From positions 8,929,964 to 8,993,963 of the forward strand of contig CM026431.1 in assembly GCA_014871385.1 (NCBI GenBank): a stretch of 64,000 bases of DNA. The letters are read 5' to 3'. Under the pieces are notes generated by a model. The model was not told where the DNA came from, did no database searches, and saw only the letters and a list, made by a program, of their open reading frames with translations. Position numbers and translations under genes: made by a program. Every line of letters starts with the position of its first letter. The stretch's first letter is position 1. Positions 1-64,000 of this stretch are shown here, one piece after another. This stretch comes from Ceratodon purpureus. Its lineage: Eukaryota > Streptophyta > Bryopsida > Pseudoditrichales > Ditrichaceae.

Positions 1-294
1 GTCCGAAGGAGGCCAGCCGTGTCGTATGCAAATTCCCCTGACTTCAGGGCGCACGTACAACCAGATTTTCCGGATGTTAGACAGTCAGAACCACATCCTA
101 CACATCCCTCTTTGGGTTTGAATGTCTCTCCCACGGGTTTCCACAAGTCGCCACCACTAGGCTCCTCAACATATACCATGCTCTCTTTAGTGTAGTAAAA
201 TTCAGGAAGGGGGATGGGTTTTCCAATAGGACCGATCAGTTGCACGGGATTTCGCTCCAAGCCCTGTGATAGGTCCGCAACCAATACTTTACCC
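1..294 (-). CDS. SUVR4-like histone methyltransferase, pre-SET exon (partial, runs off left edge)
   Basis: Translating the minus strand from 294 to 1 gives an open exon of 98 codons. It starts after a good acceptor (TTGCCTTGTCAAAACAG) and continues past the window edge. It reads ADLSQGLERNPVQLIG, then PLPEFYYTKESMVYVE, then the cysteine cluster GCVGCGSDCL...SGCTCALKSGEFAYDTAGLL. The order C-x2-C-x3-C...C-x-C followed by GEFAYD..GLL is typical of the pre-SET zinc cluster of plant SUVR1/2/4-type H3K9 methyltransferases. The catalytic SET domain would lie to the left of the window. The family acts in the nucleus on histone H3, often on transposon chromatin. The exon is in phase 0, and gene A ends only about 280 bp upstream on the same strand, so the two could be parts of one chimeric gene. 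That link is inference. The pre-SET assignment is firm, while the subfamily is less certain. Confidence 0.75.
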
Positions 295-573
295 TGTTTT
301 GACAAGGCAAATTTTATTCCCTTAGAATTAGTGGATTGGTTGAGTTGTTTTGGCACGTGATGGAATACATACAAAACAGTCAGAGTATAGAGGAAAAAAC
401 CAATTATCAAAATGAATAAAAAACAGATCAGAGTATAGAGTAAGAAACCGTAGACATAAAGGAGCCCACGTATGTATATCTGAAGATACGAAGCATAGTG
501 TACAAAAAAATTCCATCCCATACTTAACTGCCTACACAACTCTACACAATCCTACACAAGTCTACTACAACAG

Positions 574-2098
574 TTAGTTAGAGGACTCCAGTACGCTGTT
601 CACCGGCTTGAGTTTTTTCCCGCTTGGGCTTGGGCTGCATCCGGGACTACCAACATTGGGGCAGTTACGAAGAGAAGGGGTCTCCTTTGACTTTCTCTTG
701 CTAGATTTCTTCTGCCCACCCTTTTCCACCGCACAGTCCTTCTGCCTTCTACCCTTAGACTTCCGTTGCGTTGCCAGATCATCACCTTCGCTCGATCTCC
801 TACTGGCCCGGGTCCTCTGAGCTGGCCCGTGTTCTCCGCCACCTGATATTCCAATCACACCGTGTTCTTCCAACTCCTCCTGAAGCCTCCTCCCTTCTAA
901 GGACTTTCTCTTCCCCTTCACCTGTTTCTCCTTCACCTGTTTCTCCTTGGCCTCGTTCTGAACACCTTGGGCGGCCTCATCTCCCTCGATACTTTGCTCC
1001 ATGCCCTTCGGGTTCTCCCCTTCTTCACACTCCTTATCCTGGTTGGTGGGCACATCCAAAGCCATATTCGACTGAACCAAGGAGGTCCAAGGTCTGCCCC
1101 AAATTTCTAGGCTATCCTGTTCCAGCACCTCCTCTTGCCCCTCGTCTAACCCCTCCTCTCCTATCACCTTCAGTACATGAACATCCCCCCCTACCTTACC
1201 CTTACTCTCCCCTCCTCCTTCTATTTCACTGTCCAACTCCATGTCACTATCTCTCTTAACCTCCCCGGACACTAAGCCTATGTTACGTCTTGGCACACCT
1301 CCCTCACCCGCGTCACTCCTCGCGTCTTCTTTACGTGGGCGTTCCACGGCTTCTATGTCTTGTGTGAGCACCATCTGAACCGGTGTACTCTGAATGAGTC
1401 CCTCATCCCTGAACTTCTTCTCGATGTCCAACCTCGTTGCTTTATCTTCTTTTGGCTTCTCTTCTTGTACCTGCTGAACCTGGGGACTGTGGCCACTTTC
1501 TCCCTCATCGTCTTCATCGTCGCTCTCTTCGCTCTCACTATTGCTGCCACTTACTGTAGTCCCCGAGTTGGACGGTAGATCAGGACATTTCTCTGAGACA
1601 ACCCCACATGAACAGTTAGAACTTAAACCTTGTGGACAAATCACACACTTTCCATTCATTCGGTTCATATTACAACTGAATTACAATGTGAACTATATAA
1701 TATAATACATCATAAGTGGAGTTAGAATGGCATACCTTCGGGTTCAGAGTCTTCATCTTCCGATTCTTCAATGAACTCGGGCTCCGTCACCTTCGATTTC
1801 CCGCGTGAATCCTTCTCTAGGCACTCGAAAACCTTCTCCGGAGGTAGTGGAGCTCGTGCTCCTGACTTCCGTCCCTCAGATCTCCCGATTGAAGTTCCAG
1901 ACCTTGTGGTTTCCAGATTAAATTTCACGGGACTGTCCACCACCATCTTACCTCCATCATGCTCTCGGACCACCTGTAGGCTACTAGTAAACGTCTCTCC
2001 ACCAGCTGAGTCTCTGAAACGCGTAGAGACGGCCTGACTTTGCTCTCCACCACTAGCAAGCCCGTGAGAAAGGCAGGACATCGGCTTCAATGACGAAT
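574..2098 (-). CDS. Gene A, 3' exons: acidic and Lys/Ser-rich tail
   Basis: Two minus-strand exons continue gene A. The first, about 2098-1736, begins after a GATGGCAG acceptor that restores the frame of the preceding exon, and it ends at GAAG|GTATGCC. It is low-complexity, with an acidic stretch (EFIEESEDEDSEPEG). The second, up to 1668 and ending in a stop at 574-576, starts with a small cysteine cluster (CVICPQGLSSNCSCG). Then come an acidic run (SESEESDDEDDEGE), long polar linkers and a basic Lys/Arg/Ser tail (KSSKRKSK, KKLKP) that looks like a nuclear localisation signal. The exact acceptor of the last exon is unclear; CCACAAG|GT near 1628 would keep the frame. Two weak phase-0 donor candidates (CCG|GTGAAC and AGC|GTACTG) lie just before the stop and could splice to the SUVR-like exon at 294. 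I recognise no enzymatic domain here. Confidence 0.5.
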
Positions 2099-2119
2099 CT
2101 GCCATCAAAACAAACATTC

Positions 2120-2815
2120 TGAATTAACAAATCCATCAAAAGTACAACAATATACTATAAGTACATCTACTACATCAGAAACTACTATTAGTACTTCTGC
2201 GCCTCATCTTCCTCGAGACTTTGCTAGTACATCCCAGAATAATGTACTATTCTGGACCAACGTAGTACTTTTATGCCACCTAAGTACTAGTATAACTGAA
2301 ACAAGTACTACTAAGTAAGCTTTGGATTACAGATAGATTCTCACTCATACAAAGAGTACTACGCTGAAGTACTCTATAAATTGAAAATGAATACATCATG
2401 TACAACACACACAACTACTGCGTCAACATTTGTATTTACCAAAAGTATTCAATGTACAGAAACTCTGTGAAATAAGCAATATGTACATGAAAGTACTAAA
2501 ATAATACAATATGTAGTTAAAACAAAAAAACAAATAATGCATGCAAGTACAGAAAGTAAAAACTGAGCAGGGGAATGTAATCTTCCTTGAGCCTCTGCAA
2601 GACAAGTACTTGTGATTAGTACTCTACGTTTAAACGGAAAACAAAAAAATGCTACTTAGTACATCTTTAGTACTATTTCTAATACTAAAAGGAGGATCAG
2701 TACTATAAAGGTATACGTCTCGTAGAAACAAGAAACCTTAAGGCAGTACCTCAGAACAGCAAGGTAGGATGGCATTTGAAATAAAAACCACCATAGTACT
2801 GACCTGTGTTTGGAC
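2120..2815. repeat. AGTACT-rich cluster in a gene A intron
   Basis: About 19 copies of AGTAC or its complement, most extended to AGTACT, fall within 700 bp between two exons of gene A. Chance would give one or two. Spacing is irregular and the flanking bases differ, so this is a dispersed motif array and not a tandem satellite. A second small cluster lies at 5636-5725. Clusters of one short motif in subterminal or intronic DNA are typical of transposase-binding sites in En/Spm-like and other large plant transposons. That role is inference. Confidence 0.6.
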
Positions 2816-3677
2816 ATCGTAGCCTAGCTCGTTCAGCTCGTTCAGCAAGCAACCGCGCCACCTCCTCGTCACACATGGTAATCTGGGCAGCAACATCTTC
2901 GACAACGAGAGTACCTGGACCTCCCCACCCGAAACTACGGTGCCAATCCGGGTCTACCAGTTTATCACTACAGTTAGCTGCGGCACACTTGTACCCGTTC
3001 TCGTAGGTCACCTTTGCACAGAAAGGGTGGTACATGTGCTTATAGCTCGCTATTATAATATCACTCTTGGGGAAGTTGAAACCGCAAAGGGCACACATGG
3101 TGATCTTCAAGAACCTGCGCTCGGGAGACTCGTCTTCGCCAAACGCGGAATCAGGGTATACAAGAGGTACAGGGTTGAGGCTCGCAGATTGCCTCCCATA
3201 TTTTATGCGATCAATCTCCACCTTCACCCCTTCACACATCCGCGTCTTCTGCTCCCGCAACCTGCGACATTCTTCTGCGGCTAAATCCCTCTGTAGCGCC
3301 TCCGCCTCCTTCCTTCCTAGACATTGCTTCTGTTCCTCCAACAGCTCGGCTAGTAAACTCCGTTTCGCTTCGTTTCCCGGATGTGCCACGTCCGCATTTT
3401 GAAGAGAGGCCAAATTAGCTTCGTAGGACTCGACCATCAAGAGCGCCAGCCGCTGGTCCTGAGCAGCTCCATCTTTAGCTTTCTTCGCCAACTCCTCGTC
3501 CATCTTCAACCCCTCTATCTCCATTAGTAAAACTGTGTGCATTGTCTGGAAGTACTCCAATTTTGACATCGAGGCTATCCCCCGATCCTCCACCTTCACT
3601 GTGGAGTTAGCGAATTCAGATTTCGTCCCCACCCTTCTACTGGTCGTCACATTGCCAGGTGGCGGGATAGCCCTCCT
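2804..3677 (-). CDS. Gene A, middle exon: coiled coil plus RING-like zinc finger
   Basis: This minus-strand exon runs from the acceptor TTGTTGTTGTTGTAG|AGG to the donor AACACAG|GTCAGTA, about 291 codons. It is in phase with the upstream exon ending at 4056. The first two thirds are charged and heptad-like, rich in E, K, L and R (for example LLEEQKQCLGRKEAEAL), predicting a coiled coil. A cysteine/histidine cluster follows: CALCGFNF, then YKHMYHPFC, then YKCAAANC, with a tail DPDWHRSFGWGG. The spacing resembles a RING/RING-H2 finger (C-x2-C...H-x2-H-x2-C...C-x4-C), although some positions are non-canonical. The protein of the TE-B element at 9526-11436 has the same order of parts, ending in a similar Trp/Gly-rich motif (GGWLGQWGFP). 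E3 ligase activity is possible but unproven. I see no frame breaks. Confidence 0.6.
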
Positions 3678-4055
3678 CTACAACAACAACAACAATAAAA
3701 AGAAACAAACAGTTAATAGTCAGAAAATATGATTTTAGAATACATGTCGCATTCAGACACAAACTAAAACCGGAGAAAATAACCTTAATCAGAACAGACT
3801 TATATTACACTGCAATTCATTTCAATTGATCTGACTAATGCAATGCGAAGCATAGACCTACTCAGAATACTATAACACTGACTCGTCAGATCCAGACTTC
3901 TAATTTTCAGTAACTTCCTAAACTAGAAATTGAAATGAATCCATTATCATTGCAATGTCTTCTATAACATAAACTGATATCACACACCCTAAGCAAATTG
4001 CATTGCATCAACAACTGACATAATAGGAAAACAGAATACAGTTTAGTGCACATAC

Positions 4056-4781
4056 CTTAGTGGGCGTTGCAGCCTCCATTCCAACGTTCGGCTCCAACTT
4101 CACCTTCACCGCAACATCAACCTTTAGACTCCTCCAAGTCCGCTTCGTCACCTTCGCTCCCGTGTTGATGGCAAATTGTAGCTTTGAGAGATCCTGTTCG
4201 TACTTTCGCCGCTGGCTATTATTCGTCTCTTGGCCATACAACGCCCAGTTGACCAAGTTCTTCTGGTACTCCAAGACTACGCCCACAGCGAACTGTTTCG
4301 TCACGCATCTCGGTATTTCTTCAGGTCCGTGTTGATACACGATTGGATGTAAGTACTTTATGCGGTTCACTATCTCCCGCACCTTGCAATCAGACCACGA
4401 GTATCCACCACGCCCCTTAACCCCCTCCGGCTTCAAACCGAACTCCAGCATCGTCTTGTCGCTAATATCCTTATCCTTCCGACAACGATGGGGGTTGATG
4501 GAGTTTGGGCCGCACTCCAGATCGTACCTGTCCCGGAAGTCCTCCCATGTTAGCACATCCGGAGGAGACTTCAGGCCGTCTATCAACTCCTGCAAGTCAT
4601 CGATGTCGAGAAAGCGCTCCTCCTCCTTCACGGACATCCCTAGCTGTTCACTGCCCCCAGACTTAGTCTTACCAACCTGCACTCCCATCCCAGATCCCGC
4701 ACTCCCTCTAGACTTAATCTTCCCATCCCTCGAAGTCGATATTACTCCCTCTAAACCCCCGGACTTGGACTTCCTCGACAT
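4056..4781 (-). CDS. Gene A, first exon: basic N-terminus plus shared 'VNWA' segment
   Basis: The ATG at 4781 opens a 242-codon exon on the minus strand that ends at a strong donor (CCCACTAAG|GTATGTGC). Residues 1-55 are basic and Ser/Gly-rich (MSRKSKSGG). Residues about 78-185 hold a compact segment beginning LTWEDFRDRYDLECG, with SWSDCKVREI and YLHPIVYQHG in the middle, and ending TKQFAVGVVLEYQKNLVNWA. Segments of the same order and spacing occur in TE-B gene B (VNWAEKA at residues 140-146), gene D (INWPKFA) and CACTA gene C (VSWAEFA). I infer one conserved domain of unknown function. Telo-box repeats lie about 35 bp upstream. The mosaic surroundings suggest that this gene belongs to a transposon whose left end lies outside the window. 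Confidence 0.6.
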
Positions 4782-5730
4782 TGGTAAACAATCAAGATCT
4801 GCGCCCTACCACTACCCTAAACCCTAAAACACTAAACAAATATTCCAACTCTTACCCAACACGACCAGCTGACCCTAATCGCAAAAACTGAATGGAAAAA
4901 AAACCTTAACTTCGACAAAAGAATATAACCCTAAATCCTCTGAAACAAACAGAACCCCTAAACAATGACACACAAACAACTGAAATCAAACCCCAGACCA
5001 AACCCTCAACACAACAAACGCATCTCACGACATTGGTAACTCTCAATCACTCTCTCCTTACAGAAAGCTCTATCCCTCAAACCCTGAAACCCACAATCTC
5101 TCTATCCCTCACAAAACCACCAACCCTCCATCTGAACTAACAACACAACAATAAACAAACAAAACAGCTAAACCTCCTCTCCAAAACTCTCAACTCATAA
5201 GCACATTGCTAAAACAAACCGTAAGCAAAACAAACGAAACTCACAAAAACTCTAACTCTCAACCCCTCTATCTCTACCAGCAACCTCTAACATTCAAACC
5301 CTCTAACAGTCGATCCCTCTATCCCTCACAAAACCCCCTAACCCTCCATCTGAACTAACAACACAACGAACAACATCATAACAAAAGACCCCCCTCTTCA
5401 AAACTCAAAACTTTTAAGCAAATTGCGAAACAACAAACACAACCGAGACTAGACCAACACCACCAACACCAACGAGACTGGAGAAATCTGGAGGTGCAAG
5501 ACGAAGACTACCGGCTACAGTAGGTGAGACCCAATCCGGTTACCTGAGACCACCGGTCAAGTCCAACGCTATTGGTCGATCTGAGCATGGGCGCAGGTGG
5601 ATCGCGGTGGTAATATCGACGGCTACGATTATCCAGAGAAGTACTAGAGATACTTACTAGCAGAAATGTACTAAAAAAGTACTTCACAAATCTGCCCAAA
5701 GTGTACCCGGTGTAGTGTACTCTCACCCTG
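4782..5730. promoter_or_regulatory. 5' flank of gene A with telo-boxes and a terminal AGTACT cluster
   Basis: There is no coding sequence here. Directly upstream of the gene A start lies CCCTAAACCCTAAA (4815-4828), a plant telo-box pair, and further AACCCTAA-type matches follow to about 5110. The middle is C/A-rich (many ACCCTC and AACAAA runs), as in an untranslated leader or promoter read on the minus strand. At 5636-5725 the AGTACT motif returns (AAGTACTAGAG, AATGTACTAAAAAAGTACTT, then GTGTAGTGTACTCTC). This patch may be the subterminal end of the element that contains gene A, but I could not identify a matching opposite end. Confidence 0.4.
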
Positions 5731-5894
5731 ACAACAATGTGATATTCTTAGTTCTCCATAAGAGGGGACATTTTTTGTAAGTGGTTTACTGCCACAATTT
5801 TGCAATGCTTTTCAATAAACATTGCACTTCCCAATTGCCCTCTTCTGAAATACATGCCCTCTCTTGTCATTTTGCCCGATGTCGCTCTTTCCCT

Positions 5895-6185
5895 ACTAAC
5901 CTGCAGCGCTCGCGCCCGACCGCCGGTGCCCGATGCAGCGCACTTACCCGAATGCACGCGCCCAATCCAGGCTCGCGCCCACATGACCGCGCCCGATAAG
6001 TGTGCTCGCGACCGTCAACTGGATCGCGCCCGCAGCGACGCTCGCGCCCGTTTGCATGCGCACGGGCGCGGCCGAAACGACGCACACGCCCGTGACATCG
6101 CGTTCGCGCGGACGCTCGCGCCCGTCGTCCTGCTCGTGCCCATCCGCTCGCGCCCGTAATGGCGCTCGCGCCCGCACTAATTCAG
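5895..6185. repeat. CpG-dense degenerate repeat (CTCGCGCCCG units)
   Basis: About ten imperfect copies of [C/G]TCGCGCCCG are spread over 290 bp, with several further CpG-rich variants between them. This makes a very GC- and CpG-rich island in otherwise moderate-GC DNA. All six frames are open over stretches only because of composition, and I see no convincing protein. Heavily methylated plant transposon DNA normally loses CpG, so persistence of this patch is notable. It lies downstream of gene D and just left of TE-B. Confidence 0.6.
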
Positions 6186-6429
6186 CGCTAGGTAAATTCG
6201 TTTTACCCTTACCGTGAGTCAACTGGTCAACGCCCTTATGTGACGGACACGGGGGTCTGTCTTGTCACCATGACGGACTAACGGACTAACGGACGGTCGG
6301 TCCATTATGACAACCATGATCTTCTAGCATCTCAACCACCGCTGTGCTCTGATCCTCTGACCACGAAGTTGGCTCACAGGTCGTTCTACCTTGACGTCGG
6401 TCCACACAAGAATTCGCACCGTGCCCTAC

Positions 6430-6686
6430 CTATCCCGAACACTGAATTTTCTGAAGCTCGTCCCACTTCGTGTGTAGAGCCTCCTCCACTCTGCCGTCCT
6501 TCTGCCGCAAAATGTATTGTTTCCGACAAACGTCGTGGGCAAATTTTGGCCAATTGATCTTAGCCTTCCCCTCCCTCTCTGCCAACCAACTCCTTAAAAA
6601 ATAACGTGCAAATTCTTTGTTAGGAGGAGCATGGTTGTACATAGCATGGTAGTGCTGCCAGATTTTCACCGCACTCCTTCTCTATA
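6430..6686 (-). pseudogene. Gene D, 3' part: shared domain with INWP core, cut off by TE-B
   Basis: Minus-strand codons just outside the left end of TE-B read RRSAVKIWQHYHAMYNHAPP, then NKEFARYFLRSWLAEREG, then KINWPKFAHDVCRKQY, followed by the start of a charged helix (RVEEALHTKWDELQKI) and a stop at 6430-6432. The pattern H..MY.HAP...F...FL......INW matches the VNWA-type segment of genes A, B and C. Its natural upstream half lies on the far side of TE-B (17399-17638), so the gene is split by that insertion. A splice-acceptor-like TTTTTCTCCTAATGTTATAG overlaps the TE-B terminus. No full-length product is expected unless TE-B is spliced out. Confidence 0.5.
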
Positions 6687-6727
6687 ACATTAGGAGAAAA
6701 ATCAAGTCACAAAAAGGCCGTGTAAGC
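6687..6727 (+). repeat. TE-B left terminal inverted repeat
   Basis: 41 bp beginning ACATTAGGAGAAAAAT and ending AGGCCGTGTAAGC. It pairs with 17358-17398 at 36 of 41 positions, and the five mismatches cluster in the middle. It lies directly beside gene D coding sequence. Confidence 0.8.
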
Positions 6728-7806
6728 GGCACGTGAGAGAAAAAAACGGGCGCTGCCCGCGTACTTTTTGACATGGCATTGGCTGTGCCACCGTGGTGCC
6801 ACCAACCGCCAGGGGGGCTCAAACCAATGACCTCCGAGCGAGGCGTGTGGAGGGCACATCTACAGTGCCGGGCTGACAGCGGACTGGCGGAGCAAGGACC
6901 AGATCCCGAGCCGACTGCTCATGTCAGCAAACTTTCTGCCAGCACTTTGAACGAGGAAATTATGAGTCCGCCCACCTACCTCCCCCACCGACGATGAGTG
7001 AGTGCCGAAGTTTTTGAACTTCGTAGGGAGAGTGAGTGCAGCCAGCAGGTGTTCGGCGCTACGGGAGAAGGCACGCACTTGGGAAATTGGTTGCAGCCAG
7101 CGGGAGTTGGGGCTGAGAGGATTCCAGCTGATTTGGGAGAGTGGGTGTGGGTTAGTGCGAAGGGAGAGACACATGATTGTGGAAATTCGGTGCCGGCAGC
7201 AAGAGTTAGCACTTGCTGGGAGTTGACTAGGTGATTTGGGGTTGTGGGTAATGTTCATGTAGCGAATTGTGCTTGAGTAGTTACTTGCCGAATCAAGGTG
7301 GAAGTGCGGCTTTCTTTGGTGTCAACTCGATGTGCCGTTTGCTGCCAGCGAGCTACAGAACTAGGTAATTTTTTTTTCAATATGATCAATTCCCTGTCTT
7401 GACATGATCCAAGCTTTTCTGCCTCCTGGGGGCAACGTTGTGACTAGGCATGAATTCCTCAAACTTCATCTCTGATTACAAACTCAGGATTTTCCTCTCC
7501 CCAAGTGCTTAAACTATGCAAATTTGATTTTCTCTGTGCTGGCACCATGTTCCCTCGCCTTGGTTGGTACGAAAGGGAGGTGTTATAGTTCATTTCTGTG
7601 TCTCCCAATACCTTGGGGTTTAGGGAAGCATGGCCAGACGGCCAAAATCGATAGTTCAGAGCGTAATTTTGCACAACGATCAAGATGTCCACGGCAATTG
7701 GATCCCAATGAGGCTGGACCGGGATTCGTGGGTTCTGCTGCAACCAAAGTCGGAAGGGCCTTGGGGTAGAGAGGCAAGGCGGCATGGTGGAGATAATTTT
7801 TGAAGG
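6728..7806. other. TE-B left subterminal region, no clear gene
   Basis: About 1.1 kb inside the left terminus has no protein I can support. It carries several motif copies (CTGCCAGCAC near 6936, GCTGCCAGCG near 7341, GTGCTGGCACC near 7537) and variants such as CAGCCAGCAGG. Some of it may be leader or early exon sequence of the plus-strand gene at 7807. Confidence 0.4.
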
Positions 7807-8868
7807 GCCTTCAAGGCTCAAATCGTGGATTTCTCATGGACACCTGGTGTGCGTGGAGCAAGCAACCTGGATAAGGTGCTTGTTCGGCATGCGTATCAGC
7901 CTCGCCAATTAAGCTTGGATCCCGCTGTGGCAGCAAGTAGGCAATGCACGGCAAACTACCTATACTCCTCGCACTTTGATGATTGGGTGCACCCCACGTC
8001 TATCATCAGTCCCATTCTTGTGCTCCATGCAGAGATTGGGGAGGCGACGCGGAATGGTCGAAGCCATACAGACTTGTTGGACATGGGTACATTCTTCCTT
8101 GGTGGCGTATATTTTCCCCCCGTAGAGCCTACGTTGTACGGGAGGATAGAACCAATCCCGCTCCCTGGTTTCAACGACGTGGAGTGGCCTTTGCCAGACA
8201 TGCACACCTCCGAAGCCTTCAGGACGAAGCTGACAGCAGATTTTTCGAATGCGATGAAAGCGTCCACTGGCAGTAGTTTCGCCCATGAGCAATGGTTTAT
8301 GCCTGTCCATGTTATGGTGGACTTGTTTGCGATCGCATGTGACAGCATTCAGCGGACTCCTACACTCTTCGTTCTACACTCTCCGTCGGAGGCACTCCTA
8401 AGTAGTCTGATGAATCCAGGATGGGCTGAGAAGTTTCACATTGGCCAAGATGTTATCAAGTGCGTTGTGAATAGGTCCAGCGTTGTCTTCAGGTACCATG
8501 TGGGCAGGCAAACACTATACACGAGGTTCCAGTATACAAGGTTTCGGGGTGCTGCCAACAACAGATGGGATGCAATTGACCATCTACCAGAGGTGGAGAT
8601 GGTAGAAGTCTGCTGTACATTTAGAGGGAGACCAATGCCAGCATTTGAAGTGGGCAAGGACTGGCCTGTATCCCACTTGCGCCATGAAATTGCAATGACG
8701 CTCGGAGACGATGATCCCAAAGAGTACAACATGGTTCTGGTGGAAGCAGACGGTTCACGTGAAAAAAAGGTACATGTAAGCAGCATCACCCCATTGGTTT
8801 TAGATATGGAAGGTGCTGCTGCTTGGTATCAGCATAATTGTACTAACGCATTTTGTTGGAGGCATTGA
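7807..8868 (+). CDS. TE-B protein with probable ubiquitin-like C-terminal domain
   Basis: The frame is open on the plus strand from about 7804 to a stop at 8868, roughly 350 codons. No ATG lies near the 5' end (it reads RAFKAQIVDFSWTPGV), so this is probably an internal or last large exon. The body is not recognised: a globular, Trp- and Pro-containing region with LDMGTFFLGGVYFPPVEP and EQWFMPVHVMVDLFAIACDS. The C-terminus reads RPMPAFEVGKDWPVSHLRHE, then IAMTLGDDDPKEYNMVLVEA and DGSREKK. This has the strand-strand-helix-strand rhythm of a beta-grasp, ubiquitin-like fold. After AAG|GTACATG an intron ending at TTGATGTAG near 8874, with a perfect TACTAAC branch site, would extend the product in frame (INIRNERRVLLGEV) to a stop at about 8958. 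It lies in the same element as a RING-like protein. Function is unknown and the UBL call is tentative. Confidence 0.5.
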   Translation, partial: AFKAQIVDFSWTPGVRGASNLDKVLVRHAYQPRQLSLDPAVAASRQCTANYLYSSHFDDWVHPTSIISPILVLHAEIGEATRNGRSHTDLLDMGTFFLGGVYFPPVEPTLYGRIEPIPLPGFNDVEWPLPDMHTSEAFRTKLTADFSNAMKASTGSSFAHEQWFMPVHVMVDLFAIACDSIQRTPTLFVLHSPSEALLSSLMNPGWAEKFHIGQDVIKCVVNRSSVVFRYHVGRQTLYTRFQYTRFRGAANNRWDAIDHLPEVEMVEVCCTFRGRPMPAFEVGKDWPVSHLRHEIAMTLGDDDPKEYNMVLVEADGSREKKVHVSSITPLVLDMEGAAAWYQHNCTNAFCWRH

Positions 8869-9525
8869 TGTAGATCAACATACGTAATGAGAGGCGTGTA
8901 CTTCTTGGTGAGGTGGCGGTTCCCAAAACCATCAAGATAGTGGAGGTGTAGGACAACGACGTTTTCACCACGGCATTAAGGTGGTCTATTAGTGTCTTCA
9001 CAAGTCTGCCTACAGTATTTGAGATGACTCCATGTTTCACTAGACCAATGCCAGAATGATTATTTATAGTTGTAAGGGTGTATGCATTGTGCTTGACACA
9101 TCATGTATGGTACTTATATGGTCAATCATGTAACCTTCCCCCTTGATGAATGAAAGTCTTCCTCTAGAACATGTTGCTGTCAGCACACATTAGGGTTCAC
9201 GACCAAGGCGACTTCCATACCATCACGACCAATGTGGCAGCCACATGTACAAGATAGAAATAAAAAAGGATAACATTCATCATAAGTATCGAAAAAAAAT
9301 GAGGTTCGGTTTTTTTAAAGTCTGACCCCAACACTCCCCCCCCCCCCCCCCCCCCCCCCAATCGGAACTACTTACACAGTGCTGCCAGCAACTACTTGCT
9401 GGCACCGCAGCTGTGAAAATAGAGTCGAAAATCAGGGCAGCAAATGCAAATGCAACGTGGCACAAACTAATAGCCACTAATACTAATCCGCTATGGCACT
9501 ATGAACCAAAAAAAAACCACAGACT
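8869..9525. other. Spacer between convergent TE-B genes, with a poly-C run
   Basis: The 3' side of the plus gene and the 3' side of gene B face each other here. A homopolymer of about 24 C lies at 9336-9359, followed by a paired motif GCTGCCAGCAACTACTTGCTGGCA at 9379 onward, one of the densest motif sites. No gene is seen, apart from the possible small 3' exon of the upstream gene at 8875-8958. Confidence 0.5.
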
Positions 9526-11436
9526 CTAAGCCTCTACTGAGGTCGCGATGGCATCAACCAGCTTCTCCAGGGCAGCTCCAGCCGGGTCTTGAGATGTCCC
9601 CCCGGACTCGGTGGTACTGGAGCTGAGTCCACCACCATGAGTGGCTGTGTCCTCGGCCTCCCGGCGTGGAGGGGCTTGTGTCCCCCGCTGGAAGCTGAGG
9701 TCATCTGACTTCTGGGTGCTCGCAACACCACCGCCATCCCCTCCATCTGCTGGCAGCACGGCCACGGATACTAGGGGCTGAGCGGAGATCTTGGCGATGA
9801 CATACGGACCCGAAGCCTCGGACTCCTCCAAAAAGCGAGTCTTCTTCTTGACTTGGTTTTCCTCCCCCAAAGGAGGAGAAGAGCGCTCAGCGGCTCTCTT
9901 GCTGCCAGCAACGGGGCTCTGGACGTTTGGGGCTCCCACCTCGGACTTGAGAACCTCAAGGAGGTGCTGCAGCTCCGCTTGAGCCGACTCATGCAGTGGA
10001 AATCCCCATTGCCCAAGCCATCCCCCACTCAAGGAGCGGCAGCAACGGCTACACTTGGCGTCAAGGGAGAAGACAACCTCAAACATGCAATGTGGGTGTG
10101 CCAAGCAGCCGCAGTTCAAGAGTACACAAGCAGCGTCAACAAAGTACCGCGCACAAAAGGGGCAAGGGTCGGAAACCTGAATGGGGAGGGCTCGAAACTC
10201 GGATGGCAGGTGTGGGAGCACACTCTTCGGGCGAATGAATGCCGCTGCCAGCTCCAGGGTCATGATCTCCACGCTAAGAGCACCAATCTTGGCCTTGCAC
10301 CTCTCTATGTCCCCCATCAAAGCATCCATCTGCTTCTCCTTCTTGTCAATGCGAAGCTGGGCTTCTTCGGCAGCCTTGCTCGCATTGGCCATCTGATCAC
10401 CACCTAGACGGGCCAGAGCATCCAATCGCTTCTTCTCTGCCGTGTTGCCAGCGGCCGCGGCTATCTTGCTGGCAGCACGGTGGGCAGCTATCTCCTCATA
10501 GAACCGGCCCTCCTCATCCTCCTTCTCCTGCATAAAGGTCCTCTGGTTCTTGATATCTCCAAGAAACAACTCCCTCTGAGCCTCCTTCTTCGTGAGCTCG
10601 GCCTGAAATCTCGCCTTCTTGGCCCTGGCCTGGTCCAGCTTCGCCTTCGGATCCGTGCTGGGTCGGTCTTCATCCTTGCTGCCAGCAAGTGAAGACTTGG
10701 GCAAGCTCTCCTCCTCAGTGATCAAGGGCGCCTTCGACTTGAGGTGGCTTTGAGTGCGACCCCGAGCTCCCTCTGCTGCAGGCGCTCCCTTGCTCCTGCT
10801 CCCCGTAACAAGGACCCCGTGGCTAGGTCCGATGCCGACTCCCTCAATGGCCATGACCGTGTTGCCAGCAGAGGGTTTGTCGTCGATGTGGCCAGCGAGC
10901 ACGTCGATGAGGGCCTCGATCTGCTCTCTGAAGGCTGGGGGTGTGAGCTTGAGAGGGTTGCGGGCATCTTTCTTATCACGTGCCTTCTGCAAGGTCGCGG
11001 CTTTCTCTGCCCAGTTGACGTCTTCGCCCAGCTCGAAGGTCAGATGGCAGCCTCGCAGGAAGGAGGTACCAAATGTCCCGTTGTCAGGGCCTTCACCTCC
11101 ATACACCTTCGCATGCTGGAGTGTGTAAGCCTCGACAGCCTGCTTGTCGGTGCAGTCAGCAATGTGGTGGCGCCCTCCATGTCGTTCCGGCCACCTCTTA
11201 ATGAACAAGGATTTCTTGCATACCTTGTCACTGCTGAGCTCGGTGAAGGATATCCCTTCCTTGCAGAGCCCAAGTGCACGGTTGAAGAAATCGACGTCGT
11301 AGTTTGCGCTCTTCCTACCAAGAAGAAAGGGCGCCATCACCACGGCCTTGTCCGCCACATGCTGCGGTAGAGCCTTCATGTCGAAAGGGAGGTCCCACTG
11401 CATGAGAACACCGTCGTCCTTGCTGCCAGCAACCAT
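9526..11436 (-). CDS. TE-B gene B: 'VNWA' domain, coiled coil and RING-like finger
   Basis: A single open frame encodes 636 residues on the minus strand. I chose the ATG at 11436 (MVAGSKDDG). An upstream in-frame ATG adds six residues but sits across a TTGTGTTGCAG that could be a splice acceptor. Residues about 40-150 form the shared segment (SANYDVDFFNRALGLCKEG, ADCTDKQAVEAYTLQHAKVY, FLRGCHLTFELGEDVNWAEK). Residues about 265-395 form a long charged coiled coil. Residues 425-466 hold a RING-like cluster (CPFC, NCGCLAHPHC, KCSRCC) followed by GGWLGQWGFP. The C-terminal 150 residues are disordered and basic, with KRAAERSS and KKKTR resembling nuclear signals. The AGSK/AGN peptides repeat because the TE-B DNA motif lies in the coding sequence. 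The architecture parallels gene A. It may be an accessory protein of transposition or anti-silencing, which is inference. Confidence 0.7.
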   Translation of the reverse strand: MVAGSKDDGVLMQWDLPFDMKALPQHVADKAVVMAPFLLGRKSANYDVDFFNRALGLCKEGISFTELSSDKVCKKSLFIKRWPERHGGRHHIADCTDKQAVEAYTLQHAKVYGGEGPDNGTFGTSFLRGCHLTFELGEDVNWAEKAATLQKARDKKDARNPLKLTPPAFREQIEALIDVLAGHIDDKPSAGNTVMAIEGVGIGPSHGVLVTGSRSKGAPAAEGARGRTQSHLKSKAPLITEEESLPKSSLAGSKDEDRPSTDPKAKLDQARAKKARFQAELTKKEAQRELFLGDIKNQRTFMQEKEDEEGRFYEEIAAHRAASKIAAAAGNTAEKKRLDALARLGGDQMANASKAAEEAQLRIDKKEKQMDALMGDIERCKAKIGALSVEIMTLELAAAFIRPKSVLPHLPSEFRALPIQVSDPCPFCARYFVDAACVLLNCGCLAHPHCMFEVVFSLDAKCSRCCRSLSGGWLGQWGFPLHESAQAELQHLLEVLKSEVGAPNVQSPVAGSKRAAERSSPPLGEENQVKKKTRFLEESEASGPYVIAKISAQPLVSVAVLPADGGDGGGVASTQKSDDLSFQRGTQAPPRREAEDTATHGGGLSSSTTESGGTSQDPAGAALEKLVDAIATSVEA

Positions 11437-12552
11437 GGCTGCAACACAACACACACTTGTAAACCTTGACAGTAGCTGAACTTAAATAGAAGCACTCTAA
11501 GTCCTATAAACAATGAAGTAGGAAAGAGGGTATATGCAATGTTTACCTTCCGAGGTCACAGCAAGCACTATAGCAACACGTGAGGAAAGCTTCTTCCATA
11601 CAGTTCATCACACATTCACAAAAAAGAACTTCACAGAACCATTTAACTTGAATGGCACCCTGACTACTCTCTGAAATTTGAATTTAAAAAATCCTGGCAG
11701 CTGATGTACTGCTGTCGCAAGCCATGGGGGGGTTTGGTTACCTGATCATTGCAGCCCTCTTTCTCTCCACCGAGCTGCCTGGCGCGCTCCTTCAGTCGCC
11801 CTCCACCGAGCTGGGCCACCGAGCTGCGCACCTCCACCGACCAGCGCACCTCCACCAACTCGTGCCCTCCGCGACCTCTCCACCAAAGCGTGCCGTCCGC
11901 GCCTCTTCGTCGATCTTCCTCTGCCGTCGGGGGGCGCAAGCTGCTCTCCACAGCGTCGCCTTAAGAGCGAGCTCTCCGCAAGCTGCCGACGGAGCTGCCT
12001 GGCGTCCTCCCTCTTGCAGCCTCCGTCGCGTCCTCGCCTCCTCGCCTCGCGTTGCCGAGGGCCTCCCTCCTGCAGCTACTCCGCTGCGAGCTCCATCTCC
12101 GGCGTCGGGGAGGTGGCGTGCTGGCAACAGTGGAGCAAGAGGGGGGAAGCGAGGCACTCCTCCCCCTCTCCATACCACGCGGGTATAGATGCCGCGGTCA
12201 TAGGTGAATGACTGCGGAATTACTGTACCCCCTTCAAATTGTCACGTCACCTTTCTTTTATATTTAAAAAATGATCATAAATTCTGAAAGTAATTCGAGG
12301 AAATTGAGAAAAGTTTTTTAAATTTTTTTTAAAAAAGGGACAAAAGAAGTTTTAAAAAATGGGGGATAAATATAAAGAATGGAGGGGAAAGAGAATAAAA
12401 TTAAATTAAAAAACAATGGGAGGAAAAACATAAAGAATGGAGGAAAAAAATAAAGAATGGGGAAAAAAAAAAGGAAAGGGAGAAAAAGAAAAAAGAAAAT
12501 TGTATCTCCAAAAAATGGGTAGAGAGAAAAAGAAAAAAAAAAAAAAAAGAGG

Positions 12553-12584
<32 letters not shown>

Positions 12585-13451
12585 AACCCAGAAAACAAAT
12601 GATGAGAGATAAGAGAATTCTCTCAAGTTGGAAGGAAAACAAAATCTAAACAAAAACCAAAATGGGAAAAAATAGAATAAAAAATAAATAAAGATAAAAA
12701 CTCCAAAATAAAAAATAATGAACGGTAAGAGAATTATCTGAAATTGGATGGAAAAAAATAAAAGAAAGACAATATAAAAACCAAATGAAAATAAAACCTT
12801 ATTTGAGCTTTGAAATTAAAAAGATAAAATTTTTAAAAAAAAAAAAAAACATACAACACGATAAAAATCTAAACAGAAAATAAAAACCAAAATGAAAATA
12901 AAACCTCACTCGGAAATTTTAAAAATACTTGACTATTGGAAAAAAATAAGAGATGTCGGGGAACTAACTAAATCTAAAAATGAAAAGGGAAATAAATATA
13001 AATAAAAAAACAAATTAGTAAGTTAGTAACCAGAACAAGAAAGGGTCTTAAATAATAATTTGTGGGACTTAAATGACATGGAGACATAATCTAAACCAAA
13101 TGAAATTTAACCCTTATTTAGCGATTTCAAAAATACTTAAATGCGGGGGAATAAAAAAATAAAAGATAAAAGAATTATCTGACTCTAATTTGTCTGAGTA
13201 TGGACGATGTTTCCTTGACTATGTATTCGCACATGTACTAAATTTTGAGAGTGAATTGCCTAAATTTTTGAATTTTTTAATATTTTTTTTAATGAAAGTG
13301 TACATTTGAAGACAATTTAAGCGTTCATGTAACTACTCGCTTCACTATCCTCTCTATAGAATACAGTATCTTTGAAAGGCATTACTTCTTTATAACATTA
13401 CCCTTCTACAAAACATTGTATACCAAAAAAAACTCCATGACTCTGAGCTCC
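11437..13451. other. TE-B internal non-coding spacer: GC-rich patch and A-rich tract
   Basis: Upstream of gene B the DNA is first ordinary (to about 11730). It then becomes a GC-rich patch at 11740-12190 with repeated GAGCTGC, CTCCGTCG and CGCACCTCCACCGA phrases; long frames there reflect composition. From about 12240 to 13370 the plus strand is extremely A-rich, with degenerate tandem phrases such as TAAAGAATGGAGGAAAAA and AAATAAAAACCAAAATGAAA. I see no gene. The GC-rich patch may be the promoter and leader of gene B. Confidence 0.5.
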
Positions 13452-16400
13452 CTAGTCGCTGTCAGCATGTGCAATGTCGACATCGGGGGCAATATCCTCC
13501 CCGGCACCCCTATTGCCAGCATCCGCGATGTCCTCATCGTTGTTAGCAGCGTCCCTCTGTTCATCTTCCTCGCCCCCACTGCCAACCATGTCCCCGTTGG
13601 CATTCCATTCCTGCTCTTCTTCCATCATCCAATCTCCTTCGTCCTCCATGACTTCTTCAAGAACATATGCTCGTCCAACACGCCTCCTCCTTGACCTCCA
13701 CTCCTGGCAGGCAATGGCAGCGTTTGATTGTTGCCACCGCTCGCGTCTGCTGGCCGCCTCAATGGCCCGTGCTCCGTCATCCGGGTCAGGTACAGCTCCC
13801 TGGATTTCCATTTTTTTCCTATATCGATGTTGTATGTTTCGGTACCAATGCTAGATCTGCTGGAGAATCGCACTAGTACGGGCTTTTCCACCACCATGGG
13901 CTGTATGTGCCTGATGTGCTGCCTTCGCTTGGTGGTGTGATTTCTCCATGCCTTGGCAGCTCCACACTCCAAGGCTCCCATAGTGTTCCACAAACCAAGT
14001 GGAGTGCCGTACAATTACGTGCTGTCAACAAGAAGAAGGAAGTTAAAAGCCGGATACTTAGGTCAAGTAGACGGTTCACTGAAGAAACACCAAAAGCAAC
14101 AACAGACAGAGCCGGGAGCATACCATATAATGGGTAACATGCTCCTCTCCGAAGGCCTTTAAGTATGCCTTTCCCCACTTGTGTATCTTCTGCTTGAATT
14201 GCATCCGTTGCTCTGCTGTCAACACCAGTCCTGTCAAATATGGTACGACATCTTCAAAGGCTTGCCACATCTGGTACTTTGCAATGAGGTCAGCCCCACT
14301 CCCGGCATTATTATTCTCAGCTTGACATATATCCTTCCAGGCCTTATCATTTCCAGACCAAACGCTTGGCCTAAAAAGCCTGCTGGCAACGGTACCACTC
14401 AAAGAGGGTTTTTGCGGCACGTTTCCGGTGTTGCCACTGAGCTTGGGGTCCCTCTTAATCTCCACGTTTCCACCATGAGCCCCAATCGCGGACAACGACT
14501 TCTCCATCTGTTCAATTGCAGTAGCCCTCAGTCTCTGATTCTGTATGTTCCAAACATACATGATATGCATGTGCACTATCTTCTCCGTCAATCGAACCAA
14601 GGCATGCAATGTACAAATGTGTACTCTGGACAAAGGAATCGGCAGGATAGGCCTCCACCTAGTAGATGTTGCCATGTCACAAGATTCCTCAGGTACGCTG
14701 CTGGAAAATAGCCCCCCCACCCAGTTTGCTTTACCACGGCTCTTGATGGCAGCGTTTGCCTGGCTTGCTGTCCCCACAGTAGGCTTTATCCTCTTCTGGT
14801 CGCAATATATGCAGTTCATTGCACACGACGGCCCTGACTGGAGCCCGTACATACACTTGATCGTCTTCATGTCCGCAGCAAGATGCCACTCCACCTGGAA
14901 TTCTCCAACTTCGGGGACCGTGAGTTTCTCGCCACTTGACTGCGCTGCTATCACAGCCGGGATGTTCGACTTTCCAAATATCCACGAGAGAACATCGTAG
15001 GACTCCTTCTCGACCTGAAACGTGGCAACTGGCCAAATCTCCTGCTCTGATTGTACTGAGAAGTACCTCTCGTGGTCCACCTGAATGTTAGTGTCCAGAG
15101 CCCGATTCATCAATGTGATGCTAACACGTTCAAATTTCCGTTAATAATCTCTGCCTCATCCAGCTTGAGGACAAATATTAACGGAGCCCCTTCCAACTCT
15201 GCAAGAATATCCTCACGTGAGAATGTTTCTGTAATGCAATCGAATTAGCTTCCATTGTTAAACACATACAATGCAGTTGCTGGCACCAAACGGACATTCA
15301 CCATTGCTGTCAACAAGAGCAGAAGAGGCTTCATACCTGACTCCGTGATGCCATAAAAGATCACCATGCTCTGCTGGACCACCTCAAGGTCCGTGAATAG
15401 CGAGTTTTTTTCATCTAAGACCACCTCCTTTCGCTGCTCCTCAGATTTCTTGGTTTTCTTTGACACTGCTGGCAGCTCCATCCTTCCCTCAGCGTGGTAG
15501 TACTGGCCAATGAATTGTGGCAAGTTCGCATTTAGCTCCTGCCGAAGCCTTTTGACGTGGTAGGGACTAGGTAGTATGTTGGATTTGGCATCCTTGCCCA
15601 AATCCCGAACTGGAGCCTTCACGGCTTGGTAAATTGCACCATAACCTTTCAAGGACACCCCTGCTTGGTCGCAGGCAGCAAGAATATTACTCGGCCCTAC
15701 CCTTTTTCCAATTGCCTTCATGACGTTAGTAGCAATCTTTCTCTTAACATGCTCCATAGATGGCTGAGTTGCGAGGGTGAGACCTTCATGCCTAGTCAGT
15801 ATCTTTGCTAACGCTACAGCAGTTACTGTTTGGGAGGCTTTATCCCCATGAAGTCGCTGTTTCTCATGGTTGACCCGGTTGTTGTCGTTGACAGCATCCA
15901 CGAGATGAGGTTGCAAATGCGTCCTAACGAGCTTCACTCTGCGTTTTGCCCACCCTGAACCATGATTCAATTCATGAATCCCCCTGAGCGGTCGAGCCCT
16001 ACGTCGCATCCCCATAGGCGTGTCCTTCAAAGGGCTAGGCCCCTCCGGTAGGCGCTCACTTGCTTGCTGCCAGCGACGCACCTCGGTCTCCAAGCCCTGC
16101 ACCGTCACCCTATGATTTCTCTCCATGCTGCTCATCTCGGTTCGAATAGTCTCCAATTGAACCCGCAATTGCATGCATGTATCCTCAATGTCCCTGTTAT
16201 GGTCGAGCCTCTCTCGGCTGCCAGCAAGGTCCTCTCTCACCTTGCCGAGTTCTTCTTCTAAATGTCGGCACTGCATCTCCATCTCACTCCTTGTAGGTCC
16301 TCCTCCATCAACGAGACCCAATCTGCGTGCATATCCATACAGACCTTGCTCTCCATGACATATGAATTCCAGGCAATCTCGAAGAGTTCTGAATGGAGGT

Positions 16401-16534
16401 GGCCTCCCTGTTCCTGGATCAACCGGGTAAATGCTGCCATCGACCCACAAGTCAATGTTTGTATCCCCGGCTGCCCTCCGTCCTGGAAATGTTGATGGGC
16501 AGGGTTGCTCGGATCTCAATAAACCTCTCCTCAC
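13452..16534 (-). pseudogene. TE-B transposase, RAG1-like DDE layout, with zinc-binding insert
   Basis: Exons on the minus strand are 16534-15337, 15228-14124 and 14021-13452, with good splice sites (GAGTCAG|GTATGA, TTGCATTACAG, CATTATATG|GTATGC, TTGTTGACAG). The N-terminus is coiled-coil and basic. The catalytic core shows LIFVLKLDEAEI (first acid), VATFQVEKESYDVLSWIFG (second acid), then FQVEWHLAADMKTIKCMYGL with MNCIYCDQ (CxxC), CTLHALVRLTEKIV, GEEHVTHYM joined to HVIVRH, and EHYGSLGVWSCQGMEKSHH (third acid, Glu). This order, including the Cys pair and the GSLGVWS..GMEKSH end, parallels RAG1 (first Asp, second Asp, CxxC, ITNYFHKTL..H, DGSIGAWASEGNES). Two defects are visible: a one-base frame change near 15145, between LDEAEIING and ERVSITLMNRAL, and an in-frame TAG at 13851 before an intact acidic tail. 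The copy is therefore probably inactive. Superfamily assignment is tentative. Confidence 0.65.
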
Positions 16535-17357
16535 AAGTGGTGCGTAGCGTGCATCAATCCAACATGGTAGCTTGAAGGCTCCACCCCTGGTGTTGCCATC
16601 GAGAGTTCAAAATTCCGAAGTAGTGATTCAAGCTCTCAAGGCCCCGGATCGACCTGGAAGTATGCAGAGAATCGTTTTTAAGATTGCCATATACCCAAAA
16701 CCGCAGAGTTCACAACAACCAAACCCTATACCATAGCCACTCAAGGAAATTGCAGGATCAAATGAATAGCATGCAATGTACAAATGCACGACCCAAACTT
16801 GTCATAGAGAAATTGACACTTACACAACCTCTTCAGTCCACGGCAGGAGGTGTTGCAAGAACACCCTTCGAATGTTTGCTGCTCGAGTTTGTAACTGCTG
16901 CCAACGCGTATCTGCACAATCATGCTCACTGGTTTAGTTCTCACAATTTCCCCTGACTCTCTCGAATTTCACCTGCGAATTGGGTCGTTGGTCCTGCAAC
17001 ACCAAAATTCTAAGCACCCAACTTCGATTCACCCCATTCCCAGGTGGGGAGACCAACCTACTGTCGACCGAGCTCCATGGCTTCTTCCCGTTGTGGCAGC
17101 AAACTTCAAATCTTGAAACGGTTGACACCAATCTCCCGTCATCTCTCCTTCGAATCGGGCTTTAACTTCAATAAATGGGAGAAGGCGTGGTTCACCAAAC
17201 AAGGCAGCCACCTCGGCGCCACTAGGCACACCGACCCGCCCCGCAACCCCTTCCCGAGACCATTAAGTCGCCCTATTAACTCTGCGGGCAGCGATCCTGG
17301 CACCCGCTGCCAGCGACAGTGCCGCATTTGGGCAGGGAGTTCACCTAGAAAGGGCAG
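16535..17357. other. TE-B right subterminal region, probable transposase 5' exons and leader
   Basis: Between the transposase N-terminal exon and the right terminus, short minus-strand frames exist, but none can be tied to a protein family. The motif appears at 17308 (CGCTGCCAGCGAC) and, as variants, near 16899 and 17089. Upstream splice exons of the transposase may lie here. Confidence 0.35.
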
Positions 17358-17398
17358 GCTTACACGGCCTTATTTTGAGCTCATTTTTCTCCTAATGT
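17358..17398 (-). repeat. TE-B right terminal inverted repeat
   Basis: The reverse complement begins ACATTAGGAGAAAAAT and ends AGGCCGTGTAAGC, matching the left terminus. The flanking base pairs on the two sides do not give an obvious direct duplication. Confidence 0.8.
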
Positions 17399-17638
17399 GA
17401 ACTCATTCGCCACGAGTCGGATCCCACTGCCTCCCTTGTTAGGAAACACTCTCTTCAAATGAGCCTCGCTGACATGTGATGTCCCGCATTCTGTCTTCCC
17501 ACAGATGCCGGCGTCCTCTAACTTCAACTTCTCGGCAAAGTCCTGAACAGTCCACCTACACCGTTGGTGGAGCCCTTTTGCGAACTTGATCCTCTCGACA
17601 TTCTTCCTGTTCAGTTTAGGATCAGGTTTCATGAGCAC
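17399..17638 (-). pseudogene. Gene D, 5' part: N-terminal half of the shared domain
   Basis: From an ATG at 17638 or 17632, minus-strand codons read MLMKPDPKLNRKNVERIKFA, then WTVQDFAEKLKLEDAGICGK, then CGTSHVSEAHLKRVFPNKGG and SGIRLVANEF, and run straight into the TE-B terminus. The segment W..[D/E]F...L, C..S...L followed by a Gly-rich turn corresponds to residues 78-135 of gene A and 45-95 of gene B. The remainder of the domain is on the other side of TE-B at 6430-6686. Read together, the two halves give the same order of motifs as the intact paralogues. That shows TE-B landed inside this gene. Confidence 0.5.
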
Positions 17639-19305
17639 ACCCAGTGACCCACCACCTCAGCCTTTGCAAAATCCATCCAAACGTAAGTCCTACAATCAAT
17701 TTACTCTGTGACAGCAAGTCCACCTATGCATTCGCAAAGCCCCAAACCCTAAGGAACCTGAACCCTGTTCTGTCGAATGCTATGAAATCCGACACCCACA
17801 CCCCTCAAACCTAGGTCTGCTCCAACAGAATTCTGTCAGAAACTAAATCTCCAGCCACGCACCCTCCAAGACACAGGATCAACAAACATTCGGGAAGAGA
17901 AAATTCGCACTTTCTCCCGAAGCCTCGCAGGCACCGTGATCGACCAACCAAACTATCTCGATGCAACTCGCTTACTCTCTCGGAAAGTGTCAAGACAGTG
18001 AAGTGCACCATAGCTGATTGTGAAGGTTCTATTTCCTCGACCTATGCTGAAGCTGACTCCGTAGACCCTCACCAACATAAATGACGCCGCAACGCACCTG
18101 CATGCATCAACTCACCTGCCTTGGAAAAGGTGTTGATCCGGTTGAAGGATAGAATTGGCTGCAGAGCATTCACAACACTTCTTTGCGAGATCCTCCACAA
18201 TGAAGACATCTAACTCAGCTTCTGTGTCTGCCCTTAAACCCTTCCAACAAGTGTCACCCTAAACCCTACTCTCTTCTGTGGCAGTTGAACAGCCCTTCGC
18301 GTTCCCAAACGTTCCCACAATACAAAAACAGGCCACTGTAAATTCACTGTAAATTGGTCACATTTTGCACTTTGTGGTACACTTATTGTGCTTCCACCTA
18401 CCACAATTAGGATTTTTAATATTTTTAGACAAGATTTTTTTAGTGAACATTACAAATCATAGGAGTAATCTTTATGGATTTGAAAATTCAGCATTTAAAA
18501 AAATAAAAATAAAAATAGGGATTTTTTTGAAATTTTCAGCATTTAAGAAGTGAAAATTGGCAAAAGTGGGCCTGGAATTTTATGGGTTAATTGACAAAGT
18601 TTTCCCTAAAACTCACCTCGTCTTGGATGTGGCAACTTAGACAGTAGAAAAAATGGGCAAAAATTGGACAAACTCTTTCTATTTCTCGTACGTTTCTGTT
18701 CGAGTATAATGGTAGTTGTGGCATAAGAATGCAGCTAAGTCTGTGTGTATGTGCCTCATGAAGAGCCGCGGTTTAAACATGTAAGTTTGGGCGCAGTAAT
18801 ACTATCACAATTCTTGATTATACTACAGTACTACACATTCTTATCTATATTTTGCAACAAAATGGCAAGTCACGACATAGAGAGAGAGAGAGGAATCTAG
18901 TACACATCTTCCAACAAGGGAAGAGAACGACTGTGGCCCGCATGTCCAAGATAAGGTAGGACTTTCTAATGATGAATATTCCCAATGCAGAGTCACTCCC
19001 TTGACAAGCCATGAAAGGCCTCTGTTGGAACATGATCTCTTCAACCGGTACCGAATTTTAAAATACCGGTAAATACTTGCTAAAGACTTCTGAACACTTT
19101 CAAATCGCATCAACTATAATTACAAAGCGTTTCACTGTTGTTTTAATCATGATACGGTATTGCCTTACATACCATTTCGCTGACTCAGACTTCGTTTAAA
19201 CCGTTATATTTTATTCTACACAATTAATTGGTATCGTGAAAAGGTATACACCGTAATTATTGAGGGATCTGGGGATTTAGAAACTCAGAACGCAAGTTGG
19301 ACAGG
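17639..19305. other. Upstream flank of gene D and AT-rich spacer, no gene seen
   Basis: The first 650 bp contain telo-box-like AACCCTAA matches (near 17742 and 18260) and C-rich stretches as expected of a promoter or leader for gene D on the minus strand. From about 18360 the DNA becomes AT-rich with short repeats (AAAATAAAAATAAAAATAGG) and a GAGAGAGAGAG run near 18883. I see no supportable coding sequence or RNA gene. Confidence 0.4.
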
Positions 19306-19316
19306 TCAGTTCCACT

Positions 19317-20014
19317 AAGGTTGAGGCACCCAAAACCGACCAAATAAGGTTGACACACCTATAACCGACAACTTAAAGCAGTTTAGCATATCAAAGCTTG
19401 GGTTATCGACAAGGAGATATTTTTGGTTCATAGGAAAATAATGTTCATGAAGAATGAGCATTTTTTCATGAATTATCTCCCAATATTGAAATTTGTACAA
19501 TTTTTCAAAGTGAAAAGTACTTCCGAACCAATAGCCGATATATACAAATGAGGTACATCTGTTCTTTCATAATCTAGGAATTAGAAGGTATCGGCTATTG
19601 GTCATGTGTCGACTATAGGTGTGTCAACCTTAAGAGAGTTCGCAATGATCCCTCGGGAGAAATTCTGAATGGTTATTTTTCACGGAAGGGGAAATAGAAA
19701 TCATGAAGAATGCCAATTTTTTGGAAATTTTTGGAGCATTTTTTGAATTGATACAATTTTTTTAATGAACATTTTTACTTTTACACACAACCAACATGTA
19801 GGTTTCCCTAAAACCGACCACCATGACACCAGAACTTGATCACTCTACTACCACCAAAATATTCCCATATGATTCCCTTTCTACCAATCATGCTTCATAC
19901 TTTCTTCTAGATCTCCCAAGATTTTAAATCTGAAAACTTGTCGGAATTGGAGAAGTCTAGTGATCGGTTTTGGGGACCCGGTTGGTTTTAGGTGCTTCAA
20001 CCTTGAGGAGATGA
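19317..20014. mobile_element. 698-bp MULE-like non-autonomous transposon
   Basis: The direct repeat TCAGTTCCACT (11 bp) lies at 19306-19316 and again at 20015-20025, exactly bracketing a 698-bp segment. Its ends are inverted copies: AAGGTTGAGGCACC(C)AAAACCGACC on the left, and on the right the complement of GGTTGGTTTTAGGTGCTTCAACCTT, set in by about 10 bp. Internal inverted repeats (GGTTGACACACCTATA near 19349 and TATAGGTGTGTCAACC near 19616; AATAGCCGATAT and ATCGGCTATTGG) add structure. Mutator-like elements typically make 9-11-bp duplications, so a MULE-type MITE is the best fit. It has no coding capacity. Confidence 0.65.
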
Positions 20015-20025
20015 TCAGTTCCACT

Positions 20026-21280
20026 CGTGGACGACCACGGAGGAGCAGCCACGCTTCACCTCATCTATCATCACTATCGAATACGGAGTTGGACGACAGG
20101 AAGGTTGCGTAATTTGTATTTTCTTCTTTGAGATATTCAAATTCCGCCAAAGAAGATGCTCAACGAAGGAGCATTACGAACCGTTCAAAATGTACGGGAG
20201 CAGCGAAACGCCTCCGGAAGAGCTTTGCGAAATCTAAAACTTCGAGCTACCTTTCTGACATGTTGAGGGTTTTCAAGTTGTTCAAGGGAATTATAGGTGT
20301 CCTGTTCCTTAGAATATTATGTGCTGTGATGACGCTATTTATGTCCCGTTTTTGATAGACTTCGTATAAAGAAAGTAATTGGTTCAAATATGATTGCTTT
20401 TGCTGTATATGTCCTTGGTAACACGTCTTGGACATAGTCCTCTGGTTTGACGTTTTTCGAAACCAGGTTCGAGCTTGCACGACTGTTTAGAGGGGCGAAG
20501 CTTTTAATGCATATCAATTAATAAAACATGCTATTGAACCAGGGCGGGGTTTTCAGGCTTCGATGGGGATGGTACGTCGATTCCAATCGAACCCGCAGTG
20601 GTAAACCGTTCTCCAATACTGTTTCTTGAAACAGTTTAGGTGGTGTAGTTACTTGCTAAAGTACTATTCTGTGTAAATTTGAAAACATTCTATAGCAAAT
20701 AGTCGGATATTATTACGGCGTATCGTCCAGTACGTAGTTAGTGATATTCAACATAAACACTGGTACAACATTCAATTTCTCTGCCCTGTTTAATTGGTAC
20801 TTTAAGATTTCGTTTCTTTTTCTTTGTGTAAGTGCATGCCTCGGTTTCCGAATTCCTGTTTCGTGTGAATTACTGAATTTGTAGTTTTAATTAGTAACGA
20901 GATTAACCCCAATAAGTACCGAACGCTTCCACAAATAAATTTTAGCGGGGCTGTGGTACCAATTGTTTCATGAGATTCACGGAGATTACTTTAAGCAATG
21001 GATCCACAAACAAGAGCAATCGACGTGACAGAGAGCTTACGTAAGTGGACTGATCATCTCCACAAGTTTATAGTCAGTAGTGGATGTGGTCCAGCTTGTG
21101 ATCAGAGTTTCAAAATCCTCATTATATTACTAATTCGGAGTTCCTTGATCCCTTCAACAATGCTTACATTGTATCACAAAACCAATATATTGTATAAACA
21201 AAAAAATTATGGTATGAAGTACCATTTTTTCTTCATTCAACATCGTGACAACAGCATTCAACGACGTGGTCGTGCATGCT
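20026..21280. other. Spacer, no gene seen
   Basis: About 1.25 kb of moderate-GC DNA without a supportable gene. Frames are short and show no protein motif. A hairpin-like pair ACTGTTTCTTGAAACAGTTT lies near 20619. Confidence 0.3.
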
Positions 21281-21880
21281 GGGCTCCCCTCGCGACCAGC
21301 CAGCCTCGAAGTCGAGGACTGGCTAGGCAGATCTCGGCCGTCGATCGCATTCCTCCACGTCCATCAGAGTTTGGGTGGGGTTCCGCGAGTGAGCTGGCTG
21401 TCAGGAGAATGCTTTCCGGCTGTCAGGACGTGCTCTAAACATAAATGAAATTGAAATGAAGAATTGAGTTGTAGGTGAAATTTCAAATTACTCTAGTCTC
21501 TATTACGTTTCATAAAATAACTCATATGCTTCAAAAAAATGAGAATAAATTTCAAATAAATTTTAATTTAATTTAATTTAAAGCTTATGGAAGTTTATGA
21601 AATTTGAAATAAAAATATTTTGGTCCATGCCCATACCACTACTCCAAACCCTCCTACCCAAGCCCTCCCCAACTGCTCAAATTCCATGCCCATGGCCCCA
21701 TGCCCCCATGCCCCCATACCCCCATGCCATCGTTACATGAAGCATTCTCCTGGGACCTGACAGCCAGCTAACTCGCGGAACCCCACCCAAACTCTGATGG
21801 ACGTGGAGGATCAACCAATTGCGATCGACGGCCGAGATCTGTCTAGCCAGTCCTGGCTGGCTGTGACGAGGCTCGGCTCC
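21281..21880. mobile_element. Foldback element upstream of the patatin gene
   Basis: The segments 21281-21418 and 21738-21880 are inverted copies of each other over about 140 bp with a few indels. They share blocks such as GACTGGCTAG-CAGATCTCGG, GCCGTCGATCGCA, TCCACGTCCATCAGAGTTTG and GGTGGGGTTCCGCGAGT. The loop between them is AT-rich and contains CCCATGCCCCCATG repeats. The GC-rich arms contrast with the AT-rich loop. No target duplication was found. It ends about 690 bp before the patatin-gene start codon and could act on its promoter. Confidence 0.6.
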
Positions 21881-22073
21881 GATGGACAGCCTTGGATGGA
21901 GGGTTGGCGCGCATCTCGCCGTAGAGTTTAATAATAAGGATCAAATTTACCCCACTTGGTATAAAATGAGAAGTTGCACATAGAACGGCCATCATCTTCT
22001 CTTGAGCATTGGCTGCGCTCATTTTTCTTGTGCTAATTAGCTTCTGGATACTTTGGACACGCGGAGTAGTTAT

Positions 22074-22099
22074 AATTCTTCGCTAAGTGCAGCGAAGAA
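22074..22099. other. Short perfect hairpin in the patatin-gene leader
   Basis: ATTCTTCGCT, a 6-nt loop, then AGCGAAGAAT: a 10-bp perfect stem about 470 bp before the start codon. It may be incidental. Confidence 0.35.
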
Positions 22100-22568
22100 T
22101 TCCTGGACGTTCAAGACTTCCGCTCTCTCTCCTCGGACTTGCCACTTCCCCAGGCCCTCGCGACTGACGGTTCGCTTCCCCAGGCTTCTTCCTCCGACGG
22201 TGCTGCTCGATCTCCGGTTTTTGGCCGCATCGATCTCATTTGTTTGTTGCATTATATCTAACGTCAGGCATAGTTCGAAGTGTTTTAGTGCGGCAACACT
22301 GACTTAGTGGTCCAAGTTAGCTTTTGCTTTCATGGGTTTGTCGCGTTTGTGAAAATGCGAGTTCCTGCGGCATGTGTTACTGCCTTTCTATTACCAAGGT
22401 CTTTCTCATAGTTTTAAGTGGCCTCATCAGATCCGTCAGGGCGATTCAAGAGGGGGACGACTGCCGGATCGGGCGTTTTGTGATTCAGCTATTCTTCTTT
22501 CCTTCACAGCGACCCGTTGTCACTGCTCACGTACTCCCATCGCGACCTCATATTATCACCCAGGTAAC

Positions 22569-25500
22569 ATGTTGATGGCTGGTGAAAAGTCTAACGTCCA
22601 GCCTGCTTCGTCCAGCTCCAGCGAGGTTTCGCCTGAAGAAGATGACGTTGATGGAAACGTCCTGTCTTCGCCTGACGTGGAGCCGATCATGTGCTCTGAG
22701 TGCACTAAAACGCCGGCATCTTGTTTTTGCCCCAAATGTGGTGAGAGCGGTGTACCATTGTGCGAAGAATGTGATAGAGTAGTAGTACACAATTCTCGCG
22801 CAACTCGTAGTCATGAGCGTATGCCGATTCACGAGCACCGTATTGTAGAGATTTGCATGGGCAGTTCCTCGCCCACAGATGACCAAATATGCTTGGATGA
22901 GTACAACAACAAGTTATTCTTCTTCAGTCCGATTGATCATCGCATCCAATTGCTGCCACGACTTGGATCGTTGGTAACAGATCCAGATATGCGACCATCT
23001 TTGGTGACGTTCATCGGACCCACCGGCGTCGGCAAAAGCACCTTAATGCGAATGCTTATTTCCTTAGAAGGTGTGAGTGACCCCGGCCTTATGCCTCTGG
23101 CTGGTGCACCGGACAATCCACAATCAACGTCAGCCGACGTTCACATTTACGGTGGTGGTCAATTGCGGACCTCATCAGACGTACCACGTCCCGCTGTCGA
23201 TTCAACATATCCACTGCTCTATCTTGACAGCGAAGGAATCAGAGGCGCGACGGAGCCGCGCTGCATCAGTAACTTGTGGGATAAGGTCAAGAGTTTATAT
23301 GGACATATAGAAGAAAAGAACAGAGGAGAATTTCTAAAAAAACGCTCCGAGCACGTTCAAGCATCGTATCCACGCATGCTGTACAACTTTTCAAGCGTCC
23401 TCTGTTTTGTCTTTTCAGGCAGCTGCAAGGAACGAGAATCCATCGTGGAACCATTGTTGGAATGGGGTGAGTCAGCCGCTGCCGGAGCGGCAAATCAGCA
23501 TCGTCCTCAACTGATTATCATCTTTAACAAGACAGGTCCAAAGACCACACAACCTGTGTTCAATGATTCTCGAGTGACATACCAGAATTGGATAGCGGGA
23601 TATAAGAACGTCGGACAAAGCAAGGACGACAAAATTCTTGAGTACTACTACTCGGATCCGCGAGTCATTCACATTTGTCGGAAGGAGGTCGATTCTCCTA
23701 CATTTTTGCGTCAAGTGAAAATACTTCGTAAGGAAATTCATGACTCTTCCAGGGCTATTCGAACATCTCGAGAGAAGACGAATCAGCTCTTCACCTGCCG
23801 ACAGCTTCAGAACCTCATGCAGCTTGCGGCTGACACCTTCAGCGACAATTCAACCGGAGATTTTGATCTGTACAAGGCGAGCATGGCTAGGAGACCTATC
23901 GCCGTTGGACTTGAAGGGTTCATCTTCGAGTTTTATCGAGGAGTTGAGCAGGCCGCGGACACGCAATGCCGTAGCAAATTAGAGAGATATCGGATATCGC
24001 TCAGTGTGCTCCATGGGCTGATCGGATGGTCAGTGCTCCTCTGGATGGCCCGCTTGAATGAAAACTTTCCGGTTGGTGCGAATGCCCAACTACATGAAAA
24101 GGTTCGGGAAGCACTTGAAAATGCTCAAAAGACGATTGATGGGGAGGAGCCGTGTGCTGCCGTCTCGTCCGCTGGCCGTCCCTGCGATGTAAATCGTGTA
24201 ATGCATGAATCAGCGACGATTGATAGGGAGAAGTCGTGTGCTGCCGTCTCGTCCGCTGGCCGTCCCTGCGGTGTAAATCATGTAATGCATGAATCAGCGA
24301 AAGAGCAATGCCATGTCACCAGGCTAATAGATGGAAAATCTGATGTGTGGAAGGGAGTATTCACTTCGGATCCCAATGTGAAATCAGCAGCAGAGCAATG
24401 TAGGCTCGTCACTCTCGCGGAAAGCGCCCTCCGGACTGCAACAACACTTGATGTTCAAGTGATTCGGAGGTTGCTGTCTGAAGCGGCCCAGAGGTCTGAG
24501 TATGCCGAGCTATTGAAATCTTCGGACCTCTTCTATCACGTCTGTGTAAGCTGCATGGTGGACCTGCCGACGGAGATGCTTTCATGTGGCCACATTATCT
24601 GTGCCATGTGTGCTAAGGAAGTGACGACCGAGCCGCGCTTGTCCAAGATCATCGACTTGAGATGCCCCGTTTGTCTCTCACCGAATTCCAAGTGGTATCC
24701 CAATGATCTACCCCCGTTGGCGGGATACCGCATCCTCTCATTGGACGGTGGAGGCGTCCGTGGCATCGTCGAGCTGCTCGCGCTTCAAGAAATAATGTCC
24801 TACTTTCCCGAGATGCATATCGAAGATCTTTTTGATATCGTCATTGGCACGAGCACGGGGGGCATCATCGCGCTTGCACTTACTGCACACAAACTCAATG
24901 AGAAACCTAAGCGCCTGCCGGATGTGATTGTCCTTTTCGAGGAGTTGGTTAAAGAGGTTTTCTCTTCCAAAATGTTGAGTTTGCCGGTATTAGGGTCGAA
25001 TTCCATTCTTTCGCGGTTATTCCAGGCCTTGAGGTTTACCGATTCAAAATATAAGAACGAGAACCTGCTGATGCTTCTGGAGAAACATTTTGGAAAAGAG
25101 TCGATGCTACGCAGCTGTGTCGGTGGGCCGCATGTTATCGTCACAACATTGGATCGTGACCCTAAGGCCGTTGGTGCATGGTTCACTTCTTATAACCGCC
25201 CGATGCAGAAGAATAAGCTCGACGAGTTGTTTCAGCTTGAATGCGGAGCGGATTCAAAGGACTGCGCTGGGCGGGTCCCCAATAACCATCTCTTCAGCCC
25301 GAAAGATGCCGCTGCAGCAACATCAGCAGCGGGCACTTATTTTCCAGCCTATAAGGCTAACGGCAAGTTCTGGATTGATGGTGGTTTGCGATACAACGGC
25401 CCGGCAGGAATCGCCATCGAAGAAGCCCGGACCATGTGGCCTGGGCGCGGTACAAGTGCCCTCATATCTCTGGGTTGCGGTCGACCTGATTCTGATAAGA

Positions 25501-26159
25501 AGATCAAACCACAGCTCAGTTTTCATAATAATGTGCGCCTAGTAGTGGACGTCGCAACCGATGCCGAGTCACAGATCAGTAAGGCCATAAATGATTTTGA
25601 AAGGCTCCAGCCTGGTTCGCGTAGTGTCCGCCTCAATCCGAAGCTACGCAAGGGTAAAAAATATGAACTTGATGACGCGAGCAAGCTACCTGACTTGAAG
25701 ACTTTGACAAAGGAGTACCTCGAGACGCATGAAGGACGTGCCAAAGTTCAGAATGCTGCCAACGTTCTCTTTGCAAACCTCTTCTACCTGGTCGACGGCA
25801 ACGATCGGGACTCACTGGTACCCAAGCCCAACATGATAAGCATTCGGAGTCGCTCTGCTTTACCGGAAAAATTGCGAGCCGTCCTCACTGATGCACCATT
25901 CCCTCCATTTTCTGTCAAAGTGTGTGAGGTTGCCGGCGCCATATCTGAATTTAGGACAGATCAGTTGACGTGGGAGTTCCATTCATCCTCAGCGGCGGTC
26001 ATGAATCTTCCATTCATCCTCAGCGGCCTTCCCGCAAAACGACCGCTGAAGGTCGAGGTAAAGCTTAATGCGTTCCTGACCACTAAGGATAGAAAAACTG
26101 CACCAGAGGGATGGTCCGGGCTACCTATCAGTGGAATGTCATATTTTCTCCGTTCCTAG
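22569..26159 (+). CDS. B-box-like / GBP-like GTPase / RING / patatin phospholipase multidomain protein
   Basis: A single uninterrupted frame encodes 1196 residues from ATG 22569 (MLMAGEKSNV). The frame is open for 65 more codons upstream, but these look like leader sequence. Residues 42-90: Cys/His cluster CSEC...CFCPKC...CEEC...H...H, B-box-like. Residues 145-400: large GTPase with P-loop GPTGVGKST (150-158), LYLDSEG (DxEG switch of the GB1/GBP class, about 217-223) and IIIFNK (316-321). Residues 522-577: two copies of a 28-residue repeat. Residues 659-702: C3HC4 RING (C659, C662, C673, H675, C678, C681, C699, C702). Residues 719-1010: patatin domain with oxyanion loop DGGGVRG (726-732), nucleophile elbow GTSTGG (Ser762) and catalytic DGG (Asp937), so the Ser-Asp dyad is intact. 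Predicted action is lipid acyl hydrolysis gated by GTP binding, with possible ubiquitin ligase activity. It is markedly more GC-rich than its flanks. Absence of introns and a fungus-like architecture make horizontal origin possible. Confidence 0.9.
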   Translation: MLMAGEKSNVQPASSSSSEVSPEEDDVDGNVLSSPDVEPIMCSECTKTPASCFCPKCGESGVPLCEECDRVVVHNSRATRSHERMPIHEHRIVEICMGSSSPTDDQICLDEYNNKLFFFSPIDHRIQLLPRLGSLVTDPDMRPSLVTFIGPTGVGKSTLMRMLISLEGVSDPGLMPLAGAPDNPQSTSADVHIYGGGQLRTSSDVPRPAVDSTYPLLYLDSEGIRGATEPRCISNLWDKVKSLYGHIEEKNRGEFLKKRSEHVQASYPRMLYNFSSVLCFVFSGSCKERESIVEPLLEWGESAAAGAANQHRPQLIIIFNKTGPKTTQPVFNDSRVTYQNWIAGYKNVGQSKDDKILEYYYSDPRVIHICRKEVDSPTFLRQVKILRKEIHDSSRAIRTSREKTNQLFTCRQLQNLMQLAADTFSDNSTGDFDLYKASMARRPIAVGLEGFIFEFYRGVEQAADTQCRSKLERYRISLSVLHGLIGWSVLLWMARLNENFPVGANAQLHEKVREALENAQKTIDGEEPCAAVSSAGRPCDVNRVMHESATIDREKSCAAVSSAGRPCGVNHVMHESAKEQCHVTRLIDGKSDVWKGVFTSDPNVKSAAEQCRLVTLAESALRTATTLDVQVIRRLLSEAAQRSEYAELLKSSDLFYHVCVSCMVDLPTEMLSCGHIICAMCAKEVTTEPRLSKIIDLRCPVCLSPNSKWYPNDLPPLAGYRILSLDGGGVRGIVELLALQEIMSYFPEMHIEDLFDIVIGTSTGGIIALALTAHKLNEKPKRLPDVIVLFEELVKEVFSSKMLSLPVLGSNSILSRLFQALRFTDSKYKNENLLMLLEKHFGKESMLRSCVGGPHVIVTTLDRDPKAVGAWFTSYNRPMQKNKLDELFQLECGADSKDCAGRVPNNHLFSPKDAAAATSAAGTYFPAYKANGKFWIDGGLRYNGPAGIAIEEARTMWPGRGTSALISLGCGRPDSDKKIKPQLSFHNNVRLVVDVATDAESQISKAINDFERLQPGSRSVRLNPKLRKGKKYELDDASKLPDLKTLTKEYLETHEGRAKVQNAANVLFANLFYLVDGNDRDSLVPKPNMISIRSRSALPEKLRAVLTDAPFPPFSVKVCEVAGAISEFRTDQLTWEFHSSSAAVMNLPFILSGLPAKRPLKVEVKLNAFLTTKDRKTAPEGWSGLPISGMSYFLRS
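24132..24299 (+). repeat. 84-bp tandem duplication inside the patatin-GTPase gene
   Basis: Units 24132-24215 and 24216-24299 differ at only five of 84 positions and encode two 28-residue copies of TID.E..CAAVSSAGRPC.V. The frame is kept. The units sit in the linker between the GTPase and RING domains. The low divergence means a recent, copy-number-prone duplication. Confidence 0.9.
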
Positions 26160-28889
26160 CAATGCCAACTATTCTGGAGGAACGCCAACTGCTAGTCTCG
26201 GTGCGCAGCTTTATAATTATGTGATAGAAATTTGGAAAGGTTCAGTGGTAGAAATATGAGCTTTTTTCATTTTCCCTGTGTACGTTTGGGAGATTTCTTC
26301 CGTTTTCCCTGTCTCCTTTACTAGTTTCTTGTAGGGATATTATGTTGGAGGGAAAAGGATAATAAATTTTATTGTAGGGAAGATAGTATAATTTATTTCC
26401 CACAATTTTAACTGATAACAGGGAATTACATTTAGTTCATGCAGGGATTATTATAAAGCCTGGAAATTTACACATTAACATTGAAGGATAATTGTTCGTT
26501 TTTTTTGCAAAGCATTTTCACACATTTTCGTACAGGGAAATTTGCACATTAAAGTTGAAGAAAATGTATTAGCTCAGATGACGTCGAGATAAGGGATTCA
26601 ATCAAACTCATTAACACTGGCATGATTTCCTTCAATGTTTTTGGTCTATTAGCATCCACAGTCTTCCAAATATGTAGTGATGTCTGCGAGTCAGAACACA
26701 TCATGTATCATTTCGATGTGAGAACTTTGCAAAGTGAACACAGCATATTTAAACAAATTAGGACGGAATTTGCTAAGCAACAGGAATTTTAATTGACCAA
26801 AGCAAATCCGGTGGACTGTACCTGTTGATCAGTGAGGCTAACATCTGACCGCACCATGTAGTCTGCAGCCAAAACCTTAATCATCCCATAGATGTGTCTA
26901 GTAGAGCCTCTGCCTCGCCGTAATCTGCAATCGTGTTCTTTCATTCTTTCAGATCCAACTCAGTTTTCATCCATTTGATGTTGACGTGTGACCTACAGGC
27001 GACGATCCATTGATGTTGGCTTGTTTGGTGCCCTCTTCTGTGAGGTACAATCATGCTGTTGCTAAGGTGCTATTGTAGACACAACTATATGTATCTTGTA
27101 CGTACCAGCCTAGAAACAACGACCGGGACTCGGGAGGATTACGCTTCGTTCTGGCGAATGGTGCTTGTTGTGGAGCGGGAGCTGCAGTGGAGGTTATTAT
27201 TCTAGCGGTGTTCTGTTTGGTTGACTTGGAGCGGTGACTTTGTTCATTGGATATGGTAAGTTTGATTTCGTTGAATGCTCTGTGTGTTATGAGGAGATTC
27301 GCATTTTTTTTAAATAATAGTCATGATTTTTTGATTGGTGTGTTGGTGATGGAGTTCTTGATTGTACTTGGTTGAATTGGATGTGCGGTTGTGTGCTTTA
27401 TCGGAAGATTAGTATTCTTGTGTCAAATAGAATTTTCTTGTTGATGTACTGGAGTTTAATTTCTTGATTGGATAAGGTGATGTTTGGTTTAATTGGATAT
27501 TCCGGTGAGGTTTGGTTTGATTGGATTTGCGGTTCTGTGCATTTCTTGAGGACTGGGTTGGAGAATTTCGGGAGTGGACGGAGTGTTGCTGTGCAGGTTG
27601 TTGTTTTCTTGTGGCGGCCGTGAAGGCACGAGTGTTATGTGCTGTGGTAGTTGTTGCGGTGTTGGTTGAAGACTCAGATACAGTGGTACTGAGGGAAGGG
27701 AAGGTGGTTGACTTTGGGGCATGTGATAGTTTGTGACACTTCAGGCGAAAGGTGAGTGGTTTTGTAGATTGCTTTAGACTCTCTTGGGATTATTCCAGAA
27801 AATGAACAAAAACTACGACTTCTCGGGGAATGAGATGATGATCTTTCCATATTGTTAACCGTCTTCTTGTTAGTCAAAGTTCAGAAATTGTTTTCGTTAT
27901 ACAAGTGAAACAAGAGGCGAAGCTCTGTTGAAAGAAACGACATGCTGGAACGTAGATATTACTAGTAGGAATCCTATCCGCGAGGGTTAATGTCCGGTGG
28001 GCGACTGAAATGACGTACTGTCCATTGTTCTTCTTTTGGGACGTATAGAATGACACTCCCACTGTTTCTTCTTGATAATCGGAAGTTGAAGGGTATGTGT
28101 CTGTGATCTCGTGTTCGTCGTAGGGTAAATCGGGGAGATTTGATGGGCCCAGCCGGCATCATCTTTCCATCTCGTTCACGAGGTATGACGGACGATTGTA
28201 GCTCGGCAAGCGAATTCGATGATTTTATAGTCTTTCTGTGGGTGTTGAAAGTTTACTCCAAAGTAGTAGATCGTTTGTATTTCTCTGCAACTGTAAACAT
28301 GCTTCTCGGCACTTGCTTTGCACATTTCAGCGATGATTTTCTACATACATAAATGTCGTGCACCATGAAATTTTCGACATGTACAACACAGCACAAATTT
28401 TGGCCTCATTCTGATGGATATGTATGATTTGGATACTATTCAATTGCTTCTTATTCTCAGCCGTACTTCAGTACGCAGGCAGGCCCTCACCCAATGAAGA
28501 ATATGGATCTGGTTGAAACTGTGATTCATCAGAATGTGAAGAGCCATTGTGGCACAATGTGACGCGGCCCTGTTTGTACGTCCCTAAGAGTTGGTAGGAC
28601 TACGGTAACAGTTGACAGAGGTCTGATCCACAAGTGTCATATTTCGCAGATTTTAATGGAACTGCTTTTGATGCTTGAAACAAATTCTAGCATAGCTCCA
28701 GTTCTAGATATAACGTAGAGCAAGGTCTCCAACAAGTATCTAGCTCTTTTAAGCATTGTGATCGAGTTGCAGCTATCTTGTGGGTGAAGGTGCACGTCAG
28801 TAAGTCATGGCGATGTTAGTGAAGCGAGCTCCTTTCTCAATCAATGCTAGCTCTTTCGTGCAAGGAAATCTGTGGGAATGTAGTGGAAG
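26160..28889. other. Intergenic spacer, no clear gene
   Basis: The first kilobase downstream of the patatin gene is AT-rich with repeated AGGGAAA and AGGGATTAT phrases, consistent with 3' untranslated and spacer DNA. From 27.1 to 28.8 kb the plus strand is G/T-rich with short frames lacking recognisable motifs. A start-like frame at 28808 (MAMLVKRAPFSINASSFV) resembles an organelle-targeting peptide and precedes the cysteine synthase fragment, but it cannot be joined with confidence. Confidence 0.3.
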
Positions 28890-28891
28890 TT

Positions 28892-29331
28892 ATGGCAGAG
28901 CCTAATCTTGTAAAGGAGGCATTCGGCGGTGGTAAGAGCTTACTTCACTTCAATGAATAAGCATCTTGGGGTCGAAGCAAGAACTCGGCGAATTGCCCCC
29001 GACGTCACAAAGGTAGACTTATGAAACCCGGCCAGTTTCATCGAGTTGACGATATCCAGGAACATTTTAATGTTAAAGCAGTTACTCATGTAGTCAGAAT
29101 TATAAGCATTGGTCTCTCGATTGTTTGGTTCCATCAAACAATAGTTGGCAAACGGTGCAGCTCGTAGGCTAAACAGTTCCACTTGTGTATCTAAACAAAG
29201 TGGTGGAAGGGTGTAAAGCCACCATAGCTATGAAAATGGAAGGCATGCAGCCTTGTGGTAGCGTGAAGGACAGGGTTGGCTTTGCTATAATTGAGGATGC
29301 TGAAGCCAAGGGTCTCATCCAACCCGGAAAG
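28892..29331 (+). pseudogene. Cysteine synthase (O-acetylserine(thiol)lyase) gene fragment
   Basis: The exon 29177-29331 lies between acceptor GGCTAAACAG and donor GGAAAG|GTAAGACC. It encodes 51 residues, including [37 protein letters not shown] and KGLIQPGK. This is the N-terminal part of plant OAS-TL (beta-substituted alanine synthase family). The pyridoxal-phosphate lysine is present in SVKDR. A possible short first exon at 28892-28932 (MAEPNLVKEAFGG, donor GGTAAGAG) precedes it. The next expected exon, with the TSGNTG substrate loop, is not found downstream, so this is a truncated copy or captured exon. The enzyme family makes cysteine from O-acetylserine and sulfide. Confidence 0.7.
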
Positions 29332-30093
29332 GTAAGACCTCGGGATGCATTTTCAGATAGATTTCAGAAGATTGACAGTGCATCGCCTAATACTACAATT
29401 TCGTATTCATGAAGTTTTGTTATATTACGCCCTGCTCATGCTAGGGCTCAGATTCAAGTGAAATCTTTCATTCGTAAGACTTTGTCCTGTGAGTCACGGT
29501 ATACATGTGCGCAAAGTGCACTGTTCAAGGTATCTGCGCAAATTTACAGTACTCAATGCCACTAAACTTGGCACCAAACTTGGCATAGTGGATATTCTGT
29601 CGTGCTGTTCAGCAGCTCACACTGTTACAGCTTGCACTCAACTTTCGAAGGCCCAAAGCTGTGGAGCCGCAAGTAGACTGAATAAAATAATGAAACGAGA
29701 ACGGCGTATTCATCAAGCGATGCCCTGACTCAGTGCTGTCGGCATTTCCTGAGAAGATGAAGACGATTATGACGACGATCCGGGGCAGTTGACAATGGAG
29801 TTCCCGGCAATCTAAACCGTGAGCACCAAGTCATCTAAACCTACATAAACCCGGGTAAGACTCATCGGGCTTATCTACCGACGGCCATTACGGACTCCGA
29901 GACTTGTTTAGAAACTCCACAACTTTGATGACCCAAGTTTCTGGCATTTGATCAAGAGATTGTTTCAGAATCTACTCTCCTTTTCAACTTAGTCGACCGT
30001 TCAAGATTTTACTCTGCATTTTGGCGAGAGGTCAGATTGGGTTCCAACGTTTTAGACTTGTCTGTTTGAGGGCGTGTACGTATAACCACCATT
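29332..30093. other. Spacer after the cysteine synthase fragment
   Basis: No further cysteine synthase exon or other gene could be recognised. Frames are short and lack motifs. Confidence 0.3.
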
Positions 30094-31766
30094 ATGGTGG
30101 CACTTGGGGGGAAGACGACTGAGATCTGGGACAAGCGTTTAGATCATTGGAATTGTAGAGCCCGATGGAGAAGAGGTTCCCGACGTCCTCAGACGCACGT
30201 TCCCTGGCCGACTCTCTGCGATGATCGCCGCGTGCTGAGGGTCCTTGATCCCATCGCAGACACAGAAGCTGAGCGAATCCTGAAGAAAAAATACTACGAA
30301 GAAGAGAGGCGCAATTCCAATGGCTTGAACATTCCTCGATGTCCCTCGAAAGGATATGCAGGCCGTCACATGAGCAGAGTTCAACGTCGATGCACGACCT
30401 CTAGCAAGAGTTCCTCCCCCATTCTCTTCACGGTATGAATAATCCACTAACGCAATCTTTTTTCTCACCCACGTCCTTTCGTATTGTGAGTTACTCTCGC
30501 CTTGCAGCTATGTACTCAGTCTGTGCAGTCCGCGACGTAATTGCTGTCGTCGCGCCGAATTTGACGATCAATACCAGTTCCCTTTTTCCACAATCTGAAA
30601 TGGAAAGACAGTACGTTCTGTGAAGATATATTTTGATTTGTTGAAAGCCGGTGCAACCCCTTAGTGAACCCTACACTAGGAGTTGATGTTCGAGATCATT
30701 GGCCATGAATGAGCTCATGGATTCACTAATGTAGACTTTTTGTATGAGCAGATTCCGAACTTTCTGACACCAGGCGATTGTGAGCGTTTAATAGCCGCAT
30801 CCAATCAACAGCTGAGCTATCATCACTCACATTTGGATCCTGAAGGAGCCAGTGCCGCATTCTGTTGCATTTATAGTTCGATTGTTAATATGTGGACATC
30901 AGGATTGAAGGCGGTGTTCGCGGGCATCAGAATAAAAGAAGAGAGGAATGCATTTGCAGTTGGTATCGGACCATATGTAAATTTCATGAAGTACGTCTAA
31001 ATCCTACGACCTTACTCTCACATTCCGATCAACCTCTGTTTCTAACCTCAAGTTTTCTTCTTCAAATGAGATGCTCCACATACATTTTGCTGATTTGTAA
31101 ATAAAATGGAGAAAACATGCGGTTCACTGCTTACATTGTGGATGCCTTTGGATGGAACCAGGTATGAAAATAGTGGAGGGTATGAGCTAAGACCATTCGA
31201 TCCGCAGAACTACAAAAGGGTCTCACAAGCCTCGCCAAAGTTCTACACCTTTTACGGATACAGTGTGCTGGTTTACTTGAATGGCAGCCGAGATGATGTT
31301 GATTCTCATACTGGATCATCAAGAGATGTGGTTGGAGGAGAGACCCATGCCTTCTACTCACGGCAACACGGTGGGAAGTCCAAACAGCATATTGCTAAGG
31401 TAGGCAAACTTGCCAATTAGCTCACCACTTCGTTGTTTTGGGGCATGTAGATTGTTTTAGAGAGAATCTCATCCTTATCATTGAATTAAGCTATGTACTG
31501 ATTGTGTGGGTTACATTGTTATTTGTGCTGTTGTACTCGTGATCACTGACGATGGTAAATGAATCCAGATAGCACCAAAAACAGGGATGGCTGTGTGCAT
31601 TGCACGTGGAGACCGCGAATCCTCAATTGAAGTCACGCCTGTTGCAGACGGTGTTATGTACATGATTGATTTCGAGGTTGAATTCTCCAATTTCACAAAT
31701 GAGGACTTTGCAAGATGCATGTCTGAGCAGAGAAAAAACGGAAAGCAAAAACCGCGATCAACGTAG
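30094..31766 (+). pseudogene. Prolyl-4-hydroxylase-like (2-oxoglutarate/Fe dioxygenase) gene, degenerate
   Basis: Plus-strand exons resemble a P4H-type dioxygenase. Exon 30753-30976 starts IPNFLTPGDCERLIAAS, like the P4H N-terminal motif. The exon ending at 31399 has RYENSGGYELRPFDP, GYSVLVYLNG and VGGETHAFYS before donor GCTAAG|GTAGGC. Exon 31569-31766 follows in phase with IAPKTGMAVCIARGDRESSI and EVTPVADGVMYMIDFEV and a stop at 31766. An upstream frame at 30094-30431 (MVALGGKTTEIWDK, donor CACG|GTATGA) may be a first exon. The iron site looks lost: where the family has H-x-D in LP.H.D, this reads LRPFD; the distal His position reads SIEVTPV; and the usual 2-oxoglutarate Lys/Arg appears as Met. 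It is either a pseudogene or a catalytically dead relative. Confidence 0.5.
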
Positions 31767-32336
31767 GGTATTCCAAAAATTCATGTGACTGCTTTTATTG
31801 GATTGAAGAAGTCGGCCTAAGTTGTAGAGACTTGAATTCAGGAAGGCCTTGAGTAGAAGCAAGGGTTATGGCTCACACAGATTTGTACTGTTCTCTTCCT
31901 GGTTAGTGAGTGGTAAAACAAACATCATGTTCTTGAATGGAACTTGACTCCATCCCATATCAATGTGGAAGTAAAACAATCACATGACTTGTTCGAAATC
32001 TGATGGTCTTGGCACGCAAACGTGACTAGTGCAATTCCCGATCCCTGAGAGCATACCAATTACTCAAAATCTACAGTGCCTTGAAGCCAGTGTGTTCCTT
32101 CCATCTATCCTGCTCATGTATGTGGTATATTGTCATGTTCTGCAGTGCTTGAAATTTGTACAGGTTATACTATGAATGGTTGAGTAGAAATCAAAAAACC
32201 TCAGAAAACGGTTGGATCCTCCAGCTACTGCTACTACGCTTGAGATCCCCATTCAACAGCAAAATTGTTCAAACCCGTTACACTTGAAATATGTGTTTCC
32301 AAGTACTGTGACATCATTAAAAACTTGCAGGATAAG

Positions 32337-32760
32337 CTTGCAAGGGTGCTAATTCCCATTGTTGGTCCTGCTGGCCTTCAGTTGCTGAACCTCTAGCTTT
32401 ACCTTCCCCTCGCTCTTCTCTCATTTGCCTTTCCTTGTCCAAGTAACAGTTGTGATTGATTACTCTGAGCTTAGTGTGCCGAAGACTTCATGTGCATTAT
32501 CAAAACTCAGACCTCTTCCTCATCATGATCACAATTACTCTCTCAAAGTTCTTCACATGCGAGATGGGAAGCAAGTTCCGGTTTTGGTGGCACCACCTGG
32601 GAATGAGAAGGGTGAGAAGTTTTTCAGCTTGAATCCTGCTTCGTTCAGCCCAGCTTTGACAGCAATCCCATGTCATTAGCTGGTGAGGCAATTGAAAATG
32701 AAGATGCTGAGTCTGTTGCAGAATGTTAATGAAGTAGGGAGATGTATACAGCCATGTAAT
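32337..32760 (+). other. Possible exon remnants, unrecognised
   Basis: An acceptor-like ACTTGCAG precedes DKLARVLIPIVGPAGLQLL and a stop. A separate frame to 32679 reads PLPHHDHNYSLKVLHMRDGK and PVLVAPPGNEKGEKFF. The composition looks protein-like, but I cannot assign a family. These may be decayed exons of the gene upstream. Confidence 0.25.
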
Positions 32761-35700
32761 GTGGTGTTATCCGTGAGGAAGTAGGGCGATGTATACATCG
32801 CTCGCTGAAAAGCTTACATTCCTGAAGATTGTTTACATGTAGATATCTTGATCTTGTTCTATAATTGAAATGTTAAATTTATATGGTAGTAGTATAATAT
32901 TTAAGATTGGACATGTGAGCAATTTCATGTGTGATAGCAATCTTACGATTGTGGTGGACCTACATTTGGAGAGATACTGACTATCTTTCAAGTGAATTCA
33001 ACAAATATTAAAAACAATATGTGACGGTTGTCTAAGAGGAATCCTAGATAGAGAGTCTTCTTGAGGTGTGGGGATCACACAAATTGGAATAGAAGATGTT
33101 TTGGTGTAGAGGGAGTGCAATGTGAATTATTCACAATGTTTTAGAATGATATTGTGCAATAAATTACACATTGATATCATTCTTTTGCTTCTCTTTGCGT
33201 ACTATTGTTTTGCACCCTTGATGTTAAAAGAAGAGTTTCTTGCATTGATTCTTTGTGGAAATTGATGATTTCCTCCGTCAACTCTGACCATGAATAGAAG
33301 TTAGTGAGTACAAATTATAAATGTGTTATTTTGTAAAGGGTGAATATTGTGGCGTCCCAACCCTTGCTTGGAAACAAATAGTCTTTGAAGCTATCCAAAC
33401 AAAAATTTGTCTGCATATCGATATGTACGCTTTAGCATCTCATTATTCTTATGTTTGCTATCAAACAAATATAGCCTTAGAAGTTGTCTGAAAGATCTTT
33501 TATCTGGATATAGTGTAAGATGCGTATGCTTTAGCATGTCTCTAGTGTGTTGTTCTAAAGTTGCGATCTAACGTTCAGAACAAGGGGTTATAAAGTTAGT
33601 ACCTACGTAGACTCTAACCAAGTTGTGAGGTCGACCATCAATTTTTGAGACCAAATTAATTTAAGTTTCCAAATTTCTCAGTTGAAAATATGCATTAAAA
33701 TATACCAATTGAAGTCTTTGGCTAGTCATAGTGTGAAGCCATAAGGGCCAAGCCCAAAGGAACCTATGAGCTAACTAATTAAAAATTCATAAAAAATTAA
33801 ATAAAAATTGGAATTTATTAAAAGACATAGGAATGTGAAAACATTGATAAATAATCTATGGAAAAAAATTCATGAGAAGATTCATTGTTACAACAAAGTC
33901 ATGACTATGTGAAATTCTGTTCGTTTGGGACTTGCATAGGGGTTGTATCAATGATAGTCAAAGGATTAATTGATAAAGCATGACACAACTTATGGAGCAA
34001 GACCAACCTTTAATAGCTCATGAGCCTTATCTTCTCATGCACATACTATCAAAAAAAATCCACTATTTCTTGAGATAGGTTTGGATTGCTTATAATTAGA
34101 AGACTAGGTTTTGCTCAAGAAGTAAGTTACTTTGGCTCCAAAACTTTCAAAATGTGTAGGTTCTTTTTGAGGCGATAGTTTTTCAACCTTGGAAGGTGGA
34201 GAAGCTAGACTTTGGATGTTCTTATAATATGATTGGTGCGAATTGACCGCCTTTCGACCTTTGATCATGGTGTGAACTAGTCCATAATATAGTGATAGAT
34301 AACCACTCTATTTTTACCGCAATTTAAGCCATGAACAATGTACAAATCCAACATTTCCCGAAAATAAAATTTGTGAAGATTTGAAACTAAGGATAGTATA
34401 TATTGTTAAGGTCAATGTAATCAATTTAGTGGCACTACCCCTAATAGACTTTTGAGTGTGCATTGTCCATCTTGTTATCATTCTTATATTTGCAATTGGT
34501 ACAAGAGTTCCCATCTAGCATACAAACATATGTGCAATCAATCCCTAATCTTTGAGAGCACAATACTTAAGAACATCTTGAGTCTATGTCTCATGGATCT
34601 ATCTTGTGCTTTCATGTGTGCAATGTTGTTATAGAACTTCTTAAATACTGGAATAGATTATGAGTGATAACCTTGTTGAGCCACTAGAGCCGCTAGGCTG
34701 GTTAATTTCATAATTAGAGATTATTTGTACATCGGCCTCCAATATATCTTTCAATTCTACTTTTAGAGCATCGCACTAAAACATTAATCACACTTACTAC
34801 TATAATTCATTAGTCTTGAACTTTTGCATACATTACCATTTCGACGTGAAGCTTTTTAGGGTCAAATTTAGTATATTGGAAAAGCATAATTTTTAGAATG
34901 ATGCCAATTTTCCAAGTTTTAGGCCTCTTTATTAAAAACAAAATCACATTTAGTATAAAATAGTTGATAAGTATTCAAATTTTTAGAAGAAGATAAATGT
35001 TACAATAAGAAACAATATGGATTTATTTTTTTTTAAATAATGGTAGCCTTAGATTTTTTATTTGTCCATAGACAACTCATTTATTTTTCAAAATAAAGCC
35101 AAATATTATTTTAATTGTATTTAATTAATGTAAAGAAGAGTGAGAGATTTTGTACCATCTCAAATAAGATAAAATATACTTAAATTTATTTTTTTATTTT
35201 TTTATTTTTTTATTTTTGAAAATTCTTTCACATGTTTTGACATTAAAAATAAAGATCCTTTTTTTTCTTCTCCTTCTTTTTGTGCTAATTCAAGAAAAAA
35301 TAAAATAAATAAATAAAATTCTTTTCCTTTTGCATTTAGTTTTTTTTAAATTGTGTTAACAAAACAAACTTGAGTAGGACACAATTTGGACCTCTTTCCA
35401 TTCCAAGATTTTCTTTTAATATCTACTACATGCTTCTATTGTGTTTAAAATTGGTTATCAAAGTATCTAATATCTAAAGTTAACATTGAAGTACCTAACA
35501 TCAAATGGATTGTAACTATAAAGAATTACTACGTTACATAGTGTAAACAATATTGACAACGTGGAATCCAAAAGAATTGACCTTGTAAAGTAAGCTTTAA
35601 AAAAAATATAGCAAAAAATTATTAGAAATAATTGGTTAATAGAGAAAGTTGTAAAACTATACAAATGTTATCTTTTACGACTCAATCAACTAAATTATTA

Positions 35701-37196
35701 TGTTTGAATTATGCCGCACTAGTTTTCTTTACATGGATTTCCAAAATTTCAAAGATTTCTAAATTCGTTAAATTTTCAAAAAAACTATAAAATTTTAATA
35801 TTTAAATCTAAAACTAATTTAGCATAGCATATAGCAAGACTTATGTTTCTAAAGAAAGCATATTTAAAAAATGAATAAATATTGTAATTATATTTTGAAG
35901 AAATTATGATTTCAAGTTTGAAATATTTGAATAAAATGTTGATGTTAAAATTACTTAGTCTAAATATAGAAATATGATCTAAATTTATAATTTTACAAAT
36001 TATATTTATATATCAACTCTAACATAGTCCTTTAAGTAGTAATTTACAATTCTATTCTTGAAACCTTCCATTTTGAAGGCACTATAGGTTCATATAAAAA
36101 TTAACATATTTAACTCACTCCTAATATGGTGGTGCACCTTTGAACAAATATCTATTTATTTTGAAAGAATTAGGATCTTCCTAAAAAACAATTTGTCCAT
36201 CTTTCTGTTCTAAAAAAAGTTCTCAAATGATTTAGACTCAAAAAAATTCCACTACATTATGTTACCCTATTTTCTTTTTGTAATCTTTAGAAATTTTCAG
36301 GATTTTCTAATTTTAGATTTATCTTTCAACCAACCAGCTATGGTACTATACTACATGCTCCTCTACTCCAATTACTTGGAATCATATGCAGCTGGAGATT
36401 AGCCATTTCATAAAGTTTTTCCTCGTGTTAGTATTATGAAAATGTAAAAATCATCACCCACAATCCCCTTTCCGTTTTGTTTTTTTTTTTTGGAAGTGAT
36501 AATGCTTGTGTTTAATTTCTTTTTAATAAGAAATAATCATTGATGAAATATTCTACAATGAGATTCCTAGATGGGAGCATTCAAGAATGTTATGCTGATC
36601 ATGGCACAGTGTGAGCAATACCCATGTCATGAAAGTGGATAAGGCCGGTTCGCACAAGACCTACACAGTATCGATAAGAATAATATTTTTGAACATCATG
36701 GGCATATGGTTGTACAAAACACTGGATTGTTGAAAACTGTCCATGAACCTGGCCTGCTTTCGATGGTGCTGTAAGTGTTGTGGCCCAACAGCCTGCAAAA
36801 GGTGAATGACATGACAAGGTGTAGAAGTGTTGGATGTCTTTGGATCCAAATCATCCAATCGCATCAACTATGCCTTATGTGTAATAAACAAAAAGGTGGA
36901 ATTGGGGGCGTGACAAGGCAAAGTTGAATCTTTGGGAAGCTTGTACTTGGCTGCCGGCAATGGGAAGTGGATGTACAAAATGGGCTACCATTGCTCCTGG
37001 TCTTTGTCCTCATTGGTGTCTGTTATGGATGCAATTGTTAAGCAATTGGAGAAACAATAGGATGCCTCCGTATTACAGTGAACGTACCTTTGGCCCACCT
37101 TATGCACAATCTGGGGATGGAGGCTAGGCCAGATTTTACGTTTTTTCCAACCTCCAATTTGATTTAGAGTTTCGGCCAAGTTGGCCGTTTGGGTTA
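32761..37196. other. AT-rich intergenic region
   Basis: A long AT-rich stretch with no supportable gene. It contains low-complexity runs (TTTATTTTTTTATTTTT near 35187, poly-A/T blocks) and no open frame with protein character. The last 600 bp rise in GC and are the sequence into which the CACTA element inserted. Confidence 0.5.
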
Positions 37197-37199
37197 GGG

Positions 37200-37227
37200 C
37201 ACTACTGGAAAATGGCCTCAACTACAC
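37200..37227 (+). repeat. CACTA left terminal inverted repeat
   Basis: Starts CACTACTGGAAAATGGC and continues CTCAACTACAC. It is preceded by GGG, the target duplication. The subterminal copy AAGTACACCGAAAAC follows. Confidence 0.92.
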
Positions 37228-38113
37228 CAGTAAGTACACCGAAAACTTGTCTAATTGTGGGTGAAGGGAAATGGTGTACTTGGTTCACTGTTTGGTGTAG
37301 TTGGACATGCGTCAGAGCTATTTCTGTATTTCCGAAGCGAAGTCCAAATCCTGGATCCTGGCCCCATCGTGACTGCGTCAGAGGGCAAGATTCTCGTGCC
37401 AGCGAAAATCACCGGTAGTTACTGGTCGCAGGGGTGAAATTCCGGAGAGAAGTCACAGTTACCGCGTGTGGATGAGATCTCGAACGGAGACAAACAGTCT
37501 ACATGGCGATGGGGTGAGCTGGCTGATGCCACGTATTGCCTCGTTGATATATCCGCCACGTGCAGTGAGGTTATTGAGAACTAGGTACTGTAGAAGTGTA
37601 TTGAGGACCGGAACATCGGTGGTATGATGGATATAGAAGCCCGGGGATCATCCTGTTGGGATATACCCGTTCTCTTGGGTACGGGTATTGGAGCGATTGA
37701 TATGTATGACCGGGTTTACATAACCGGATCGTGATACCCGAATGACGTGGAAACTCTGCGATGACGTGGAGAAATTTAGGGTTCAGTGCCCAGTTAGGGC
37801 GGGTGATGGTGGGGTTTTCGAGGTTTGCAAGGATGATGCAAAATAATATTTTAAAAAGGGTTCGACGATGTCATGGCGGTAGGAAGATCAAATGCGAGCC
37901 CTGGCCATTTTTTCTGATACAATGTACTTCAGAAGCTGTTGCGCCCTCATCCTTTCGTATTAACAAGTCGGTTACAATTGATCAAGCAGGGTGGACATCC
38001 CTCTTATTCTAGTTCTTTAGGGTTAGCTCAGCTCTGTTCAATTCCTACTACAACTCCGCACTAACGACTACCTCGATCTTCTGTGACTCAAGCTGTTCGG
38101 TGATCAGTACCAG

Positions 38114-41100
38114 TCAAGGATTATGATCCCCGTTAACGCCGGGCCGCTTCTTTGGTTTTTTGATGAGCAACCTCGACATCCATTTCACGTACACGCTTGA
38201 GCCACTTGCTTTCACGAGGGCATGCTCCAGCACTGTAAAAGGTTGTCTATCCTCGATAATTGCCAAGCGCAGGTTCGGAACGAGTATCTTATGGATCTGG
38301 ACCATTTGTTCGCCTTCGCTGCAGAGGTTACCGTATTTCGCTGAAGGTGCTTTCCATGACGCCCCCGCTCTACCCTCAGCAACAACCGTCTCTCCGTGAT
38401 CGGGGTGAAGAATAAAACAGAGACAGTTCACTGCGATGGCGCCAGACGTCAGACGAGGTAGGAGGCCCACGCTGAACTTCTCGCGGGGTTGTCGTGGTGT
38501 AGCCTGTAGGGATTCGGTGACTGTTGCCATCCTCCTTGTGGTTACCCCGTCAGGCGCTTCGTTGGCTGGGTTGACGCATGTCACGTTCCCGCTACCACTT
38601 ACAGGGCTCCCAGTTCTTCGCTGCCGTTGTGACTGCGAGGGGGTGGTGTACTCATGGGACGGATGCGGAGACAGCTCCTGCGACGCATTCCCGATTGAAG
38701 CCGAAACTTCCATGGAGACGGCAATGCCGATGGGCATTTTGTTCCGGAAATTCTGCAGCAAGGTGTTCGGGGTCACCGGGATGGTATCGCCTGAGGCCCA
38801 AGAAGGGCAGTTGGGTGCTCTGTGGGGGATGTTCGAGGGAGGTTGGCTGCAGAAAAACTGATCGGCATCGTGATCCGGTCCGGATGGTGGAGAATGGGGT
38901 TTCGGCGACGGACGAACTCCTTGAACATCTGGTACGTGCTCAATGACATCCCGGTGAATCGGTCGAGGTATGTCTTGCTCATTGGTATGCTGTGTCGGAT
39001 ACAAGTCCCCGAGGGGGACTCGATTGAAAGCCGGGAGGGGCTCCTGTGTTGCCGCTGTCGGGTTAATTAGTCGGAGGAGTAGTTCCTTGACTTCTTTGAT
39101 TTGCTCTTTGCTGCTGCTTAGGTCAGAGGCCATCCTCTGGACAGTTGACTCTAAGGCATGGATCCGAGTTCCCTCCCGGTTCATATAAGGAGGCGTCCCT
39201 AAATTCTACAATATCAATCGAAATTGTCAGTTTACAGAGCTGAGACAGAGTGCGACATACCGTTGTGATGTTAATAATCGGATCATGTTGTGTAGAATTA
39301 CAATCTGACAACTCAGTGACGGTGACTTTGTAGGGTTTAAGGGGGGGATGCTTACAAGGATTTTTTTTAAAGGATTTGGTGAATCCGACTTACTTGCGGG
39401 AAACTGGGAGTCGTGTCATCTTGGCGCGGTCCTCTCGCGGAAGCACATGTTGTAACGTGGTTTTGGGTGGGATTCGGCGTACTGTTCTGCAGATCTGTGC
39501 TCATGCTCGTTGTCGAAATCGAGTGCGGAACAGAAAGGCTAGGGTTCGCGGGCTCTGTGGCAATGCCTCTCTGGAAAGTGTTGGTGGCATCGGAGTTAGT
39601 GAAATCCAGGAGAGGGAGCAAGCTCATGAAACTGGTAAGTCGAATGAGCTACCATGGTATGGCGCAATTGCAAGCACAATTCAGTTTACAATTAAATGAT
39701 GCAACTCAGTTTTAAGGGGTCATACCGTCTGAGGATTAGAGTTCGGGCAGTTGTTTTCCAGGGGAGTGACGCTGAAGTCATTGGAGTCCTGTTTCTGCTT
39801 CTTCCCTTTTCGCATCTCCGTCATTTGCACCGATTCGTCTCTTCCAGCTGCGGACAACCAGTACTTCTTCCATTCCGTGAAAGCCTCAATTGGGCAACGG
39901 TGGTGTCTCTCACCACTTGTTCTGATAAAATGTGCCTTCCACTCTTTCCTATCATTTTTCATCGTATTTTTTAAAAAATTTCCTAGATAGGCTATGTCCA
40001 AGGGTCGTGAGTAACTGAATAATTGTGCTAGTTTCTCAGCAATGCATTCAACCTGTGATTTCCAATACTCTCTTCTAGCTTTATAACTTCTGATTTTGTA
40101 ATTGATAGTTTGCCGGGCACAAAGGCGAGCAGCCCTGTGCCACGGACTCTTGAGGCCGAGGACTATACCTGACTTACTGACTTCAATCTCGACGTTGGGC
40201 TCCCGGTTCTCTGCATGAGCCGCTGCCATTTCCTGTAAGTAAGGACGATTCTTCTCTCGACATGCTGCCCGTCTACGAGTATCTTCAGTCCTGTTATCCA
40301 ACGAAGGAACACTGAATGCGGGCCTCCAGACCATGGTACTCCCCTCACCTATGTTGTTACCTTGATTTCCAAGAACTTGTTGTGCGCTAGGAGTCCCTGG
40401 CCGATAGTCTACAAATGCGTCGGCTTGATTTTGTGGAAAACCTGTACTTGAACCGGGCACTCCGTGCTCCACAGTCCATGGTCCGCTGGCAGGGATGGAA
40501 CCGAAGTGAGACGGAAATCCGTGACTAGTGTTTGTAGGGTTTCCTCCCCCTTGTACATGGGCACTCTGCCGATTAAGAGTTTGGTTCATTGATGTTGGGG
40601 CACGTACTGAAGCTCTGATCCCCGGAAATTCCTAGAGACAATAGACGCCACTCCTCTGATGATAAGTAGCAAAATCAAGCTGAATTCGAGAGAGCAGAAC
40701 CGCTTAGGTATAAGATGCCAGACTACTTAATAATGACAACGGAGTCATGTATACGCACTGTGAGACCATATTGGACTTTCGTTAGAATATACAGGAACTG
40801 GATACGGATTCGGCTATATTGAATTGTCCAATGCAATTGACTCTGTGAAATTATTGTTCAGGTTACGAGAACGGGGTACTCCTCTCAAGTCGCACTCGTG
40901 AGTACGAATACATACACAATGAAAGTTATGCACGACTTACCTGCGTTTGTGCAGTTGGATCTTCAGAGCGTCCTTCCACCATCGTTCGAGAAGCCACTCT
41001 CGCTGGAAAAGCCATCGTGATGAGACCGTCGACGCTTGTCTTCTCGAACGCCAAGGGGGACGTGTTCAAGTCGGAAGAGCAACTACCTTGCGACGAAGTA

Positions 41101-41162
41101 TCAGATATCCATGGATCATAACGAGAGTAACCTGCTCCAGATCGTGGCTCTGATGATCCCAT
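38114..41162 (-). CDS. CACTA TnpA-like DNA-binding protein
   Basis: Four minus-strand exons are inferred: 41162-40942 (ATG, MGSSEPRSG; donor ACGCAG|GTAAGTCG), 40631-39726 (acceptor TTGTCTCTAG; donor CAGACG|GTATGA), about 39640-39394 (donor CGCAA|GTAAGTCGG) and about 39205-38114 (stop at 38114). Exon 2 carries the core of the plant Transposase_24/TnpA family: RARLCARQTINYKIRS-type helices, WKAHFIRTSGERHHRCP, AFTEWKKYWLSAAGRDES. Exon 4 starts with a coiled coil (MASDLSSSKEQIKEVKELLL) and ends with the TNP1/EnSpm C-terminal type fold (GETVVAEGRAGASWK, SEGEQMVQIHKILVP, GSSVYVKWMSRLL). Such proteins bind subterminal motifs, hold the element ends together and can counter methylation of the element. 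The gene is transcribed away from the transposase, from a shared promoter region. It looks intact; the edges of exon 3 are the least certain. Confidence 0.7.
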
Positions 41163-41685
41163 AAGGGTTCAGATGACGGCAGTCGTGATCCTGGAAATCG
41201 TTCAAGCCAAGAGAAAATAGATTGCACTAAAGTGAGGGGCGGGGTAGGTCTGTCAAAAGTTGGTCGACTCTACACTGGTGTTAATTTGGTGTCGGCCAAA
41301 CGTTGGCTGTAGCGGATCTACACTATTTGTCTGGATACGCGCTGAGCACTTGGGCGATAAGGGTGTCCTTCTTAAGCACTGCGGCGGCTAATTTAACTGT
41401 GCATGAGATCTATCATGGGGGAATGTGCAGAGTCAACAGAGTAGGAGATCGTGAGTCCATTTACAGAAGGGAACGATTCGAACGTGGCGGCTGTGGTTGG
41501 GAGCGTAACTCTTTAAGACAAATAAGGGACCATGCTGGAGATTGTTTCAGTGTGGAAGTTTGGCATCGCGGCAGGTCCTCATTGACGCCATTGTCGTCGA
41601 CCACTGAGTGTAGTGTAGAAGGTTTAGTTCAATTAGTCGATTTTGAACGTGCTCTGGACTAGGTGGATTGCGCAGAAGTGGAGGA
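41163..41685. promoter_or_regulatory. Divergent promoter region of the CACTA element
   Basis: About 520 bp separates the divergent starts of the TnpA-like gene (minus, 41162) and the plus-strand frames. A plus-strand frame at 41303-41662 is open but unrecognised. Core promoter elements are not obvious. Confidence 0.35.
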
Positions 41686-42603
41686 ATGGAGGACTGGAGC
41701 CCCCGCACGATGCTGAAATATGGCTTTTGCCAAGAAGACAATGCTGGGAGGATCGTGTCAATATGGAATTTCGCTGACTTAGACGAACACCTCGCCAAAA
41801 TAGGATCCCCAGGAGATTCTGAGAAGTCGGAGGAGAACGTCGGAGGAGATACAGCACCCGAGGAGGCGTCCTTAACATACGAGGTTAGTGGCATTGCACC
41901 ACGGGTGCTCGCCAACGAGCATGGTTTTTGGGCACAGCCTTACGTCGGGCGGGGTACGGAGGGCAGTGAGGCTATGGACTCGTTGCAGATTCCTTTGCAG
42001 AGTGTACCCAAGATTGACGCCAACCCTAACGACTGTGCAGATGTAACTGATCCCATTGATTCAATTCACAATCGTTCCCACCCGTCATCTCCTGCCTTAT
42101 TCGGATGGTACAACCACAGTGAACTCGCGAACTGTCCCATCTGCGAGGCACCGATATGTGGACTACTGCATGGTTCCCTTGAATCTGTAGAGGTACACGG
42201 TCACTCTCCACTGTTGCCTAGACTGGCAGAAATGTATGTAACTCCCTTCCAAGCTGCAATAATCAACTGGATTAGTCGTGACCGAAGTGACAATTGTGAC
42301 CAGTTATTTGTCCAGTCCGTAGACGCGGGACTCCAGGTGGTGAAGGACCGTGAGGAAGACATGTACGCGGACATGCCGAGGTTGGAGCCGCCGGAGGAAT
42401 GGGCACACGAGCTGTTCGGAATGCCAGACTTGGAGAAATCGGAACGCGGCACTGGAGCAATGGACTGGAGGGGACTTTCTATGGATATGCTCTTCCTGCT
42501 AGCGCTGTGCTGCAAATGCGGTGTCTCTAACTCGGTATGCAAAGACCTATGCGAGACCTTAATCTGTGTTTACGTACGCACAGCCGTCGTAGAAATGTCC
42601 TAG
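41686..42603 (+). CDS. Rearranged partial copy of the CACTA transposase N-terminal region
   Basis: An ATG at 41686 (MEDWSPRTML) opens 305 codons to a stop at 42603. The central part (NCPICEAPICG, HSPLLPRLAEMYVTPFQAA, NWISRDRSD, VDAGLQVV) parallels the transposase zinc segment at about 44240-44410 (VCPYCQAPRYR, HFPLIPRLQRMYSTPLQA, WHSRHGSED, VDSYQWKF). The end (LSMDMLFLLALCCKCGVSNS) parallels LTQLGGTLLLLNCLRTHGAS, which in the transposase lies before the zinc segment. The two modules are thus in swapped order, as expected from an incomplete tandem duplication. The frame is open and begins about 520 bp from the divergent gene, so a product that competes for DNA or partner binding is possible. 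Function is unknown. Confidence 0.55.
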   Translation: MEDWSPRTMLKYGFCQEDNAGRIVSIWNFADLDEHLAKIGSPGDSEKSEENVGGDTAPEEASLTYEVSGIAPRVLANEHGFWAQPYVGRGTEGSEAMDSLQIPLQSVPKIDANPNDCADVTDPIDSIHNRSHPSSPALFGWYNHSELANCPICEAPICGLLHGSLESVEVHGHSPLLPRLAEMYVTPFQAAIINWISRDRSDNCDQLFVQSVDAGLQVVKDREEDMYADMPRLEPPEEWAHELFGMPDLEKSERGTGAMDWRGLSMDMLFLLALCCKCGVSNSVCKDLCETLICVYVRTAVVEMS

Positions 42604-43071
42604 AGCCGAGAGGGATAGTATGGTTGTATCCAGCAGCATTTCTGCGTCTATATCAGCAGTAGAGATCGATGGAGGTCCAGCAGTGTGGGGTTATATCTAG
42701 GTTGAGGGGCAGGCCTTTTGTAGAGGGTGATGTTTTCCTTGAGGTAGTTGCGGTGTAGCGCAACCCTTTCTCTGCATGACAGAGTCCTTCTGTACACATA
42801 ATTTGTGTTCTTGACTATATATAAATTGATATTATGATACATCTGGCTCTGAAATTGTGTCTCGATCACGTCAGTTGTAGGGTCAACAGCCGTGAAATAA
42901 ACACGTAGAGCATGTGTGGCGTCTGGAAAATGGATCGACTGTTGGATATGATTATTCTACGAATCATCAGAGGAACCTGAAACGGAGTTGCGCCTTCAAC
43001 TCATTTGCATACGACAGCTACGATACTCGAATTGGGATAATGCACTCATTGTGAGCTGAGACTTACTAGAC

Positions 43072-46000
43072 ATGGACGACCCTCTGAGACCGACTGTCCG
43101 AGATGAGGGACGAAGAGATCGAAGGGATGAGAAATTATTATTCAGGGAGGAGCTGCGTGCTGATAGGGGGCGTTCTGCAAAGCGAATCTGCCCCTGCAAC
43201 ATCTGTCTTGGCGAAACACGCTCTCTCCGTTTTCGGGCTGTTGTCAGGCATCACTTAAAGATTTACGGGAGGCATCCCTTTCACCGCGGATCAACCGAGG
43301 TATAATTACCTTCACACCATTGAATTCTTTATCGAGGACATTCATTGAGTTCATTTCTTCATGTTGTCCAAATTGTTAGTGCTGAAATGAACATTGCTGT
43401 TTGCACGTCAACTCTTCTTCAGCAAATGCTCATGTATTAACCATTAAATGAACCAAGAAGAAGAACCAGAGTAGTATCTTGTCTATGTATGAAAAATTAA
43501 TATAATCACGACTAAAGCAGTGCATGGGAATACTGAAGCAGGGTTTCGAGTCAGATGCCTCTGACGTAGAGTGGGACGCTGAAATTCGAGAAGAGTTCGG
43601 ACTTAGGAGAGGTAATTTCGACCATGGTGATGAAAGGCCTCTGGACATCGGCCTTGACATGGGGGGGCTCGTGCAGGACACTCTCAATATGTACGATCAC
43701 CTTGTAGAGGGTATAGTACAAGATGATGTGAACGTGGATGTGGGAGGAGCAGGGGGTAACAACCACGACGGACATGGCGATGTAGAAATGCCAACCGATT
43801 TTGTTGCACCGGAGGTGATCGCAGACAATGCTGCCGAGGAACAGGTAGAGAACAGGGGTACAGCAACCGGGGATGAGGATATGGAAGACGATGACTTACA
43901 GGCCATGGAGCATAACCCTCCCACTCGACAGGAGCTATTAGAAGAGAGTGCAAGAACGCCGTTATTCGCTGGATCAGGTCTAACACAATTGGGAGGGACG
44001 CTGCTTCTACTCAATTGCTTACGAACACATGGCGCATCCAACATGTTAGTCAACGAGGTATTTGCAATTCTTACTAAAAGCCTACTTCCTAAGCAGAACT
44101 CTCTTCCACATAACGAGTACCACGCTTCTAAGACACTGAAGCAGCTCGGGCTTGCGTATGAGACAATTCACTGTTGCTCAGGTCCGCGAACGTGTATCTT
44201 ATTCAGAGGAGATGCGTACAAGGATTTGTCCGTCTGTCCGTACTGTCAAGCACCAAGATATCGACGAGTGGGTAAATCGTTGGTCCCAATCAAGGTACTG
44301 AGACACTTTCCTCTCATTCCTAGGCTGCAAAGGATGTATAGCACTCCCTTGCAGGCTTCATTTATGACTTGGCATAGCCGACACGGAAGTGAAGATGGAG
44401 TCATGCGTGGTGCGGTGGACAGTTATCAGTGGAAGTTTGTGAACTGGAAATGGCACGAAGAGTTCGCATTCGAGCCAAGAAATCTCCGCCTAGGCCTTGC
44501 AACGGACGGAGTCAATCCTTTTTCTATAAAGCGATCGTCATGGAGTACATGGCCAGTTCTGATCATGAATTATAACTTGCCGCCGTGGATGACGACAAAG
44601 AAACATTTTATCATGTTGAGTTTGATCATCCCTGGCAAGAGGTCAGTCAGAGGAGAAAACTTTGACGTGTACCTACAACCGTTACTGGAGGAGCTACAGG
44701 TTCTTTGGAATACTGGTGTAGCTACAGATGATGCGTCTAAGTTCCAAGGAGTCACCCGTTTCAATATGAAGGCTATTCTCCTTTGGACTATACATGACTT
44801 CCCAGCTTACGGGGTTGTGGCTGGATGCGTGACAAAGGGATACCGAGGTTGTCCTGTGTGCGGAGAGAATACCATATCAAGGCGGTCTTTATCTCTGAGG
44901 AAAAATGTCTACGACCAGCAGTACAGACGGTTTCTTCCATGCGGTCATCCTTGGCGATTAGCACGTCCAGAATTCGGTGGAGAAGCTGAGGAAAGGGAAG
45001 CCCCTCCGAGAGTTACAGCACAAGATGTCTTAAGATGGGGTAGGCTTAGAGAAAGCTGGATTTCAATTGGCGCAACACCGGCTGCATCTGATCCGGCAAG
45101 ACAATTCGGAATCAAAAGGATATCTGCTCTCTTCAGTCTCCCGTACTGGAAGGTATTCCAATTGCTTTGCTTTTCAATTGTTTTCGCATACCTCTTGATG
45201 TAGTCGTCGTTTTTTAAATGGTCTAGTATGGCGATTCTCTGACTGCAATGGTTCAGTTTTGATTGACTGTCCCGTCGTCCTTCAGCATTATTTTATTTGG
45301 TTTTATCTTTTTTAAATCTTCGATTGTTGCTATGTCTTATGGGTCAGCCATGGTTGGACTCTGTACCATTTATATGTTCTTGCGACGTGTATTTGCTGAT
45401 TTCGTAATTATAGTTCGTAGGGGTCTGATGCGTTCCTTCGGACTGGTCAATCAATATCCAATGACCTGGACGGTAAATAGTGTAGTGGCCGATATTTCGA
45501 CTTATTTCTTTCTGTTTCATTTTTGCAATGGTCCGTTTCATTTTAAACTCCCATTAGTGCTACGTCCGATCGATGTTTTAGTACTTGTTTTAAGTAGCGA
45601 TCTGCTGCGTGGCTGCAGTTGTTGACATACGCCTAATGACGAATGAATTGGACGTTCAATCTATGTTCTTCGAATTTTTGTGAAGACCGGTTCTTATGTT
45701 TCTGATCTTCCTTATCGCCAGAGTATGTCCGACCTGTGCTTTCTGAATTGGTTAACTTCACTGGTCGAGGAAGAGTCGTATTCTTGTCAGGCTCCGTGAT
45801 ATAACCCGCTGTACCCCGAGATACCGCAATGAATTGTCTCCTTCAGTTTCGAGTACGCATTTGTTAGTACATACTAATTTCACATGCGTCTTTCATTTAG
45901 AAGGCCATCCTCCTGTGGTCCTCTATAACCTGTACTCAACCGTTTACTGATCGAGTGGGTTATTAGTCCATCCCTTTCCCATCATACAGACCGTGGATTT

Positions 46001-47999
46001 CTAATTGGTTAGTCGGATTGTCGAAATTTCAGTTGGGCACAGCTAATCGGCGTTGAGTTTTTGTTCATGTGCAGGAATTGCCAATTCGTAACACACTTGA
46101 TGTTATGCACATTGAACGAAACATCTCCGACAATGTGTTGAAGCATCTTTTCGGCGACAAGGATACTCTAGAAAGCCGCAGGGATATGATGCAGGCTGGA
46201 CGGATGCATCACTTGCACCTGGTGCGAGGGGAACTTGGGAATTACATAAAGCCCCGAGCGCCCTATGTATTCACTGAATCAGAGAAACAGCAATTCATTG
46301 AACTTGTGTCAGCTACGAAAGTTCCCACCGGCTACAGCAGTACCCTCACCAAACATGTTGGAGAGAAGAGACTCAACGGACTAAAAAGCCACGATCATCA
46401 CGTACTCATTCAGCAAATACTCCCTGGAGCGATCCGGCATAGCCTTAGTCGTGGCGTTCGTGAGACCATCATCCGCCTAGGTAATGTTTTCCAACGCATT
46501 TGTGCCAAAGTAATTCGCATTTCTGAAATACAGTCTCTCCGGACTGCTGCCGCAGAAGTATTGTGCCTTATGGAGATTAACCTCCCCCCTGGTTTTTTCG
46601 ACGTGATGACGCACTTGTTAGTTCATTTAGTCGATGAATTAGAGTTGTGCGGACCGGTACATGCGAGGTGGTGCTACTCAGGAGAGCGTTATTTAGGCGT
46701 TCTAACTAACTATGTCCGAGACAAGTCAAAACCTGAAGCGGGAATGGCGACTGGTTACATGATTGACGAGAGTTTGGGATTCTGTACCGAGTATTTTCAA
46801 TTGTACGAGCATTGTAAGAGCCGAATCTGGGATCCTGATGAGGAGTTACAAGACTCAGGGGAGCGGTTACTTGGCAAGCCGAAATATAAGCGGCTTACAG
46901 AGCTAGAATTGGAGCTCATACACGACTATGTCATTAAGCACAGTATTCATACGGAGGAATTGCTGAAGTAGGCATTCTAACTTATTTCTGTAAAGTCCTG
47001 GGTTACTTGTTTTAGTTTGGTGCAGCAATGTTTCTGGCCCGTATGTGCTATGCTCTTCTGCTTTTCAAGTACATTCATTGAATCTTTGTCTACCGAAACC
47101 TCACATTGTACTCTCTCACGCGCAGCGAATGGACAGAGCAGCGTCAGCGGTTCAGGCTTGACCGGGCTGCATTTGTTCGATCCCGAGGGAGGCAGGCAGT
47201 TGGACCAGTCCAATATCCGGCCCCTCTCGATGTTCCGTTCCCTTCCTTTGCAGTGTGGCTGAACTCCCACGTTAGATCATTGAAGGAGGACGGGTTCCCT
47301 GTCTCTTCAGAGTTGGAGTCGCTGCATTGTCCACCCTCCGAGTATGCTGCAAGTTACACTGCAATGTGGGCGTACGGCGCACATTACACATGCAGTGCAG
47401 AGACCTCACATTCACCAGTAACCTTCGACTGCGGAATTGCAGCGATCCCTCCAACTCCAACATGTACCTCCATTGACGTTGGCATACTGAAGAATATCCT
47501 CCACGTCACGTACGTGGGCCTGAATTGCGTATTGATGGAGGGATCCTGGATTAAGTCGGTAGATCAGGGACGGCGTGTAGTGAAGAAGGATCAGTATGGA
47601 TTCTGGACTGTACATTATCTTTCAAGAGATGTGCGCCCGAAAGACAATCCGTATGTCTACCCTCGCAGTGTATCTCAAGTTTTTTTTGTATCGGATACCG
47701 TGGATACCGCGTGGAAAGTAGTTTTGCGCCATGACCCTCGGAGCATTCGAATTCAAGGGGATCGTGAGATTCACATTTTCGGTGCCTCTGGCTCATCCAG
47801 ACCAACGCTAAGTGCAAGATCCGGTGGCACAAATCGCCATGAAACCTCTGGCAGCATTCATGAAGATGGAGATCAAGCCGAAGTGGTCCCGCTTGATCAA
47901 GTGAATGCCTTCATTCTCCACGAAGAGCGTCCAGGCGACGAGGGTCACTTGGATGATACACAGTGGGAAGACGAGGTTGAACTTCAATTTGTGGAGTGA
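43072..47999 (+). CDS. CACTA transposase (tnp2 / Transposase_21 family)
   Basis: Four exons splice in phase: 43072-43299 (donor ACCGAG|GTATAA), 43542-45152 (CTGAAGCAG; TACTGGAAG|GTATTC), 46075-46967 (CATGTGCAG; CTGAA|GTAGGC) and 47126-47999 (CACGCGCAG; TGA stop), giving about 1201 residues. Exon 1 has the transposase-associated zinc motif (ICPCNICLGE...VVRHHLKIYG). Exon 2 holds VCPYCQAPRYR, LATDGVNPF (first catalytic Asp), PPWMTTKKHFIMLSLIIPG and YRGCPVCGENT. The join YWK|ELPIRNTLDVMHIERN is the canonical family junction and supplies the second Asp. Exon 3 continues with DUF4218 (INLPPGFFDVMTHLLVHLVD, GPVHARWCYSGERYL, KPEAGMATGYMIDES with the likely catalytic Glu). Exon 4 is DUF4216-like (YGFWTVHYLSRDVRPKDNPY). 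It cuts and pastes the element by its CACTA ends. No break is seen. Confidence 0.88.
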
Positions 48000-49886
48000 C
48001 AGTAAACAACCACTGATGTACCCGTATTGGCATTCTGAGGTACTATTTTCGTACTTTCGATCTCGACCTGCTGTGGAATGGCATCAAGGCACCCGGTTTC
48101 GGAGCTTGGAGCCTGGAATGTGGTCCAGGCTGAGCGTGTGCAGGATCGACATCAAGCACGCGTCTGTTGCTCGTCATGGCACTTGGAGTATTAGTAGGGG
48201 TTGGGGCTCGGATGGCGGTTTTGAAGGTGCTGAGGTTGCGGAGAAGTGGAGGTTGTGGTTGTGTCTGCGCAGTGGCATTGGTTTCGGGAGCGGAGGATTG
48301 AGGTACCAACCATGGGGGATAGGGTTCGAAGGGTGTAGGAAGTGGTGTTGCACTCGTGTGACTTCATTGAGTTACGGCGAGTTTTAGTCTCGAGGTGATT
48401 GGTGGTGAGGAGTAGTGGAAAATCCAGGATGTATGTGCTGGTTAGCTTTTGCTGTAATTTGGTTTTTTTATTGTCCACATCTTCGGGAGAATTCTTTTGA
48501 GTTGTAGCTATCTTCATTTTCGATGGTGACGGCACTCTGGATTGTTAAAAACAGGTTGAAGAGCCATTTGCTTCGGAAAAGATGTGGAATTAGAAAATGT
48601 CTTTCTAGTGAATTCTACGCGGGGCAATAAGTACTTTGGAGACTGCACCGCTCTTATGACACCACGCCGTCTAATTCCTGCGAACCGTGAGGCAGCATCA
48701 GATACAGCAACTGATACGAATACATGGCGGCCACCAACTAAGGTTTCTTCATTCTCCTCACTGTCTTCTATTTCTGTAGTGTTCTTACCTGTTTCTTTCA
48801 CTTCAGAGAAGCCATAGACCATGATATCAGAACGTTTGCAGAGTGAACACTTCAACTTCTCAAACTTGATAAGTCGTGGAAACGTTCTGATGCAGAAAAA
48901 CGTAACTGTATAAGCGACTTACTCGTGTCATGTACATTGACGTTTGTATGCTTACCACCTAAGATTGATGATTTTCTGTCAGGTTCGGGGAGACATAGCA
49001 AGGGCAGTATTTTACATGGCAGTGCGTTATGGCATTGAGCAACGTTCTGGCAGCGTGAACCTTCAGCTTCCGGATTCACCTAGCGTTGGTATGTTGTCGT
49101 TTTCTATTCCGTAATGGTTTTATTATTGTTGCCTTACCCTACTTTTTCTATCTACTTACATGATACTCTTCCACTACTGGTGAATCCCTTTCCCACTTCG
49201 CTTAAGCACTTCGTATCTTCATTAAGCTCCTGTCTGTCCTTCAATTGCACTTCGCTGTTTATGTGGATTCGCGAGATACCTAGATATATTGTCCGTAATG
49301 TCAACGTCGAATATGCTGCATAGCTTGCTTCACTTTGTAGACATTTCCTGTGGACAGAAGTTCTCGATCCTGAGAGGTAGAACTCATACAATTACCGGCA
49401 GTTTCACCTTCGGATATTGAAGTAGTCCCTGAATGGCACAGTACCTGCAAGTGTGGGTTAGAGAGTACACACTTCTTCAAACCCGCTTCAGTACCTGCTT
49501 CAAACCCGGGACTACACCTAGGTATCAACTGTCCAGGTGTGACATACCCATACCCTGATGCATACCCATCCGTACTCAATACCCTTAACCACCCGGTACT
49601 AATATCCGGGATCTCATACTAGGCAAGGTCTACCTCTGTCAAAACATAGCCAGTTCCCTAGGTTTTATGGGAACGAAATGGGAACTGATTGACGCGACGT
49701 CACCGATTTCCCGTACCCATCTCGTCGATTCTGTTCCTTTCATCTGCATGGTGCATGGGGTTATCGTCTGTGGTGATGCTATCACTTGTCTTACTATTTC
49801 TCTTCGTGAATCCACTTTCACTGGGAATTGTGATGTCTCATAATTGTGCATCATCACGGAACTGAAGTTCTCCAAGTATGAGACGT
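48000..49886. other. CACTA internal spacer between transposase and gene C
   Basis: There is no gene I can support. A minus-strand frame at 48514-48855 begins near KCSLCKRSDIMVYGFSEV and has an acidic middle, but it shows no family motif. The stretch 49500-49610 is rich in TACCC/GGGTA phrases shared with 37665-37740, likely binding sites for the TnpA-like protein. Confidence 0.35.
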
Positions 49887-50529
49887 GATGGCTGAAGCCT
49901 TAAACCCTAAACCTCGAGACATCATTCCAGGATTTGACAAGGTGGTACTAAAATTGCATGCGGATGAGATCTTCACAGATTCGGCCATGGCTGCATGGCA
50001 ATGAAGTTTGGCAGCGATTGATGGTTTAGGTCACCATGTCTCCTACAAATCCCAATTGGGCCGAGGTATGTGGCCATTACAATCGAGTCGTAGAACTCTG
50101 CTTCGTCTCTCTTGTAATGCTGCTTCTGCTTCCGTGAACACTTGCTATATCGAGGTGGTAGCGGACTTGCCTTCTGTTTTCTTATTTCCGGCCACTGGAC
50201 TCGGCCCTGTTTATATGTGATTGTCGTTTTGGAAGTTAGCGCCGCCTCGTATCGTTCTCATCGTCGGTGGGATCACCGCAGTCATCTTCTTCTCGCAGTA
50301 CTCTGAGTATACTCTTCGGGTCCCTTCTGAGTCCTTCCGTTCTCACGTAGAATTCCCCTATATTACTTCTGTCGTCGTCCTGCAGAATGTCTACGCCTGA
50401 ACTTGCTTCCATCGACTGGTTTGTGCAGTACATGCGCCTTGGCAACATTGGTGTCACTTCCACCGTCACCCCGACGCTGTACCTCCCGAGCCGAGTGGAG
50501 ATGGCCAGCTTCTTCGGTCCGAGTACGAG
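49887..50529 (+). other. Possible 5' exons of gene C
   Basis: An ATG at 49887 reads MAEALNPKPRDIIPGFDKVV, then LKLHADEIFTDSAMAAWQ, and meets TGA. After it the same frame goes on to SYKSQLGRG and a donor GGCCGAG|GTATGTGG. It could be a first exon with one in-frame stop, or a chance frame. At 50382 a good acceptor (GTCCTGCAG) precedes a region open in two frames, one of which (GQLLRSEYELYIREL) runs into the coding exon below. Confidence 0.25.
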
Positions 50530-51752
50530 TTGTACATCCGGGAACTCCATCGTCGTGTGTTACAGGTTGAGTGGCCTCTGAGTGCTGTGCTCCCCTTTCA
50601 CTTCGCACGTGGAATGCTGGCGGAAGCAGTGGGCCTGGATGTGAGTTGGGCAGAGTTCGCCTATAAGGCAACCCACCCCCATCAGAGCCATTCCGGGGTA
50701 CCTCGCGTTCTCGAAGAGTATGGTGAAATTAAGGAACCTCTCCTGCCCCTAACGAAGGTCTCTCCCGGCCCTAATAGCGAGGTATGACTTTGTGAATTCC
50801 TACTTAAACCTTGTATTGTACTGTTCGGCTCATTTTCCAAGCCCTTTCAACTGATTTTCTTGGTAGTTTGTCTCCTATCCGATGCATGATATTTTAACGG
50901 TCGCATATGATTAATCATGTGCAATATTTCGGGACTGCTTGTTTTTTCCAGATGAGTCGCTTATCCTCCTTTCTGGAAAATTTGCAGCTTCCTATGACGG
51001 ACCATGAAGAAATGTCGGGAGATGATGACGAGGTAGCCACCGCAGAGCCTCAGTCGCTTCCGGACTTGTCCACACCTCTCCCTGATTGGAATGTTCGCCT
51101 TCGAAGGTCGGGTCCCTCGGAAGCAGTGGCAGCCCCTGTCACCCGTGCGGACAACCCTCTTCCACGTGACGCCTTCCTAACTCGACTCTGCCCGAACGGA
51201 GAAATAGACGAGGACCTAATGTGCTTGGCCATGAGAGGGTTGCTCGAAGTTCGGTCCATGGTTGAGGATGTGGTTGACGCTCAGCGAAACAAAGTAATGG
51301 AAGCTCGACACGAGGCCCTGAACAAGCTCGAGCAGAGCCGTGCACGCGTGAAGAGTGAGAAGGATCGCCTCAAGTACGTCGAGCGCAAGGTGATAGAAAA
51401 AAGAGACAATCATAACAGGACCATAGGAGAGTGGGAGAGCGCAAGGAACATCATGGCCGGTGCAACACTGGAGGAAGCGCAGATGCGGCTTCTGGAGCAG
51501 AAACGTGAAGGCAAACCGGTTGTCAAAAATTGCGAAAGTCTTTGTAAATCTCTGCAGGACAATATCGAAACTTCGGCCACCAGACTTGCAGGATGGGACT
51601 TCAAGAAGAGGCGCCAGACAGCAATGGTTGAACGACTCTCAGAGGAACTATCGAAGGAGGAGACTCGCTACATCCACGCCTGCCATGTCTTCGAAGGGAA
51701 ACTGGACCACCTTCAAGCTGTAAAGGACTTAATTGCACAACTTCGACGATAG
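50530..51752 (+). CDS. CACTA accessory gene C: 'VSWA' segment plus coiled coil
   Basis: Exon 50530-50781 (true start further upstream) encodes LYIRELHRRVLQVEWPLSAV, then PFHFARGMLAEAVGLDVSWA and EFAYKATHPHQSH, up to donor AGCGAG|GTATGA. Exon 50952-51752 follows in phase 0 after TGTTTTTTCCAG and encodes MSRLSSFLENLQLPMTDHEE, a Pro/Ala linker, then about 150 residues of coiled coil (EDVVDAQRNKVMEARHEALN through QAVKDLIAQLRR) and a stop. The F.F..G.L.......V[N/S]WA pattern is shared with genes A, B and D, but no RING-like end is present here. The usual CACTA gene set is transposase plus TnpA, so this is an extra cargo or accessory gene. Its role is unknown; a partner in DNA-end binding or anti-silencing is possible. 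Confidence 0.6.
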
Positions 51753-52553
51753 CTTTGAGAATTCGCATGACCCGGTTGTTTCTTTGTCATAGAGAAAACG
51801 CAGTCGTTCCCTGTAAATTTTTTTGAGTAGGAGATGTAGATGCAGCGGAATTCATTTCGGAATGTTAGCTGTATGGATCAGACTCTGTTACGGTTTTTAC
51901 TGTAAGGAATTTTGAGTGTACTGGACAAATTCCACGAGCGTTTTGAAACACTGCCACTGTGAAGCTCCTTTGAAGCGTAGAGTCCAGGACGTAGAACTCT
52001 ACAGTAAACCACTTGGTTCTCTTCGTTTTGCACTTGGAATACAATATAGCCGAAATAGCACTAATTAACCCATATTCAATGGAAGCGTCGTACCTGCCTT
52101 TCATCGAACAGAGTAAATACGAATGAAGGCCAATGAATCACATTTCATCAACAACATTCCGTCTGCACATTAACGAAGTAGAGAATACGCCACCTGGACT
52201 TCCACGCGTACACCCCCGATCCACGTCAGCCCGTAGCGACAGAGTCGCACTTTCAATCCGCAGGATTTCATCCACGGCGTCAAGAAGTCTCTGTTAAAAA
52301 AAACCAAAAGTGACATGGGTACTGTAGAAGTAACATGCATTGAATCCGGGTGGTAATTGAACAGTTCTCTGGAACCGCCCAATACCGGGGTCGACTCCCA
52401 TTGGACGCACGGTTCCCCATTTCCCATATGTGCCACAAACAAAATATTCCATGAAGATGTCAGACAGTGTACACCGAAAAATTCTAACAGCCAATGACGT
52501 TGAAGCTCCCGTTTTAGATGAACACCATAAGGATTTTTCGGTGTACTTGTTCA
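51753..52553. other. CACTA right subterminal region
   Basis: Non-coding DNA downstream of gene C. It carries ATACCGGGG and GTGTACACCGAAAAA motifs near 52382 and 52466 that mirror the left end. Confidence 0.5.
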
Positions 52554-52581
52554 GTGTAGTTGAAGCCATTTTCCACTAGTG
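52554..52581 (-). repeat. CACTA right terminal inverted repeat
   Basis: The reverse complement starts CACTAGTGGAAAATGGC and continues TTCAACTACAC. It is followed by GGG. Inverted subterminal GTGTACACCGAAAAA and TTTTTCGGTGTAC motifs lie within 120 bp. Confidence 0.92.
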
Positions 52582-52584
52582 GGG

Positions 52585-54144
52585 GAAACCTTGTCCCAAT
52601 TGCATCACTAAGGCCCAAACATTTTGGCGTCAAAACAGAGCCATGCAGAATGTCACATAGGATAAATTGAAGTTTCGGTTGGGCCTTAGTATTAAGCCCT
52701 TCCGCCTGATTCAAAGAACTCGAACAATCCTATTGGTTGAAATTTGAAGAGTTTGGACCGGCCCTTAGAACGGCCCCAAAAATTTAAACTGGCCCTTAGA
52801 GCTAGTGTGTTTAATGATCTGGACAGAAACCAACAAAATACCATTACCACTGTGCGTAACAGTAATTTATCATGGGTTTGTCTGACAGTCTGACTGGACT
52901 TGCAAGCCATGATGCTGTGTGATCACATGGAGGAGTTTTCTGTATGAATCATAATAGGTTGTGGCTATGATTGTCCTGTCTGGGCCCCCACTTTTGACAA
53001 GGAGATACGAATTGTTACTCTAGTCACTTAGAAAGTTAGATGGCCCAGACCAAGGCCACATAGGCTTACCTCCAAACTTAGATCAAATCTTGGCACAGGA
53101 GAGATTTGTGGTGATTTGTGGAGGCAAGGTCATTTCCACAATCACTTGCAGGGTTTCCATTGGGCCATTTGTTGATGGCGCTATTGTAGATTACGAATCC
53201 AACTAAGACAGATCTACAATGCAAATCAAGACCGTTCTCCCATTGCACTTCTACTAACTTAGAGCATCCATAGTGACGGTCCACAAGCCTGGAAACCATA
53301 GTATATAGAGGGGCCGGAGGCATTTGAGTCCCGCACCGGTGCTCCAGAGCGTGATATGAGGGTCTCGGGCTCTCGAAATATTGGCCAGGGCTCTGGAGGA
53401 TAGAGAGTTAGGCGCGGGCCCTGGAGTGCAAAATTTGGGTTCCCGAAATTTGTGGTTATGTCCGGGCGCTCCATCTCAATGCTGTGCATCTTCCCCTACG
53501 TCATCTTTTCTAATTTCATGTAGTTTCCTTGCGTTTCTGCCTGTTCAGTTCACTCATGCGACCCATTTTCACGGTAGCACGTCTTCGTTGGTAAGCATCG
53601 CTAGGGACTTGCGAGGTTGCCCAGGACGACGCTCTTCTAGGGCGCGTCAAACCACTTTTCAAGAGCCCGGGTTGAGGACCACCGCTTTGGATGCTCTTAG
53701 GTGCTATTCGCATGGAGGACCGAACCAGAGGTGGAGCTCCATGGGTTGAGTAAGGAAGATCGGGTCCCTGCCACATCAAGCTTCCACATGTCAATAGGTT
53801 CTACAATTAAATGGGTTTATTTTAGTAAGTCGGCTTGATGGGAAGGATAGCGGGTTTATAAATCCTAAATTCAAGGATGGAAGAGCAAGGGAGGGACCGA
53901 AGCTCCATATCGGAAACCGAAGTCACAATTTTGTGATGCCAACCCCCTTGGCCCAGTTGGAGGTTCGGTCCGGTCTTCCATGCGAACAGACCCTTAGACC
54001 ATATTACATGTCCACCTCCAACAGAAAATGTAGATGTAATAAGTTATGTGTAAAAGCTACAATTCACCCTGTAAGAACCACGAGTTGGACTTTGACTTGT
54101 AAATACACGACAAACATAACTATTTTAGAACCATCAAAGCTTTA
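52585..54144. other. Flank right of the CACTA element, no clear gene
   Basis: Moderate-GC spacer. It has short overlapping frames around 53.38-53.79 kb without recognisable motifs. The GGCCC[A/T]TAGA-type phrases near 52750-52800 repeat (ACCGGCCCTTAGAACGGCC, ACTGGCCCTTAGAG). Confidence 0.35.
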
Positions 54145-55550
54145 AATATTCTTTTGTTGTCTATGCTCATCTTAATCCTAATGTAATTAACCGTTTTGAA
54201 ACCATCACATTTCATCAATGCCATGGAAAACTCTTGTAATTAGAAAACAAACTTTATTGACAAATTTTTTAACTAGGTTGACAACTTCTAACTCTTTTTC
54301 TCTTATTTTCCTTAGGTTTTTTGGATTATGGATTTTAGAGGTTTTGGTACATGATAAAGACAACTAAATTAGCTAATTTTCTAAAACAAATTACACACGG
54401 AAGACAAGTATAACAAGTTGGAAACAATATTTTTATCAAGTTGAATACATTGGAATGCTAATACATATCTCTTTCCTAGAAATTCCATTATTTTATAAAG
54501 TCCCAATTCAAACGGTCAAAGTAAAGATTGATGTTCATTATTTAACCTCTAAAGGACAATCTTCCACATTTGGGCTTTTTTACAATTGGGCATGTACATG
54601 TGACTTCAATTTGAGTTGAGGTTTTATGAAACCTTTTATGAATGTTTGCCGTAGCAAGGACTTTGAGGGGATCTATTTTTATTTTTTTTTCCAATTAGAC
54701 ATTTAAAAAATAACTATGGTACCCAAAGTGAAATTTGGTAGTTCGGATAGCCATGCTATATATATCTATTACCTCTAAGATTTTTTCTATAAATATTTAA
54801 TGTTGTCATCTTTGAGATTTTCAAAAAAAAAAACTTCTTTCAATAAAAAATGTTCACTCCACAAAATATCAAAGTTTTCTCACCGTTTTGGGCAGTGTAT
54901 TGAAAAAAATTCTTCTTTCATTCATGAAAGTTAGAAAATTTGTTTTTCAAGGTTTTTCTTTTTTTTCACTTAAAGTTTGGACATCAATCTTTACTTATAC
55001 AGTTTGGATTGGGACTTCATTACATAATGGAATTTCTAGGAAAGAAATATGAAATAGCATTCTTTTGTATTCAACTTAAAAAAAAAATTGTTTTCAACAA
55101 GCTAACTTGTCTTTTGTGTGTAATTTTTGTTTAAAAGTAGCTGACATAGTAGTCTTTGTCATGCATCAAGACCGTCAAAATCCATAATGCAAAAAACCTA
55201 AGGAAAATAATAGTTAGACTATGTTGACCTAGTCAAAAATTGTGTCAAAAAATTTTGTTATTAAAAACTTAAGGAAAATAATAGTTAGACTATGTCGACC
55301 TAGTCAAAAATTGTGTCCAAAAAATTTGTTATTAAATTGCAACTGTTATAATCTTCTAATTTCTATGGTTGATTATAATTAAATTAATTGAATCATCTAT
55401 GTCAATAATCTATTTGAAGATCTTACAGTTAGAATTAGAAAATAATGATTTTTTAGTCATTCATGCATTTTACTTTGGAAATGGCAGTTTTGAAGCGTTT
55501 TTTGGTGAAACATAGTCAAGGAACTTTAGGGGTTAAGTGGAAAAAGGAAA
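54145..55550. repeat. AT-rich repeat, copy 1, with an inverted internal arm
   Basis: The stretch 54555-55550 is a diverged direct copy of 57740-58735. Shared blocks include ATGGTACCCAAAGT, ATTACCTCTAAGA, ATATCAAAGTTTTCTCACC, ACATCAATCTTTACTT and ACATAGTCAAGGAA. In addition 54145-54560 is an inverted copy of about 54960-55380 (AAGTCCCAATTCAAACGGT and GTTTGGATTGGGACTT). It is probably an old transposon with long inverted arms. There is no coding potential. Confidence 0.6.
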
Positions 55551-56387
55551 AAACCTCAAAAAACAAATTTTCCATCTTTATGAAGGAAAGTAGAATTTTT
55601 TCGGGTACATTGCTCGAAATGATGATAAAACTTTGATCTTATGTAGAATGAACATTTTGTACTAAAAGAAGTTTTTTTTGGAAATTCCAAAGATAACAAC
55701 ATTAAGTATATATAGGAAAAATCTCAAAGGTAACAGATTTATTAAAAATGGCTGCTCAAATTGCCTACGAAACACCAAATTCCACTTTGGGTACCATAAT
55801 TATTTTTTTGAATGCCCCATGAAATGGAGATTCCATTGATGATATATTAAACTCAAATTTTAATCTCATATGAGCTAAAGGTTTGAATCCATTTTGGATA
55901 CAAATAAATACACTATATTCTATTTGCAAAAAGGGCATTGATTAGAAATTCAATGGAAATACATAAATGTTAAAGATTTGATATTTAAATCAAATTCTTG
56001 GAAATATAGAATTTCTGTAAGAACTAGAGAAGAAATGATATAGTAATTGTTAGAAGTTTCATTTCTATTCAATTCAAGACTATTATATTATTTCATTCTA
56101 AGTTTATTTATTGTAATAGTGAAGTTTTATTTCCTCACAGAATGAGTTCAACTTTATTCATAATAATCTTCACCAGCCTTCATAAACTATTTTTAGTTTT
56201 TAATGGTTTCCATTAAATGTGGCCGATTATCATTTAGGGGTTAAATGATCATAATAGGGCACCTTAAGTTAACGAAATAGGAAACAGCAACCACAAACCC
56301 TAATAACTCCGGGACCTCACCTAACACTTTTCCACGTTCACTCCAACAAATGAAACAAACTGCGGAGCCAAGTTTGTCTCACGCTCA
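55551..56387. other. AT-rich spacer, no gene
   Basis: AT-rich DNA with poly-A/T runs. Around 55650-55800 phrases of the neighbouring repeat recur in inverted form (AAATCTCAAAGGTAACAG, TTTGGGTACCATAATT). No gene is seen. Confidence 0.4.
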
Positions 56388-56741
56388 CACTAGTGGGAGT
56401 CACAGTAGAGAAACCTCAGGGAATGTCCATTCTCCCGGAATGTTACTTCATCCAAGTAGAAGTTACCTTGAGTTACCATTCTCCCACTTCATGGAAGTAT
56501 GATGAGGTGTCACTCTCTCCTCCAACCTCAATGTCCATTCTCCCGGAAGCGCTTCCGTCTTCCCAAGATCACGGATGCGCTTCCGGGAGAATGGACATTG
56601 AGGTTGGAGGAGAGAGTGACACCTCATCATACTTCCATGAAGTGGGAGAATGGTAACTCAAGATAACTTCTACTTGGATGAAGTAACATTCCGGGAGAAT
56701 GGACATTCCCCGAGGTTTCTCTACTGTGACTCCCACTACTG
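56388..56741. mobile_element. Near-perfect inverted repeat (162-bp arms, 24-nt loop)
   Basis: The arm 56391-56552 pairs with 56577-56738 with about two mismatches and no net indel. The ends read CACTAGTGGGAGTCACAG on the left and, inverted, CAGTAGTGGGAGTCACAG on the right, resembling a CACTA-type terminus. Internal copies of TGTCCATTCTCCCGGAA occur in each arm. RNA from either strand would fold into a long duplex suited to Dicer-like processing. It is a young foldback/MITE or a small-RNA locus. No target duplication was recognised. Confidence 0.75.
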
Positions 56742-56744
56742 CCT

Positions 56745-57235
56745 TGTGGAGACCAATTCAGAACACCCCCGAAGCCTGGGCTGCTGCCTTTCACACGGAG
56801 GGAGCCTAGAGAATCGAGATCTCACATGACTGCCAGCACGGAGCCTGGAGGACGGGCTGCAAAACCAGGCGTGGCTTCGAACGGGGTCCCAGGAACCTAC
56901 TGCGACGCCTCGTGCGTTGACGCCTGGGAGTCGGTTCACGGGACTCGAACCTTCACCTCGTTGAACGGATGGATGGAGCTGGGAGTGGTGGATGAAGGGA
57001 GGGAGTCTTTCTGGCAGCCGGAATAGCGGGGTTGGTGAAGGTGGCTGTAGCGGCGGCCCCCCCCGTTTCACCTCACTATGCGGGGGACCGGGCCCTTCCC
57101 TCCCCACATTCACTGTACACTTCTGTACCGGGGATCCGACCCAGTTCAGTGATCGGCTCCAAATTTTATCCCAAGGAAAATTCGATCCGGGGATTTCATG
57201 CTCCCCAGCTGCACTTTCTAGAATTTTGTATTTTT
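56745..57235. other. GC-rich patch, no supported gene
   Basis: A sharply GC-rich block (to about 57110) follows the hairpin, with repeated GCCTGG, GGGAGTC and CCGGGG phrases and a tRNA-like B-box (GGTTCGAGTCCC) on the minus strand near 56945. Frames are open through composition. It may be the body of a repeat element. Confidence 0.3.
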
Positions 57236-57739
57236 TTAATTTTTATTTATGTTTTATATTAAGTACTTTCTAGAATTTTCGACTGATCCATTTGGAAGGA
57301 AGTGAAGTTCTCTTTGACTGCCAGTCCGCGTGGTGATGGGTTGCGTTTTATTTTGCCTCTGTACCTACTACCGTGGGGTGTGAGGATTTTTTGTTTATAT
57401 CTTGTGTATTTGTCTGTGGTGTCGCAGAGTTATGCGGACATATGAGCATGATTAGAGGAGTAGCACGAGAGCAGATTGGAAAAGAGAAACAAAGGCATTG
57501 CTAAGAGAGAAGAATTCCGGTTCCATCTAGGGGCCGGCGTGAATATGGTGTCTATTTTTGGGGTGGTTTGTATTTATTTCTAAAGAAATTTTCAACAAAT
57601 ATTTATCACCATTTCGTGTCCTTGTTAGTATAATTAGTCACTTCAATATTTGCTAATCCAAGTTGTGCAAACAAATAGGTAGGGATTCTTCCAATTTGGT
57701 GTTTTTCTAGAGTAAATTGGAGAAAAATCACCCTTTTAG
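57236..57739. other. Spacer between the GC-rich patch and repeat copy 2, no gene
   Basis: About 500 bp of mixed composition. The first part is GT-rich and the rest turns AT-rich. I see no open frame with protein character and no repeat structure. Confidence 0.3.
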
Positions 57740-58138
57740 TAAACCCCTACAGCACAGTTGTCCTAGAATGGGCTTTTAAAAAATTTCGGGCAAATACATG
57801 TGATCTCAATTTTAGATTTGTTTTTTTTTTGGTTTTTCTTGTGTATGTAAGCCATATCAAGAACTTTGAGGGAATCTATTTTTTTCCATTTGGACATTTA
57901 TAAAAATGGTTATGGTACCCAAAGTAGAAAAAGCTGTTCGATGGGCAATTCGGGAAGCCATGCTAAATGTATCAATTACCTCTAAGAATATTTCTATAAA
58001 TACTTCATGATGTCATCCTTGAGATTTCCAAAAAAAACTACTTTGAGTACATAGTATTCACTCCATAAAATATCAAAGTTTTCTCACCATTTCGAACAGT
58101 GTACTAAAAAACTTCTTATTTCCTTCATAAAACTTAGG

Positions 58139-58228
<90 letters not shown>

Positions 58229-58735
58229 GTATAATTTTTTTTCTTCACTTAAAATATGGACATCAATCTTTACTTTGACCGTTTGGATTGGGACTTTATT
58301 AAATAATATAATTTATAGGAAAGAAATAAGATTTAGCATTCTTGTGTATTCAACTTAATAAAAATATTGTTTTCACCATGCTATTCTTGACTTTTGTATA
58401 TAATTTTTTTTTACAATTAGCTAACTTAGTCTTCTTTGACATGCACCAAAACCTCCAAAATCTATTATGAAAAAACTTAAGAAAAAAAGAGTTAAAGTGT
58501 GTCAACCTAGTCAAAAAAAATTGTTTTTACATTTCAATTGCTATAATCTTCTAATCTTTACGGTCGATTATTTTGAAGAATTTTGAGTTGTATATTACAT
58601 TAATCTAGTTGGAGATTTTACGGTTAGAATTCAAAAATAATGCTTCTTTAATCAATTATGCTTTTTACATTGGAAATAGTAGTTTTGGAGCATTTTTTTG
58701 TGAAACATAGTCAAGGAAAATTAGGGGTTAATGTT
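57740..58735. repeat. AT-rich repeat, copy 2
   Basis: A diverged direct copy of 54555-55550, about 3.2 kb away and in the same orientation, interrupted by the AT microsatellite at 58139-58221. Clear but low similarity suggests age. Confidence 0.6.
58139..58221. repeat. (AT)n microsatellite
   Basis: About 40 uninterrupted AT dinucleotides within repeat copy 2, at a position where copy 1 has none. Confidence 0.95.
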
Positions 58736-61137
58736 ACTTGTTATAATTATGAGAAATGCAATATATATTAAAAAAATAAATTAAAAAAATGCAATATAAA
58801 TTTGATTCAAGATGTTTTTACAGATCCAAACAATTGGTCAAGTCACTTTACCTTTAGTACCATAGTGCACAAACGTCTTACTGATACTAAAATATATAGA
58901 GGTCAAAGTCTAAATTTCCATCCACTTGAACTAAAGTAATTTGAATTCACTTGTACTATTATCACCCTTTTACTATCCAAATTCCTCCGTATAAGGAGTC
59001 TGTTGGAGAGGTTTGACATTTCATTTCCTAGTCTCTCAGTGTACAAACACGCCACTAGGAGAAAAGTTTCCATGATATTCAATGTGCAAATAGAATGATT
59101 TCATAGCAAGTTGTCCTTGAAAAAGGTCTGACCATTCTCGTATCTAACACGCACCTGATTTCATTTGTTTCTGTTGCTCTTCGTACAGTACCATTGCTCC
59201 TTGGTTGAGGATCTACTTCCCATATCCACTGGCATGCAGCTCGTAAGTTGGTACTCCCCAACAAACTTTTCATTGTTGATGTATGTACTCACATCAATTA
59301 GTTTTTCCATGACATTGCAGTGGGACTCATAGCAGGGTCACAGGCTCACAGCTATTGAACTCTTTTGTCTAACTCCTGTCTAATTAAGATGACCCTGTTG
59401 TAATTTCTCAGCGCTACATAAATCATTGCACTCAGGATACAAGTTCAAGATCTGTATGTCCTGGGTGCGTTTAGAGTTTAGAGCCGCAAGAAGTGCTCAA
59501 TCCAAGAATTTAAGGGAGATGACAGATATTATAGTTTTTTTGATCCGATGTATACATATTTTATAATCAAAATCATTCCAAAGAAACATCCAAATTGTAA
59601 TTGGAAAAAACGATTTTGTCGCCAATGAGCATCTTTTTTCACATTTAAGTCTTGACTAGAAGTGAAGTTCCTTGATGCAATTCAAAGTTCAACATAAAAA
59701 CTCAACTCTAATAATAGAGTTACGTATTAATCCATTCCATTCACACCCAGCACATCTAGTCGTATATGATTTGCGAAATTGAAATGTATATAGCAATATA
59801 ATGGAGCAAACATTTGATTCACACCAGCCCCTCAAAAGGGACTGAAGTGCTCCTTTCCTTCCTTCAATATATGATCATGATTTCACCCACATCCTAAGAG
59901 CACATATTTCAAACCAAGGATCATGGATCACCCACCTACTTTTAGAACTAAAAAGGATGACTCGTGACTCCATAAACAAATATATTCGTTGCTTGCAAAA
60001 CTTCTGAGTTTTCAGAGAACTCTTTTATGTCTGCTGGTGCAGGAACTAACCCTGTAGAAAAAGCGTCCCCTACCCCACCTCCCTCTCTCCAACACTCTCC
60101 AAATGCAGATGGCACTGGCTCTTTCTTCTGTAGCAAACTCCCAGATACTGATCACTTCAACCCCTTCCGAAGTTCCGATGCGAGTGACAACCCAATGGAA
60201 GCCCAGCGATTGATACTAGCAGATCCGACCCCAGCCCCAGAAACACACTTAAAAAACTAAAACAAACCTGTGAGGCTTTGTCTCCGTGCTCCATGACTGG
60301 ACCCACATGAGCCATTGATAGCCACAAGCTCATTTATGGGACCATACTATACAAAATTCCTCCGTGGCATCATGGCTTCAACGTCTAGTCAGAGCACCCC
60401 ATGACACTGAACAGTGGTGCCGTTTTGTCCGTATTGGTGGTCAGATCGCAGTGGGCCTCTCTCTGCTCTCGAGTCTCCTCCTGAGTCCTTCGGAGCAGAA
60501 GCACCTGGTCGTCTCCTACATTTGCTGCTCTCTCTGGAGTCTGGGAGCCATCGCACGCCGACCCACAAGCCACCACCTCCGCCCCTCGCCCCGCTCCATG
60601 TTCACTGAACCGGAATTGGCTCGAGTTTTCCAGTTGTCTTTATTACTATGCCACTGGTTTACTGTGCGCAACTGTCTCAGTTTTTTTTTATATTGTTTAT
60701 TATCATTGAATAGGACAATGAAATGGAATGATAAATGCCGCTTTGTTTGCTTTGGCTTTGTTTTTTTCTGCTAGTGTTTTGGACTCCAGCGACTTGTGTG
60801 TTCCCAGTTCTTTGTTTCTGAGCAGTTTCGGGGATATGTTTTGGTTTATGAGATTGTGATTTTATTTAATTTTTAATATAAAAATTAACTGAAGTGAAGG
60901 AAACTTCTTGGGTGAAAGAAGATGGGCGTGTTCCCACTTGGGTCAAAGGTTGAGAAGTCAAAGAGTCAAACAAGTTAGGTTGTATAAGAATATGATTTTG
61001 ACTATTCTAGTTTTATACTAGATTCCAAAGTCTAAAGTGAGATGCTTTCCAAAACATCCATATTGCAATTCTTTTTGGTGAGTTTTTGCGCAAATGACTT
61101 GATCTCTTGGATTTTTTTTTGAAATGAACAAGATAAA

Positions 61138-61139
<2 letters not shown>
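58736..61139. other. Spacer with unrecognised short frames
   Basis: AT-rich to 59.9 kb, then moderate GC. Plus-strand frames at 60027-60260 (MSAGAGTNPVEKASPTPPPS) and 60364-60774 (MASWLQRLVRAPHDTEQW, then a hydrophobic stretch IAVGLSLLSSLLL) are open, but no family is recognised and codon choice is not convincing. No RNA genes are seen. Confidence 0.3.
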
Positions 61140-61188
<49 letters not shown>

Positions 61189-61212
61189 ATATATGTATAT
61201 ATGTATATATTT
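61140..61212. repeat. (AT)n / (ATGTAT)n microsatellite
   Basis: A pure AT run to about 61177 followed by GTATATAT units. The Tyr/Ile-rich frames across it are artefacts. Confidence 0.9.
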
Positions 61213-62605
61213 GAGTCAAATTTTTTTTTTGGAGTCAAAAACATATACTTTCAATTTTTCATTAATTTCTAATATGATTCAGATGGACATACTTCTTGGT
61301 CATGCATAATTGGTAGTATATCAAAATCTAATGATGCATTGCTTCTTTAAAAATCCGTTTAAAGAGTGCTAAATGGAAAAAGACCTCAAATTTCTATAGT
61401 CTATAATTACTTCATAATTATTTTTATTTCATGTTGAAATTCTTCAAAATTTGAATGTTCAACTACTTATGTACTTCATTTTTCAATCCTATTTTTGTTA
61501 TCTTAATTTTTTTTGTGAATTCGGCATAAAATCAATTCCTAGGTCTTACACTTTGATTTTGAATTTTAAGGCTCCACACCATGATTGCGTAAGCTGTAAA
61601 TATTTTCCAAATTTAAACTGGAAATAAAAACGTTGATAAAAACGATAATTCCCATTCTAAACAATATTCTCGTTTTTTATATGATAAACTCGTTTCCACA
61701 AATACACAACCCAGTTACCTAGGCATTGCAATTGTTTTCCACTCCCAGAATCAACTCTCAGAAAGGATAGAAAGCTGATTATTCGATGTTCTTTTTGGGC
61801 GAATCTGACAAGGGCCCCAAATGTGGCCTCGTGACATCCAGAGCGAGGGGGGGAATTTCACAGAAATTGGGGATGCACAACAATGCTCCACATCATACAC
61901 TCCAGATATCCCACCGGGACCTCCACATCACCTTACCCAAGTCCACATCATTTAACCTCCCCAACTCCAACCGCCACGCTGGCCCTGAACGGCGTGCATT
62001 GAACACCAATCCCTCCCAAAAACGCCACTGAACTTGCCAAAAACCGCCCCAACTTAAACTCCGAAGAAAAAACCACACCCCCAGAAGAAAAGGGGCCCAA
62101 CATCGACAATCGTGGGACTCGCATTTCCTGACTCGGACGGGGAGATGCTGCGTCGACGAAGGAGCCCGGTAATGCAGGCCAAAAGTGTGCCCCCGCACAG
62201 CGAGAGAGAGAATTCCCCGGGCACGCAATACCCGGGCAGGTGAACAGCAACCGCTTGAGCAGAGCAGAGCCGGGCAGTCGGGCAGCCGAAGGAACTCGAC
62301 GCCGCCTGCCCCAAGGCATTTGGAGTCCACCGCTTCCCACTTTGGTGCGCTCTTAATTCCCGGCCCCCCCTCGCTCTCTTCATCCATCCATTCATCCACC
62401 CACATCCATCGACCCACATGTTATCGCAATCCCAGGATAGTATACTATCCTTGTATACTATCATATGCTTTGATACACTCCCACGGCACTCCTGATATTA
62501 TATCAGATCCTCCCCTGCACCGACTTGCTCCCGGGATCCCATGCCACAGTCTCTCTTTGCCTAGATCATCTAGTTCGCCTCCCTCTATCGTCTAGTTTCA
62601 CAACC
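61213..62605. other. Spacer and GC-rich upstream region, no supported gene
   Basis: AT-rich to about 61740, then a GC-rich segment (61790-62420) open in several frames on both strands with no recognisable motif. It may be upstream or leader DNA of a gene to the right. Confidence 0.3.
62433..62448. promoter_or_regulatory. 16-bp perfect palindrome
   Basis: GGATAGTATACTATCC is fully self-complementary and is followed by the related TGTATACTATCATATG. It could be a dimeric factor site in an upstream region, but there is no direct evidence. Confidence 0.4.
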
Positions 62606-62639
62606 TGCTTCACTGTCTAGCTTCAGTCTGATCCATTTC

Positions 62640-62735
62640 ACTGGTCTAGTTTTGGTATAGTTTTGGTTTAGTTTGGTTTAGTTTGGTGTAGTTTGGTGTA
62701 GTTTGGTTTAGTTTGGGTTAGTTTGGTGCAGGTGA
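62640..62735. repeat. TAGTTTGGTT tandem array
   Basis: About nine imperfect units of TAGTTTGGTTT or TAGTTTGGTG in a row. It lies at the start of a G/T-rich stretch. Confidence 0.7.
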
Positions 62736-64000
62736 TGATCGTCTAGAACATCAAGTTGAGAGCAAGGAGTGGTATTGCCGGTGGTGGAGTTTGGAGCTAA
62801 CGTTGGGGAGTAATCTAGTATTTTTGTGACTTCGATCAGATGCGAAGGGAGCTTTGAGGTATTGATGAGGATTTATCTAGATTGAATGGGGTGATGGAAA
62901 TGGGGCGTTTTGGGAGGTGGGCGGTGAGGGTGAGTGAGTGAGGGACGGTGGGAGGTTTATATTTTGGGGTGGTTTGGAGGGGTTGGTAGTTTCGGGGGAG
63001 TTCGTTTGTGGGATTCGGTGTGAGGTTTGGGAGTGTATGGACTGTAGGTCTGGGTGATCGTGGGAATGGGTTGGGGTGTTGGTGTGGTGAGAGGTGAATG
63101 TAGCGGTGTGTGGTGGTTGGCTTGTGGAGGTTGGGTAATTCGTTAACAGTGCGGTAGTTTGTCGTGGAAGTTCGCCGTCGTTTGCATTCGACTGGTGTTG
63201 TTTTGTTGGTGGTTTGAGTGTCGCAAGTGAGAATAAGGTCAGGGAGTAGAGGCGCCGAAGCGCACCGATAGATGTGTGTAATAATTTAGAAGCGTTGGGC
63301 AGTGAGTATTCTGGCCGGTGTGCATTTTGTGTCCTCTCTGTAGAGTTGTCAAGGAACTTTGGGTCGTTTTAGAGAGGATCGGTGGTGTTTGGCCGAGCAT
63401 TTTCATGTGCGCACGGATAGAAACTATATTAGTGCTTATTTAATTTTAATCAGACGCTGGCAGCCATCCCAGTAACTCGCAGCCGAAAGACGTTTGTAGC
63501 TTAAGAGCGTTCTAGGACAGTGAATAGAATCTGAAGGCGATTGCATCAGCGTAATGTACCGTATGAAGTTTATTTCACTTGTCACAGCGTCATTTTGCCG
63601 TTCACTCATCTACAGATCATTGGAATGATTTTGTTGAGGTTGAGAAAGTAAATAGTTTTTCGTGGTTCAAATTTTTTGTTGCATTAGTGACAAAATGTTT
63701 GTTGGAAGATTTTAGCTCAAAAAGCATTATGATCTGTCATTCAGGGGAGAAGTCAAGTTGTTGTTTACACAAGTTTGTTTTCTGAAGTGCAGTTCAGATA
63801 TTTTTAACGCTTGGAATGTTTTACCACCCCTAATCAGAATCTCGTATGTGATCATGGTTGGGGTTCAAATTTGAGATAGCCTGGTGATAAATGTAAAGCA
63901 CCTGCATGCAATCAGCAAATCAAGCTACTGACGAAATTTAGGGCTACGATGTTTTTGCATCGATCAAACAATTCATAATAAATTTGGGAAATGGCCTGCA
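62736..64000. other. G/T-rich leader or intron-like region at the right edge
   Basis: The plus strand is G/T-rich (GGTGTTGGTGTGGTGAGAGG and similar) to about 63.2 kb, then of ordinary composition. Short frames such as 63579-63785 show no motif. This may be the 5' intron or leader of a gene beyond the window. Confidence 0.3.

What the first reader, a model, noticed from the sequence alone, without database searches (positions are those of the whole stretch)
22569..26159. One protein joining B-box-like finger, GBP-like GTPase, RING and intact patatin phospholipase
Seen directly: P-loop GPTGVGKST, LYLDSEG, a full C3HC4 RING and the patatin motifs DGGGVRG, GTSTGG and DGG in one 1196-residue intron-free frame. 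Known: patatins act as effectors in several immune systems, GB1/GBP GTPases restrict intracellular pathogens, and RINGs are ubiquitin ligases. Inference: a GTP-switched, ubiquitin-linked phospholipase effector, a combination unlike ordinary plant patatins. It could be an immune sensor-effector and could be horizontally derived, for example from fungi, given the lack of introns and higher GC than its flanks.
Basis: partly seen in the sequence, partly recalled or inferred. Interest (0 to 1): 0.88.

Follow-up and report, generated by a model that had tools for sequence, protein, structure and literature searches.

The report
Moss GTPase–RING–patatin lipase fusion protein
A moss gene makes one large protein that joins a GBP-like membrane GTPase, a RING finger and a membrane-lipid-cutting enzyme, a combination otherwise seen here in many ascomycete fungi and some social amoebae, which makes it a candidate cell-death or immune effector worth testing.

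The parts
22569..26159 (+). Whole coding sequence, 1196 residues plus stop, one uninterrupted frame
   Evidence: full-length match in own genome; relatives
22692..22814 (+). B-box-like zinc finger, residues 42-82
   Evidence: pattern C-x2-C-x8-C-x2-C-x7-C-x2-C-x5-H-x7-H, 0 of 5000 shuffles; family profile hits TRIM28 and Midline-1 B-boxes only weakly, 0.0095 and 0.092; a like pattern in the intact C1 copy and in 35 of 125 rows in all, 90 rows (several truncated) without it
22893..23900 (+). GB1/GBP-type large GTPase domain, residues 109-444
23016..23039 (+). P-loop (G1) GPTGVGKS, residues 150-157
   Evidence: K156 in 89 of 93 and S157 in 89 of 93 aligned rows
23226..23237 (+). G3 motif DSEG, residues 220-223
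   Evidence: D220 90/91, E222 91/93, G223 91/92; that DxEG is the G3 of the GB1 type is recalled
23526..23528 (+). N320, near-invariant position at the end of the G4 strand
   Evidence: N in 99 of 100 aligned rows
23901..24143 (+). Helical middle region, residues 445-525
   Evidence: helices in model
24131..24298 (+). 84-bp in-frame tandem duplication, second copy 94% identical, doubling the knuckle region
   Evidence: no second copy in the three moss-type relatives of alignment A1
24153..24206 (+). Conserved C-C-H knuckle (C529, C539, H546), putative zinc site
   Evidence: 122/122, 122/122, 123/123 aligned rows
24543..24674 (+). C3HC4 RING finger, residues 659-702
   Evidence: first seven ligands 123-124 of 124; eighth ligand C 47, H 59, other 18; TRIM34/TRIM5/TRIM21 RINGs in profile search
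24726..25784 (+). Patatin-like phospholipase domain, residues 720-1072
24852..24854 (+). Predicted catalytic Ser762 (GTSTG)
   Evidence: 123 of 124 rows
25377..25379 (+). Predicted catalytic Asp937 (DGG)
   Evidence: 124 of 124 rows
25803..26156 (+). C-terminal beta-domain ending in the ISG tail motif, residues 1079-1196

Best explanation
It is an intact, probably functional moss gene of a eukaryotic protein family in which a GB1/GBP-type dynamin-superfamily GTPase is fused to a RING and a patatin phospholipase. Most likely mechanism: nucleotide binding makes the GTPase heads dimerise and assemble on a target membrane; assembly concentrates and activates the patatin domain (Ser762/Asp937), which hydrolyses membrane phospholipids, while the RING (with B-box) adds ubiquitin to itself or to the target. 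The outcome would be membrane damage, a lipid signal or cell death, most plausibly in defence. Shown: intact frame, domain order, folds (predicted), catalytic and zinc residues, conservation, relatives. Inferred: nucleotide-driven assembly, activation of the lipase by it, E3 activity, role in defence.
For: Architecture and folds. Catalytic dyad and RING and knuckle ligands kept in nearly all rows of the 124-row alignment. The lipase domain scores 3e-39 against PADLOC's phospholipase effector (that this is a CBASS effector is recalled) and resembles CapV, solved as a cGAMP-bound filament. [quoted passage not shown] Receptor-like evolution: more than one protein from single named fungi in the listings (Cenococcum P0005, P0095, P0108; Xylaria arbuscula P0027, P0090; Glonium stellatum P0023, P0104; Fonsecaea erecta P0007, P0051), extra C-terminal stretches of over 100 residues in 30 of 86 rows that have the tail motif, ankyrin or ankyrin+SPRY there in some, and copies gained and broken in the moss. 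Constraint: dN 0.48, dS 1.05 against the intact paralogue. A patatin domain is essential for cell death by the fungal NLR PLP-1 (passages of PMC10197012).
Against: No expression, biochemical or infection data. At the position of the GBP arginine finger (recalled: R48 of GBP1) no row of 92 has Arg (Gly in 67, this one included), and the G4 'RD' (recalled) is replaced by Asn in 99 of 100 rows, so GBP-style hydrolysis and guanine specificity are not assured. By sequence profile the G domain hits ExpZ, BMS1 and SMG9 first, with no GBP among the 60 chains shown of 289. In RNF112 the E3 and GTPase activities are unrelated to each other, so coupling may not exist. The eighth RING ligand is neither C nor H in 18 of 124 rows. 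P0075 has lost the P-loop. Ankyrin modules are rare: 4 of the 120 proteins listed, three of them from Fusarium. dS is near saturation, so dN/dS is rough.
Confidence: 0.5

Rival explanations
1. A housekeeping membrane-remodelling enzyme: the GB1 GTPase tethers or shapes an organelle membrane (as atlastin or RNF112 do) and the patatin trims its lipids, e.g. lipid droplets or ER, with no defence role.
Against: Patchy distribution and copy turnover and occasional ankyrin/SPRY modules do not look like housekeeping. Transmembrane segments were not looked for.
Confidence: 0.25
2. The gene reached mosses by horizontal transfer from fungi.
For: Same architecture from the GTPase onwards in many ascomycetes; Ceratodon the only named plant in the list.
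Against: Moss lies outside all 34 sampled ascomycete-type rows in both half-protein trees; three tested placements rejected. A rooted patatin tree also leaves moss outside a 16-row ascomycete clade (95/91), although it resolves little else and one ascomycete row, P0100, on a very long branch, also falls outside. GC and lack of introns are uninformative (one comparison gene).
Confidence: 0.12
3. Horizontal transfer into mosses from a non-ascomycete donor such as an amoeba or other protist, or an unsampled fungal lineage.
For: Moss rows group with dictyostelid-type and three unnamed rows (99/99 and 100/100); no other named plant in the list; moss shares DSEG with the two named dictyostelids and two of the unnamed rows, and FNK at G4 with all three unnamed rows, where the other 114 rows have Cys in DxEG in 81 of 84 aligned and mostly LNA at G4.
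Against: At G4 the dictyostelid-type rows have CNK, LNR and LND, not FNK. Long branches; trees unrooted; few rows outside ascomycetes; ancient presence with losses elsewhere in plants would look the same.
Confidence: 0.45
4. A decaying gene or pseudogene on its way out.
For: Two of four copies in the genome are frame-disrupted; recent internal duplication.
Against: Window frame open over 1196 codons with all catalytic residues; dN/dS about 0.40-0.46 against the other intact copy; the internal duplication keeps the frame.
Confidence: 0.1

Closest known systems
Ascomycete 'FabD/lysophospholipase-like' and unnamed PNPLA proteins (e.g. Cenococcum P0005, Lasiosphaeria P0008, Fonsecaea P0006)
   Same: GTPase, knuckle, RING, patatin and tail in the same order over about 1170-1310 residues; same catalytic and most zinc residues
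   Different: 24-26% identity; mostly DCEG at G3; eighth RING ligand often His; B-box pattern not in all; some carry ankyrin or SPRY additions; a separate clade
Dictyostelid proteins (Polysphondylium violaceum P0031, Dictyostelium purpureum P0043)
   Same: GTPase, knuckle, RING, patatin, tail; DSEG at G3, NK or NR at G4
   Different: 27% and 23% identity
Human GBP1 / atlastin (GB1/RHD3 dynamin superfamily)
   Same: Fold of residues 109-444; DxEG at G3
   Different: No arginine at the finger position, Asn in place of the RD motif (GBP1 motifs recalled); extra RING and patatin
RNF112
   Same: GB1-type GTPase plus C3HC4 RING in one chain
   Different: RING is N-terminal; predicted transmembrane helix; no lipase
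CBASS phospholipase CapV and animal iPLA2beta
   Same: Patatin fold and dyad; closest profiles
   Different: CapV binds a cyclic nucleotide; no GTPase or RING
Fungal patatin NLRs (PLP-1 type)
   Same: Patatin effector plus nucleotide switch in one protein; the patatin of PLP-1 is needed for cell death (passages of PMC10197012)
   Different: Switch is NB-ARC in nearly all (passages of PMC4986451 and PMC12258605), patatin is N-terminal

Membership tests
Patatin-like phospholipases (PNPLA) | Pfam Patatin over curated cut-off | tested here: met
   72.6 bits against 27.7
Patatin-like phospholipases (PNPLA) | Glycine-rich loop, GxSxG serine, D-G-G aspartate | tested here: met
   DGGGVRG 726, Ser762, Asp937; 123 and 124 of 124 rows
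Patatin-like phospholipases (PNPLA) | Lipid hydrolysis | not testable with these tools
   needs assay
GB1/RHD3 (GBP/atlastin) GTPases | GB1 fold of the G domain | tested here: met
   [not shown]
GB1/RHD3 (GBP/atlastin) GTPases | DxEG at G3 and GxxxxGKS at G1 | tested here: met
GB1/RHD3 (GBP/atlastin) GTPases | Arginine finger in the P-loop | tested here: not met
   position 153 is Gly in 67 and Arg in 0 of 92 rows; register to GBP1 R48 recalled, not computed
GB1/RHD3 (GBP/atlastin) GTPases | RD motif at G4 | tested here: not met
   strand ends in F-N-K; N in 99 of 100 rows; register inferred by eye
GB1/RHD3 (GBP/atlastin) GTPases | Pfam GBP/Dynamin family match | tested here: not met
   none at E up to 1; filed as GB1-like by fold, not as a GBP
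RING E3 ligases | C3HC4 ligand set | tested here: met
   all eight ligands here
RING E3 ligases | Pfam RING over cut-off | tested here: not met
   16.9 of 27.9 bits here, 25.7 of 27.9 in the Ceratodon paralogue
RING E3 ligases | E2 binding and ubiquitin transfer | not testable with these tools
   needs assay
TRIM proteins | Contiguous RING, B-box, coiled coil (recalled) | tested here: not met
   B-box-like finger and RING are separated by the GTPase
Fungal patatin NLRs | NB-ARC or NACHT switch | tested here: not met
   G domain is GB1-type; no NB-ARC/NACHT Pfam match

The most novel reading that the evidence does not exclude
An undescribed class of eukaryotic intracellular immune receptor-effector, shared by ascomycetes, amoebae and mosses, in which a GBP-type GTPase takes the place of the NLR nucleotide switch and drives a CapV-like patatin, with RING/ubiquitin control and, in some members, added C-terminal sensor modules; mosses acquired it from a non-ascomycete microbe and it has since diversified by duplication and decay.
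Probability: 0.28. Interest if true: 0.87.

Novelty: new variant of a known kind. Interest (0 to 1): 0.62.

Why it matters
GBPs, RING ligases and patatin lipases are each known from immunity, but ten searches of the open library (listed under Tried and rejected) showed no description of one chain holding all three. If the GTPase switches the lipase, it would link the animal GBP strategy (assembly on membranes) with the bacterial CBASS strategy (assembly-activated patatin; recalled) in fungi, amoebae and a plant. The family-wide Asn at G4 and the missing arginine finger also pose a clean question: what nucleotide does this GBP-like switch read?

Tried and rejected
Chance or artefact: rejected; frame, motifs and relatives agree.

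Contamination by a fungus: rejected. The window lies inside a 17.2-Mb contig of a 362.5-Mb assembly, related copies sit on a 29.0-Mb contig whose length equals that listed for Ceratodon protein P0003, and a CACTA-type transposon lies nearby.

Bacterial or viral source of the whole protein: not found. All patterns used came from the patatin part, so this does not exclude G-domain relatives. The viral fold library gave patatins and separate GBP- or atlastin-like proteins; no fusion is named there, but a 1127-residue Hokovirus patatin was not examined.

Third protein search with alignment A3 at E <= 1e-10: 3 hits including the query, no new taxa.

Papers: ten searches. Five returned nothing; none of the titles listed in the others describes this architecture. 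Of four papers I saw passages only. The library lacks most subscription journals.

Not tested: membrane anchors, expression, introns of relatives, homologues in unannotated plant genomes, GTPase-only paralogues in the moss. PF28431, precomputed for many rows, was not reported by the Pfam copy I scanned; I do not know what it is. In one search the frame picked for a second comparison gene (L172) was not its patatin frame, so only L173 is used.

Rows dropped: first tree 123 of 124 (coverage filter); careful trees 44 rows chosen by hand out of 125, with P0004 filling 20% and P0054 46% of the N-half columns; one search used 27 family rows and 15 (12 prokaryotic, 3 viral) of 160 loci, and L008 was dropped as too short; A4 used 80 of 124 proteins. 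The five long proteins were picked partly because one search showed ankyrin or SPRY in three of them; a sixth (P0058) was left out for size.

I left the odds as they were.
Full report
WHAT IS THERE. The frame at 22569-26159 (+) is open for 1196 codons. GC over codon positions is 0.546/0.431/0.528. From the N-terminus: a B-box-like finger (42-82), a large GTPase (109-444), a helical stretch, a C-C-H knuckle (529-546), a C3HC4 RING (659-702), a patatin domain (720-1072) and a beta-rich C-terminal domain (1079-1196). An 84-bp tandem duplication (24131-24298, 94% identical) doubles the knuckle region in frame; the three moss-type relatives aligned do not show it.

WHOSE IT IS. The window is G000 contig C11, bases 8929964-8993963, of a 362.5-Mb assembly. 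Contig C1 of that assembly has 29,001,003 bases, the contig length listed for the Ceratodon purpureus protein KC19_1G107900 (P0003), and two C1 copies encode P0003 at 100% over 943 residues. The organism is therefore, by inference, Ceratodon purpureus, a moss. C1 carries three further copies. L010 is intact: a stop-to-stop frame of 1219 codons with B-box and P-loop, 47% identical to the window protein over 1108 aligned codons. L009, about 27 kb away, is identical to it over the roughly 1.1 kb aligned except for a 16-bp deletion that removes the strand leading into the DxEG motif; the database model P0003 begins after that point. L011 is about 96% identical to L010 in DNA but has a 35-base gap and an in-frame TAG. 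dN and dS between window gene and L010 are 0.48 and 1.05 (NG86) or 0.48 and 1.20 (YN00): constraint, with dS near saturation.

RELATIVES. A full-length search gave 8 proteins including the query. A search with residues 640-970 gave 448 hits, of which 120 were listed: the query, two unnamed proteins at 61 and 63% identity, the Ceratodon protein at 56%, then, from E 1e-30 downwards, ascomycetes, the dictyostelids P0031 and P0043, and unnamed proteins. No named plant other than Ceratodon is on the list; this is not proof of absence, since only 7993 candidates sharing exact words were scored and 328 hits were not shown. Of 124 proteins, 98 fill more than half of the G region. Conservation: P-loop K 89 of 93, DxEG E 91 of 93, N320 99 of 100, knuckle C529 122/122, C539 122/122, H546 123/123, Ser762 123/124, Asp937 124/124; the eighth RING ligand is C in 47, H in 59 and something else in 18 of 124. 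RING and patatin agreement is partly due to how the rows were collected.

ORIGIN. Careful trees of 44 rows were made separately for the C-half (495 columns) and N-half (525 columns). In both, 34 ascomycete-type rows (30 named, and 4 unnamed counted with them) form one side of a branch (99/99; 100/100), 4 moss-type rows form a clade (100/99; 100/98), and the moss rows group with 3 dictyostelid-type and 3 unnamed rows. P0002 and P0004 are called moss-type, and P0075 dictyostelid-type, from similarity and placement; their sources give no organism. Forcing moss with Wilcoxina (P0100), Morchella (P0106) or the P0010 clade is rejected on the C-half. The N-half tree has many long branches. A patatin-only tree rooted on 15 prokaryotic and viral rows keeps the family together (100/99) but resolves little within it: moss 85/45, 16 of 17 ascomycetes 95/91, with P0100 on a very long branch outside. 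So a donor among sampled ascomycetes is unlikely; transfer from another microbe, or old presence with loss, remain open. The GC and intron arguments do not discriminate: the one comparison gene (L173, an ordinary patatin of this genome) has its patatin domain in one open frame of 419 codons with GC 0.566, against 0.502 here.

MECHANISM. Shown: domains, folds (predicted), catalytic and zinc residues. From established work: dynamin-superfamily GTPases of this fold assemble with nucleotide (recalled); RNF112 dimerises through its GTPase domain and is an active E3, with the two activities unrelated to each other (passages of PMC12012479); patatin in the fungal NLR PLP-1 is essential for cell death (passages of PMC10197012), and patatin NLRs use NB-ARC switches in nearly all cases (passages of PMC4986451 and PMC12258605). 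Inference: nucleotide-driven assembly activates the lipase at a membrane, with ubiquitin as a second output. Signs of receptor-like evolution are copy turnover in the moss, more than one protein from single named fungi, C-terminal extensions over 100 residues in 30 of 86 rows with the tail motif, and ankyrin (P0081, P0107) or ankyrin plus SPRY (P0019) modules in 3 of 5 long members scanned; these five were not a random choice, and ankyrin is precomputed for only 4 of the 120 proteins listed, three of them from Fusarium. Against: no Arg in any of 92 rows where GBPs have an arginine finger, and N320 where they have RD (GBP1 motifs recalled, register by eye), so catalysis and base specificity may differ from GBPs.

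VERDICT. A real, intact and conserved architecture for which I found no description.

Noticed in passing
window 43506-47999 (+): CACTA-type transposon with Transposase_21 (6e-71), DUF4218 and, just below cut-off, DUF4216.
   Followed up: partly
window 2751-3677 (-) and 9526-11481 (-): Two ORFs of 308 and 651 residues with RING-like cysteine/histidine clusters but no Pfam match over cut-off; part of a run of mostly minus-strand ORFs at 574-16606 that may be mobile-element genes.
   Followed up: no
window 21315-21854: Inverted repeat with arms of 35 and 55 nt, 97-98% complementary, just upstream of the gene; may be a small non-autonomous element.
   Followed up: no
L009 and L010 (G000:C1:8717000-8726999 and 8744000-8753999): Near-identical copies about 27 kb apart; one carries a 16-bp deletion at the G3 motif, and the database protein model starts after it.
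   Followed up: partly
P0019, P0081, P0107 (fungal relatives): C-terminal ankyrin repeats, in P0019 also a SPRY domain.
   Followed up: partly
[not shown]
   Followed up: partly
BFVD hits: Giant viruses carry separate patatins and GBP/atlastin-like proteins with the folds of the two halves.
   Followed up: no
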